Below are positions 1-64,000 of a stretch of DNA of 64,000 nt, in pieces; position 1 is the first letter of the stretch, and each line of letters opens with the position of its first letter. The notes under the pieces are model-generated. The model was not told the DNA's origin, made no database searches, and saw nothing but the letters and a program-made list of their open reading frames with translations. Source of the DNA: Sipunculus nudus (taxonomy: Eukaryota; Annelida; Sipuncula; Golfingiida; Sipunculidae); the NCBI GenBank assembly GCA_026874595.1, contig CM049310.1:39497558-39561557 (forward strand). The letters run 5' to 3'. The position numbers and the translations under genes are program-made.

Positions 1-614
1 TAGTAAACAAGTGATTGATAACTGTGTCAAGGATTAAAACTTATGGCTGATTTTATGTATAATTCGTGCTAGACTTTTCGATCCTGGTTCATCCAGTAAA
101 AGACCTCCATATTTTAAGTAGCATTAATCCATCGTCTCACTTTTTTGTCATATAATCAAATTATTTTACACATAAAACGTGTTAATATTCTATTGTGCAG
201 TGGTAATGAAAAACAAGGTAGGTCAATTATTTTCAGCTCCGCCTTTTAAAGATAATCTGTACGAATATTCCAAAGGATTTTTTTTAATCAATAACCGAAA
301 AAATAAATGTCTTGCGACTCAGATATTCTTGGGTTTATTAGAATTAAGTTATGCATTCTTATTTGTTTTCCATTGCAGTTTTGCCAACTTATAACTAAGT
401 AGATTCTGCGTTTTGCACTTACGGTGAATTACTTACTTTCTTTATCAAAATAAAATGAAATTCAATTTGCCCATAGAAAAGAAAAGAGCCTTTTGACAAA
501 TAATATGCCAGATAACTGCTCCTCTTGGACAGGGCATAATCATAATGGAACAAATGACACATTTTGCCACAAAACCCCGCTAAGTTAATTAATATATGAA
601 AATCAGAGATATAC

Positions 615-767
615 CTTTGTCCATTTGGAGACTGCCCAGGTGGCCTCGCAGGGACCATGGTTACAGCTTTGTTGCTCTGCTGGCCGCGAGGTGTCGTTGC
701 AGGGCTGGTCTGTGGTTGAACACCTGATATCCCTCCTCTTCACGCCAGGCCCACATCGTGACGTGCA
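615..767 (-). CDS. ADAMTS-like exon 9: rest of TSP1 module 3 and start of module 4
   Basis: The exon is 153 bp and phase 0 on both sides, with acceptor CACACACAG and donor GTATAT. It encodes CTSRCGPGVKRRDIRC ... SCNHGPC and then ATWAVSKWTK, the opening Trp residues of a fourth TSP1 module. No further exon is visible between 1 and 614, so the gene continues beyond the window. Confidence 0.9.
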
Positions 768-3700
768 CTGTGTGTGCGAATGATGTTTCAATGCATAATA
801 CGCCAGTTACATAGTACATCCATTATATTCAAATGTGAAATCAGCTTAAATCAATGTGCACCTAAATGCGTAAAACTTTCAGAACGTTACTTTGTTATAT
901 GTTTCACAACGTACACTTTTACATATACATTGGAACCCGTCTATAAAACCAACTGTCTAATACGACCACCTGTCTATTAAGACCACCCTTGAGTGAACCA
1001 AAAGCATTCTCATTGGTTAAAACTGAACTATCTGATAAGACCACCTCTGGTTTCAGACCAGGTTGTCAAGTCCCACAGGTTGTCTTATTACACAGGTTTC
1101 ACTGTAGCTTTGCAAACAAGATAATTCCCGCACATTTTCGTTTTGACGGGCATATAAAGTTTAGCATTCTGCACAAGTATTTCAACGATATTAATACTTA
1201 GAGTCATTATGAATTATCTTATTTAACCGTGCATGCCTAATGTGACCATCGTTATCACTGTTCTCTCCTCGGTTTATCCTGCTCAGTTGCATTTTTAACA
1301 GAGCATACACGGATACACCATTCTTTTCCTAAATTTATTTGTTCAGATTTATTTCAGCTTTATTTAATATCACTTATTCAAAATGATCACTCATCTTATC
1401 AATATTATTTGAAATAATCCTTCGTCGAAGCTAGGTTTTAAGGATAGAAGGCAAATATATTATTGTACCTTTACTTTAGTGCATTTGCGCCGATCTACTG
1501 GTTAAACATAAAGATTAAATAAAAATGCTTAAGAGAAGAGCTGCCCAGACCTGACCCCATTCTGACATTTCCCATAAAGGTCCGCAGTCCCTGAGCCAAC
1601 AGGCGCGGACCAGGCGGGGTTTTGGACTTCCTTGACACATAAAGCTGTGGACAGTGCTGTCAAATCCGGGAGCGAACATCTTCCAACACCTTACTGATCG
1701 AACTTGCTGACCTCGCCCACAGGTGGCGCTGCAAGGTCCCCACCAGCGGGGCACCCACCTAGGCAGAAATAACAGTAAAATTACTTGAATGTTTGGTGAA
1801 TGTAAATGCGTGATATCTTAAGGACTGTATTAAGAAAACATCAGCCAGACCGTCTTCGATGAGGTGATCATATATGTTATAGTAAAGCAATTGTACAAAT
1901 TGACACTATCTGAGTGCGTCTTTACTTTTAAGGTATTTCTTATCTATTCAGTGAAATGTTTATGCGTTTTAGGCCACTAAGCGAATCGAAATAGTTTATG
2001 GCATATTAATTTGTAATATCACAAAAGTTAGAGCAATGACCTGTAATCACGAACAAAATAGAAAATTTCAATTTGCGATGAGACCAGTTTGTTTTTCCTT
2101 TGATGTTTTAATTTAGGTGTACGTAGTAGTGTAGTAAAATATCTAACCTTGCCCGGCACGGCTTGTTCGGACACTTGGCTTTTGTGACGTCAGGCTTGTC
2201 AAGGCCGTCACAGTTGCTCCGCTTAACCTCAAGTCCGTCCCAGCGAATACAACGTATACGGATTTCAGCCACACCTAGCGGAATATGGCGATTTCAATCA
2301 ATTTGCCTGCACTTTTTAAAATTGTATTAACAGACATACAATCTTTCTCATTTTTTCTTCACATTCCATTTTTAATTTAAAAGGTACACTATTTGAGCCC
2401 GAATAAACAATTTTTAAATTATGTAATATAAATATAACATATTAGTTTTAGGCTAGCTCTAAATATCATAGAGGAAAAACGAAACAAAAAAAAAATGAAA
2501 AAATATGTATACCATCAGAAAGATCAGGGTACCAGGTTTAAAATAATGTTCACTTTATGGGGTCTAATTTGAATTAACAGCACTTTTGTATTGTTCGAAA
2601 TAAGATATAGGGGATTCGAACAATAATGATACCTAGAAACGAATGAGATTTGGAACGATTGCAGTGTATAACCGCAGCAGGAGGACTGTAGAGAGTCATA
2701 TACTACTGGAGTTTATATTTATACTGTGTTATACTTCTAATAAAATACTGATTCGTGAGCTCAAGGTGGTTATGAAATCAATCATGAGGAATATTTCCTT
2801 ACTCCCTTCACAGGTGGCGCGACAGTGAGCCTTGTTGTCAACGACCCATTTGAAAAGCCCCGGTTGGCTCTCTTTGCTTGCCTCTGTAGTTTGAACTGTG
2901 AAAAAAAAAATAAAAATTATCTTTTGCAAATATCTTTAAAATTAATAACATGTATATAATATGTGTTTTACCTAAATTAATCATAATGACAGCTGCGTTA
3001 AGTTGATATTCTGTGTTCACCTGCTAAAATTGTCTACCGGTTACTTTGATTTTTAATTCTCAATAGGCGTTAAACGCGGGGTAAAATGCATCTCATATGG
3101 CGCCACCTGTGTTCTGCAGCAGTTAAAAGTCTTAAGAATTAATGTGCACACCAAGTTTCATGGCAATCCGTCAAGACTTCCCAGCACAAAAAAATGGCCT
3201 GTTGTATTGAGAACTGTACTGAGAACACTTGGCACGACTGACCAAATTTTGATTTTCCACTGAGTACCAATCAGGAGATGTGTGCATGTTAAACTTGAAT
3301 CTTCCTGTGTTTTCCGTTAATGGTTTGTGCCCTGTTAATAATAGAAGGAAATGGTACCCCCAGTCTTCCACCATTACAATACACAGCTATTCAAGTCGGT
3401 CTTTTTACTTGCCATTTTCAAAAAGAAAATCTTGAAATATCCATAACTTCGTCTTATTTTCACTAAATATAGACCATTGTTAGGTCATGGTCTCTCTTAT
3501 AGTAAAGGAAATAGGCCATTTCCTCGAGCATGCGCACTCCGCATAACTATCGTCTGCTGGGTTCGGGCCAAGTTATCAAGCATGGTAACTTTTGTTACAG
3601 TCCAAAATAATCAGACAAGAACTTTGTCTTTGAGACTGAAATTGCTATTATTACTTTTTATCATATTATATGTAATAAGAATGACCTGTCTTTATCGACA

Positions 3701-6700
3701 TAACCGAACTGAACACTCAGTGTCAGCCATCGCCAGCAGATGTCGTCAGTGAGAAGGAAAAGGTATATAACCCTATTTATAAATAGCTTCATCCTCGGAG
3801 TCATCCTAAGCACATGCATGATTTTAAAAAAATCTTATTAGTAATTTAGTTATGTTGCTGTCACTGTTGTGTAACAAAAGCATTGAGGAAGTAAAGTGTG
3901 CAGAAATAGGAAAAAAGTAAGTGGTGTTACTAGTCTTCCATTTACGATGAAGCTATCCACAATCTTTAGTAATGCCGATTTTCAGAAGAATCTTTCAAAC
4001 AATGCTTGAGAAATCTCTTTCTGTATTTGATGCCGTACGTCATTTTAATATATTAAGATCATTAGTCGATGAGGAAATTTTCCCCGATAGTCGGCTAAAA
4101 GTGATTTTAGGCCTACCTACCCGTTTCTGTTGGACTGTACATCGTAGGACCAAACGTGATGTCAGAATTAGTCTCTCCTGTAAAACCTGGTTTAATTAAA
4201 TGAAACGTAAAGGGTTAAGTAATTTTTTTATATGTTTTCAATTGAATTTTATTTTCAATTTCAATGTTAGAGAGTAAGATTGTCAATTAAGAAAACAGCT
4301 GTTATAACAGGAGTCTTCAGGAAATTTTACTCTACGAAAGAACCGTATTTTGAACCATACAGAACCCTACGGAAATGAATTCCAGCTTTAAGAAAACATA
4401 CTCATTCCATCAACACACTACATTATGACAGTAGTACTAATATCCGTTCAAAAAAGGAGTAACAGTGAATATGTTTGAAAGTCTAGAAAGATGACTACCG
4501 GCAACGGTTAACGATAATAGAAGAAGTTATCAATTCGATCAGTAGAGTCATCCAGCGAACGTCTAAATCTCCTGACATCAATTTCAAACGGAAATATGCA
4601 TGATAACGAAATACAGCACTTCTGAAGTTTGACAAGGATAAAAATACGACCGGAAGCACGGCTTGACCACCGGGAACGCTTTTTGCGATTTGTTTTTACA
4701 CTGTCGTGCACTGGTAGGCCTACCAATAGCTTTTGTGGCCAAGCTATTTTCATTAGCTTAGAATCGCATGGTACCTGCCTAATATTTTAGAGTTAACAGT
4801 CATGAAATGGTGTTTGCAACTAAAAACCGGTAATTTGATCCGCCTTAACATATTATTAGGTTATTATAAATTTCTTCTGCTCCGTTAAGCCCTTTCGTGG
4901 AAAAATACATTTAAGATCATAATACTGCATATTTTGTTACCATATCATGATACTAATATACGACAAAGTTTATAGCGAATGATGTGATTCATCTCAGCTT
5001 TATATTTTTTAATCCATTGGTGAGTTTTAAAAGTATTGCAAAATTTTTCTTGCACCAAAATAGCAAAATTACCTGTCTCGGACGTGTTGTATTCCCCGGT
5101 GCTAGGCAGCTCGGTTTCCCTTGTAACAAAGCGCGATGGATCCGTATCATTTTCACTGTCATAGGATTCGTTGTGTTCGAGCCCTCCTTCAAAAGATCCT
5201 ATTTCATGTGGAACAGGTGTGAATGGCTGCTGCAAATTATCCCATATGCGTGGAGGTTGAACTGGGCTTGGATTATTTCCGGCAAGAACATGTTCCTCTT
5301 CACTGGAGGTTTCAGGCCGGAAATGTCGTAAGGAATTTTCTTTAATCTCGGTTTTTCTATTAGGATATTTGGAGGATTTATTTGAGTTAGATTGTGTTCT
5401 TTTTTTGTTTTGCTCGCTTGTCCGTCGGCGTATGGGAGTCACGTGATGTGCGGCTGATCTGGAACGAGAGCGCCCTCTACCTCGAGGCAGAGGAACGAAA
5501 TGCGACCGGCCGTTTTCTGGCACTCTGTTGACGTTCTCGGTATTTTCCCTGTCGACGTCAAGGCCAGGTGAAGGTTCAGGTTTTCTTCGTAAATTTTCTC
5601 CTCTGACTTCCGAAAAATTATTTGTCTTATTTTTCCTCTTGCTCGATAAAAGTCCTTGGCCTTGAGTAAATTTACGGAATCGGCCTCTTCGTCTCCTTCC
5701 GGGGATGAGATACTTGTATCGGATTTTTATGTAACCAAAGAGATGTGGGTGTAATGCCTTAAAGGGCAGAAAAAAGTGAGATCGGTATGAATTTACTCGT
5801 GCATAAATATACGTTAAAAGAAATGTTCTCATTAAAGCTCAAATTAAACGATTTGGCCAAAAGTCACAAAAAGTCGCTTTTCCAGCAGTATATATCTTTA
5901 ATTAACATTTGATACATAATGTCCGACCATAATTATTAGAAAACTAATGATAAAACGAAAAAAATTGGGAAAGATCACGCGTTTATGGAATCTGCCGAGC
6001 TCAGTAATGCAGCACGCAGCAGCCGGGCTGGCATGACGTGTGATGTCACACCAGATAAACACGGTCACTCAGTCTGTCACTGTTCAAGTGTCAGCGGTAG
6101 AAGCCCTGGTCCGGTATCCCTGAAACAGCTAGCTTTCTTGCGAATTTGGACAAATTAAACAAGGCTTGAAATAAGCTGTATCGTCTCGGAATTTACGACG
6201 CAAAATTGACCCGTTGCGAACCATTTTCTATTACGGTTGTTGTGTCAGCGAATCTATTGAAATGCATGTCTCGCCTTTTAAGGAGAGCGATTTTTTGGAA
6301 TACCAACTGATGTGTGATGAAATGCAGCCGTAATCTAAAGTACCCATTTTAATGCAGGCATAAGACCGCGGCATTCGGCTGATCCTCATGTGAGAAAGCC
6401 CCATTGAACGTTGTAAAAACTAAAAAAGTGCTTGCTGTACAAGTTTCCAGGAAAAACTAATCATTATTCAATATTGACACTCTGACACCTGATCATTAAG
6501 TCCATTGGCTGACATTGCATCGACGTCATTTGACCCATGCGTCCATTGGTTGACCTCGACCTTATTTGAAAAGACGTCATATGACCTCCGACCCCGCTGG
6601 TCGTTGTGTTTTTGCACTGACAAAAAAGTTCCCGCTTGGGTGGACTGGACAGGAAAGCGTTCGTCAATGTGAATCAGAAAGCGTAATATTTGTAATCATT

Positions 6701-9700
6701 ATAGCAAAGCAAATTATCCACACTCCTTAAACGGGCCGTATCCACTTTCGTTGTGGCGTTTTAACGTTTTTACCGTTTCATCCAAATCATAACTAGGTCT
6801 GACAACGTGCTGTCGATGTAAATCATTTAAAATACAACATTACAAGTCTGTCAAAATCCTAATAACGGTTTTCATCGGAAAAATGCGGTGAAAAAAATAC
6901 AAATAAATAATGTGTTCTTTTGTCTTCTACACCTATTATGTGGTCACATAGGCATACCCGCCCGCGGTACCGACCGAGACCGGAAGAATTGCCATGAAAA
7001 AGTCCCGCGCACGTATCAGCAAAAAAAACCAGTTTTTATATTTTGAATTATATTTGGAAATTTATCCAATTACGAAAATATAAAAACAGCCCATATGAAT
7101 ATGAACTTGTCATGACGTTTCTATAAAGCACACTGAGTGACGCAATGTTTAAGGGTGTACATAGTATTGATGTCAGCAGCACACAATGATGTTAAACGGT
7201 CTTACTAATAAACTGTCTTCACAACACATTTATAAAGACTTTTACTCTTTGGTGGAAAAAAATGCAAACATTATTAAAATAAATACGATAAAAATATAGC
7301 ATTCAGTGAATTCCATGCAAAGTGAACACGTATGTCTTAGTATATCAAGAGCCGCATGTTCTTCCGAGACAAGAACAAAGACAGTCAGTCGTCACGGACA
7401 CGCGTGTTTACACAGCAGTAAATGACCGGGGCTGCTGCAGCAAGGCACTGAGCTGTTTGTCTGCTTTGACGTCACATGTCATTAAGGGGATGGGGCCAGC
7501 CGAATGGCAATTTGAATGCAACGGTCACTTCTGGACACTACAAAACCTCAAAATATACATAATTAAAAAATATTTTGAACAAGTTATCAAATTTTTAGGG
7601 GTAATATTACACTGCTAATCCAATTATGTGGTCGGTCAAATCGTTTCATTTGAGCTTTAAGATGAGGATTGGCTGTCGTGCTGCATTATGAGAAATCGTT
7701 TTAAAAATATATATCTCGAATCATGCATGATCTATGTTAATAAAGATATAAGACATCATATACGTATATAAATATTATTCATGGGAGCTGAGATTACATT
7801 TAATTCACAATCAAGAGTATCTTCCTCTAGTGAACAGGTCGGTAATGTGAGTGGAATCAAGTATGTTAATGCCCCCACCAGGAGTTCATCCCCATTCGTG
7901 TGTGTGGTGCGTGTTTGTTCCCGGAATTTACACGAAATTTTCAGGGCATTTCGGGAATATGCCAATGAAGAATCAGTTAGATTTTAGTGTGGACCCGGAA
8001 ATTTATCTGGATTTATAAATGAATATTCACAAATGAAGAGTCTCTTATGTACGAATGAACCTAAGTATATGGGCCGAATAAGTGAATACAAACATGGGTT
8101 GGGGAACATCCCACAAAAGGGACCCCAATTTGGCGGAGGCTTGCATTCCTTATAATTCAGATTTCTATTTGATGTATTTGAACTGAATATAACATTATGT
8201 TAATTTATATCATATTATATTATATTATATTATATTATATATCAGATTGTAAAATCTAAAACTATACAAATCATATCATAACTTATAATCACCATGAGGT
8301 GCAGAGTCATGTTTGTTGGCCCGGAAGCCTCGAGGATTTCCCGCCCGGATTTCTGGAACAGCGGATGATGATAAAAGAAAGTAGTTCCAGCCACATTTTT
8401 GTAAGCTGTCGGAAACGGCTGAGTATGACGAACGTTAACAAAGTAGATCTTCTCTTTACTGCGGACAGCTGAATAAAAAAATCATAACATTATAAATAAA
8501 ATTGTTTAAAGCATAATCGTTTACCCTGGGTATATATAATTACATACATATCTGCATGCACATTGTCGCTTTTACATTTATTATTTCATACATGCATACA
8601 ATAAAGGGTTATTTAATCTCATATTCTCGACAATACCAGGATCACACAACATTCAGTTTTCACACTTTATTTTTGTAATAAAGCACGATTAATCTCTGCA
8701 CTTTTCATGACCATACATTATATAATTGTACATTGTACGAAAAAAAAGATTATAATTAATTTTTTTGTGAAATACAAAATTTTCGGCATTCCTTCACGCA
8801 ACGTTGATAAAAATGCGTCGCAACCTTAAAGAGTGTAATTTAAAACGACCATATGTCACATGCAGTGGAGGATATAACAAGATGCACCTGGCGGTATTTG
8901 AATACAGTGAGTGGATGGGAGGCAGGCGGACGAGGATATATTGTGCTTTGAAATTACTGTATTTGTATTATAAACTAAACTAAACTTCTAAGAATATAAT
9001 GGTTTTGTTTAATATGCTTACAGTGTTATCACAAAGACGAACTAAAAACTCACCGTATAACTATTTTTTTTTTCTTTGACAACATCTCTTTTGGAGGATT
9101 TGCAACAAGAATAATACCGATTTCTGTGGCTCAAGGGAAGAGCACAGGACTCAAAGCCGGGAGGTCGTGAGTTCAAATCTCAGCCGAGGCAGTTATATTA
9201 CCATGGTCGGCCCCCACCCAGGGTGAGCGTTCTGCAGGCTTAATGGAAATGATATGACCGATCACTCACAATTGAGTGCGTCTTTGGAGGTTCCTTGGTG
9301 TTACGACCCAGCAATGGGGTCGATTACACACCCAGGACTCGCAGGTGTGGTAGTCACTGGGCCTAGGTGACACCAGGATATAAAATAATTATGATAGGAA
9401 GCGAGTGCTACCGCGCTGTCACGCAGTACCAAACCGAAATCGAACTTTGCAGATGTACATACTTAGGTTAAAAATTAGATAAGAGAGCAAAAAAATGGAG
9501 GCGGTTGACTAACCCCAAAAAATCTTATAAAAAAATTCAGAATAATAATACATAGCTGAAATTTGGTAATAGGGCTTAAATATAACACAACAGACACGCA
9601 GACATGAAAAAGTGATCATTAAAAAAAAAAGAGAGAGAACCTGCATGTATAAAGGTTCCTGGTATACATTTGTATCTTAACAAATATATTTTGATGCTGC

Positions 9701-10260
9701 TGTTTTTCATTTATAACATTATGTTGTAGCTGCGTGTAGTTCTTAATTCTGTGAGTACGTGAGTACAGGAAGGATATGACCGATTTTTTCAACAAACCTC
9801 TATAAAATTAAAGAAATACCAGATACAGTTACAGGCAGGTCTTCTCACTCGTCAAGAAAACATATCAATGTAAACCCAACCCACAACACAGACATCAAGA
9901 TCTGTAAACATCACGAGGCATGTATAGTTCTTTTAAAAAAATGAGGATATGTACCAGTATCTGCTGTATAAGCTTTATATTTAGCAATAATTCTTCTATA
10001 CTCTTTCTAAGGCTCTTCCATTTGATCTTTGAGAGCTTGCTAGGCTCTTTGTCCTCATATAAAAAAACCCTGATGGATTCAGGGTTCGCATGTGCAACCC
10101 AAATCCTCATTATGTCTCTTAAGTACAGTGAAACCCCGGATTGCGGACACCCTCTGCATAGGGCGGACAGCATGCACCGCTTACCAGACAGGTTTTGGGC
10201 CGACCGAAGGTTTTTACTACATGTATGTGTGTTAACCTCAATGCAATCCCTGTCAATGAA

Positions 10261-10322
<62 letters not shown>

Positions 10323-10815
10323 CTAACATACCGAACACCGCGTCACTGTTGGAACTGTCGGTTATATGGATCTTTGTTGCTCTACGTGGAATGGTGAGAA
10401 CATCATTATAACCTGCAAAGTAAAACATACATTAGTTTTTTTGGTATCCATGATTCACAAACATTTCCATTCCGACGCCGATTCGTTTATATTATTGCAT
10501 TACATATTGTTTTAACTGTCGTGTTGTTGAAGAAAATATTGTAATTAGGATAAAGTACCCATGGAAATGTGTGAAAAGAAAATTAAAAGATTTAAGAAAT
10601 TAAATTACTCTCTTTAGATATTATATTCATCATCTCTTTATTTATCTAATTTAATTTCAATCCATTAGATGCATTAAAAGATGTCTTTCATTTTATTGCT
10701 TTTGTCACTAAGCATACTAATATATTAGTTTATTACAATCGTATTAAATTGGATTGTCTGGATCACTCTTTAGTACTACATGACTTGCAATTAATAGGTA
10801 CGTCTTGTGTATAAT

Positions 10816-10871
<56 letters not shown>

Positions 10872-13800
10872 TTTGTTACGTTGGTTTATTATCACGCGTA
10901 TTATAACGTTTATATGTACATGAATACGCTATCGTGTATAGGCATTTCTTCAATTAAAACAATAAAATATCTTCTTTGGTATATATTCTTTCATGGAATT
11001 TAATTCAAATCATGCTGTGCATCTTTGACAAGAAAAATGGAACCATGCACATATTAACAAACTGATCCAGCTCTATCTAAATGGATTACATATAATTACA
11101 ACACAAAGCTCTGTTTAAGTTACATATTACACAATCATTTATTAAACCTTCAGCGTCACTTATTTACTATAAAACTGTCTTTAACCTAAACGTTTTAAGA
11201 ATACAAAAAATATTTTTGTGCAGGAGCGGACTGGGCCACTATAGGACCCTGGGAAATTTCTCGGTCCGCCGATGTCTTTAATAATATCTTGATGCCTGTG
11301 GGCCGAACGTGTGGACTAAATATTGATACCGTTGGGCCGATGGTATTGTCCTTGGGCCCATATTGCACGCACATTTCCAGGTCCTATTTCCCATCCCAGT
11401 CCGGCCCTGTTGTTTTGCTAATAAAGAAACCATGGTACCTGATATGAAACGTTCGCTAAAGAGTTAACAGTCAACAAATGTTTGAGCGCAGAAGCAATTT
11501 TTCAATATAATTTCTACATAGTCATAGACATTACACTTCAAAAAAGCTTCCTTTTAACAATAATCAAAAGTCTTGTACACCAGCAACTGCAAATGAAATT
11601 TGAGAAATCACTTTTTCCGTGGGATATCGCTCCGTGCTCCCACGCAAGCAGTTGCTGTCTAATAATGAAACAGTATACCTGCTAAAGAGTTGAAAAGTTC
11701 CAACTGTTAAAGACTATAATTGACGGTCTCCTTTCTTCTCTATGTGCGTTTACTGTTATGGAGCTCTGTCAACTTTTCATGTGTAACATAATATCTTATA
11801 GTCTAGCCCCAGTGTCCAACAATTTACGTAAAATGTTTCCCCTTTCGGACAGGAAACGGTCAGCAAAATATAATGGCAGGGAACAAGTCTGCATAATACT
11901 CGTTACATACGGTGCCGGCTATTTCTTGCATTATGCAAGGGGTCTACACTTATTCACATTTTTGCGTATCTTTAAAATTAACCAATCTAACATTTATTTT
12001 AAAGGTGTTAATCTTGAGGCTCTCAGAAAAGTATATTTCTACAGAATGTTATATTTTAAACGTGTGCAGCACACACATGGGAGTACACAACTCAAACGCT
12101 TATAAGCTTACAGTAATCCTTTTCTTTTATTTGTATAAACATGTCCAAGTTGGTTCACACGCGCATGCACTTCGATTTCATGCACCGTATACTCCAATAA
12201 TTTAGTTATTTGTTAAATATTGCGTCTGACACAGTTGAAAATGTCACCTTTTAAAGTGTTCTCATTGACGGTCTTCTCTCATTATATTTTCTCTCTTAAT
12301 CTCTGACAACCCATTTTCATATAATGTGCGGATGACTTTCACAATATGAAACGACGTACAGTATTCTGTCAATCAAATTATACCCCTCGTGCATTATATA
12401 TATTTAGTTCTTACCCCATAAAGAATTACGTCAGTTCGGTGACCTTGCCCAAGGCAAATTACATGACATTTATTCGAACTCTTGCCTCGCTAACCGGCCT
12501 ATGTGGCTCAGGGGTAGAGCACAGGACTCAAAACCGGGAGATCGTGAGTTCGAATCTCAGCCGAGGCGGTGAGGTTTTTTTAAATTTCGGCTCCACCCAG
12601 GGTAACCTTTCTGCAAGCGTTACGGGAAAGCCGTACCCAACGGCCATGTTTCACTCACAAACGAGTGCGCCTTTCGGGTTTACTCGGTGGTATGACCCAG
12701 CAATGGGGACGATTACGCACCCAGGGCCCGAAGGGGCAGTAGTCACCGGGTCTGGTTGACGCCAGGATATAAAATGAGAGGATGCGTGTGATACTGCCAT
12801 GTCACATAGTCCGAAACCGGAATGGAATTCTGGAGGTGTACATATACGTAGTTAAGTTAGCATCTAGCATTTTAAAAAAAGTTACCTCCACAAAAAAAAA
12901 AAGAAATTGAAAAAAAACTTATGGCTCGCTAAAGAATTTATCTTAATCTTGATCAATGTAAAATCTATAACAAACCTGCCAATGAATTTAAAGTTTAAGC
13001 GAGATGCATAAAATATATACATTAAAATTATTATTTTTTGGTTATATAACAATCCTGAACATTTGAACAAGTGCATTTGAAATTTGAGGAATAACTTTTT
13101 TTCCGCGGTATACACAGTAAAACACTCCATCCTCTTACGATACAGTAATGTCTAATGATTATGCAATGCGAAAGACATCAATGGTGTACATGTTTTTTAT
13201 GTGCTCCAATAGATACCCCCTTACTTTCCTTCGTGTAGTTCTTATACTTGAGCTCTGTCAACTTTGTTTGTTTACCATGATACTCTGTCTCTGGGTCACG
13301 CGGTGTGCTCTTGTCGTGACAGGTTTATGAGTCTGCACTTGTGTGTTAATAAACACTTGTTAAAGTTTGGAATTGATATTCTTCAACTCGCTTTGCACTC
13401 TGGTTGGTTTATAATTGTCTGTCACTGTGTGTATATTATATTCCTCTGACAAGTGTACCCCCCGACCAATTTGTTTGATAATTGCTGCCAGAGTATAACC
13501 ATTTTGTGATAATATGATTTTAGGTTCATTTTCATACAGATATAATCTTCCTATTTCATAATAGTGTTAACATAATGGGGATCATCTTTTTATAGGACAA
13601 AAAGTCTCGAAATCGCCTTAACTTCTGGATTCTTAGATTAAAAGCAGACAATAGACTAGTGACTCTACCTCATGTTTTATAGCATGTCATATCAAATATC
13701 AATTACCATTATAGATGACCTACACATATTATGAAAGCTATTTGCTAATCATCACAAGAAAATAAATACAATAATCTATAAAACAATTCTTATTGACGTA

Positions 13801-14772
13801 TATTTAATTCGAAAGATTCTGATAAGATAATGGCTGACAGCTGAAGCAGATTTAGTTTTGTTAGCCTGGTTAAAAGACGTTGCCAACTTTGATTAATCTT
13901 TTCCATATTATACATGTGTATTAATTTTTACTATTCATTTTGTAGCATTTTCCCACATAAGCGAAACTAACAACTTATAGGAAGTTATTTTAAGCTGCAG
14001 GTAAACCTGGAAGTTTATCCGTTCCACACTTGCAAACCACCTGCATGTATCCTTTAAGTTCCAGAGAGCGTGTATGTAAGAAGCAAACTGAGCAAAGGAC
14101 TTCCAGCAACGGACTCGCTCTAACCGGTCACGAGGTTATGACCTTTCGATCAGTATTCCATTATTTTCTCGGGCCAGGAGGCTATGCCTTCATCCCCGTT
14201 TGGTTTGCATATGTGTTTGGGTGTATATGATTGTTCACAACATAACTCATGCAACATGAACGGAATCTCAGGACATTTTCAGGGCATTTCGAGAATGGCT
14301 CACTGGAAGAATCAATTAGACTTTGGTGTGGATCAGGCATAAGAATCGAACCCAAGAACGTCATCAAAGAATATTCACAAATGTACAGTCATTTATGCAC
14401 GAATGGACCTGGGAATATGGGCCGAATAAGTGCATTTTTACGTAAATACATGAACTGGGAATCAGAAAGTTTTATATAAATATACATTTGTATATGTAAC
14501 AATGTACCTACAGGATACAAAAATTGTATACTGGAAATTTGAGTTTTTGTAATATCTTAAAGTCATGAAAATTCTAAAACTAAATGAACCTTGACAGATT
14601 TATATGGTACTCGCATGTAAAACATGGAACTGTACTTGTATTACACTGTTATTTGGTTTGTAATTTATTGTTGTAAGTTTCATAATAGTCTATGATGTCA
14701 ATGATGAAACCTATTTTTCGAAAATAAAGAACAAGTATAAATCTGAGACATCATAGAAAAAAAAGTGTATAG

Positions 14773-14812
<40 letters not shown>

Positions 14813-17800
14813 AATAAATAAGAATAATAATTAAAAAAGTTTTCTTCGCTTTTATCCCCAAGAAACGGACGCATCAGGAAACTTATGAATCATATATTGC
14901 GTTTCGTTGTGAATTGTTATATATATTTATGAATACAACTCTACAGTACATATAGCATACTGTTAGAATAAAATGCAGAAATCAAAAACATAAATGAAAC
15001 ATGGGTTAAAAAATCGCCCTTCACGTTCTTGACGGAAGAGGAAATAAACTACTGACATCTTGCAGTATTAAGACATTAATGGGTGTGATTGGGCAAGCGG
15101 AATTTCTTGTTTATTTGAATAAAGAGTTAGACGCCCATACTAACGTACCTCAAGCGGGTGTGGCCCCAGTACCCTAAAAGCCTCCGGGCCGGAGACGCCT
15201 ATATACACTCTCAATGTTATTACATCCACTATGAGATGATTGGCTTTCTGTCAGATAAGAACTGTCAAAAAAAGTGTCCCTGGCGGCCCTTACCAGAGTC
15301 AAACTGTTAGCTCCGACAATATGACCTTCTTGACACGGTAATTTGTCTCGAGTGTGTTATTTCTTGAGATGGCATGTAAAAACCAATACGATTTTTCCGT
15401 ACTCTCTGAAGCAGCTGCAAGTTCATAACGGACAATTAACTCAGAAGTATTTCATTCATACCCCTCCTGCCAAAGCACACGTACGCGCACAAAGATTTGG
15501 TTAACGGAAAACATGAGTCAGTTAATTGTGTGCATTTTTTCCCTTGGATGCGTGTATATTATTTTGGCCGAGCAAAGAAATTTTACGGTAGCATCCCTGG
15601 CAAAAAAAAAAAAACCCTAAATTTCAAATCAGCCCAAAAGTTATTTCAAATGCATATTAGTCCCTATAAAGTTTATATCATCTCAAACGTGTTTTAACTG
15701 AACGGCAATTATATCATTACATAAAGAGCGATTATATCACCATATTATCATTTAATTTATATATTCTTGATCTATTCAATGATTATCCATGCCGTTTACT
15801 CTATTCAAAATTAAGTTCTTGGTGAACGCTAAGTGAAATTCTGTTACCAAAGAGTGTGCTGAATATTACATGCTCGTGAAAACTTGAATACATTTTCACT
15901 TTGCAAGAATATTTAAAGAACGCGGCGCAAATATCTTGTTTTATATTATTCCGTATAATCAGGTAGCTTTAATGATGCCAAGACATTTATTTATCTATAT
16001 TACAACATCTCCCAGGGTATCCTATATCAGAATAAAATTCTGTTAACAGAAGGGCCCTATAATAAATAGAGCGAAATCACAATAAAATACAATGTTTTCC
16101 AATAGGTCCATTAAACTTAAATGACATCATACAATCAGAGGATATTAAGCGAAAACGCAGTGACGTAAGCACAGCTAAAATGGAAATACAAGTATATAGT
16201 AGAGTTATGTATACTGAGAAATATGCAACGTGAGTTGCTAAATACATGAGGCTTTGCGCATGCTTGCACAGCCGTATTGTCCTATCGAGAGAACACAGTG
16301 ATGCACTAATAACATTATACCTGCGCTGTCAAAGGGTTTGTTGGGACTTAATGCGTTATAACATGATAAAACAAGTAGGCAACAACCCTGATATTAAATC
16401 AAGTATATCCATATGAAGGGGAAAGTGATTCATGGAATTTTTATTCAAGGAAATATAGGTAAATTGTCTAATTATATGTCATATAAAATTAAGCCTCTAA
16501 TATTAATAAAAAAATAAACAAAACGGTAGTGGAAGGGTGCTTTTATTGAGAAACGATACACAGAATCCATGGAGCGTATATCATCAATACTTATCGGGTA
16601 TCGTCAGAATGCATTACAATACTTATTGTACTTGAATCGGCTGATACCCAACCCTGATACTGAACTGATAGGGTAGGACGGCCCGATTCTAGCTGGTACA
16701 GGAGGAATGATGTACAGTAGAACCTTCTAAATACGGACACTGACGGGACCGGATATTTTGCCCGCAATAGAGAGGTGCCCCTAGTAGGGAGATTATAGAT
16801 TTCGGGACCTAACTTCAAGGGACTGCCCGTAAGTATCCTTAAATAGGAGGTGTCCGTAGTACAGGCTTATCCGTAAGAAGAAGTTCAACAATATGTGTGA
16901 GCGTGGGTGTGTTTGTGCGTGCGTTCGTGCGCACGTCCGTGTTTCATTCGAGTGTTTATAGATCCGTTTCTTGGTGTGAAATTTGTCAGTGCGGGCGTGT
17001 GTGTGGCCTACCTAGCGTGAGATCCCGGCGCACCTCGCCTCGTCTTGTAATACATATCATGTCGCTGCCACACACGTCGCACGACTCCCCGTCCGGACAT
17101 CCTCCAGGCTGTAAAACACATACAGAGGGGATGAGAACGGTCCTGTGCTGATGAGGTTACCGTCACGACAGTTTCCTCTAATTGGCCCATTCTATTATTG
17201 AGTGAGGATGGAAATATCAAGTTATCTATGTGGTAAAGTTGCAATAATACGAAAGATATAATGAAACACGGCACCAGAACAATCTATGATAAGATGTGAT
17301 CAGGGAATTCAAGGAGCAAACGTGACCTCTCAGAAATATTAAACTTTATGTATTTTACACAGATCGTAGAGATTCTTGAGATGTTGAGGAAATTAGATTT
17401 GCCTTGGCACCACATGTATTTATTTTTCACTACCAATTCTAACAAAGAGTACTTCAAAACGAGCTTCACTTATATTGACGTCCGCCCGCAAATGGAAAAT
17501 TATCACTGATGTACCGACTTTTGACAATTCAATAAGTTTAACGCATACATACATTCCCCGTAATTTGTTTAATGACTTCAAATAATGAAATTAGTCCCAC
17601 TAATTTCACTGTAATGTTTTCATTATTATTTTCACTTGTCTATAATTGTACTGATTAACTAATGCTATGTTAACATTAGGTTCCATTTCACTGCATGTAA
17701 ATTTACCATTTTGTAAAATTGCATTAGTTTTTTTTAATTTTTTAACCATGCCGTTTATAATATGTGGTCCTCAAGGGTGGACACTACATCCATAAAGCCT

Positions 17801-20800
17801 TTCCCTTTTTTTGGTATTTTGTATATATTTTACACTCAAAGGTCAAAATCAACGTCAAGGTCATTTTGAAGTCAAACGTCTTTTGTTCCATATCTGTGGA
17901 CGGGGAAAATTGTGAGGAAATCCGTATTTCATTTGTTATCCTGTTTGTCTACATTGTTTTTATTTGCAATTCAAGCTCGATAAAAATAAGAGAACTGTAT
18001 TTTGGGCCACGTTCAGCACATCTGAAAAAGCAGGATCCATGGTTATATACCAAATTTCAGATCAACAGAACTGATGAGAAGTACGTTATTTTGTAGAAAT
18101 TATATACAAAATGTAAGAATATAAGGCAATGGCCACTCTCTTTATCAAGGGTTTGACCCCATGCAGTTTTAGTTGGTCTGATTTTTTACGCATATCTAAT
18201 ATATCTGTAGTCAAAAAAAAAATTTCAATGAAAGTTTGTCAATTGATTTTTCAGTTATGATTCACGTTTTTTAAGTGGCATGGAACTGGAGGTAAACAGC
18301 TCAAAAATAGCAAAATGTTCGTAGCCTGTTGTCCAGTATAAATTATCCAAATTTCAGTACAATCCATCTAAATATTCTAGACCGATCTCCTGTTTTGCAT
18401 ATTTTCAAAAATAAGAACTTAACCATATCACATAGATATTCAAATTGTCTTCTTTCTCTGACAAATGTACAACATATGCTAGATACAAGAGGCAAAAAAT
18501 GTGTAAGCTCACAAGACTTTTATTCAAGCCGAGATATAGCGATGGGTCTTTGTCCGTCGACTGACCGCGTGGCCTTCCGGGAACAGAAAGCAATTTGTGT
18601 ATACATGTACTTATTTAAAATTACTGCACAGGCCCTTACTGAAAACCAAACAATTATGTTTCGAAAAAACGTTTTTAAAACAATGTACCTTATTTATACA
18701 TGCGTCCTTGTGAGCAAGGACTTGTCAAACTTGTCCTTCAGAAATGTTATACAGGTTTTTTTTTCAGTTTACTGCGATATATCCATTATGAGTACAAAAT
18801 CCTTAAAAATATCCAGGATCTAAATAAGTAATACATAGATTTCTATGAAATTTCCATGGACTATCATCTTTAAAAGTATATATTTTATATAGGACTAGTG
18901 GCGCCACCTGTATTTTATATTCTTATTATTTTTAATGCAATTCAAGTTGTAAAATTGAGTCATATTACAGAAATATCATAATAATCCGATATTAATTAAT
19001 TATAAATAATTTTATCATATGCCTGCATGTGTTGTCCTCTAATTTGGTATGTTTGTTGATCATGGAACGTTTTATCAAGACTGGTGTTGACACTTATATT
19101 AAAAACATATAGAGATATAACGATTATCTTTGGCAAATATGCACAAAGAGTCTTAAACCATAGTACCCCGACCTTCAGTTTTGAGATATAAATGTGAATT
19201 TATATAAATATTGAACACTTCACTTTTCACTAGGGCGCACTTATCCGAATGGTCATATGACGATAGTTAAGTCGTCAGAAAGAATCCAAATAGGTGGCAA
19301 TCTCACTGCTCGATAGAAAGGATAGCGTCATCCAAGCCCTCTGATATTGGAGAGTCTACGACCAGCTTATTGGCTGTCAGAGTGCCATTACATCCTTCAG
19401 GGAGAAACCGCACTATAAATCTTTATGAGGATGCAAATATTTTCGACATTTCTGACAACGCCTCTTGGCCGTTACATCCTTCAGAAAGGAATGCAGAATA
19501 AATATTTTCGTCATTTCTGACAATGCGTCATGGCCGTTAATTCCATCAGCGAAGAACGCACTATAAATCTCTATGAGGATGCAAATATTTTCGTCATTTC
19601 TGACAACGCCTCATGACCGTTACATCCTTCAGCGAGAAACACACCATAAATCTCTATGAGGATGCAAATAATATCGTCATTTCTGACAACGCCTCATGAC
19701 CGTTACATCCTTCAGCGAGAAACACACCATAAATCTCTATGAGGATGCAAATAATATCGTCTTTTCTGACAACGCCTCATGGCCGTTACATCCTTCAACG
19801 AGGAACGCACTATAAATATCTATGAGGATGCAAATATTTTTCGTCATTTCTGACAACGCGTCATGACCGTTACATCCTTCAGCGAGGAACGCACTATAAA
19901 TCTCTATGAGGATGCAAATATCTTCGTCATTTCTGACAACGCCTAACCGCCAATACATCCTTCAGCGAGGTACGCACTAAAAATCTCGATGAGGATGCAA
20001 ATATTTTCGTCATTTCTGACAACGCCTCTTGACCGTTACATCCTTCAGCGAGGAACGCACTATAAATCTCTATGAGGATGCAAATATTTTCGCCGTTTTT
20101 GACAACGCCTCCTGACCGTTACATCCTTCAGCGAGGTACGCACTATAAATCTCGATGAGGATGCAAATATTTTCGTCATTTCTGACAATGCGCCATGGCC
20201 GTTACATCCTTCAGAAAGGGACGCACTATAAATCTCGATGAGGATGCAGATATATTCGTCATTTCTGACAAAGCCTCATGGCCGTTACATCCTTCAGCGA
20301 GGTACGCACTGTAAATCTCTATGAGGATGCAAATATTTTCGTCATTCCTTGCAACGCCTCATGACCATTACTTCCTTCAGCGAGGAACGCACTATAAATT
20401 TCTATGAAGATGCAAATATTTTCGTGATTTCTGACAATGCGTCATGGCCGTTACATCCTTCAGCGAGGAACGCACTATAAAAATCTCTATGAGGATGCAG
20501 ATATTTTCGTCATTTCTGACAACGACTCATGGCTGTTACATCCTTCAGCGAGGTACGCACTGTAAATCTCTATGAGGATGCAAATATGTTCGTCATTCCT
20601 TGCAACGCCTCATGACCATTACATCCTTCAGCGAGGAACGCACTATAAATCTCGATGAGGATGCAAATAATATCGTCATTTCTGACAACGCCTCCTGACC
20701 GTTACATCCTTCAGCGAAGAACGCACTATAAATCTCGATGAGGATGCAAATATTTTCGTCATTTCTGACAACGCCTCTTGACCGTTACATCCTTCAGCGA

Positions 20801-23800
20801 GGAACGCTGTATAAATCTTGATGAGTATGCAAATATTTTCGTCATTTCTGACAACGCCTCTTGACCGTTACATCTTTCAGCGAAGAATGCACTATAAATC
20901 TCGATGAGGATGCAAATATTTTCGTCACTTCTGACAACGCCTCTTGACCGTTACATCCTTCAGCGAGGAACGCACTATAAATCTCTATGAGGATGCAAAT
21001 ATTTTTCGCCGTTTCCGACAACGCCTCTTGACCGTTACATCCTTCAGCGAGGAACGCACTATAAATCTCTATGAGGATGCAAATATTTTTCGCCGTTTTT
21101 GACAACGCCTCTTGACCGTTACATGCTTCAGTGAGGAACGCACTATAAATCTCTATGAGGATGCAAATATTTTTCGCCGTTTTTGACAACGCCTCTTGCC
21201 CGTTATATCCTTCAGCGAGGTACGCACTATAAATCTCGATGAGGATGCAAATATTTTCGTAATTTCTGACAATGCGTCATGGCCGTTACATCCTTCAGAA
21301 AGGAATGCAGAATAAATATTTTCGTCATTTCTGACAATGCGTCATGGCCGTTAATTCCATCAGCGAAGAACGCACTATAAATCTCTATGAGGATGCAAAT
21401 ATTTTCGTCATTTCTGACAACGCCTCATGACCGTTACATCCTTCAGCGAGAAACACACCATGAATCTCTATGAGGATGCAAATAATATCGTCATTTCTGA
21501 CAACGCCTCATGACCGTTACATCCTTCAGCGAGAAACACACCATAAATCTCTATGAGGATGCAAATAATATCGTCTTTTCTGACAACGCCTCATGGCCGT
21601 TACATCCTTCAACGAGGAACGCACTATAAATATCTATGAGGATGCAAATATTTTTCGTCATTTCTGACAACGCGTCATGACCGTTACATCCTTCAGCGAG
21701 GAACGCACTATAAATCTCTATGAGGATGCAAATATCTTCGTCATTTCTGACAACGCCTAACCGCCAATACATCCTTCAGCGAGGTACGCACTAAAAATCT
21801 CGATGAGGATGCAAATATTTTCGTCATTTCTGACAACGCCTCTTGACCGTTACATCCTTCAGCGAGGTACGCACTGTAAATCTCTATGAGGATGCAAATA
21901 TTTTCGTCATTCCTTGCAACTCCTCATGGCCATTACATCCTTCAGCGAGGAACGCACTATAAATTTCTATGAAGATACACATGTTTTCGTCATTTCTGAC
22001 AACGCCTCATGGCCGTTACATCCTTCAGCGAGGAACACACAATAAATCTCAATGAGAATGCAAATATTTTCGTCATTTCTGACACGCTTCATGGCCGTGA
22101 CATCCTTCAGAAAGGAACGCACTATAAATCTCTTTGAGGATGCAAATGTTTTCGCCATTTCTGACAACGCTTCATGGCCGTAACATCCTTCAGAAAGGAA
22201 CGCACTATAAATCTCTATGAGGATTCAAATATTTTCCTCATATCTGACAATACCTCATGGCCGTTACATCCTACAGCGAGGTACGCACTATAAATCTTTA
22301 TAAGGGTGCAAATATGTTCGTCATTTCTGACAACGCCTCATTGCTGTCATACATTCTTCAGTGAGGAACGCATGATAAAGCTCTATGCGGATGCAAATAT
22401 TTTCGTCATTTCTGACAATGCCTCGATGATCATGGCCTATAGGTACACTGTCAATTGACATACACCGAACTTATCGTTAGCATTTTTAGTATACTAACAA
22501 CATAAAACATGAGCGAGAAAAATTCCGTTTTAACTCAGCATATTGGTAAACCCCTCCGCTTTTTTTTTTTTTTTTTTTTGACTGCATGAATAAAGGCATG
22601 GCTCGCACGGTTACCGGACGCAGCCAACTTGTACGCGATACTGGAAATGACTCGTTACCATAGATACGGAGTTTCTGTTTTGGTTGTTAGTTCACATGTA
22701 TTCTCTTGTGATAATTCTTCATTATTAGCCAAATGTTAAGATTATGGGCTGTTTACCACAATATGAATGCAACATGATGGAAGACCACTGCGATTCATTC
22801 AACGATATATTGCTTGTATCAAGACTCGAATAGGCTAGCCAGCCCAATTATCGTTGCCTGTTGAGTCGGTTTGTCACGGCTATAGTAAGTAAGCCTATAC
22901 TCATGATATATCCTTTAAATAGTGATGTTAAAACTACACTTTACATACAGCTTTGTCTGCCTCTGACAAAAAATTGGCATGGGCCTGTCCTAAAATCCAG
23001 AGAGAATGATTAACTTGAGCTTAGCTTCAGGCTGACATAGTATATTGTGATAATGGGTCATAAAATGAACAGAAAAGCCCCAACCCCCTGCCGTCGTTAA
23101 AATCCAAATTATGGTTATACCCGCAACAAGGATCTGTGGATTATCAGCGGCAAATTTTAAATTTGATTACTTTTTGTGCGTGTCGCTAGCAGTTGTTTAT
23201 CATGTGATGCCAAATGCAGCTACTGATATGCTTGATGTTCTGAATTATCGCAATCAGAATCCCTATCCGTCTAAGATAGACGCTAATTTCAGAGGAATGT
23301 GACATTTATGATTCACTTGCAATTGGGCCGTTTCCCGATATTCTTCACCCCTTTCATTGCAATGTATCATGCTTCTGTCACAGGCTTTTTCTGTTCAAAA
23401 CAATTAAATCTCTGCTGTTAGAGATTGTTGTACGACCAAAATTAATATCAAATTGATGTTCAAAAATATCCCAATTATATTAAGTTAATTATAAAGAGAT
23501 GGACCATATAGTGTGAAAAACCGGAAGAAAATGATAGTTAAGTAATAGTTATAAGGAAATGACCAAGAAGAGTAACAAATTTATCCGAAATCTACACTAA
23601 TAGCAATTCAAGCGCCTGTGATCATATATAGCATGTCAGTGCATGGTGTCCTGTGGCACTGACAATATACATGAAGGCCCTATGTATTTATGTAAGTAAA
23701 CTGCTAAAAGGAAGTCGTTGAGTATCAACACAGGCGCTTGAATCCCTATTTATAATAAAGTCTTCATATCTCCAATGTTCTTAGAAATACTTCGACGGAA

Positions 23801-24859
23801 TCAGGTTAAACGACCAAATAATAAAACGGTCATACCATGCTATCACTTGTATTGTCATAAGCGCCTGTGGTATCAAGAAGGTTCAATATATTAACATCAA
23901 ATAATAAACCTTCTTGTTGAATATCAAATCATTAATTTATATAAACAAATAAAACTTTTTTTAACTACAAGATGATCCATAATGCTGTTAAAATAGAAAA
24001 TATAAACATCATAAAGTGATCGATTTGCAAAGGAAATGGGCATGCATGCACCCAATGGTGGCTCTGATGTTTTGGTGTCTTGTTGGTAAACACAGCTGTT
24101 GGACAACAGAGAACCCGCGCGGAGACGGTGACGAATTACAATGACATAAAACCTGGTCTATGTGACATCAGTCAATCAGGTTTATGTTCTTCATATACCC
24201 ACAACATCTTCAGCTTATATGTTACCGCACGCACGTGATTACAAAAAGTATGCAAATGAGTATAAATGTAGGTCAAGACCGTAAAGATGCTAAACTTAAT
24301 TAATAAAGATATCCACACAATAGAATTAAACCGCTTTGCGGCATAAGTAAGTGGTATGTCGTAACACTAACTGCACGTTGTCTGCTTTACAGGCATGTTT
24401 TTAATTCATGAACTGTGCTAAAGAAACGACGGGAGAGATGCCCTGCCAAGTGGGTGAGGAAATACTGACAGAACACACATGTGGAAATACTTTTTTCTAT
24501 GTATTGCCTTCCATCGCCACATGTATTGTAACACTTACATGTATATATCAACAGTTCGTGTCTGTATGCATATAGAAAAAAAAACACACAGCAAGCTCCT
24601 GCGTATATGTGTGGCAGTTTATTCTACGCGCTATAAAGAATGTCATGTTGTTTTTTGTTTTTGTTTAAGTCTATTCCTCGAAAGGGTGCCTACTGCATGA
24701 ATACAGGCAATCATGTCATATATATTTTCAAGCAGTTATAGGTTATGTACTGAATGATGATCCAAGTATAAATAACATAATATGATATGGAAATGCCACG
24801 AAATGAGACAAAATAACATATTCTATATACTTTTGTTTTCAGCTCAATCTATTTTCTCA

Positions 24860-24941
<82 letters not shown>

Positions 24942-26173
24942 TATATATATATATATATATGTTTAAAAAGTTTTGTTATTAAAACATTTTATAGGGAATC
25001 TTATTGGGTTCTTTCTTTTTATCATTTTATTGTGTTATACATTTTAATTTTTTTAATTCCGATTGTGCATTTGTTTCCTATTATCCTTTCTTGCTTTAAA
25101 CATATAAAAATTGCCAGATTTATTAAATGTTATAAAATACATAAAATTCTTCTGATATTTGCATTATAGTGGTCTGACTCAGTCCAATTACCTTAATACT
25201 GGTAAAAACCGTTATTATAGTGGCAAACGCTATTTTATTGAACTTTTACAATAACATATCTGACATGACACATATATATCATTATGTATAACAAATGCTA
25301 TGGGATTACGCACAAGGCCGGCCTCGTCCTTTCTTCCTTTAGTAGTTTTTGTTACCATCGTTAGTAAATGTGTGAACGTACAGTTGTCGACATGGGAAGA
25401 ATTTCCTTTGTGGAAGTGGAGTGTGCGACCTCAGGAAACCTGGTTATGATTGACAGGGATATATACTGCACAGTCCTAACCCGTAGTTCACTGTGTTAAT
25501 GATAATGTGAAAGGTACGAACACAGTTGAAACTAGAAAACTGTATGCTAATGAACGCAAGCCTCCGCAATTCACTCATTAAGCACATCTTCCCAGGTTCA
25601 TTCGTGCTTTTGTAACTGTAGATGACGTTCCTGGATCAAGATCATGCGCCGAATCCACACCAAAATCTAATCGTTTCGTCAATGGCGCATACCCGAAATA
25701 CCCTCTAAATTTCATGAAATCTTATATATTACTGGGTTATGCTGTGAACAAACACACACATCAACACACACATCAACACACACACTACAGAACGAACAGG
25801 GATGAACGCATACCCTCCTTACGGAGGCAAATAATATGTGTATTATCTCACGCTATTAGTTCATTTCTTGCTGAGTAAAAAAGTTTCACAGTAACACCAG
25901 CCAAGGGTGAGTTTACTATCTCCGACGCCAGAGGAATCAACGGAAGAAAAAACAGAGAAAAAACACAGGTTGATAGATTGAAAAATCTTGATTTGTGAAG
26001 TTGCGCGATACGGCTACCAGGTGGCGTGCGTGCTTTGTTTTGTACCACTTATCGCACTCAGTGCAAGTTTATTTCCAAGAGAAAGTAAACGGTTCTAGAA
26101 CGAAATGTAGAAAAATATTAATAAAGCATAAGATTTCAAGGAGATGGCACTATTTTTTAACAGGTCTGGTATG

Positions 26174-26226
<53 letters not shown>

Positions 26227-27920
26227 ATACATATATATTTAGAGTGTACAGGCTAAAAGCCAGATTTGTCAGTCTGGGCTAGCACCAAATTTATATATAT
26301 ACCCAAATTAATCATATTTTCGAATACTCTATATTCAATGTGCACTTTCAATCCCAGAACACGGACACTCCTACATCTCTCTTCACCACCGACTGAATTC
26401 CGGCAACTGTTTAGACAAACATCTTATGAAAAGCATAAAAAGAGGCGTGCTTTTCATCAAGTGTCGTAATTCTGCCCTGCGTCATCTGACGGGTCATATT
26501 GTTTTATGCATAAAAAATAGTTAATAGTAAGCTTTTCTTTAGGAAAATGTGTTGCCTGGTATTAGTGATCAGCCTTAAAGCTATGCTTATCTCATAGAGG
26601 ATGTAGCCAATAATGCGACTATTAGCTTTTATGTGCATTGTGTCGTTTGATGAATAAAACAACGAACAAATTTTCACCAACTATTAGTAAACCTTTATTA
26701 TGACTGAAAATATCAAGGAAATTGATAAATATTCAATTAAACCTTGAATTAACATGTTATCTGTTATAAGCACAGGCACCTGGCGAGTAGGGCCTATATT
26801 CCAGAATAAATCAGTAGTTTATCTAACATAAACGGTGTATTTATCCTCTGAGTAACATGTATAAACACACACATATGTATAGGGCATATATAGGCATGAT
26901 ACTTGCATCGGAAAGTGGAAAAAATGTAGTTCGTGGTTGCAGGATATACCAGTTAATCGTGGACCATATATACTGTGGTAGCCTTTTTGATCGCGAGGGT
27001 TTTATTTTCGCGATATTCGCGAATGAGATATAATCGCGAATATGAATTCCCGGGAATAAGCTGCCTTGCTATCGAGGATGAATAAGAGGATGATGCTGCC
27101 GCAGGTTTTGCACGAATGAATCAGTTATCACACCTCGTAAAACATGGTTTGTAAATCAACAACATGATCTGTGGATGGTATCGCAACCTTCTCATGCAAA
27201 CACGCAATGATAATTGTCAAAACATCGATTTTGAGACATGTTATAATGCAATGACTATAACGGTAATTATTAATATTATTGTACTTCGATTTCATAGATT
27301 CTGGTGCAATCGCGAAAATGAAACCCCCGCAAAACATTCAAAATTAACGAATTGCGAAATCTCAGCCTCGCGAATATGAAGCCAACCACAGTATATATAT
27401 ATATATGAGAACTGTCATATGAAATCCCATATTTATTACTTATGCATGGTCTCCGTTTTAGTTACCGAGGCTGTGTAAAGAGCTGGAAAGGTTTACGGAA
27501 TGTTGGTGTCAAAACAGATTTGAACAGGAAAAGCCATGGACACCATCCCCTGGAAAAAGAGACATTACAGCTGCGACAAAAATGACAGGGCCTGCCAGAT
27601 ACCCCGATCAGCAACATTCAGCCTGAACTGATGCTGCCGTAGCCAGATGTGCAGACAAGCGCCTCGTACATCAGAAGCGGACACAGGTCACCCGGTGCAA
27701 GATGTTACTGTATTACAAACCCCGAGTTCTGAAGACTCTTAAATAAACACAACCCTAGGTATAGTATATCAGGTATTATGCACACGGCAGAACTTACCTG
27801 GATTTTAGTTCGCGGCAGAGAGAGAGCGGGAACGACCCAGCACCAAAGTAGCCAGCACAAGAGCATTGCTGTAGTAGACTGGTGCGACCTCAGTTCCGGA
27901 GACTGGTTTCTTGACGACAT
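615..27920 (-). CDS. Secreted ADAMTS-like / papilin-like protein, partial gene of 9 visible exons
   Basis: Nine exons join with consistent phases (0,1,1,0,1,1,2,0) into 1,743 nt, or 581 codons, with no stop: 27798-27920, 17012-17108, 10332-10412, 8293-8468, 5073-5757, 2803-2895, 2148-2274, 1551-1758 and 615-767. The order is signal peptide, end of a Cys-rich module, ADAMTS spacer (GYNDVLTIP ... GPTNMTLHL), basic RS-rich linker, three TSP1 modules, and the start of a fourth. Spacer followed by TSP1 repeats is the layout of ADAMTS, ADAMTSL and papilin, extracellular-matrix proteins. No metalloprotease zinc motif was found, so ADAMTS-like is preferred. The gene continues past base 1, so the C-terminus is missing. 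Oddities are the lack of a TSP1 module before the spacer and the 228-residue linker exon. Extra exons in the 10.7-kb intron 1 cannot be excluded. The domain class is secure; the exact orthologue is not. Confidence 0.85.
928..1105. mobile_element. MITE-like element, CAGTGGAACC-type ends
   Basis: Both ends carry imperfect inverted copies of a motif reading roughly ACATTGGAACC ... TAATAAGACCACCTG, and GACCACC motifs recur inside. The same motif set flanks 40,598-40,749. It lies in intron 8 of the ADAMTS-like gene. The superfamily is not assigned. Confidence 0.55.
1551..1758 (-). CDS. ADAMTS-like exon 8: TSP1 module 2 and start of module 3
   Basis: The exon is 208 bp, phase 2 in and phase 0 out (donor GTCTGG). 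It encodes WVPRWWGPCSATCGRGQQ, RSVRC, a longer central loop and WLRDCGP, a full TSP1 module. It then begins the next with LWEMSEWGQ. Trp spacing and the CSATCG core are classical, so C-mannosylation or O-fucosylation is possible as in related proteins. Confidence 0.9.
2148..2274 (-). CDS. ADAMTS-like exon 7: second half of TSP1 module 1
   Basis: The exon is 127 bp, phase 1 in and phase 2 out (donor GTTAGA). It encodes VAEIRIRCIRWDG ... NCDGLDKPDVTKAKCPNKPC. The spacing RxRC, then C, then CxxxPC completes the TSP1 module begun in exon 6, and the codon split across the junction reads Ser. Confidence 0.85.
2803..2895 (-). CDS. ADAMTS-like exon 6: first half of TSP1 module 1
   Basis: The exon is 93 bp and phase 1 on both sides, with acceptor TTTTTCACAG and donor GTAAGG. 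It encodes GLFKWVVDNKAHCRATCEG, a divergent TSP1 start with one Trp and a CxxxC pair. The module is split by the intron right after CxxTCxG, as in many ADAMTS/ADAMTSL genes. Confidence 0.8.
2896..5072 (-). other. Intron 5 of the ADAMTS-like gene
   Basis: The intron is 2.2 kb. A GGCGCCACCTG motif at about 3,100 belongs to the dispersed palindrome seen across the window. The open frames at 3,477-3,752, 3,972-4,199 and 4,508-4,753 have no recognisable domain and no supporting splice context. Confidence 0.6.
5073..5757 (-). CDS. ADAMTS-like exon 5: end of spacer plus long basic/RS-rich linker
   Basis: The exon is 685 bp, phase 0 in and phase 1 out (donor GTAATT). The first residues, HLFGYIKIRYKYLIP, match the closing strand of ADAMTS spacers (NPGIxYxYxIP). 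About 200 low-complexity residues follow: GRRRRGRFRK, RGRGRSRSRS, several Glu/Ser stretches and Pro-rich parts, and no Cys. It is probably a disordered linker. The RRRR-type clusters could bind heparan sulphate or be cut by furin-like proteases; that is inference. The acceptor (CCCTTTAAG) is the least certain boundary. Confidence 0.75.
5758..8292 (-). other. Intron 4 of the ADAMTS-like gene
   Basis: The intron is 2.5 kb. It includes a minus-oriented copy of the dispersed CCTCC-ended repeat near 7,925-8,152 and a short (ATATT)n run at about 8,211-8,241. I see no coding segment with plausible splice sites in it. Confidence 0.6.
7925..8152 (-). repeat. Dispersed CCTCC-ended repeat, copy 1 (inverted)
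   Basis: Read on the minus strand it begins GAATGCAAGCCTCCGCC and shares CACTTATTCGGCCCATAT and TTCATTCGT with copies at 14,270, 25,553 and 42,583. It may be a SINE or MITE; the class is not assigned. Confidence 0.5.
8293..8468 (-). CDS. ADAMTS-like exon 4: spacer domain, second part
   Basis: The exon is 176 bp, phase 1 in and phase 0 out, with acceptor TTTATTCAG and donor GTGATT. It encodes a beta-rich segment with NVAGTTFFYHHP and then ASGPTNMTLHLM. These correspond to the family's VAGTxFxYxR and GPTxxPLxLQL motifs late in the spacer. The Asn in NMT is a potential N-glycosylation site. Confidence 0.88.
9120..9475 (+). mobile_element. tRNA-derived SINE, copy 1
   Basis: The head has a Pol III A-box-like TGGCTCAAGGGAAGAGCA and a B-box-like GAGTTCAAATCTC at tRNA spacing. 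A roughly 280-bp body follows (CCCACCCAGGGTGAGCG, GACCCAGCAATGGGG, ACACCAGGATATAAAAT) that is shared with the copy at 12,497. It is too diverged for a functional tRNA, and the shared non-tRNA body makes it a SINE. Confidence 0.75.
10127..10210 (+). mobile_element. Partial MITE, ACAGTGAAACC end
   Basis: The segment opens ACAGTGAAACCCCGGATTG and contains GCGGACACC and GGCGGACAGC. It resembles one end of the element at 16,714-16,863. Only one end can be recognised. Confidence 0.35.
10265..10319. repeat. (CT)n microsatellite
   Basis: About 27 uninterrupted CT units lie immediately beyond the donor of ADAMTS-like exon 3. Confidence 0.97.
10332..10412 (-). CDS. ADAMTS-like exon 3: spacer domain, first part
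   Basis: The exon is 81 bp and phase 1 on both sides, with acceptor TTTGCAG and donor GTATGT. It encodes GYNDVLTIPRRATKIHI..., which matches the diagnostic opening of the ADAMTS spacer domain (GYNDVVTIPxGAT-type). The 3' intron side abuts a (CT)n microsatellite within about 12 bp of the donor. Confidence 0.9.
10819..10869. repeat. (AT)n microsatellite
   Basis: About 25 AT units in intron 2 of the ADAMTS-like gene. Confidence 0.97.
11221..11409. mobile_element. hAT-type MITE, 189 bp
   Basis: The ends are inverted: CAGGAGCGGACTGGG at the left and the complement of CAGGGCCGGACTGGG at the right. CAGGG-CGGA ends are typical of hAT elements. The flanking 8-mers TTTTTGTG and TTGTTTTG agree at 6 of 8 positions, consistent with a worn 8-bp target duplication. 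There is no coding capacity. Confidence 0.7.
12497..12860 (+). mobile_element. tRNA-derived SINE, copy 2
   Basis: The A box TGGCTCAGGGGTAGAGCA and B box GAGTTCGAATCTC are close to consensus, and the body is collinear with the copy at 9,120. It is better preserved than copy 1. The overlapping 137-codon open frame (12,346-12,759) is explained by the SINE and is not a gene. Confidence 0.78.
14270..14440 (-). repeat. Dispersed CCTCC-ended repeat, copy 2 (inverted, truncated)
   Basis: It is collinear with copy 1: TTTTCAGGGCATTTCG, then AATATTCACAAATG, then ATGGGCCGAATAAGTG. It lacks the GCAAGCCTCC end. Confidence 0.5.
14773..14810. repeat. (AAT)n microsatellite
   Basis: About 12 ATA/AAT units in intron 2 of the ADAMTS-like gene. 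Confidence 0.95.
16714..16863. mobile_element. MITE-like element with TACGGACAC inverted ends
   Basis: The left end reads ACAGTAGAACC then ATACGGACAC. The right end read in reverse gives GTACTACGGACACCTCC. Interior CGGGACC motifs are also mirrored. It is non-coding and lies in intron 2 of the ADAMTS-like gene. Confidence 0.5.
17012..17108 (-). CDS. ADAMTS-like exon 2: end of Cys-rich module
   Basis: The exon is 97 bp, entered in phase 0 after a good pyrimidine tract ending TTTTACAG and leaving in phase 1 at GTAGGC. It encodes PGGCPDGESCDVCGSDMIC and then a basic segment. The closely spaced cysteines resemble the CGVCGG-type end of the ADAMTS Cys-rich module just before the spacer. Codon phase connects exactly to the spacer exon 3. 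Confidence 0.75.
17800..18920. repeat. Probable dispersed repeat ending in a GGCGCCACCTG motif
   Basis: The interval contains TCAAGGTCA motifs, phrases like AAATTTCAGATCAACA, and ends with GTGGCGCCACCTGTAT near 18,900, as in the arrays at 30.7-31.6 and 45.8-47.0 kb. The 164-codon open frame at 18,329-18,823 lies inside and has no recognisable domain. Confidence 0.35.
19467..20055. repeat. Higher-order block in the satellite, copy 1
   Basis: This roughly 589-bp block recurs at 21,281-21,869, exactly 1,814 bp downstream, with about one base change. It includes an unusual shortened unit (AGGAATGCAGAATAAAT) and the marker CCTAACCGCCAATACATCC, so it is not just general unit similarity. Confidence 0.9.
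21281..21869. repeat. Higher-order block in the satellite, copy 2
   Basis: Near-identical partner of 19,467-20,055. Surrounding units are far more diverged. Confidence 0.9.
22560..22579. repeat. Poly-T tract
   Basis: Twenty consecutive T. It may be the reversed poly-A tail of a retroelement, but no element body is recognisable. Confidence 0.8.
23606..23743. mobile_element. Short inverted-repeat element
   Basis: The ends are perfect 15-bp inverted copies, ATTCAAGCGCCTGTG and CACAGGCGCTTGAAT, 138 bp apart overall. A further AAGCGCCTGTGG occurs near 23,860. It may be a small MITE or a hairpin-forming element; there is no coding capacity. Confidence 0.55.
24863..24961. repeat. (AT)n microsatellite, long
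   Basis: About 99 bp of AT repeat with a few TTTAT interruptions. Confidence 0.97.
25553..25835 (+). repeat. Dispersed CCTCC-ended repeat, copy 3
   Basis: It begins GAACGCAAGCCTCCG and ends CATACCCTCCTTACGGAGGC. The internal ATCCACACCAAAATCTAAT and the CA-rich stretch are shared with the copy at 42,583. The CCTCCG/CGGAGG ends are inverted. Confidence 0.65.
26177..26219. repeat. (AT)n microsatellite
   Basis: About 21 AT units in intron 1 of the ADAMTS-like gene. Confidence 0.95.
26971..27393. mobile_element. Palindromic MITE with TACTGTGGTT ends and TTCGCGA motifs
   Basis: The left end reads TACTGTGGTAGCC. The right end reversed reads TACTGTGGTTGGCTTCATAT. Both arms carry repeated TTTTCGCGA and TTCGCGA strings. 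It is flanked by TATA on both sides, a possible target duplication. It has no coding capacity; the translations at 27,128-27,379 are by-products. Confidence 0.7.
27798..27920 (-). CDS. ADAMTS-like exon 1: start codon and signal peptide
   Basis: The exon has 41 codons from ATG at 27918-27920. An internal Met at residue 19 begins MLLCWLLWCWVVPALS, a strong hydrophobic signal core. The exon ends in CAG before a textbook GTAAGT donor, in phase 0. Either Met could be used; residues 1-18 are polar, so the second Met would give a more typical signal peptide. Confidence 0.75.
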
Positions 27921-27976
27921 TTAGGGGAGCTGCTTGCAAGTGTTGAAGGCAGCACCCAGCTGTCGTGAGCGACAAC

Positions 27977-27985
27977 CATTTATAT
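27977..27985 (-). promoter_or_regulatory. TATA-like box upstream of ADAMTS-like exon 1
   Basis: On the minus strand a TATAAAT string lies about 60 bp upstream of the exon 1 ATG. A start site some 30 bp downstream would give a 5' leader of roughly 30 bp. This is inferred from motif and position only. Confidence 0.35.
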
Positions 27986-28706
27986 TAACCAGCACCGGTC
28001 ACCGACGACCGCATTGCGAACAGCACTTTTTTGGCGGTTCCACTTCTTTTGAACTAAATTCCTAGTATTTAAGATTGGCTGAGGGACTCTAGCTTGCCCC
28101 TCGGGCCCTCGTAGTAAAACACATACCGACATTCTATCGCAGGTTGTCAGTTAACCGACCCAGGGACTGCACTAGGGGCTGAAAAGCCAGTCCATATGGT
28201 CTTCAGTTCACTACAGATAAGCCCATTTTTATTGCAGGAAATAGATATAATCATAAGAAAACAAACCACATCTTCACGAGCGTGCTTACAAGCGGACCCT
28301 CAAACGTGAACCCTTGGTAACCAAAGATGTATACTAATGTATACTATCTCACTCACTGCACAAACTGTTGCCCAGCCCAGGCTAAATATTATGTTATATT
28401 CTTGCAGTTTAACAATGCAGCCAGACCAGGTGTCATACATACAATCCTACGTCTTGGTCCCTTGTTCTGTAACCACTTCCTATATTTCATCCAAATCTTA
28501 TTACAATTGCCAGATGCGCGTCTGTCAACTTGACTGAGTGTGAAAAGCCTGTCTCACGGCAGAGTTCGAAATAGGTGTTTCAAGCTGGATATTGGGTACG
28601 TATAATTTTCCTGGCGAATATGTTAGTTTGAAATTATATAGGGATAAGAATTACATTATTGTTCTATTTATTTCTTCCATTCCATTTCTTGTAAAAATAA
28701 ACTATA

Positions 28707-29045
28707 AGGCCAAAATAAAAAAAAGGTATGGTTCTCAGGCACTTTTTTTCAGAAATCAATGCGGGCGGGCGCTTTTTTTATTTTAAATTGTTTGGTATGT
28801 TTCGATAAAAATGTCAAATGATAAAGGAAAAGCATGAAAATAACAGTTTTATTTTGCTAAATAAGTACAAGCACTACAAAACAAAGGAAATTGTATGGTT
28901 TTATCTTCTTGGAAGAAATGTCGGAGCGGCAGCAGCTCAAAATTGGAAAGTTTTTATTGAAAATCAAAATAAAAATGTTTGATGCGGGGGTTTAAAATTG
29001 ATGCGGGCGGTGCCTGAGAACCATACCTTTAATTTTTTTTGGCCT
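28707..29045. mobile_element. Palindromic MITE, AGGCCAAAA ends, copy 1 (339 bp)
   Basis: Terminal inverted repeats of about 36 bp run from AGGCCAAAAT through GGTATGGTTCTCAGGCAC at both ends. The interior has CAGCTCAAAATTGGAAAG and GATGCGGGCGG. It is the best-preserved of three copies in the window. Confidence 0.8.
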
Positions 29046-29448
29046 AACCCGATATAAGCCGCGTAATTAAAGTTTGAGTACAACATGTAGTATGTATAAC
29101 CACAAATCCAATGAACGGACATAACTACTCAATGTCTCAGATATGTAGATTATGTGACTGCTATTTGTGTGTAAAACTTTTTGTGAACCAAAATAAACGT
29201 GTCCCCTTTTCTTGTATAAGTCAGAAAAAAATACTTTTTTTACAATTTTCCAGAGCAAGGAAAACTAAATCAATATTGGTCGAACTAAATTAATTTAAAA
29301 TCCTCACAGACCTTTAAATTCCGTTGATGGCAACATTTGAATAATTAATTTAATAACTTTTATAATGTGTCCGTTAACGACCAGATATCTTATAGGAATG
29401 GATGCGCCAATCTTTAGATGGACTTTGATCATGTGACTGGCGTTTGAA

Positions 29449-29451
<3 letters not shown>

Positions 29452-29518
<67 letters not shown>
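29452..29518. repeat. (AT)n microsatellite
   Basis: About 33 AT units. Confidence 0.97.
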
Positions 29519-29519
<1 letters not shown>

Positions 29520-29879
29520 TGCAACCGAGACTACACCTATATTTACCAACTTTCCACTTTTTCCCAGAACAGTATCAACAGTTTAACTTTCATATCACGG
29601 TTATAGGTATTCACAAGAGCAAGAGGATTTAAATGAATATAAAGTCTTAAATTATCTTACAAATTGTGAGTTTCCATGATAAATATATTATTTTATATCT
29701 AGATTGAGAGCTTTACATATATACGTGTATACAACACAAGACAGTTAGAACGGACTGCTTTGCAGTTAAAACGGTACGCTCTGAACACAGCGTAACCGCT
29801 GCTGATGTATGGCGTTGATCATCGTTCTGCGTTCGGTCAGTCTGTAAAGTAGCTTCCCTGCTGTTATTTAGTGTGTTTC

Positions 29880-30060
29880 CGGGCTCGAGAAAGGGCCTCG
29901 TCGCCAGTTATTAATTTATGTATCTTGTTACGAAAACAAATTGCTCAGGGGGAAATTCTGGGCCAATCCAGGATTCGAACCTATAATGGTGGCGCACAAA
30001 TCCGACGTACCAACCGCTTCGCTAGAAAAGAATGCTTCACTAGCGAGACAGTTCGGTCCG
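29880..30060 (-). mobile_element. tRNA-derived SINE on the minus strand
   Basis: The reverse complement has an A-box-like TAGCGAAGCGGTTGG and, at tRNA-like spacing, a perfect B box GGTTCGAATCC. No 7-bp acceptor stem pairs round them, so this is not a functional tRNA gene. It differs from the SINEs at 9,120 and 12,497. Confidence 0.6.
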
Positions 30061-30739
30061 CTTTTATGTCACCCCGTCACAATCTTAATGGACATCGTTA
30101 CATACGTTACGTTGTTCTAAGACCGAACTTTACTTTATTCAGTTACAATCCGCTGTGTATTCATAGGCCTTGGTAATCAGATATATATATATAAATATTC
30201 TACAGTTCATAATAATTAAAATTTGGTGTGTTTGAATAGATAATTTAGGTGAAAATTTTGAAAATGGTAGCAATTATTGATTACCAGTATGTGGCCGGTA
30301 AGGAGGCGCCACATATGTTGGGGGTACCACTGATATTTTTCAATTTCAGTGTTTTAGTTCAGTGTCACTTAAGTTTTAAGACCTTACATTTATATCAAAA
30401 TGTAAGTAATGTTAGGCTTATCTATTGCAGTCTGCATGTTATGGATGTCTATATTTTAGATAATATATATAATTCCCGATGCATCATTCCAAAATTGGCA
30501 GTCATGCATGTGTGATGGAGCTTGTCCGTGGTCTTAGCATATATCATTTGTATCCGCCAAAACAGAGTTTTGCGGATACTATGTTTTCAGTTGCACGCCG
30601 CCACCGCATAGGTTTCCGGAGAACTCGGAATTATGATCGGATCACATGTGAACTGCTGCGCCCTCATTCTCTATTGACCTCTGACGTTTCCTCTCTGTCC
30701 AGCGTCCATTTGTGCGTCTGTTTCCACACATAAACCCAC

Positions 30740-31600
30740 ATACCTCGGGAACCGTTTGACCGATCAGGCTAAAAATTTAATTTTGCACTAATGTAGCCCT
30801 TGGATAGCTTTATAACATACACTAAAAATGGTGACGCCACCTGCAACCATTTTTGCACATCGTCCATCTGTTCATCTTCCATGGGATAAAATCACTTATC
30901 TCTGCATTGGTTGGACTTATCCACCTGAAAATTTGCATGTGCACACATACTTGATAGCTTTCTTGATTTTATGACAGGTGGCGCCATCTACATTCACGTT
31001 CAGGCTGCAGACATACAGGCTTATATCTCAATACTGGTTTGACATATCCTTTTGAAATTTTGCTTGTGTATAGATCACACATAGCTCTTTATCATACGAA
31101 AAACTGGAGGCGCCACCTGCAACTATTTTTGCAAAGCGTCCGTCTGCTTGTCTGCCGTGGGATAAAATCAATAATATCTCAGTAGTGGTTTGACCTATCT
31201 GCCTAAAATTTTGCATGTTTATACATCTTGGATAGCTTTCTCGATTTTGTGGAAGGTGGCCCCACCTACATTTATGTTTACGCTGCAGACATTCAGGCTT
31301 ATATCTCAGGACTGTTTTGACATATCCCCCTGAAATTTTGCATGTGTATAGATCTCAATCAGCTCTTAATCATTCACAACATTGGTGGCACCACCTGCCA
31401 CCATTTTTGCACAGCGTCCTCCTGTTTGTCTGCTGTGGGGTAAAATCACTCATATACAAGTATAGTGGTTTGACTTATCTGCCTAAAATTTTGCATATGT
31501 ATACAACTTGGACAGTTTTCTGGATTTTGTGGTAGGTGGCGCCACCTACATACACATTTGGGCTGCAGACATCCATGCTAATATGCAACACACCTCACTC
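30740..31600. repeat. Tandem repeat, about 279-bp unit, roughly 3 copies
   Basis: GCTGCAGACAT recurs at 31,004, 31,282 and 31,562 (278 and 280 bp apart). Each unit has two half-units with TCTCAGTACTGGTTTGACAT-like phrases and palindromic GGTGGCGCCACC variants. It is non-coding. Confidence 0.8.
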
Positions 31601-32087
31601 TATTTCCCCTTGCCACTCAATCCATGCCTCACTTCACCCGTCCCACCCTGAAGTCGGCGGAAACACGTAGTCGCTTGTCGACTACACGTATTCTAGTTTG
31701 ACAAATGGAAACCGGTGATGTAACGTTGTTGTTTGAAGCAGTTGAAAGCTGTGTGGTATAGGCCTACCGGTACCAGAACGAATTTTACTATATTTTTCAT
31801 ATTATTTTTGTGTCGTGAAAAACCATCTCACGCCATTGTTGAAAGCATGTTGAATGAGTTTCATTGCCTGAATTCAGTCAACCTTGTTCGGATAAATTTG
31901 GATAAATGGAATTTTGGATAATTAATATTAAGATAATAGTTTTGGATAATAGGCTCCAGTTTGTTATAGTTATGTTGTTATTCAAGTATAGCGTTCTCTA
32001 TGTTAAGCCTCATACACTAACATCAAAGCGATTCTTTTTTTAAATATCCAATTACCTTAACCAAAACTCCATCCAGTTCAGACTGCC

Positions 32088-32462
32088 TTATAATAAGTCG
32101 ATCATGTAACAGAGAGCAGATGTACTCAGTGTCGACAGTTTTTTTCTAAGGTCTGTATAGTTGGTGGAGTCACTAACTGCCTTGTGAATGACAGACACGG
32201 CAATGGTCAGTAGATTGACAGAAGAAATGAGGGAAGTTACAATGTTGGCATTATGAACGAAAAAATAAAGGAGAGCAATATAAGACATCCAGTAAGCTTT
32301 TTTTAAATAATTAAGAATAACATGAAAAGTATGAACAACAAAAATGAGGTTATTTCCTGTTCCATAAAACCGGATACCTAATAGAAAACTAGAGGAAACC
32401 AAAAGGACGAGTTGCAATGGGAAACAAATGCGAATAATACAGTGGCTAATTTGTATAGACAT
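32088..32462 (-). CDS. Possible membrane-protein exon or fragment (124 aa)
   Basis: An ATG at 32460-32462 opens a 124-codon frame. It is strongly hydrophobic, with segments around residues 8-30 (FPLQLVLLVSSSFLLGI), 37-50, and 60-95 (WMSYIALLYFFVH, SLISSVNLLTIAVSV), followed by a polar stretch and a short hydrophobic end. It looks like three to four transmembrane helices of a polytopic protein, perhaps one exon of a receptor-like gene. No family motif is recognised. The upstream flank contains a 143-bp tandem duplication. It could be a fragment or a chance frame in AT-rich DNA. Confidence 0.3.
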   Translation of the reverse strand: MSIQISHCIIRICFPLQLVLLVSSSFLLGIRFYGTGNNLIFVVHTFHVILNYLKKAYWMSYIALLYFFVHNANIVTSLISSVNLLTIAVSVIHKAVSDSTNYTDLRKKLSTLSTSALCYMIDLL

Positions 32463-32483
32463 GATTAGACAGGATTTTAATAT

Positions 32484-32772
32484 GTGTGTGTGTGCGTGTG
32501 AAATAACCCCCTTCCCAACACTACCGCGCACGCTGAGCCTATGTTTTAGGACACCTTAGAATTGGAAAGGATCCTGACAGTTACAAAAAAAACCAGGCAT
32601 TTCCATGGCGTGGATTCAGAGAAGTTGTGTGTGTGTGCGTGTGAAATAACCCCCTTCCCAACACTACCGCGCGCGCTGAGCCTATGTTTTAGGACACCTT
32701 AGAATTGGAAAGGATCCTGACAGTTACAAAAAAAAAACAGGCATTTCCATGGCGTGGATTCAGAGAAGTTGA
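32484..32772. repeat. 143-bp tandem duplication
   Basis: Two adjacent copies include GTGTGCGTGTGAAATAACCC, CGCTGAGCCTATGTTTTAGG and GGCATTTCCATGGCGTGG. They differ by one substitution and an A-run length, so the duplication is recent. Confidence 0.9.
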
Positions 32773-33029
32773 ATGACGACTGTTGAGTAGCATCACCGTC
32801 AATTAAATACATATTAATCAGGCTTGGGTATAGGCTTGTTTTAACGTTAAATGATGCATGGTCGTTGGGTGACTTGGGACATTGGGTCCTTTATTTCGTG
32901 GACAATGGTTAAATTACCAGCACATTCTATTAAATGTAAAAAAAGTGTGTTTTTGTAAATACATAGAATATGTTGCATCATACTTTACCTACGGTACGTC
33001 ATGCACAAACAAAACTAATTTCGAATACC

Positions 33030-33720
33030 TTTGCTTTCCCATAAAGCCCAAACACGCGCGCACGAGCGCGTCAAATGTCACGCGTCAAATCTGGAAAAAG
33101 TCGCTCCACTATTTATCAGTCTGACGCCCGCGTCAAGCGTCAGCTATCGCTCAGAACTGTGTCGATTTTTGACGCGTGACCACAGTTGCTAGTTGTGTTT
33201 TTATCGAGAAATGGACGAAACTGTGCACTATATATGAGTATATAGTAGTGCCTTACGTATGGAGATAGCATGTATCACTATAGAGGTGTAATATACACTG
33301 TTTCTTCCCATTTCCCCCCTGAAATAGTTAATAGGGATCCGAGCGACTGTGGCGTGACGCGCGCTTGCTGCGTGGGGATTCCTGATAATAAGATAACTAC
33401 AGACAGGGTTTCCCTCCCCAGCACTTGCATTCTGTAATAAATATCGTTAAGAATAGTGACTGAGCTCAGTCATATTTAGAACATGTTTGGGCAAAAACAG
33501 ATGCATATTTGTTCACAATTAATCCAATGCTGATTACCAAAATTGCTATTTTTATAAAGATAAACAAACATACAATAGGTGCTTGGTTAATACCATCCAA
33601 TCTGACGCGTGTCGTGCGCGTTGTAGCCGCGTTAGTGTGTTTTGAATTTGGCGCGAGCTGTTTTTGGCTTCAGTCATAAGTAGATAATAATACGCCCGGT
33701 AGGTGGAGCCAAGAATCAGT
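33030..33720 (+). promoter_or_regulatory. CpG-rich upstream region of LACTB2
   Basis: The sequence is locally much richer in CpG than its surroundings, with recurrent GACGCG/ACGCGTCA-type words between 33,050 and 33,180 and at about 33,600. An E2F-like TTTGGCGCGAG lies at about 33,646. It ends about 60 bp before the LACTB2 start codon, consistent with a TATA-less housekeeping promoter. The transcription start was not located. Confidence 0.5.
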
Positions 33721-33776
33721 TTCATTTGTAAACAGTTGCCCGTGGCTGTCAGATGCGAGGGATCGCAGTGTACAAC

Positions 33777-33898
33777 ATGACAACTTTGATCCCTCGAATT
33801 GAACAGCTCTCTGCCAGGGTTATACGTATTCTAGGCTGTAACCCCGGTCCGTTCACACTGCGAGGAACCAATACATACCTGATCGGCACAGGGGATAG
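33777..33898 (+). CDS. LACTB2: LACTB2 exon 1
   Basis: Forty codons plus two bases; donor GTATGA. It encodes the N-terminal strand-loop of the MBL fold ([18 protein letters not shown]). Confidence 0.93.
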
Positions 33899-36800
33899 GT
33901 ATGAACTATATATTACTTTATTTTACATCCATCACTTTTAATATCGCTCAGCGCAGAAACGCAACTCACGGCAGTCGCGCCGCCCCCATCATGACCAATC
34001 TCTATGTGTCTCATATCAGCCCTGTAAACGACAATACGTGTAATGAAAAACTTTTCGGTGCACCTATTTACTTTATACTAATGCTGGTCATACCAACTGA
34101 ATATCAGATTTCTTTTTCAGAAATATTTCATTAGTTTCATTAGTTTTTCTTTAGTTTAGTATTCACTGATAAATGTACAAAATGTATTTTAAATTGATAT
34201 TTTAATTCACTCATTGGATAATTTAAGAGTTTTATGAGGTCGTTTCCTTGGTATGATTATAACTATAGTGTCAGGATTACAAGTAACTGAAATATAGTCT
34301 CTGAGCAGTGACACAGCAGAACTGAAAAATAAATAATGTGGCCCCAGAGGTCAAAAACTGGGACACCACCTATAACCAGATTACAGGGATGCAGATTTCA
34401 GTAAGATCTTGACCTTTGGCAAAACAGAAACATGGACATGAATAATTCAGTGTCAGGTGAGCTGGAAGGTGTTTGATGAAGGGGTCCCTCATCCAGCAGG
34501 TGTAAATATACATTAAATCCTGCATTTGGTTACATTAAGATTGAATGAATGAATGAATATTTATTCTGGTTTAAAGGCCTCCAGCCAATAGAACCAATAA
34601 GAAGTTCAACTGATCTTGTTTATGTATACATTTGCAAACATTACATTACAACAATATAATATTACTCCCACACCCCCCCAAAAAAAAATAAATAAGAAAT
34701 ACAAGAATCTTGCATGTGTTAGATCATACGGAATAGTAGATATTCAATGAAATATAGTTTATTATTAAAATAAATAACAATAATAATACTCATAATGATA
34801 ATATTAACAATAAAAAGAATGATGCAATGATAGCATAATACACTCCAAATGCCACTAATGCAAGCGGTACTGGTACACAGAGAAAATACAAAGCATTCTA
34901 AATACATAAAAGCAATGAATACAATGTATAACCCAACAATAATAAGAAATGAAAAAAGAAGATATACAAAAATAATGCAATGATACTATAATACACTTCA
35001 AAGAACTAATACAAGTAGTACAAACGACAGTACAAAATAATACAAAATACATCATACAAATAAAAGTAAAAAGGAGGAAAAAAAAGAACAAAACAAAAAA
35101 AAAACATACAGATAAAAGAGAACTGATGCAATAGCAGCTCATTACACTTCACTAGATCCTTATACAAGAATTGAAAATTAAGAAATAAAAAATAGGTGAC
35201 AACAATTAACACATAATGCATAACATATACATGCAATAAAAAAGGAAAAAAAAGTTTATACTCACAAAGAACTGTATGTATGAGAGTAATCAATAAGTAT
35301 AAAATTATTTCTTATTTGCACATGAAAAATACATTTAAGGGCGAACAAATCATGACAGATTGAACATGCATCATAATATGATCATTTGTTTTGAAATATT
35401 CATCTGTGAATTACTAGACATACAAACATATTGCATCCATATTTTATATTCCTGTATTAGCCACCATTAAACAGGAACATAATCTATGATAGATGTATTA
35501 TCTTACATTTTAACGGTTCTACTCATTTAACACACTAGTTCCACTGCAAAATGATTACATTAAGATTCTTAAATATTAAACAATTTTCTATAAAATCTTT
35601 AATAAACTGACCACAAGTGGACCAAAATCTCAAATTGTGACCATTTTCTGTACAAATTCTGAACTGATCTCAAGTTGAAATAATATAATTGCTAAATCCA
35701 ATTGTCATTGACCAGCTGCAGGGTTTTGAAACTGATCTATTTCCTGATTTATAAATAAAAAATATCTTTAAATCTCGCAACATCTCATTTGATGAGATAT
35801 TGCGAGGTCTCAAAATAGATATATTTTTGTGTATAATTATTTTCCATGCAAAATTTAGTGTTTACTGGTGAACAGTTATTTAAAAATATATAAATTTTAA
35901 ATTCTGAACATTACAGGATTCCTAAAAAAAAAATTCTGAAGAATATACAACAATCAGCAATGTGAATATAACCCAACAGGAGCACAATACCTAACACCAC
36001 TGTATTGTTTAACATAGGAGGATCCTTGTGGACACGGGAGATGCGGCCAAACCTGAGTACATCAGTAACCTGAAGAAAGTCCTGCAGGAGCACAACACTA
36101 GCATACAGGAGATCATCATAACACACTGGCATCACGATCACATCGGAGGACTCTCTGATGTCTGCAGAGACGTTCTACAAGGTACTGGTCTGGTCTGTCA
36201 GGGCTCTCTGGTGTGATCCTGCAGTGTATACATGGCTCTTTTGGTCATATATTGATTTAAAATTCTGATGTCTATTGACTAAAGATAATCCCTTTAATTC
36301 TTTAATAAAAATAGGCCAGGAAAAGCCAGTCTATCAGCACACAGGCTGATCATTTGTTTATATCTATTTATATAAAAAATGTCCCCCCCCCCAACAAAAT
36401 AATCCAAACACATTAAACACAGACATCTAATTGCTAGTCAGATAAACCAGAGTTTTGTAAATGGCATTTTTCAACTATTGAAGTTGACTTTTCAATTTCC
36501 TATCATCTGAAACCTTCCGTACCCTTGCCCTGCCCATTGAATCATGTCTGAACCATTTGGGCCCAGATGGGTCATACAGTGCCATCTATTGCCTCCCAGC
36601 TTAACTAAGATTGATTTTCCAGTGGAACGGCAGGATTAATAAAATATTTTTGCTTGTAGGTAGGCCTTAGTTTGTTATATTTCATTCACAAACACATGCA
36701 CAAATGCACACATATAGAGCTACACAGGCTCACACTGCCACACATACACAAATATACACACACAATGACGTAAAGAATAAAAATGAATACTTGATATCCA

Positions 36801-39800
36801 GTAAATTGATTTCATAAGGGTTGAATTGTGAAAAAATTTGTTGTATTTGTGACATATATTTTCAGTATATTGTGAAACTCCTTTTGTAGTGCATTTAAGC
36901 ATTCTTAAAAATTTTTATAGCCATTTAAATATATGGAAATACTGCTTTTGCTTATGCCATCATTTTAAAATGAAACAGTCTTGCTTTGTGTAAGTATAAA
37001 TAATCATATCAGAATAAAAGAAAACTGAGAATTTACTGTAAAATCTAAGAGCCATACTCTATTTATTAATTATTTATTTTACTTAATAACAATTTTAATT
37101 ATAAGAAATTTCTTCGTTCAGTGCTACTGTATTAGTTGTAGGAGTGTTTTTCTTCAGTAGATTCATTCATAATGAAATAATAAAGGGAATGGTGAATAAA
37201 CCCCCAAGTGTTCACTCAGATTATGAAGTCTTAAGAAAGAAATGACGTATGTTGTCTTGCACAAAATTTACAATGTTTTAAACCTTGATGTATTTTCAGA
37301 TTGGAATATCAAAGTGAGTAAATTTCCTCGAAAATCAAAACCTGATGAAGAACTTGCAAATGGGCTCAAGTACACTTTTATCAAAGATGAACACCAGTTT
37401 ACAACTGAAGGTGCAACGTTAAGGTGACTATTCTATGGTACATCTTAAATTGCCACATGGTATACGTATGGTATGAGTATATCCCATTTGTTATGGACAT
37501 TAGCATGGTGAATGGTCTCCCCCAAGAAATTGAACAGAAGTGAACGTTGAACAACCTAGTGCATTTTTGCTTAAAATTATCATTTATTTTTTCATATTAG
37601 TCCAGTATTTCTACAAAGTAGAAATATATATTCCCCCCCCCCCCCCACAATGAAAATTAATAGTGACAAGTAATAATTTTGCACCTTGGCCCTGTAGCAA
37701 TAACATTTACCGGACTTAACCACGTCGCAGGCCTAAATACCATTGTTACAATTGTGACGTCATAATCGTTGCAGTAGTAACACACAGTTGACCCTCGGCA
37801 TAAGTCACCTACCTGACTTAAGTCATCTTATTGCAACAGACCCTTGATATTTATTTTAGACACTGACCTACCAGTACTTTTTAAGCAACATAGCCTATCC
37901 AAACTACCTCTGTTACTGCTGACTTATGGGTAGCTGGGGAGGGCTTGGGTTGATAGACTGAGGCACAGGGATTGAAGGCCATGGGGGAGACATCTAATTA
38001 TCACACTGATCCTTGTCAGAAGCATAATTATATCATTTCTTTCTCAGGGCATTTGATAATTGTATTGGTGCTTTCACTTTGTTAGTTATATGTCAGATGT
38101 ACTTTTCCAGCTCATGATTTTGCTATCATGAATTTAATGTATTTCAGAGCATATTACACTCCAGGGCATACAGATGATCACATGGTGTTATATCTAGAGC
38201 AAGAAAATGCAGTTCTTACAGGAGACTGCATTCTAGGAGAAGGAAGCACTGTAAGCCATGAGTTTATTATTTTAGAAATGTTTTAAAGTAGCCAAAGGTG
38301 TGTACGCCCTTAATTATTCTTCAATTTCTTGAAAATAAAAGGTGAAATTCATATACTTAAAAAAAAATAATGTTTGGAGTTATGATAATATCATGAATTT
38401 TTTTCTGAGTGTTTAGAAATGCTCTTGTCAATTTTCTCATTTCATTGTAAAGTAGAAGCATCATTAGCTTTAACACACTGTGCAGCCACTTAACCTTTGG
38501 AGGGGGGGGGGGCAGTTTGACTTTAAGATAATTGCAGAGAACCTCATAGGCTGTACATTCATGCCTGTGCATCAAACCTCTATGTTCAAAGTCTCATCAG
38601 GCCAAAAAAAATATAGGGTTTGGTTCTCAGGCACCGCACTTATAAATTTTAACCCCCCCCCCCCCCAAAAAAAAAAACTTTTATTTTGATTTTCAGTAGA
38701 AACTTACCAATTTTGAGCTCCAGCCACTCAGACATTTCTTGAAAAAAGTTAAAATAATACAATTTTGAAAAGATTTCCTTTGTTATGTAGTGATTTTATT
38801 CTGTTATTATCATGCTTTTCCCTGATCATATGAGATTTTCTTTGTCGAAACATACAAAAAAGGTAAAAAAACAAGAAAAAATTGCGCTGATTTCTGAAAA
38901 GTGCAAGAGAACCCAACCATATTTGCCCTGAAATAATGAAATTGCTTTGGAGACTTCTTTTAAACGTCACTATACAAAGTAGGAAATGGTGTCAGTGCAA
39001 GATTTTAACTAGTAATACTAATTGTATCAGAAATGGCCAGGTCACTTTTTGTGAGGAGTTTATCACTGACTAACCTGTATGTTGTTTATCTTCAGGTATT
39101 TGAAGAACTGTTTGACTATATGAAAACATTGGAAAAGGTGAGGCAATTGAAAGCTTCACTGTTATATCCTGCCCATGGACCTGTGGTGAAGGAAGCAGAT
39201 GCCCACATTGCAGGGTACATCAAACATCGAAATGATAGGGAAAACCAGATACTGCAGGTAAGATTTATATATACTGTATGTGTTTTGTTCAAAGTAAAGA
39301 GGTCGCTTATTATTCAAAATTCACCTTTTATCCACATCTGTATACATAAGAACACTATGCTTGTCTGGAATCTCACATATTGTCCCTATTTATAATCATA
39401 GTTGACATCACAAAAGAATTTCCAGGGACTCCAAAGAGTTTCATACAGCACACACCTCAAGAAATCCAACACATGCTTAATCATTTGTATGATAATGTGT
39501 ATGACCTTAAAATATAATGAAAAAACCTTTAATTTTGAAATTTCGGAATTAAGTATAAGCTTGAAAACTTAGATCTTTTTAGAAAATAATCAAAAACACA
39601 CAAAGAAATTTGATGTTTTGTTTAAAAACTATTTTGTGAATAATAAATATACCCGGTAAATATTCTGATATTTAAGAAAGAGTTTTAAGAAAGGTTTCTA
39701 CTTGCTTTAATGAAGCTGGAGGACCCGTTGATTTGTCAGTGGGGTTAAGAATATTATTACAGTAATCATATTTGTGAAATCATTATGCTTTAGATGAAGA

Positions 39801-42176
39801 GAATACCCAGATGTAAATTCAACATATAAAAGCTATACCAAATAAATGTGTTACAAAATTTGGTTCAAAATTTGTGCCTTCATCTTGTAAAGAATACACC
39901 AGTGAATGACATGAAATATAACCATATGCAACTCACAAAATTAATTGTTTAATGTGAGTTGAATGCTACATATGTCAGGATCAATGTCATAATATCATTT
40001 TAAAGTCATAATTTATAGGTGTTTTTAGTGTTAGGGTTTTAAATCTCTGTCTGAAAAAAAGTTTACCTACCACTGAATTACAAGACAACTTCATCAAGAA
40101 AATCCTAAACTTTCCTATTTATATAAATGTTATTTTTCAGGTTCTGAAAAAAATAGGAGAATATATGACAGCAATGGAATTAGTCAAGATAATATACAAA
40201 GTAAGTAACATTTATGACACATAATTGTAATACACATAATAATATTGATTCATTCGAAATTATGCTTTACTGTCATTGAGTGAGATAATTTATGTCATGC
40301 AGGAAACATGATGTACCGGTAGTGGTATGCGATGTTGGATGCTCTGTGGAGGAAAATAAGATTAAAAAAAGAGTCACAACTGGTTGCCATATTTTAAGAT
40401 GCCATATATACAAACTGTATTGTGACTGATTGCAAAATGAAATTTAATTATCATCTATGAATGCCTGTGAGTAATTTATCAGTTTTGAAATATTCATCTC
40501 AGAGGCCATTTACATACAAAAAGGGACTGACTCTGTTTTATGTTAACATGTTCAGTCCGGAAATAATGCTTGAATTGTGTTCCAGTTCTTGATAAATATA
40601 GTGAAGCCTGTTTAATAAGACCACCTGTGGGACTGGCTAAGTGTGGTCTTAATTCATGGATGGTCTTATTAAGACAAGTCAGAGCCAATGTGAATTCTTT
40701 CAATTTACCCAAGGGTGGTCTCAATAGACAAGTGGTCGGTTCCACTGTACAAGTTCCATTGTACTTTCAAACAGTTACTGCTAGTAAAAGAAAACACAAA
40801 TTCAAGTTAATTGTAATTAACTTCATGGATTATTTTCCCCAGTTAATGATTTAGAATACTGATAACCCTTCAGTTGAAAAGTTGTGATTATTTAATATTT
40901 TGAAATAATATAATACACTTATTAATTTTTTTTATCAGGATGTAGGTGAGCATCTACACAATGCTGCTGCCAGAAGTGTCACCCTGCACCTTGGTAAACT
41001 GCTTAGAGAGAACAAAGTTGGTGGGTCACCTTTAATTGCTGTATCATTAAACTCAATACACATCAAAATGTAGCCCTGTTGGGAACATGAGCAGAAAGAC
41101 AATATGTGAGATGCATGAAATAACTAGAAGTGTAGTCAGAGCCCAAATACCTCCACCAGAATTGCAATAAAACTTTCATGTATGCCTTTGTGAACAGTGT
41201 CACTTTCCACTAATCCAGTTCACAAGTGAGCTCTAGAACAAAGCCACATCCTAATACTTATGAATGACTATGGCTCTTGGCCTGGTCAAAGAAAAAGCCC
41301 TGTGTAGTAATTTTGCAGAATCCTTTGAAAAGCATATGATTGGTGATACAGATTACCTCCAAAAATTAGATGCCTTGTTCCTTCAGTATTTTCCTAATCT
41401 AATTCTTCTATGGCCCATTCTTGAACTGCCCTGAAAATTTAATGAGATTCGATTCATGATTCTGGAGTTAAGCTCTGAACAGACATCCACACAAACATAG
41501 TAATGGGGATGAAGACATACCCTCATGCAGGGGGCAATAAGTAATGATAATAATTCTATACTGTTTGCATATTTATTAATTCTGAGAGGTATGACAGCAC
41601 TAAGAGCAAGGTAAGTAATAAGGGCTTGGCTATGGAGGTTGCCTTGCATTAGTTATTATAACTAGTTGTACAATCTGTGTAAAATAAATATCCATAGGCC
41701 AAAACAAATAAAAGGTATAATTCTCAGGCACTGCCCGCATCAATTTTTAACCTGCACATAAAAAATTTTTATATTGATTTTCAATAGAAGCTTACCACTT
41801 TTGAGTTCCACTTTTGAGCAAAATAAATCTGTTATTATCATGCTTTTCCCTTATCATTCTCGTTTTTATCAAAACATGCAAATAATTAAAAAAAAAAAAA
41901 AACACCCGCACAGATTGATTTCTGAAAAAAAAAGAGCCTGAGAACCATACCTTATTTTTCTTTGGCCTTACAACACTATTTGTAAATAACTGTTTGACAA
42001 ACAACTGATCATTTTGTCCTAATAGGACAAGTTTCAATACATGACTAAAACTGGTGCCACTAGCGTCCCTGCTGTTAGCAGAGGTGTTATTTGATTATGT
42101 TATATTAAAATTATATCATATTTTGTCTTTTTCAGATTGCCGGGAGAATGATGTCAAAAGATGGAAGCTTGTGTGA
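33777..42176 (+). CDS. LACTB2: LACTB2, metallo-beta-lactamase-fold endoribonuclease, complete 8-exon gene
   Basis: Exons 33777-33898, 36018-36181, 37300-37423, 38148-38250, 39096-39257, 40141-40200, 40939-41020 and 42136-42176 join in frame to 285 codons plus stop; the human protein has 288. The protein is a mitochondrial single-strand RNA endonuclease of the MBL superfamily. The N-terminal [20 protein letters not shown] is family-typical. Metal ligands are [10 protein letters not shown] (H77, H79, D81, H82), TPGHTDDH (H144), TGDCILGEG (D163) and YPAHGPV (H198). The C-terminal helix ELVKIIY and the final KRWK also match. The start is set at the second Met of the open frame ([12 protein letters not shown]) by similarity to the vertebrate start; an upstream in-frame ATG at 33753 would add eight residues. 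Confidence 0.96.
33899..36017 (+). other. LACTB2 intron 1
   Basis: The 2.1-kb intron contains GAATGAATGAATATTTATTC followed by an A-rich region (34,640-35,310) with a degenerate tandem repeat of about 150-155 bp: ATGCAATGATA-type words at about 34,822 and 34,977, and a related one near 35,126. It has no coding content. Confidence 0.7.
36018..36181 (+). CDS. LACTB2: LACTB2 exon 2, HxHxDH zinc motif
   Basis: The exon is 164 bp, with acceptor AACATAG and donor GTACTG. It contains ILVDTGD and the catalytic [10 protein letters not shown] motif. Confidence 0.96.
37300..37423 (+). CDS. LACTB2: LACTB2 exon 3
   Basis: The exon is 124 bp, with acceptor TATTTTCAG and donor GTGACT. It encodes a less conserved segment ending in FTTEGATLR, which matches the family's IKTEGATLR. 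Confidence 0.93.
38148..38250 (+). CDS. LACTB2: LACTB2 exon 4, TPGHTDDH and GDC metal ligands
   Basis: The exon is 103 bp, with acceptor ATTTCAG and donor GTAAGC. It carries [11 protein letters not shown] and [12 protein letters not shown]. Confidence 0.96.
38599..38929. mobile_element. Palindromic MITE, AGGCCAAAA ends, copy 2
   Basis: The left arm reads AGGCCAAAAAAAATATAGGG and the right arm is its degenerate reverse complement ending TTGCCCT. It shares interior words with copies at 28,707 and 41,696 and includes C- and A-homopolymers. It lies in LACTB2 intron 4. Confidence 0.7.
39096..39257 (+). CDS. LACTB2: LACTB2 exon 5, YPAHGPV metal ligand
   Basis: The exon is 162 bp, phase 0 on both sides, with donor GTAAGA. 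It encodes [15 protein letters not shown] and [10 protein letters not shown], then the HRNDRE helix. The family usually has YPGHGP, so Gly is Ala here. Confidence 0.96.
39258..40140 (+). other. LACTB2 intron 5
   Basis: The 0.9-kb intron is AT-rich. No repeat family or reading frame stands out. Confidence 0.6.
40141..40200 (+). CDS. LACTB2: LACTB2 exon 6
   Basis: A 60-bp micro-exon, phase 0 on both sides, with acceptor TTTTTCAG and donor GTAAGT. It encodes the [11 protein letters not shown] helix, which matches the family's [11 protein letters not shown]. Confidence 0.95.
40598..40749. mobile_element. MITE-like element, GACCACC type, in LACTB2 intron 6
   Basis: The left end reads TAGTGAAGCCTGTTTAATAA then GACCACCTG. 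The right end reversed reads ACAGTGGAACCGACCACTTG. It is the same family as 928-1,105. Translations here (CLIRPPV) are by-products of the element. Confidence 0.6.
40939..41020 (+). CDS. LACTB2: LACTB2 exon 7
   Basis: The exon is 82 bp, with acceptor TTTATCAG and donor GTGGGT, leaving in phase 1. It encodes the C-terminal helical bundle ([20 protein letters not shown]). Confidence 0.92.
41345..41560 (+). repeat. Dispersed CCTCC-ended repeat, copy 4 (diverged)
   Basis: It has a family-style tail: GATTCGATTCATGATTCTGG, AACAGACATCCACACAAAC, then CATACCCTCATGCAGGGGGC. It lies in LACTB2 intron 7. Confidence 0.45.
41696..41968. mobile_element. Palindromic MITE, AGGCCAAAA ends, copy 3 (273 bp)
   Basis: The left arm has AGGCCAAAACAAATAAAAGG and TTCTCAGGCACTGCCCGC. 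The right arm has GCCTGAGAACCATACC and ends TTTGGCCT. It lies in LACTB2 intron 7. Confidence 0.75.
42136..42176 (+). CDS. LACTB2: LACTB2 exon 8 and stop
   Basis: Acceptor TTTTTCAG. It encodes [12 protein letters not shown] then TGA, corresponding to the family's DPDKKWKAHL end. An ATTAAA at 42,221-42,226 is a possible polyadenylation signal. Confidence 0.88.
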
Positions 42177-42582
42177 TTTTATTTACTCTGATTCTTTATT
42201 TTAAATTTGTTTTCTGAAGTATTAAAAAGTGATCAGAGATAATAATTTTACCATGTTTATCTCAGTCAACTGCCAGTCATGCATAATGAAAGTAACAGGT
42301 CTATTTCTGTTTTTGTTACATCTGTTTGCTGTGCTGGTAAAACAAAAGAACTTTTTGTCAGATAAGTCTTCAAAAATGTTACTCTTATCGTATGCATTGG
42401 ACTAGAAAATGCATATCTATTTTATCCCAGTTATCTGTACAGGTTTTCACTATATTGGACATACCAATATTCATAAAAAGATACAGGTTATTGTCATCAG
42501 GTAGACAGCATTAGTAATTTGTTAAAATGCTATGACCTTAAGTATGCAGCTGTTGATTAATTAAAAATTGACTAGAAAGCTG

Positions 42583-42892
42583 AATGCAAGCCTCCACCAT
42601 GCAGGGGTCCCTGTTGTGTAATGCTCCCAAAACTGTGTTTCCATTCACTTATTGAGCCCATATTCCCAAGGACACATTCGTGAATAAGTGACTGCACATT
42701 TGTGAATGTGCCTTAATCCCAGCCATGTGCTGGATCCACACCAAAATCTAATAATTTCTTTATCGGCTTATTCCTAAAAAGCACTGAAATATTCATGATA
42801 TTCTTCTGTACATGATGGTAGAGTTACGTTTGGAATAAACACACACATGCACAAACAAGGATGAATGCATACCCTCCTTATGGAGGCAATAA
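42583..42892 (+). repeat. Dispersed CCTCC-ended repeat, copy 5
   Basis: It runs from AATGCAAGCCTCCACC to CATACCCTCCTTATGGAGGC and shares ATCCACACCAAAATCTAAT with copy 3. Confidence 0.65.
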
Positions 42893-43451
42893 TAACAATA
42901 ACAATTCAATTAACCTACTTTAAGTGCTAGTAAAATACTCTCGGTTCTACTGGAACTGTGTTAACGATGTAGTCACATTTTTATAACAAATTATTTTTTT
43001 TCAAAGTACTAAAGCATCATTTTCAAATATTTTAATCATCATTTTACTCATTTTAATCATCATTACAGAATAATAACCAGCAGATATGTTGTTACTGTCT
43101 TTATGATTATATTAGCATCATATATTTATTAAAAATAATATCATAAGTAAGTAATGGTATTGTTAATAATGGTACTGGAAAAATGAATTTTTGTGTGTTA
43201 TCTTCCTTGAGGTTGTGGCAGCTATACCAAATACATGCCGAATCTGCAGATAATGTCATTTATATGCAATATAGGCAATTAGTAAACTTTGATTAAAAAT
43301 TAATGTCATTCTAAACATGTGTTGTATTGTTTTATACTAATACATTTTTAAAGTGTTATTTTTTAACCAGTAAATGAGTAGCAAACAGGTCAGGCACAGA
43401 GGTATGTAGCACTTGTTCATGTAATTCCTGGCTATTCCTTCAATCCTGAAG

Positions 43452-43628
43452 GAGGCCACCCAGTGGTCCTACTTTTCCTACTTTTTCAACACCTGTCCTA
43501 CTATGTCCTACTATTTTTAGACCTAATTATAAAAAAAATTGGATTAAAGCTTTCTATTCTTGAAGATCTCTCATATCAAAGGATAATTACAAGTGGATGC
43601 AGTATACAGCAATGATATCATTGCATAG

Positions 43629-43660
<32 letters not shown>

Positions 43661-44880
43661 AGCACTTCCTAAGATGAAAGGAGAGCATCTGTTATGGCTG
43701 TCTTTGTTGGTACTTGCATCCCAGCCAGTATGTTATCAGCCAGTTATTGATCAATGGGAATCTCTGAAAGAATACTTGCTTAGATTTAGGTATCTGATCA
43801 AAGCAATATCATGGAACCAAATCATTTTACTACAAAATCATACATGAGGGTTTGAAGGATCCTGTGACTCTGACGAGGCTGCAGTTTCTGAAATCTGCTG
43901 GGGAGACATACACAAAGTTCCTTACCATGATCCAGACTTAAGGTCCACTCATACATGTTCTGTATGATGAACTCTTGGACCTTGTTACCAAACCAATAGA
44001 CAGATTTGTCAAACCAGCGTTGTTGGAAGATCCAACTGGACCATCTTTCACCAAAATTGACCTCACTGGAACTAAAAACTTGCTCAAGCCTAGCAAGTTG
44101 AAACTTGGAACACCAACATCAGATTGTCTTAAACGATTGGCACATAAGTACGTTGAAGCCTTTAGACTGTGTCCTAGGAAGTTCTAAGTGACCATCACAA
44201 CATACCGAGTGGAAAGATTGCCTTTTGACAACTTAGCCTGACTCTCAGCCATGGACAAGCTGATGTGGAAAGAAGATTTTCCATGAACAAAACTCTGATG
44301 ACAACCTCAAGAGCAGGTTAACGTCTAGTAAGGTGCCAGTATATCCTAAGACAGTCCATGCTTTTACGAATGCCTATAAATTGTACAAGGAAGACCTTGA
44401 AAAGCAAAGGAAAGAAAGAAGCTGAAAATAACAAACAGGAGTCTAAAGGGCTGAAAAGGAAAGCAGATTTTAGAGAACTGCATAAAGAGATTGATGCTAG
44501 CAATGTCCTTACTGAGTCGGCCAGTGACAGATTGACAAAAGTATGCAGCAGAAAAGACACAGAAAAAAAATTACCAAGCCAGTAAAGACATGAAACTTGT
44601 GAACAAATCCCTGGCAAATGACTCAAAGAAGAAAAAAGCACTTTCTAGGATGTAAGCAACATTCAACATTTATTTAGGTACTAGCATTTGTACACTTTAA
44701 AAGACAATCATATTTTTTTTTAAAAACTCTTCAACATAATATATTTGAACTCTACAAGTTGAACTCTACAACTCTACAACATGAAGTCTACAAGATTTAT
44801 TTTTTTTTAAATTCTACTACGTTCTACTATTTTCCCAAAAATGTCCTACTTCTTTCCAATTGGCCGCTGGGTGGCCTGCC
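43452..44880 (+). pseudogene. Decayed hAT-like transposon gene
   Basis: Broken plus-strand frames give QPVIDQWESLKEYLLRF (about 43,733), GLKDPVTLTRLQFLKSAGE, PLIHVLYDELLDLVTKPIDRFVK, then SHGQADVERRFSMNKTLM (about 44,250) and a Lys-rich tail. The (S)HGQADVERxFSxNK motif is typical of the C-terminal dimerisation region of hAT-like transposases and related repeat-derived genes. Frameshifts and stops separate the pieces (for example after 44,187 and near 44,318). The region is bounded by inverted GGCCACCCAG-GG strings at about 43,454 and 44,868 and followed by recurrent CCTACT words. It is inactive in coding terms. Confidence 0.6.
43629..43659. repeat. Poly-C tract
   Basis: About 31 consecutive C inside the decayed hAT-like element; the true length is likely uncertain in assembly. 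Confidence 0.9.
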
Positions 44881-45029
44881 TAAGTTCTCTGTATAAAACA
44901 ATTTGTGTTTCCAGATCCAGTGTTTGTCCGTGGCTGATGTTTCTGTCGGTCTCTCTGTCCATCCACCCGTCTGTCTGTCACAGATTGATGTTAAGAACTG
45001 CAGAATAACGTAAAAACAAATTAACATAC

Positions 45030-45470
45030 GGTCACCATACTCACAGCATTGATGTATCACATGAAATGCTCGGTTCAGTTTTAAACATGGGCGACCTTGA
45101 CGCAGGTTTCAAGTTCACAGAGGCGATAAATGCTAAAATGATATTAACGCAATAACAGGAAAAGAATTTGAGGCAGTCACCAGACTCGCAGAATGGATAC
45201 ACCTCATGAAGGGCTCGGTCATGTTCGAATATGGATGCCCTTGACGCATTTTTCAAGGGTACAGAGGCAACAATGCAAACATTATGTCAACGTAATAACT
45301 TTAAATGAATTGGAGGCAGGGTCGTCAAACTGGCAGCATTAATAAAACTCATAAAGGGCTAGGTCACCTTTGAATATGGGTGACATTGATACAAGGTCAC
45401 AGAGGTGATCATGTTCAAATTAACAGACCATACAATAACTTTGGTAACACTTCCATAAAATTTCAGACAA
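45030..45470. repeat. Degenerate tandem repeat, about 145-bp unit, 3 copies
   Basis: The phrases CATGAAATGCTCGGT, CATGAAGGGCTCGGT and CATAAAGGGCTAGGT recur about 145 bp apart, each followed by a TTGA-GC-ACAGAGG pattern. Minus-strand frames here are repeat by-products. Confidence 0.6.
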
Positions 45471-45761
45471 CTCTCAGGTAGTATGTTTAATTTCTCTAAA
45501 CAACGCAAATTCTCCCTGATGTTCCTGTTTCCTACATACATTACACTCATCTGTCTTTCACAGATGCTTTGACGTGCTTCGTCCGTCGTTCATACTAACC
45601 CATACTACCTCAAAATTGACAGAAGCTTACCTCACCAAACTTTTTTGCTTATTTTGCTTATTTTTTTGGCTAACTGCATTTACTTAAGATTTTATAGGGG
45701 AAAAGCTTTAAAAAAACTTTAAAAATCTTCTTCTGCAAATATTCCCTGAAACAACCTTTCG

Positions 45762-46120
45762 CAGGTTTGATTGAATGGTTACAGTTCAGTGAATTTATGG
45801 CCGAGTTACAGGAACTTAGTCATTTGGCCAAAAAAGGATACTAAAATTACAATATTAGAAACGGCTGGAGCTATCATCACCAAATTTTATGCAAACGTTT
45901 GTCACACGAGTCATATTTGAAATTGAGGTATTGGTGGCGCCACCTGCATCGACCTTTTCCGCACAGGGGTTATCGGTCATCAGTACATTAACCCATAATT
46001 TCTCAGAAATTGCAGGAGCTAGCATCCCAATATTTATGCAAAAATCTGTCACATATGAAATTTTTTGCGATTTATCATTTTTGGCGCCACCTTCGTTAAC
46101 TTACATTTTACGGGCAAAAG
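45762..46120. repeat. Dispersed GGCGCCACC repeat, copy shared with the right edge of the window
   Basis: It is nearly collinear with 63,630-63,985: TTGATTGAATGG, TTACAGGAACTTAGTCATTT, AACGGCTGGAGCTATCATCA, GGTGGCGCCACCTGCATCGA. Related, more diverged units continue to about 46,450 and 47,050. Confidence 0.8.
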
Positions 46121-48582
46121 CTAAAAACCTTCAAAAATCTTCTCTGAAATCAGCCATCCAAATGGTTCAATATTTCAAAGAAATGATTCCAGAGACAAGC
46201 TCTCTCAAGTTTGTTCAAATGGTTTTGGTTTGATGAATTTTGGCCAAGTTACAGGAATTTGAAATTAGTCATTTGGCAAGAAAGCATAATAACATAACAA
46301 ACTCAGAAACAATAGGAGCTAGGATCACCAATTTTTGCGCAATTGTTGGTCACATGAATCATATTTTAAATTGCAGTTTTTGTGGCGCCATCTACATCGA
46401 CGTGTTTTTTACGGTCAGAAACCTTGTATTTCAGCCACTTTCAGCTTAAAAATGTTTTATGATGAAACTGTCAAGCTGAATGGTTTACTTTTTCACAAGA
46501 ATATTCTAGGATAGGATTTCTTTTAATTGTATAAGAATAGGTTGGGTTCATTGATTTTGGTAGATTTACAGAAAGCTTGAGTTGGTCTTGAGGCCATAAG
46601 CAAGCTAATTTCAAATTGAGGACCCAATAGTATTCTTCTGCAAAAGCGTTGTTTCAATTAATGTAACATTGCATTATCTAAGGTGACCTTTGACCAGTTT
46701 ACTTAAATGATATTTGGCACCTTTAAAATGAAGGACCATCTTTTATTATTAAAACATTTTTTTTTTTAAATCATATGAATACATCAGCTTGAAAGAAAGC
46801 ATTTTATATGATATAGCATGATATATCAACCTGAAATTGGGCATATTTATGCATATCGGATAGCTTTGTCGTATACAAAACTGTTTGCACCACCTACAAT
46901 AATTTTTGCATTGTGTGACCCTGCTTATTTCTCAGAAGGGTGTTGATATATCAGTCTGAAATTGGGTATATGTATCCATCTCTGATAGCTTCGTCGTATA
47001 CAAGACTAGTGGTGCTACCTATAATAATTTCTTGCTGTGTGTACCCATGCCAGAATTCCAGCAGTGATGTTTGTGTAATTGGTTCTTGTTCAAAATGTTT
47101 AGTACTTGCATTGTTCATTTACATGTTACACATGTAATTGAAAAGTAATGGTCCAGCATTGAGGCATTATACCTGGTGTATATCCCATTGCACAGGGTGC
47201 ATTAGGCCTGTAGGCCTTGTTAAGAATTTTATCTCAATTTCATACAGGTATTCACAACCTTTTTTTTTCAAGCTACATCCAGAATATGCAGGGGCATATC
47301 AAATCTGTTCCACAGATCAAGTTTTTTCTTTTCATTTTAATTATTATAAATAATTCGTTAATTTATTGCATTTCTCTAATGTTCATGGTAAAGTTGTTGA
47401 TTTCGAACTCTCTTGTCACTGTTCAACAAAAGACTTTCATAAAAAACATAATTTTCTCCTGCGACTTCACCAGGTAGGAACAAAATTAATCCAGGAAATA
47501 TACAATACTGATATCATAAGCTATAGCTCCCCTTATCAGTATAACAAAATCAGTTGTAAAGCTTGTTCATGCCTTTATATCCAGAAACATTTTACAACCG
47601 ATTTATATTTTTCAAATTTAGAAGATTGTTAGTTCCTGATTTTTGGAAGGCAACATTTTTTTTAAAGTGTACAGTGTCAGCAGCTGTGGTTAGCACCAAT
47701 TTTTTAACCACCTGTATAATTGAAACGTATGTTTAATGTTTTTGTCCATTATTCAAAGTATTTGGTCCACGTTTTCCCCATATTAGCATCTTATATTACT
47801 ATCAAGAAGATTCAATATTGAATCTCCTTGTTACTATTGATTGTTACTTTTTTCTCATTTATCATCAAAAAGAAATGTTTTCATTCATATAATTATACTA
47901 GCAGATATATATACACGATTTTGCCACGAATAATGTTAAATGTGTAAGAAAAACCTTGTTTTTTTGTGCTTAATTATATCAGAAAAAGTCATTATAACCG
48001 TTGGATTTTCACGGAGTCAGCACAATAGGTTAGGCCAGTAAACTTATAGCTTAGGCGCAAGCTTTGAACTCTTGAGTGCTCTCGCCTTCGGTATTAAACA
48101 TTTCTTAAACAACAATATTATGAATCGTCTGGTACCTCATTCTAAACGTAACGTAATGCATGGAATGGAACAGCAGTCTGAATGGTGCATTCCAGTTTTG
48201 TTAAACGTATCCTTTTTCACAGTTTATTAGGCAGAACAAAAGACTGGTTTATATCTGTACCTGTATAATCATCTTTCCCGTAGAGAGCTCGTGTTAAAAT
48301 CTTCAGTCAAGCATGACCACTGCTTGCTTGCGTTTGGATAGTGTGAGGTTTAAAAACCCCATGTAGGGTCTAATGAAATTAATTAGTTATAATTAACCAC
48401 GTTATTATTGTTCAGCACAGAATCCTGAGATATCTTCCTTCAACTTGATCCTTAAGCTGCGTTTAGTGGGCGCGCGGTATGCGAAAAAGATTTTTTTTCG
48501 TTGGTAACACGAACGACAGACACAATCTACAGATATATATTATTTATTAATGCAAAAGAGAAAATGAAAAATATCACAGACA

Positions 48583-48588
48583 TTTATT
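48583..48588 (-). terminator. Polyadenylation signal candidate for copy A
   Basis: AATAAA on the minus strand, about 105 bp beyond the end of the homologous C-terminal tail of copy A. Confidence 0.35.
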
Positions 48589-48691
48589 GCCGTTGTTATG
48601 TTCAATATGCATGTGTCCAAGTATTGTAAAAATAAATATAAAAATATCACAGATAATAAACACCACGTTTCTGACATTCATACATTCACTA

Positions 48692-48880
48692 TTAACATAA
48701 GTCCCTTCTTCTCTGGCCCAAGTCAAGATCACTAATATCAACGCTTATCTCAGGAATACAGTCCTCCCAGGATCTGAGTGAGATAATTTCCTCCAAGGAC
48801 AACGCACTTTTACAGATGGCAGGGTTCTGTTGTGACGAACAGCAGTTTATCTGTGTGGTATTCTCATCTACCGGTAGATG
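48692..48880 (-). pseudogene. Out-of-frame C-terminal tail of copy A
   Basis: In the shifted frame it reads LPVDENTTQINCC, then ALSLEEIISLRSWEDC, IPEISVDISDLDLGQRRRDL and a stop. It is clearly homologous to the last 60 residues of copy B, so the frameshift is recent or the tail is still used some other way. Confidence 0.7.
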
Positions 48881-49244
48881 GCAGCCTCTGCTGCGCTTCT
48901 AGCGTTTCCATCTTCACAAGAAGAGCTGGTTGTGGCGCCCTCTGTCCTCGCTCCATTTCAAGAAGTCCAGGGAATTTACTGTAATCTATGTGATACTCTG
49001 ATCCGACCTCGATAAAGAGCGGCTGGTCTACTGGCACGGAGGGTTTTGTCGTCTGCTCTGTATGTGACGTAATTTTGAGTTTCACCATGAATCCATAGTG
49101 ACTGTAATAATGATGGTTCAAGCCGCCTGTAAAATCCACATGGTGATGTGAAGTGAAACAACGTGAGTCACCCTGAAGTAAATAATCCCTTGACAGAGAT
49201 GTCGTCTGCTGAAATGGATAAGTTGACATTAGTAGAGCTGCCAT
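48864..49244 (-). CDS. Uncharacterised intronless family, copy A (126 aa, frameshifted)
   Basis: ATG at 49242-49244 begins MAALLMSTYPFQQTTS. The middle carries the family core KITSHTEQTTKPSVPVDQP and SEYHIDYSKFPGLLE. No signal peptide, membrane segment or known domain is visible. Compared with copy B, about 11 bp are missing near 48,890. The frame therefore ends early in RLPSTGR, while the conserved C-terminal segment remains readable in another frame (48,692 to about 48,880). The product, if made, lacks the acidic SLEEIISLRSWEDC tail. It has a TATA box 155 bp upstream. Function is unknown; this is either a truncated gene or a young pseudogene. Confidence 0.55.
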   Translation of the reverse strand: MAALLMSTYPFQQTTSLSRDYLLQGDSRCFTSHHHVDFTGGLNHHYYSHYGFMVKLKITSHTEQTTKPSVPVDQPLFIEVGSEYHIDYSKFPGLLEMERGQRAPQPALLVKMETLEAQQRLPSTGR

Positions 49245-49392
49245 AGGATCACCTTTACCACTCGATCCTTCAGTGAAGTGAGTGTGAAACGTAGTTTCGA
49301 CGCCTATTGGTAGTTATTTCCACTCTGCAGAATTATCGATGTGAATGCCTCGAGGTTCTGAGATCATCTGATAAGGAATGACTGGGGATTAT

Positions 49393-49400
49393 CCTTATAT
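49393..49400 (-). promoter_or_regulatory. TATA box of copy A
   Basis: ATATAAGG on the minus strand, 155 bp upstream of the ATG. The same motif sits at the same distance in copy B, and a degenerate form in copy C. It is followed by GATAATCC, which contains a TAATCC (OTX/Pitx-like) word. Confidence 0.55.
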
Positions 49401-49456
49401 GATGTCTGCCGTCTTGTGAAGTGCTCAGAGTTTGTCACATCAAGTCACTGAGGATG

Positions 49457-49627
49457 CGTTGTTTCAAAGGACACTGGACAAACAACAGAGTGTGCTGATA
49501 ACTCATTAACTGCTCCTAAAAGAACAAAGAGAGCGGGTGTTCACGTCGCCATCCTTGCGTGACCATGGTTTGTCCAGTGTTAGAACTGGGGGTTTCTTCA
49601 AGTACCAAACAATATTTGATGTTAATT
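49457..49627 (-). promoter_or_regulatory. Conserved upstream element, instance 1 (copy A)
   Basis: The shared block includes (as read on the plus strand) TTGTTTCAAAGGACACTGG, AGAACAAAGAGAGCGGGTGT, GCGTGACCATGG and AATATTTGATGTTAATT. The same block occurs at six other places in 50-61 kb, placed about 210-380 bp upstream of each gene copy. Confidence 0.6.
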
Positions 49628-50263
49628 TATTGCGTACCGATGAACTGGTGGCTTGAGAGAACTGAACCGTGACCGGAAAACTCTCAAATAATATTCAATA
49701 ATGCTTACAAACAATACCTTGATCTGTATATACTTCAAAGAGGCATGTGTTAGGATCAGCTCTTAAATTCATTCAGTGTTTAAGTTCACAGTAGTTTTAT
49801 CATATCGACCCTGATTTTGTTATTTGGTTCTATGCTGTTGAACTTAAATTTTAAATGTTTTATCATAAATGTGTGTCAGGAGCGTTAGGACAGTATTAAA
49901 TTTCTTGTTAAATACTAGATACCTTTATATGCATATATCCCAGTGATAAACGCATAGGTGTGTGTGTGTGTGTGTGTGTAAGGATGATTTTTCCCCATAT
50001 TTATGAAAAAGCAAATATTTCAGCATTGTGTAAACTGAAAAATGTAAAACCTAACCTTCCGTGAGAAATGTCCATCTCTGATCCAAATCTGTTCCTCAAT
50101 TAAAGTTGACTGCAAAATACATTCTGGCAATTTTTTTCATGATTGAATTATGAAAATATAAAAATCCCTACCTCTTATCATTTTTTCCAAATAAAATATG
50201 TTTATCATTTATCTAAATATGAGAATTACACCACAGCGACTGCTTTCTCTCTTTTGTAGTATC

Positions 50264-50381
50264 CTGATAACTCATTAACTAATCCCAAAAGAGCAAAGAG
50301 AGCGGGGACTCTAATCAGGCGTGACCATGGGTTGTCCAGTGTGAGAACTGGGGGAACCAAACAATGTTTGATGTTAATTAT
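50264..50381 (-). promoter_or_regulatory. Conserved upstream element, orphan instance 2
   Basis: It carries GATAACTCATTAACT, AGAGCAAAGAGAGCGGGGAC, AGGCGTGACCATGG and ATGTTTGATGTTAATTA. No family reading frame lies within several hundred bases downstream on the minus strand. Confidence 0.55.
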
Positions 50382-50858
50382 TATCATAACCAAAGGAGTT
50401 ATGGTTTGGCAGAATTGAAGCGTGACCGAGAAGCTGTCTGCCTTTACTTTATGTTGTTTACAAACTACCTTTCGTCTCAGTTTACTTCAAAGATTAATAA
50501 ACTAATAAACTTAGGGATCACTACAGAAGGACTGATTCGGTGTTTACAATTACACGTACATTCCTGAGGAAAGCATTGAGTTAAATTCATCAAATTTTCA
50601 AAATCAGATTTTATTCATGTATTCAATGCAGAACTTTTTATTTAACTTTGAGAACTTGTTATATTTTGCAAAAAGACAATAAGTAATGATATTATTTAGT
50701 CAAATAATAATGCAATATTAATTTTATTAGACAAGTGGGTTTTAATCTTATGTCAAATCATAATCATAATACAAAAAAAATTATTAAGAGACTGAAATTC
50801 TCTTCATAATCTAACAATTTATATTAATTTGGTTCAATGTAATGAGATTATGATTATG

Positions 50859-50890
50859 CTCTCTCTCTCTCTCTCTCTCTTTATCTCTCT

Positions 50891-50937
<47 letters not shown>
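50859..50937. repeat. (CT)n microsatellite with TTATCTCTC interruptions
   Basis: About 79 bp of CT repeats. Confidence 0.95.
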
Positions 50938-50941
<4 letters not shown>

Positions 50942-51606
50942 GTTATAGTAACTGAACTCAAGCGGCACTGGACAATAACACAAAATTTTGATGCTTATAA
51001 TTTTTCTATTTTTTGACGTTTTGAATATTAAAAAAAAATTATTGGTACCCTGCATATACGCAGATATTATCTTTATGATTATAAGGTTGATATGGTTGCC
51101 AGTTCTACCTGGTGGTCGTTGGGACTTTCCCTTTGGGAAGCAATAATAATTTAGTATTGCGTATGTCTTTGCAGTGTTTTAGCTGAGTTCATAGTGTGCC
51201 TTATTGTATACGGCTCAAGAAAATTAAAGCACTAAGTTACCGCCAGAAATAGAGTTTTATTTATGATAATTATGAATTAGGCCACGTCAGTGTTACCGTT
51301 GGTCCGCTGAGGAACACACCAGGTGGCGCTCTTTGGTGGGGAATCCACCTAAGTTTCGAAGAGTGTGCATGCATATCTCTAAATAAAATGCACCCGTAAT
51401 GGGAAGTTTAAATACATGTGAACCAGAATGATAATTTGAATAAGCAAGAACATTAATTTTTAAAAATATGTATATTCTATACATGTGCATATTCTTAAAC
51501 AGGCGTTATTTCTATGACATGGGTACTATAATGAGTAGGTCTGCTCGGGTCGGGTATATTCATAAAGTTATACACTCTGGTAGTGACATGGATGACGAGG
51601 TTCATT

Positions 51607-51629
51607 GGGGGGGGGGGGGGGGGGGGGGG
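51607..51629. repeat. Poly-G tract
   Basis: About 23 consecutive G. Confidence 0.9.
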
Positions 51630-52053
51630 ACCCAGAGAATCATTTTCAGAAACCACTGTCCCCAACCCCTCCCAGAAAATTATAAATGTCTTCACTCCAA
51701 CCATATTAAATGGAATACATATTTTGCTTAAATAGAGGATTTTTTTATACATTAAACACTTTCTTTTTCATTATTTTTTTATTTGATTTAAACCATAAAT
51801 ATTCACCCCCGTTATCACGTATTCGTTTAACAACGTCATAGGCTAACATTTGTGATTATAAACTGAAAAAATAGGCAATAATTTTAGATTTTCCAATATG
51901 AAATGCAAAATTAAATGTTTATTGAGAAGAAGACGAATTAATTATAAACTAGACGTGGAAATTATTTTGAAATCATAAAAATGTTTTTTAGATATTTAAT
52001 ACTTTAAAGAAATCACTAAAATGTGAGGGGTGCCAATATTATATATAGGCTTA

Positions 52054-52056
<3 letters not shown>

Positions 52057-52101
<45 letters not shown>
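52057..52101. repeat. (AT)n microsatellite
   Basis: About 22 AT units. Confidence 0.95.
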
Positions 52102-52104
<3 letters not shown>

Positions 52105-52310
52105 AAATGTTCCCTGTATTGTGTGATATATCCACGCTCCGGTCACCGGATGAGGAAATGTTCATCCCAGGTGGCGCCCTTTCGTGGGTGTTCTCATCAC
52201 GTGCGCAATTTACAATTTTTTTTTCACTCCAACCATATTATATGAAATACATATTTCGCTTAGACAAAGCAAAGGAAGCTTCTGTCATCCCACCAGTCCA
52301 TCGACAAGTG

Positions 52311-52458
52311 ATTAATTAACATCAAACATTGTTTGGTACTTCCAAGAAACCCTAAGACCAGACAAAGGATCAACCATGGTCACGCCTGAAAGGCGACGAC
52401 AATACTCGCTCTCTTTGTTCTTTATGGAGCAGTTAAAGTGCTATCAACACCCTTGTTG
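52311..52458 (+). promoter_or_regulatory. Conserved upstream element, orphan instance 3
   Basis: In plus orientation: TTAACATCAAACATTGTTTG, ACCATGGTCACGCCTGAA, GGCGACGACAATACTCGCTC and TCTTTGTTCTTT. No family coding frame follows. Confidence 0.55.
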
Positions 52459-52594
52459 TATGAAGAAAATATCTAAAAATGGTGCTTCAGTACTTTACTA
52501 TAACAATTAGAAATAAAAAAGCTGCATTGTTAACACAGTTCCAGCAGAGCAAAGGGTATATTACTAGCACTGAAAGGAGGTTATCTGGAGGGTA

Positions 52595-53235
52595 TTTCTA
52601 TGATATGGGCGATATAATCAGTAGTTCTGGTCTGGGCGGGCATATTCATAAAGTTAAAAATTCTGATAGTGACATGCATGGCGAGGATCATTGTATACGA
52701 CCACAGATTTTGTTTGGGACAAACCACAGAAAAAAATGGACGGAGATCCCAGTCCCCCAAACCCTACCAGAAAATTATAAATGTCCTCACTCCAACCATA
52801 TTAAATGGAATACGTATTTTGCTCAGACAAAGGAAATGTTTATACATTTTTACACTTTCTTTTTCATTATTTGAAACCATTTATATTCACCCCCTTTTCA
52901 GACATTCGTTTATCAACGTCTCAGGCAAACATATTTGATTATAAACTGAAGAAAGGCAATTATAAATTTTTCAATACGAAATGCAAAATTGAATGTTTAT
53001 TGAGGAGAACATAAATTAATTATACACTAAACATGTAATTATTTTGAAATCATAAAAGATATTTTTAGATATAAAATGTTACCCAAAAAAAATAAATTAA
53101 ATGTGTGGGGGCGCCATTATCTTAGGTGTGGTGATGTTAAAGTACCCTACAGCGTGAAATATATCCGCGCTCCCGTTACCGGATGAGGAAAGGTTCACCT
53201 CCAGGTGGCATTCTATCGTTGGGTCCATGTAACGG
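52595..53235. repeat. Diverged duplicated segment, copy 2
   Basis: Partner of 51,500-52,245, about 1.07 kb apart, with one orphan upstream element between them. Confidence 0.65.
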
Positions 53236-53708
53236 GCGCAACATGTAACAAAAATATATGGGCCTGTAAACAAGTATGACTACATGAGAAGCATTGAATC
53301 TGCTTGGAAACTGCTTTGCTACTCAGTAGGCTCGATCAATGTAGAACAATGCAAGATGTTGTAAAATTATACACACACGAATAGAGTCCACGGACTATCC
53401 ATAGAATGTGGTTTTGCCTTACAAAATGTGGGGGTTAAGGTGGATAATTACGAAAATACAAGGAATGGTGCCAGAAGAGGCAGAAAATGAGGAAAGAAAA
53501 AAGATAAACTAAGGACCATCTAAAAAATATATGTATTGTAAACTTTACTAGTAAATTTAAAAATATTATCCAGGTGAGATCACCGTTTTTTCAATTACTT
53601 TTATTGAGCGAAACTTAGAATTATGCTCTTTTGAATTTCGGAGTGAGCTAGGTCGATTGGATTGATAATATTAAATTTGCTTGGATATTTCCATAACCCA
53701 AATCATTC

Positions 53709-53712
<4 letters not shown>

Positions 53713-53774
<62 letters not shown>
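53713..53774. repeat. (CT)n(CA)n microsatellite
   Basis: About 47 bp of CT followed by 15 bp of CA, downstream of copy B's 3' end. Confidence 0.95.
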
Positions 53775-53850
53775 GAGGTTTACACATACATACCAATAGC
53801 TTCAAATCCATCATGCAAAGAGAGACAAAGTCATACAAATACAATTTGTA

Positions 53851-53856
53851 TTTATT
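53851..53856 (-). terminator. Polyadenylation signal candidate for copy B
   Basis: AATAAA on the minus strand, about 140 bp past the stop codon of copy B. Confidence 0.4.
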
Positions 53857-53993
53857 ATGGCACATCGAGATTTTCATAACATATATTATGTGGTGTATAT
53901 GACAGATATATACAAACATAAAGAATTAACAGATATATATCACAGACAGTATCACAGTGGCACATTCCTTGCTTTTATATTATCAACAGCGAT

Positions 53994-54575
53994 TTACAAA
54001 TCCCTCCGGTTCTGTCCCAGGTCCAGGTCACAGATCAAGTCCACACTGATATCAGGCAAACAGTCCTCCCAGGACCTGAGAGAGATAATTTCTTCCAAGG
54101 ACAACGAACTCTCATGGCCATTCTCATTCTCACTGACCGCAGGATTCAGACGCGACAAACAGCAAGTTGACGGTGTGATGTCACCATCTACCGGTAGAGG
54201 GCGGCCTCTGTCTGTCGTCCACTGCGCCTCTGCCGTTGTCATCTTCACAAGTAGGGCTGGTTGTGGCGCCCTCTCTCCTCGCTCCTCCTCAAGAAGTCCA
54301 GGGAATTTACTGTAATCTATGTGATACTCTGATCCGACCTGGATAGAGAGCGGCTGGTCTACCGGCACGGAGGGTTCTGTCGTCTGCTCTGTATGTGACG
54401 TCATCTTGAGGTTCACCGTGGGTTCGTATTGGCTGTAACAGTAGTGGTCCATGCCGCCTCCGTAATCTTCATAACTGTATGAGTTGTAACAATGCGAGTC
54501 ACCTTGAGGAAAGTAATCCCTAGAGAAAGACGTCATCTGCTGTAATGAATAGCATGACATGAGTACGGCTGCCAT
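53994..54575 (-). CDS. Uncharacterised intronless family, copy B (193 aa, intact)
   Basis: The start is ATG at 54573-54575 (MAAVLMSCYSLQQMTSFS), chosen because copies A and C begin the same way. In order: an N-terminal part rich in Tyr, Ser and Gln; the core KMTSHTEQTTEPSVPVDQP; the 14-residue SEYHIDYSKFPGLL; a charged segment EEERGERAPQPALLVKM; and an acidic/hydrophobic tail SLEEIISLRSWEDC ... DLICDLDLGQNRRDL. There is no signal peptide or transmembrane helix, so it is probably intracellular. The acidic amphipathic tail would fit a protein-interaction or activation segment, but that is a guess. It is a single exon with a TATA box 155 bp upstream. It is the only clearly intact member here and matches no family I recognise. 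Confidence 0.7.
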   Translation of the reverse strand: MAAVLMSCYSLQQMTSFSRDYFPQGDSHCYNSYSYEDYGGGMDHYCYSQYEPTVNLKMTSHTEQTTEPSVPVDQPLSIQVGSEYHIDYSKFPGLLEEERGERAPQPALLVKMTTAEAQWTTDRGRPLPVDGDITPSTCCLSRLNPAVSENENGHESSLSLEEIISLRSWEDCLPDISVDLICDLDLGQNRRDL

Positions 54576-54722
54576 ATTTTCGCATTTAACTCTCAATATT
54601 CCAATTAAATGACTGTACAGTGTAGTTCTGTTGGTAGTTGCCAGTTATATCCACTCTGCGGATTTTCGACGCTTATGTATCGAGGCTCTGAGATCATCTG
54701 TTGAGGATTCAATGGGCAGTAT

Positions 54723-54730
54723 CCTTATAT
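54723..54730 (-). promoter_or_regulatory. TATA box of copy B
   Basis: CATATAAGGATA on the minus strand, 155 bp upstream of the copy B ATG and at the same spacing as in copy A. Confidence 0.55.
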
Positions 54731-54786
54731 GTTGGCTGCCGTCTTGTGAAGTGCTCAGAGTTTGTCATATACAGCCCCTGATGACG

Positions 54787-54950
54787 CATTGTTTCAAAGG
54801 ACACTGGTCAAACAACCGAGCGTGTTGATAACTCATTAAAAGAACGAAGAGAGCGGGTGTTGTCGTCGTCATTCAGGCGTGACCATGGTTTTTCTGCTGC
54901 GAGGACCGGGTGTTTCTTTAGAAAACCAAACAATATTTGATGTTAATTAA
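54787..54950 (-). promoter_or_regulatory. Conserved upstream element, instance 4 (copy B)
   Basis: The same block order as in copy A: TTGTTTCAAAGGACACTGG, GTGTTGATAACTCATTAAA, GAGAGCGGGTGTTGTCG, GGCGTGACCATGG and AATATTTGATGTTAATTA. Confidence 0.6.
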
Positions 54951-55469
54951 TATGACAACTTAGGGACATAATTATAGTAAGACTAAGCTGAAGCGTGACC
55001 AGGTGTGGTATCTTCACGTTATGTTGTTAACAAACTATCCTTCATCTTAAAGGATTTCAAAGAGTAAAGTGATCTAAAAAGTTATTACAACATAATGGCT
55101 AATTCAATTTTAATGATCAGAATAATAAATTTATAATAGATGGAATAAGTTTATTGATTAATAGTACATAATTCATAATTACAACATAGTGTAATAATTA
55201 CTGAAAACTAGCAATAAACTCGTAATGCTATGAAATCTATACTGCTGACCAACACAAAAAGTCAACAGGCTTATTTCCTCTGCATTCACACAGTCTCAAG
55301 ATGATTAACACTAGTGTCATAAAATTACTTCACAATTATGAGGAAATTTAGCACTGAGTGACATAATTAAAAATACTCTTACCCCTAAATTATCACTATT
55401 TCATTCTCTGCAGGACAATCTACAAGTAGAATAAACATTTTACTATTGTAATAATAATAATAATAACAT

Positions 55470-55724
55470 TTATAAACATCTACTTACAACTTTTCGATAA
55501 GCAGTCCACTTTCGCATGTATACATGCGACTTTGTAACTGTACGCCCCCTCTTGAGTGGATTATGGTGTTCTCCATCATATTGTAAGGACAAATTTTCCT
55601 GAACTCTGGATGACGGTTCGTTCAATGGATCAGGGATTATAAATTGAGGACGTCCAGGTGCCTGAATACAAACATAATACTGTGGTTCCTGAAACATTAT
55701 AGTTCTCTGAATATTCATTGACAT
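55470..55724 (-). CDS. Possible small ORF or exon in the divergent spacer (84 aa), unit 1
   Basis: ATG at 55722-55724 begins MSMNIQRTIMFQEPQYYV. The frame is not low-complexity, with APGRPQFIIPDPLNEPSS and a basic end HVYMRKWTAYRK. It is followed immediately by a strong donor-like GTAAGTAG. A matching acceptor (CTACTTGTAG) lies about 60 bp on but leads quickly to a stop. No homology is recognised. It is duplicated unchanged at 58,901-59,155, which is uninformative because the whole segment is. Confidence 0.22.
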   Translation of the reverse strand: MSMNIQRTIMFQEPQYYVCIQAPGRPQFIIPDPLNEPSSRVQENLSLQYDGEHHNPLKRGRTVTKSHVYMRKWTAYRKVVSRCL

Positions 55725-55815
55725 TTTTATTTTGTATAATTATTGCTGTTCATTTTTAGTATATATTTTATTAAGTCCAGTTTGTTCAGCCCGTGTTGAT
55801 CTTATATCATATTGG

Positions 55816-56430
55816 GAGGCAGTTAGGGAGCGAGAAGGTAAATAAGTGAGGGAGCTAAGTGCGAATGAGTGAGGATACGAGAAAGAGAGGGAGGGAATGA
55901 GAGAAGGAAGGGGAGAGCGTGAAGTTTGGGAAGTTTGGGACCATGAGGGTAAATTAGGAAGAGCAGATAAAGAGTGGAGCGAATGAATGAGAATGAGAGA
56001 AGAGACAGAGTGAGGCAGAGTGTTAGAAAAAGATGGGGGGGGGGGGGACTGAAGGGACGGATAAAGAGTGAGTTAAAAGGAAGGACGAGGGTAAGAGTGG
56101 AGGATTGAGTGAGAGATGGAGGGAGAAATTAAACGTGAAGAAAGGTGAGGGAGTGAAGGATGGAGTGAGCGAATGAGTAGGGGAGATGGTGAGAGTGACG
56201 GAATGAGAATATTGATTGAGGGAGAGACTGAAGATAAGTTAAGGGGGAAACGAGTGATGAGGGAGAGGGGGGGGGGAGGGAGCGAATGGAGGGGAGAGGG
56301 AGGACGCGAAATGGACAGAAAGAGAGGATGAGGGAGCGATTGAGGGAGGGATCGAATGAAGGAGGAGTGATGGAAGAAGCGAAAGAAAAGGAGTGAATAA
56401 AGAAGTCCGAAGGAAGAATGAATGAGTAGC
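55816..56430. repeat. Purine-rich degenerate GA repeat, unit 1
   Basis: About 600 bp of plus-strand GAGGGA/GAATGA/GAGAGG words, with few pyrimidines apart from T in TGA. The minus-strand frame here translates to Ser/Pro-rich by-product (56,129-56,599). Confidence 0.85.
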
Positions 56431-57471
56431 GACAGAGGATATATCCTGTTGCATATTTATATCTGTATAAAGACGACATCAAGCAACACACTTTGTGAAT
56501 GAAAGACTTCATTATGTGACAATATCTCTGACAGTGTTTCATTATGCTGTCTCGTCTCTGCATGCGGACAATGTCTCTCATGGAATTTTGTATCAACATA
56601 TAATATTATTCATAAAGAATGTTCCGTTATAAAGCTGAAAACGTTTGTATCAAAGTCACATTTTCCTCAGTAATTGGTGCGACAGTATTTATGTAACCAT
56701 TTATTATAGGACTTCAATTATGGTCAGGCTACAACGTTACAACTAAACAGGGAAAAGGACACCATAACAAAGGAAAATTTTATCGAAATTATATTAATCT
56801 CTTGAAGAAATGTCCGAGCGACTGCCGCTCAAAATCAGAAAAAAAAATACTACTGAAAATCAAATCATAAAATGATGCTGCCTAATAATTCCGCAACATT
56901 TATATGCCCCTTTAGTCTTCTCAATACATTAAAGTAAATTAATATAAATAATAAGATTTAAACAAGAATTTCAGTGGTTGTAATTAAATATATTTGTATT
57001 AGAATTTATAATTGGAATAAGATTAAAACCAGTTCTCCTTTGTACAATATATTTATCCAATTTTTATCATCAATTTGGCCGCAAGCTGAAAAAAAGGTCC
57101 ACATGACTGTTGTATGATCATATTTATTATAAATATAAATATTATAAATTTATTATTTCTATAAAAAAAGAAAGCTGTAAAATTTTGCAAGTTTAATTAA
57201 ACAGTTCTCAATTTATCAACATATCAAAACACGATGTGAAAATTTAAAATACTCCCTAAGTTTTACTCAGGATATAAGAAAGACAAACCCTGCTTATGAA
57301 TTAGATTGTAAACATGGAATCAGTCGTTTTGCAGTAATAACAAAGTTTATTGTATTAATATTTGATGTAAGTTGAGATGAAAGGTAGTTTGCAAACAATA
57401 AAAAGTACAGGCAGACAGCTTTCCGGGTCACACTTCAATTTTGTTATACCACAATCCCCTGGTTAGGTTAA

Positions 57472-57650
57472 TAATTAACAACAAACGATGTTTGGTACTT
57501 ACAAGAAACAACCAGTCCTCGCAGTGGACAAGCCATGGTCACGTCTGAATGGCGACGACAACACCCGCTCTCTTTGTTCTTTTAAGAGCCGTTAATGAGT
57601 TATCAACACACTCTGTTGTTTGTCCAGTGTTATTTGAAACAACGCGTCCT
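57472..57650 (+). promoter_or_regulatory. Conserved upstream element, instance 5 (fragment D)
   Basis: Plus orientation, about 210-380 bp upstream of the D start codon: AGCCATGGTCACGTCTGAA, GGCGACGACAACACCCGCTC, TCTTTGTTCTTTTAAGAGC, TATCAACACACTCTGTTG. Confidence 0.6.
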
Positions 57651-57855
57651 CAGGGGCTGGATGTGAGAAACTCTGAGCACTTCACAAGACAAGGTCATCA
57701 AATAAGGATAATCCACATCACTGCCTAACAGATGATCTCAGAACCTCAAGGCGTTCACATCGATAATTTTGCAGAGTGTATATACTTAGAAATTCAGCGT
57801 CGAAACTACATTCCACAGTAACTGCACTGAATAATTGAGTGTACCAGTTGATAAT

Positions 57856-58071
57856 ATGGCAGCTCTACTCATGTAAAGTTGGTGCTATCCATTACAACAG
57901 ACAACAACTCTCTTAAGGGAGCATTTACTTCATGGCGACTCGCATTTTTCCACATCACACAGTCATGTGGATTTTTCAGGTAACTTGGGTCATCGTAATC
58001 ACAGTCAATGCGAATCCACGGTGAACTTCAAGATGACGTCACATACAGAGCAGCGGACCGTACCCTCCGTG
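57856..58071 (+). pseudogene. Fragment D: truncated 5' end of the C-type gene
   Basis: It begins ATGGCAGCTCTACTCATGTAA, so there is a stop at codon 7 as in copy C. It is readable after that stop up to TEQRTVPSVP, where coding homology stops at the duplication junction and B-promoter sequence follows. It lacks the invariant core and the tail, so it cannot encode a family protein. Confidence 0.85.
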
Positions 58072-58217
58072 CCAGTTATATCCACTCTGCGGATTTTCGA
58101 CGCTTATGTATCGAGGCTCTGAGATCATCTGTTGAGGATTCAATGGGCAGTATCCTTATATGTTGGCTGCCGTCTTGTGAAGTGCTCAGAGTTTGTCATA
58201 TACAGCCCCTGATGACG

Positions 58218-58381
58218 CATTGTTTCAAAGGACACTGGTCAAACAACCGAGCGTGTTGATAACTCATTAAAAGAACGAAGAGAGCGGGTGTTGTCGTCGT
58301 CATTCAGGCGTGACCATGGTTTTTCTGCAGCGAGGACCGGGTGTTTCTTTAGAAAACCAAACAATATTTGATGTTAATTAA
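58218..58381 (-). promoter_or_regulatory. Conserved upstream element, instance 6 (no gene attached)
   Basis: Duplicate of instance 4, created by the 3.43-kb duplication. Downstream on the minus strand there is only fragment D, in opposite orientation. Confidence 0.6.
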
Positions 58382-58900
58382 TATGACAACTTAGGGACAT
58401 AATTATAGTAAGACTAAGCTGAAGCGTGACCAGGTGTGGTATCTTCACGTTATGTTGTTAACAAACTATCCTTCATCTTAAAGGATTTCAAAGAGTAAAG
58501 TGATCTAAAAAGTTATTACAACATAATGGCTAATTCAATTTTAATGATCAGAATAATAAATTTATAATAGATGGAATAAGTTTATTGATTAATAGTACAT
58601 AATTCATAATTACAACATAGTGTAATAATTACTGAAAACTAGCAATAAACTCGTAATGCTATGAAATCTACACTGCTGACCAACACAAAAAGTCAACAGG
58701 CTTATTTCCTCTGCATTCACACAGTCTCAAGATGATTAACACTAGTGTCATAAAATTACTTCACAATTATGAGGAAATTTAGCACTGAGTGACATAATTA
58801 AAAATACTCTTACCCCTAAATTATCACTATTTCATTCTCTGCAGGACAATCTACAAGTAGAATAAACATTTTACTATTGTAATAATAATAATAATAACAT

Positions 58901-59155
58901 TTATAAACATCTACTTACAACTTTTCGATAAGCAGTCCACTTTCGCATGTATACATGCGACTTTGTAACTGTACGCCCCCTCTTGAGTGGATTATGGTGT
59001 TCTCCATCATATTGTAAGGACAAATTTTCCTGAACTCTGGATGACGGTTCGTTCAATGGATCAGGGATTATAAATTGAGGACGTCCAGGTGCCTGAATAC
59101 AAACATAATACTGTGGTTCCTGAAACATTATAGTTCTCTGAATATTCATTGACAT
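58901..59155 (-). CDS. Possible small ORF or exon in the divergent spacer (84 aa), unit 2
   Basis: Duplicate of the frame at 55,470-55,724 within the second 3.43-kb unit; the same translation and the same reservations apply. Confidence 0.22.
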   Translation of the reverse strand: MSMNIQRTIMFQEPQYYVCIQAPGRPQFIIPDPLNEPSSRVQENLSLQYDGEHHNPLKRGRTVTKSHVYMRKWTAYRKVVSRCL

Positions 59156-59245
59156 TTTTATTTTGTATAATTATTGCTGTTCATTTTTAGTATATATTTT
59201 ATTAAGTCCAGTTTGTTCAGCCCGTGTTGATCTTATATCATATTG

Positions 59246-59860
59246 GGAGGCAGTTAGGGAGCGAGAAGGTAAATAAGTGAGGGAGCTAAGTGCGAATGAG
59301 TGAGGATACGAGAAAGAGAGGGAGGGAATGAGAGAAGGAAGGGGAGAGCGTGAAGTTTGGGAAGTTTGGGACCATGAGGGTAAATTAGGAAGAGCAGATA
59401 AAGAGTAGAGCGAATGAATGAGAATGAGAGAAGAGACAGAGTGAGGCAGAGTGTTAGAAAAAGATGGGGGGGGGGGACTGAAGGGACGGATAAAGAGTGA
59501 GTTAAAAGGAAGGACGAGGGTAAGAGTGGAGGATTGAGTGAGAGATGGAGGGAGAAATTAAACGTGAAGAAAGGTGAGGGAGTGAAGGATGGAGTGAGCG
59601 AATGAGTAGGGGAGATGGTGAGAGTGACGGAATGAGAATATTGATTGAGGGAGAGACTGAAGATAAGTTAAGGGGGAAACGAGTGATGAGGGAGAGGGGG
59701 GGGGGGAGGGAGCGAATGGAGGGGAGAGGGAGGACGCGAAATGGACAGAAAGAGAGGATGAGGGAGCGATTGAGGGAGGGATCGAATGAAGGAGGAGTGA
59801 TGGAAGAAGCGAAAGAAAAGGAGTGAATAAAGAAGTCCGAAGGAAGAATGAATGAGTAGC
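59246..59860. repeat. Purine-rich degenerate GA repeat, unit 2
   Basis: Second copy of 55,816-56,430, differing mainly in G-run lengths. Apparent frames on both strands (59,502-60,029; 59,602-59,826) are by-products. Confidence 0.85.
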
Positions 59861-60901
59861 GACAGAGGATATATCCTGTTGCATATTTATATCTGTATAA
59901 AGACGACATCAAGCAACACACTTTGTGAATGAAAGACTTCATTATGTGACAATATCTCTGACAGTGTTTCATTATGCTGTCTCGTCTCTGCATGCGGACA
60001 ATGTCTCTCATGGAATTTTGTATCAACATATAATATTATTCATAAAGAATGTTCCGTTATAAAGCTGAAAACGTTTGTATCAAAGTCACATTTTCCTCAG
60101 TAATTGGTGCGACTGTATTTATGTAACCATTTATTATAGGACTTCAATTATGGTCAGGCTACAACGTTACAACTAAACAGGGAAAAGGACACCATAACAA
60201 AGGAAAATTTTATCGAAATTATATTAATCTCTTGAAGAAATGTCCGAGCGACTGCCGCTCAAAATCAGAAAAAAAAATACTACTGAAAATCAAATCATAA
60301 AATGATGCTGCCTAATAATTTCGCAACATTTATATGCCCCTTTAGTCTTCTCAATACATTAAAGTAAATTAATATAAATAATAAGATTTAAACAAGAATT
60401 TCAGTGGTTGTAATTAAATATATTTGTATTAGAATTTATAATTGGAATAAGATTAAAACCAGTTCTCCTTTGTACAATATATTCATCCAATTTTTATCAT
60501 CAATTTGGCCGCAAGCTGAAAAAAAGGTCCACATGACTGTTGTATGATCATATTTATTATAAATATAAATATTATAAATTTATTATTTCTATAAAAAAAG
60601 AAAGCTGTAAAATTTTGCAAGTTTAATTAAACAGTTCTCAATTTATCAACATATCAAAACACGATGTGAAAATTTAAAATACTCCCTAAGTTTTACTCAG
60701 GATATAAGAAAGACAAACCCTGCTTATGAATTAGATTGTAAACATGGAATCAGTCGTTTTGCAGTAATAACAAAGTTTATTGTATTAATATTTGATGTAA
60801 GTTGAGATGAAAGGTAGTTTGCAAACAATAAAAAGTACAGGCAGACAGCTTTCCGGGTCACACTTCAATTCTGTTATACCACAATCCCCTGGTTAGGTTA
60901 A

Positions 60902-61080
60902 TAATTAACAACAAACGATGTTTGGTACTTACAAGAAACAACCAGTCCTCGCAGTGGACAAGCCATGGTCACGTCTGAATGGCGACGACAACACCCGCTC
61001 TCTTTGTTCTTTTAAGAGCCGTTAATGAGTTATCAACACACTCTGTTGTTTGTCCAGTGTTATTTGAAACAACGCGTCCT
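60902..61080 (+). promoter_or_regulatory. Conserved upstream element, instance 7 (copy C)
   Basis: Duplicate of instance 5, positioned about 205-385 bp upstream of the copy C start codon. The TATA position in C reads AAATAAGGATAATCC (61,129-61,143), a degraded TATA box. Confidence 0.6.
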
Positions 61081-61285
61081 CAGGGGCTGGATGTGAGAAA
61101 CTCTGAGCACTTCACAAGACAAGGTCATCAAATAAGGATAATCCACATCACTGCCTAACAGATGATCTCAGAACCTCAAGGCGTTCACATCGATAATTTT
61201 GCAGAGTGTATATACTTAGAAATTCAGCGTCGAAACTACATTCCACAGTAACTGCACTGAATAATTGAGTGTACCAGTTGATAAT

Positions 61286-61462
61286 ATGGCAGCTCTACTC
61301 ATGTAAAGTTGGTGCTATCCATTACAACAGACAACAACTCTCTTAAGGGAGCATTTACTTCATGGCGACTCGCATTTTTCCACATCACACAGTCATGTGG
61401 ATTTTTCAGGTAACTTGGGTCATCGTAATCACAGTCAATGCGAATCCACGGTGAACTTCAAG
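61286..61462 (+). pseudogene. 5' part of copy C, interrupted by a stop at codon 7
   Basis: ATG GCA GCT CTA CTC ATG TAA: the family start MAALLM is followed by TAA where copy A has TCA, a single-base change. The same frame then continues open with family-like residues (YPLQQTTTLL, HGDSHFS, HVDFSGN) into the main frame. Confidence 0.7.
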
Positions 61463-62160
61463 ATGACGTCACATACAGAGCAGCGGACCGTACCCTCCGT
61501 GCCGGTAGACCAGCCGCTCTCTATCCAGGTCAGATCAGAGTATCACATAGATTACAGTAAATTCCCTGGACTTCTTAAGGAGGGGCGAGGACAGAGGGCG
61601 CCACAACCAGCTCTTCTTGTGAAGATGGCACCGACAGAGGCAGGGCATTACACAAGGAGAGGTTGCCCTCTACCGGCAAAATGTAACATCACTCAATCAA
61701 CTTACGAGTCCATGATGAACCTCAAGATGATATCACATACAGAGCAGACGAAAGAACCCTCCGTGCCGGTAGACAAGCCGCTCTCTATCAAGGTCGGATC
61801 TGAGTATCACATAGATTACAGTAAATTCCCTGGACTTCTTGAAGGGGAGCGAGGACAGAGGGCGCCACAACCTGCTCTTCTTGTGAAGATGGCACCGACA
61901 GAAGCAGGGCATTACACAAGGAGAGGTTGCCCTCTACCGGCAAAATGTAACATCACTCAATCAACTTACGAGTCCATGATGAACCTCAAGATGATATCAC
62001 ATACAGAGCAGACGAAAGAACCCTCCGTGCCGGTAGACAAGCCGCTCTCTATCAAGGTCGGATCTGAGTATCACATAGATTACAGTAAATTCCCTGGACT
62101 TCTTGAAGAGGAGCGAGGACAGAGGGCGCCACAACCTGCTCTTCTTGTGAAGATGGCACC
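61463..62160 (+). repeat. In-frame 264-bp tandem repeat in copy C
   Basis: Three units; the second and third are almost the same sequence and the first is more diverged. Copies A and B have one unit each. Confidence 0.92.
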
Positions 62161-62401
62161 GACAGAAGCGCAGCAGACGACAGACAGAGGCTGCTCTCTA
62201 CCGGTAGATTGTGACATCAAACCGTCAACTTGCTGTTTGTCGCGGCAGAATCCTGAAATCAGTGAGAATGAGAGCAACCATGAGAGTTTGCTGTCCTTGG
62301 AAGAAATTATCTCTCTCAGATCCCGGGAGGACTGTTTACCTGATATCAGTGTGGACTTGATCTGTGACCTGAACCTGGGCCAGAACCGGAGGGATTTGTA
62401 A
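61463..62401 (+). CDS. Uncharacterised family, copy C (312 aa from first usable Met, three 88-aa repeats)
   Basis: The frame is open from 61,307; the first in-frame ATG after the codon-7 stop is 61,463. The family core SEYHIDYSKFPGLL occurs three times at a 264-bp (88-aa) period (TATCAC at 61,541, 61,805 and 62,069). Repeats 2 and 3 are nearly identical, including PLPAKCNITQSTYESM linkers. It ends with the family tail SLEEIISLRSREDC ... DLICDLNLGQNRRDL. The long intact frame suggests recent selection or recent origin, while the lost N-terminus and degraded TATA suggest decay. Function is unknown. Confidence 0.5.
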   Translation: MTSHTEQRTVPSVPVDQPLSIQVRSEYHIDYSKFPGLLKEGRGQRAPQPALLVKMAPTEAGHYTRRGCPLPAKCNITQSTYESMMNLKMISHTEQTKEPSVPVDKPLSIKVGSEYHIDYSKFPGLLEGERGQRAPQPALLVKMAPTEAGHYTRRGCPLPAKCNITQSTYESMMNLKMISHTEQTKEPSVPVDKPLSIKVGSEYHIDYSKFPGLLEEERGQRAPQPALLVKMAPTEAQQTTDRGCSLPVDCDIKPSTCCLSRQNPEISENESNHESLLSLEEIISLRSREDCLPDISVDLICDLNLGQNRRDL

Positions 62402-62451
62402 ATCGCTGTTGATTATATAAAAGCAAGGATTGTGCAACGGTTATAATGTCA

Positions 62452-62454
<3 letters not shown>

Positions 62455-62512
<58 letters not shown>
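62455..62512. repeat. (AT)n microsatellite in the 3' flank of copy C
   Basis: It sits where copy B's 3' flank has only GTGATATATATCTGTTAATT, so it is an expansion specific to copy C. Confidence 0.95.
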
Positions 62513-62515
<3 letters not shown>

Positions 62516-62676
62516 AATTCTTTATGTTTGTATATAAAGATCCTATGGATAATTTATATGCAATGAAAGCACAACTGTGATATTGCCTGTGATATGTATA
62601 GACTGTTTCCCCTTTACATGTACATGTATAAATATAATATATATTACATCATTACTGTTATAAATCTGTATGACAT

Positions 62677-62682
62677 AATAAA
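62677..62682 (+). terminator. Polyadenylation signal candidate for copy C
   Basis: AATAAA about 275 bp after the stop codon, beyond the expanded AT run. Confidence 0.35.
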
Positions 62683-62761
62683 TACATGTATAAATAATAT
62701 AAGCCTGAGAATTTGCTTTTGTTTATATGTAACCCTAACTCTCTTATCGGGTTTGTGAGCA

Positions 62762-62762
<1 letters not shown>

Positions 62763-62821
<59 letters not shown>
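62763..62821. repeat. (GA)n microsatellite
   Basis: About 29 GA units downstream of copy C. It mirrors the (CT)n downstream of minus-strand copy B, so it may be part of the inverted duplication. Confidence 0.96.
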
Positions 62822-62823
<2 letters not shown>

Positions 62824-63629
62824 GTATTTCTTTGAGTGCACGGAATACCACAGATATACCCATTTTAACACTTTCCCGTATTACGGATTCGTATGCCCAT
62901 TGACCAGTAAGGGAACAAATTCCCCCTTTACTCGTTTATAAACATAGGACTACACACAAATGTTCTCCATTGGTAACGTCACGTAGCTGTAAACACAGTA
63001 TCCAATTAATTATGAGAACACTCTAAGCAGTTTCATGCACTTATTTATACAGTTACCAGTTGGTAACATAATTTGGCCTTGCACTTTAATTTGTCAATAA
63101 TCGGAAATTCACGTGCAGCCTGATCTTGAATTCTCAATGCCAATTCATCAGCTCAGTGATAGCCTGATAGATATAAGCTGATCACATTCATGAGTATACA
63201 TTAACAAGAACTACCATAGTGCCACGTGTTAAAGCGCAAGAAAACGGAATTCATTTTACACCTAAACATACAAACGTCCGTACCGAGGCTATAATAAGAC
63301 GCCATACCGTGGCAGGTATCAGTTGAAACGTTACCGAGAAGATTTGAATATCTATGGGTAACGTTTTCACTTTCGAAAGTGGCACCCGATTTATAAACAT
63401 AAATCAGTCATGTATAAGATTTAGTCTGTGCGCTGAAATCGCCTTCAAATTGAGCGTGCAACGTTTTGGTAATATATTTTATTACTTTTTAACTCGATGC
63501 CATGATGACGCAAAAATATAGTATTTGACCGGGTGGCCGATACATAAGCAATATTATAATTAAGGGTAGTGACACTTATCCGTTGTCACGCAACTACTAT
63601 TTGGCCACGCCTCGGAAATGCCAGTATAT
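62822..63629. other. Right intergenic stretch
   Basis: I see no gene, RNA or recognisable repeat here. Confidence 0.5.
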
Positions 63630-64000
63630 CGCAGATTTGATTGAATGGTTCCAGTTCAGTGATTTATGGCCGAGTTACAGGAACTTAGTCATTTTGCCCA
63701 AAAATGATACTAATATTACAATATTAGAAACGGCTGGAGCTATCATCACCAAATTTTATGCAAATGTTGGTCACACGAGTCGTATTTGAAATTGAGGTAT
63801 TGGTGGCGCCACCTGCATCGACCTTTTCCGTACAGGGGATATCGGTCATAAGTACATTTATCCATAATTTCTCAGGAATTGCAGGAGCTAGCATCCCAAA
63901 TTTTATGCAAAAAGCTGTCACATATGAAATGTTTTGCGATTTATAATTTTTTGGCGCCACCTTCATTAACTTACATTTTACGGGGAAGAGATAAAATCCT
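63630..64000. repeat. Dispersed GGCGCCACC repeat at the right edge
   Basis: It is collinear with 45,762-46,120 with a low level of differences. Frames on both strands here are repeat by-products. It continues past the window. Confidence 0.8.

Follow-up and report, generated by a model that had tools for sequence, protein, structure and literature searches.

The window analysed here is a stretch of 64,000 nt of the Sipunculus nudus genome (GCA_026874595.1, CM049310.1 39,497,558-39,561,557), and all coordinates are relative to this window. It contains three copies of a short intronless gene (A, B and C) and a fragment, D (Table 1). The original prediction of these copies stands, except that the frame is complete in B alone. 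In copy A, an 11-nt gap relative to B shifts the reading frame past the core; the predicted acidic tail, SLEEIISLRSWEDC, is still there, but out of frame. The start region is common to the copies as predicted, but B reads MAAVLM rather than MAALLM. In copy C, codon 7 is TAA, whereas most other copies have serine at this position; the next ATG of C, at 61463, would encode 312 amino acids. The core is triplicated in C as three tandem 264-bp units, and the C2 and C3 cores differ at 2 of 210 bases.

Table 1. Positions of gene copies, core modules, promoter elements and duplicated segments in the window
Feature	Position	Strand	Remarks
Copy A	48698..49244	-	Frame open to codon 126; tail outside frame
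Core module of A	48909..49085	-	
TATA box of A	49393..49401	-	CATATAAGG
Relic E	50259..50498	-	Family upstream region without coding part; nhmmer E 3.7e-51
Relic F	52280..52462	+	Family upstream region without coding part; nhmmer E 1.5e-40
AATAAA 3' of B	53851..53856	-	Sequence seen; likely polyadenylation signal
Copy B	53994..54575	-	Complete intronless frame, 193 aa + TAA; sole intact window copy
Core module of B	54240..54416	-	SEYHIDYSKFPGLL region
TATA box of B	54723..54731	-	CATATAAGG
3.43-kb duplication, unit 1	54639..58076	.	
Fragment D	57856..58076	+	5' end of C, truncated at duplication junction
Duplicate of B promoter	58069..58501	-	Adjoins D; without coding region
3.43-kb duplication, unit 2	58070..61506	.	
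Degraded TATA box of C	61129..61137	+	CAAATAAGG
Copy C	61286..62401	+	TAA at codon 7 (61304-61306), open thereafter to the end
Core unit C1	61451..61627	+	
Core unit C2	61715..61891	+	264-bp tandem unit
Core unit C3	61979..62155	+	

The DNA pattern encoding the core, searched for with up to three mismatches, occurs five times in the window (once each in A and B and three times in C), always without mismatch, against 0.42 occurrences expected; none of 100 shuffled controls reached five. The clustered gene family is thus real, and it is larger than first noted. The copies have an upstream region in common, and the TATA site, CATATAAGG in A and B and CAAATAAGG in C and D, lies ~155 bp 5' of the ATG and is degraded in C, just as described. 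Fragment D corresponds to the 5' end of C because it was carried along by a 3.43-kb tandem duplication, the two units of which are 99.7% identical. This part of the window is, as described, a place where sequence has been duplicated, inverted and degraded.

A survey of the 1.43-Gb genome yielded at least 59 matches (E<=1e-3), which fall into five tight clusters on three contigs and include many broken copies. Three clusters are intronless, and the coding frames of window-type members contain no intron, although the 5' UTR may still hold one. Among the 35 intronless ORF records, which are the core-bearing stretches retrieved or inside the window with L035 (two weaker matches) left out, 15 are full-length, and three of these 15 contain two cores. 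All 15 full-length proteins have isoelectric points of 4.2-5.5, and none contains a 19-residue window above a Kyte-Doolittle value of 0.93; long hydrophobic stretches are lacking. The other two clusters (C4:65.77-65.80 Mb and C4:10.90-11.00 Mb) consist of diverged two-exon genes that have the core in common with the window type. Both intron ends were located in four of seven loci, and in these four the intron measures 240-416 nt and has GT...AG ends. The two-exon genes resemble the window type in the core module and in the acidic, known-domain-free nature of the product (one protein examined), as well as in the TATA-like site, present in 6/6 promoters examined (8 genes). In contrast to the window type, they have one intron, a core at the predicted N-terminus and a different, strongly conserved C-terminus. 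The core occurs in three architectures: two-exon genes have it at the N-terminus, intronless genes have it in the middle, and some proteins carry it two or three times in tandem.

The core spans ~40 residues (P-L-[ST]-[IV]-x-V-x3-Y-x-[IL]-D-Y-S-K-F-P-G-L...R-G...P-Q-P-A-L), and the tail reads L-S-L-E-E-I-I-S-L-x-S-W-E-D-C-x-P-D-I-S. A 14-residue motif had been called invariant; it is the same in all five window cores but varies genome-wide. The identity within the window is no sign of selection on the protein, since the synonymous sites there are conserved nearly as well (pS 0.10-0.15 in the core versus 0.38-0.55 in the N-terminus), and reading it as protein constraint is not supported. The proof of core constraint comes from distant clusters only, and conservation was measured between paralogous clusters within one genome. 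Core synonymous sites are saturated between the window-type C5 and C10 clusters and the two-exon clusters (pS 0.79-0.88), with a median pS of 0.84 and a median pN of 0.23 between C5 and the two-exon T cluster (92 pairs). The motif nevertheless persists, and the core is therefore under protein-level selection. The 42-copy core set was obtained after dropping 6 of 48 copies (five for length and one because the motif was missing); two of the 42 have an indel that displaces the columns past column 31, and three copies with a stop were removed for the core tree.

Among 12 full-length proteins, the ratios of median pN to median pS in the between-cluster and C5 comparisons are 0.16-0.31 (core), 0.28-0.39 (tail) and 0.49-1.00 (linker). 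In the tails of A and B, 16 of 22.7 synonymous sites have changed versus 7 of 85.3 nonsynonymous sites (Fisher p 7e-9). Both core and tail are under purifying selection. Within the K cluster, core pN/pS is near 1 (three pairs; median 0.87 in a 21-pair set), and some copies may be drifting. Conservation of the promoter block matches that of much of the coding region, so recency or conversion accounts for part of the similarity among copies. The similarity of nearby cores is probably maintained by gene conversion.

The family has no acceptable match in Pfam, NCBIfam, PHROGs or PDB, in agreement with the original remark that no recognised domain fits: there was no match at the curated cut-off in Pfam, none at E<=1 in NCBIfam, none better than E 0.1 in PHROGs and none acceptable in PDB. 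Matches of copy C to DUF2529 (E 0.00097), HicB-like_2 and HTH_3 of Pfam all fell under the curated cut-offs, and its best PHROGs match had E 0.1. In PDB, designed Bagel/'Cell surface protein' chains reached E 5.2e-6, but the top scores add up two to four near-identical repeats, and single-repeat chains of this set gave only E 0.66-1; profile searches with A2 and A3 gave best E values of 0.75 and 0.81, which equal chance. No relative was confirmed among 1 and 20 pattern matches in viral and genome contigs, respectively, and the core and tail strings and the name nvBagel were not found in the literature searched. Structure prediction of B, as had been proposed, gave an AlphaFold model from three sequences with low confidence (pLDDT 31.8). 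Such a value is expected from a disordered protein as well as from a shallow alignment; disorder itself is not established by a three-sequence model.

The family tail resembles CITED transcriptional co-regulators in its acidic-hydrophobic motif at the C-terminus, in which LGQN lies close to the end. However, the CITED Pfam model (presumably PF04487) matched neither B nor the isolated B tail nor a K-type tail at E<=10. When 12 family members were compared with Pfam at E<=1, the sole match was of one member to DUF2028 (E 0.087), with none to CITED. Expanded families of the inhibitor-of-apoptosis type in molluscs carry known domains, unlike the present family, which has no Pfam domain. The likeness to expanded mollusc families lies in tandem expansion and in the word 'intronless', which occurs in the text of two articles (PMC8917759, PMC7831173) on families of this kind, among them inhibitors of apoptosis, whose members are intronless or in tandem.

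The genes may be viewed as stress- or immune-inducible effectors, with the intronless frame and the TATA box serving quick switch-on. We consider this unlikely, though with a real chance of being right. The predicted single-exon, TATA-driven organization is found beyond the window: 36 of 41 family promoters have a TATA-like site versus 4.8 expected, counted in an interval that was picked after the window copies had been seen and with positions taken from the ATG end (+3 relative to its first base). These promoters exclude L013, L016 and all copies lacking a locatable start. The box lies at a similar distance from the start within each cluster, and the abundance of broken copies also fits an inducible family. 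A STAT/GAS-like TTCNNNGAA is present in 13 of 22 C5 promoters (3.1 expected) and 4 of 5 C10 promoters (0.7 expected), but in 2/8 K and 0/6 T/U promoters (overall 19/41 versus 5.6 expected). An NF-kB-like consensus occurs in 4/8 K promoters versus 0.2 expected and in 0/33 outside K (overall 4/41 versus 0.6), and the amino-acid-response-like TGATGNAAN in 5/6 T/U promoters versus 0.5 expected. However, no response element of this kind is common to all four promoter groups. Heat-shock pairs (5/41 in one order and 0/41 in the other, versus 4.9 expected for either) and the half CRE (21/41 versus 21.2 expected) show no excess, and the full CRE, AP-1, CArG and ISRE were absent from all 41 promoters, with only 0.5-2.6 expected. 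Since cluster members inherit sites jointly, these counts are not independent, and as 25 motifs were tried, single enrichments are weak. Moreover, the core and tail evolve slowly rather than fast, and the proteins have no secretion-fit hydrophobic stretch.

The possibility that the intronless clusters are retrocopies, reverse-transcribed from a two-exon ancestor, then provided with a promoter and spread in tandem, concerns origin only and is compatible with a docking role; it is conceivable but doubtful. The core common to the two-exon relatives (the C4 65.8-Mb and 10.9-Mb clusters) and the lack of introns in the intronless clusters fit this origin, as do the promoters: local scores of six intronless-cluster promoters against two two-exon promoters were within the shuffle range. 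However, one K promoter compared with one C5 promoter also scored within the shuffle range, and promoter difference is thus weak evidence; an alignment of all 35 promoters was discounted as evidence because of these scores. One C10 promoter does align with a C5 promoter (score 190 versus a maximum of 28 in 100 shuffles). Furthermore, the core alone is confidently common, as the comparison of the intronless tail with exon 2 was not significant (hhalign probability 0.7/100, E 0.087), and the data fit equally well if the other line gained an intron. The copies might also belong to a mobile element or an endogenous virus and not be host genes, as there are several in both orientations, with TATA and AATAAA flanking a single frame. 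This is highly improbable, because the matches are not dispersed, viral contigs gave no confirmed relative, PHROGs (which covers only viruses of bacteria and archaea) gave nothing, and the two-exon relatives have GT...AG intron ends in the four loci noted above. The low synonymous change in the window cores might come not from gene conversion but from a DNA- or RNA-level function, such as an intragenic binding site, and TGACGTCA lies within the coding region directly 5' of the core in B and C1. We judge this improbable: TGACGTCA is absent from C2 and C3 and changed in A, and the saturation between clusters means that the constraint is not family-wide.

We tentatively favour the explanation that this is a family of short-protein genes that multiplies in tandem clusters and acts as soluble, acidic intracellular docking regulators, and we put its chance of being correct somewhat short of even. 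Duplication, internal core amplification and decay are seen in the family history. The docking and activation steps are suggested by composition and motif pattern. The proteins would be soluble and acidic, with little ordered structure, and would serve inside the cell as regulatory docking pieces; the core would bind a constant partner, and the acidic-hydrophobic tail would be a second binding motif, for instance for activation, while the linker would be freer to drift. The number of cores per protein (one to three) would set valency, and the family would evolve as genes are born and lost, probably with gene conversion as well.

Quickly multiplying orphan gene families are common in invertebrate genomes, mostly without a functional handle. 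Here, one short motif found across three architectures and despite saturated synonymous divergence provides a precise target for pull-down or structural work. The window also serves as a warning: when close tandem copies carry an 'invariant' motif, this is no proof of protein constraint. It is possible, although we hold it with more doubt than confidence, that the core is a new interaction module of ~40 residues, amplified across the three architectures in one animal lineage and homogenised by conversion while linkers and N-termini diverge. If this is true, the family would represent a regulatory toolkit particular to that lineage, with valency that varies.

The window corresponds to C5:39497558-39561557 of an assembly of 1.43 Gb in 153 contigs. 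A search of this assembly with the protein of B, an intronless gene of the window, returned at least 59 matches at E ≤ 1e-3, and the clusters they form are listed in the table. C5 (the window's own cluster), C10 and K are intronless, and T and U consist of diverged two-exon genes with the same core, a conserved module of ~40 residues. The sequences of 32 genome stretches were retrieved for the family analysis. Fifteen of the 35 ORF records from the intronless clusters, B among them, are full length (MA start, core, acidic C-terminal tail and over 180 aa), and three of these 15 contain two cores. In the protein tree, in which 5 of the 9 inner branches are unresolved, K is separated from C5 and C10 with full support, and the three C10 genes group together.

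Locations of the family copies, control elements and clusters
Feature	Position	Strand	Basis
Copy A	48.7-49.7 kb (window)	minus	window self-comparison
Copy B	53.7-55.1 kb (window)	minus	window self-comparison
Copy C	60.7-62.8 kb (window)	plus	window self-comparison
CATATAAGG (TATA box of B)	54723-54731	minus	sequence
AATAAA downstream of B	53851-53856	minus	sequence
C5 cluster	39.55-39.69 Mb		B-protein matches, E ≤ 1e-3
C10 cluster	57.64-57.69 Mb		B-protein matches, E ≤ 1e-3
Type K cluster	C4 58.02-58.08 Mb		B-protein matches, E ≤ 1e-3
Type T cluster	C4 65.77-65.80 Mb		B-protein matches, E ≤ 1e-3
Type U cluster	C4 10.90-11.00 Mb		B-protein matches, E ≤ 1e-3

Of 48 core copies, 42 could be fitted to an alignment of 39 columns; in these, P6, L7, V11, Y15, F22, G24 and G31 are invariant, and D18, Y19, K21, P23 and L25 vary in only one or two copies. 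The C5 and T cores have reached saturation with each other at synonymous sites (median pS 0.84), with pN at 0.23; the corresponding values for T and U are 0.36 and 0.07. For 12 full-length intronless proteins, compared across clusters and inside C5, we divided median pN by median pS: the core gave 0.16-0.31, the tail 0.28-0.39, the N-terminus 0.47-0.64 and the linker between core and tail 0.49-1.00. The three C10-C10 pairs gave 0.08 (core) and 0.28 (tail), and the three K-K pairs run in the opposite direction (core 1.00, linker 1.71, tail 0.65). Within C5, core pS (0.15) is lower than that of the linker (0.31) and tail (0.38), the same direction as inside the window, which would be consistent with gene conversion.

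The window contains five core-pattern matches (0.42 expected). In the self-comparison, homology among A, B and C takes in upstream sequence and reaches into the 3' region, and a 3.43-kb tandem duplication (99.7% identity) has a junction that cuts C, so that the resulting fragment D adjoins a second copy of the B promoter. Relics E and F, each consisting of promoter sequence only, emerged from an nhmmer scan using the family copies, as did a marginal hit at 48279-48419 (E 0.0027). B is the sole complete copy (193 aa; ATG at 54575, TAA end at 53994): an 11-nt gap shifts the frame of A, and codon 7 of C is TAA, where most other copies have serine. By eye, a short motif (roughly ggatgagga...caggtggc) occurs three times between A and B (51290-51350, 52150-52200 and 53170-53230), near a diverged direct repeat (51507-52039/52593-53120).

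The N-terminus of the window copies behaves as coding sequence (A-B, pS 0.55, pN 0.22, p 3.6e-4; A-C, p 0.044; B-C, p 0.05). The A-B tail is strongly coding-like, with changes at 16 of 22.7 synonymous and 7 of 85.3 nonsynonymous sites (p 7e-9), despite the tail of A now being out of frame. Core pS in the window is only 0.10-0.15; in each of the three pairings it falls below the N-terminal value (p 0.0001 to 0.017), and core pN/pS (0.61-0.83) does not differ from 1 (p 0.38 to 0.80). Therefore, the identity in the window of the core that the original prediction called invariant indicates recent DNA sharing and is not by itself a sign of protein selection.

In T and U, the core lies in exon 1, at the predicted N-terminus, and a separate exon 2 has a conserved end; all nine exon-2 matches fall within these clusters. 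Both splice sites, donor and acceptor, could be placed in four of the seven T/U loci examined, giving introns of 240 to 416 nt. L009 has a TAA in exon 2. Two loci of the C4 10.9-Mb cluster (L014 and L016), with otherwise well-kept cores, share an in-frame TAG at core codon 27, which would point to shared decay or read-through. Two T-type genes 10.5 kb apart (L011 and L012) are 100% identical in nearly all of the ORF pieces listed, which would point to very recent duplication or conversion.

TATA-like sites, 106 to 211 bases upstream of the ATG, are present in 36 of 41 family promoters (4.8 expected from shuffles); C and D are among the five copies lacking one. We scored 25 consensus motifs over these promoters in four groups (C5, C10, K and T/U). 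With the groups pooled, GTTAAT was found in 35 (13.4 expected), TGTTKRY in 40 (22 expected) and CTTTGWW in 34 (12.7 expected); full CRE, AP-1, CArG and ISRE sites were found in none of the 41, their expectation also being low (0.5 to 2.6). The STAT/GAS-like TTCNNNGAA occurs in 13 of 22 C5 (3.1 expected) and 4 of 5 C10 promoters (0.7 expected), an NF-kB-like consensus in 4 of the 8 K promoters (L017-L024; 0.2 expected) and 0 of 33 elsewhere, and TGATGNAAN is over-represented in T/U promoters (5/6). One C10 promoter could be aligned to a C5 promoter; neither the T/U promoters nor the single K promoter compared could. These group-specific immune- or stress-type sites favour the suggestion of inducible, TATA-driven genes only weakly, because cluster members inherit them jointly.

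Elsewhere in the window, an exon (39033-39395, plus) encodes part of a LACTB2-like metallo-beta-lactamase (PDB 4ad9, E 1e-14), an ordinary neighbouring gene that apparently has introns. A tRNA-like stretch (12497-12568, plus; Rfam RF00005, 32.2 bits; not called by ARAGORN), repeated at 9.1 kb with 74% identity in the self-comparison, is probably a tRNA-derived SINE, and ~3 kb of tandem repeats (19384-22429) have a period near 83 bp.

In keeping with the original prediction, the family proteins have no acceptable match in Pfam, NCBIfam, PHROGs or PDB; the structure model of B was uninformative. Every one of the 16 proteins examined, 15 from intronless genes and 1 from a two-exon gene, is acidic (pI 4.2-5.5), and Kyte-Doolittle analysis of them revealed no hydrophobic stretch suited to spanning a membrane or to serving as a clear signal peptide. 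We infer that the family protein is most likely a soluble intracellular regulator, for which the core and the tail would serve as short docking motifs.
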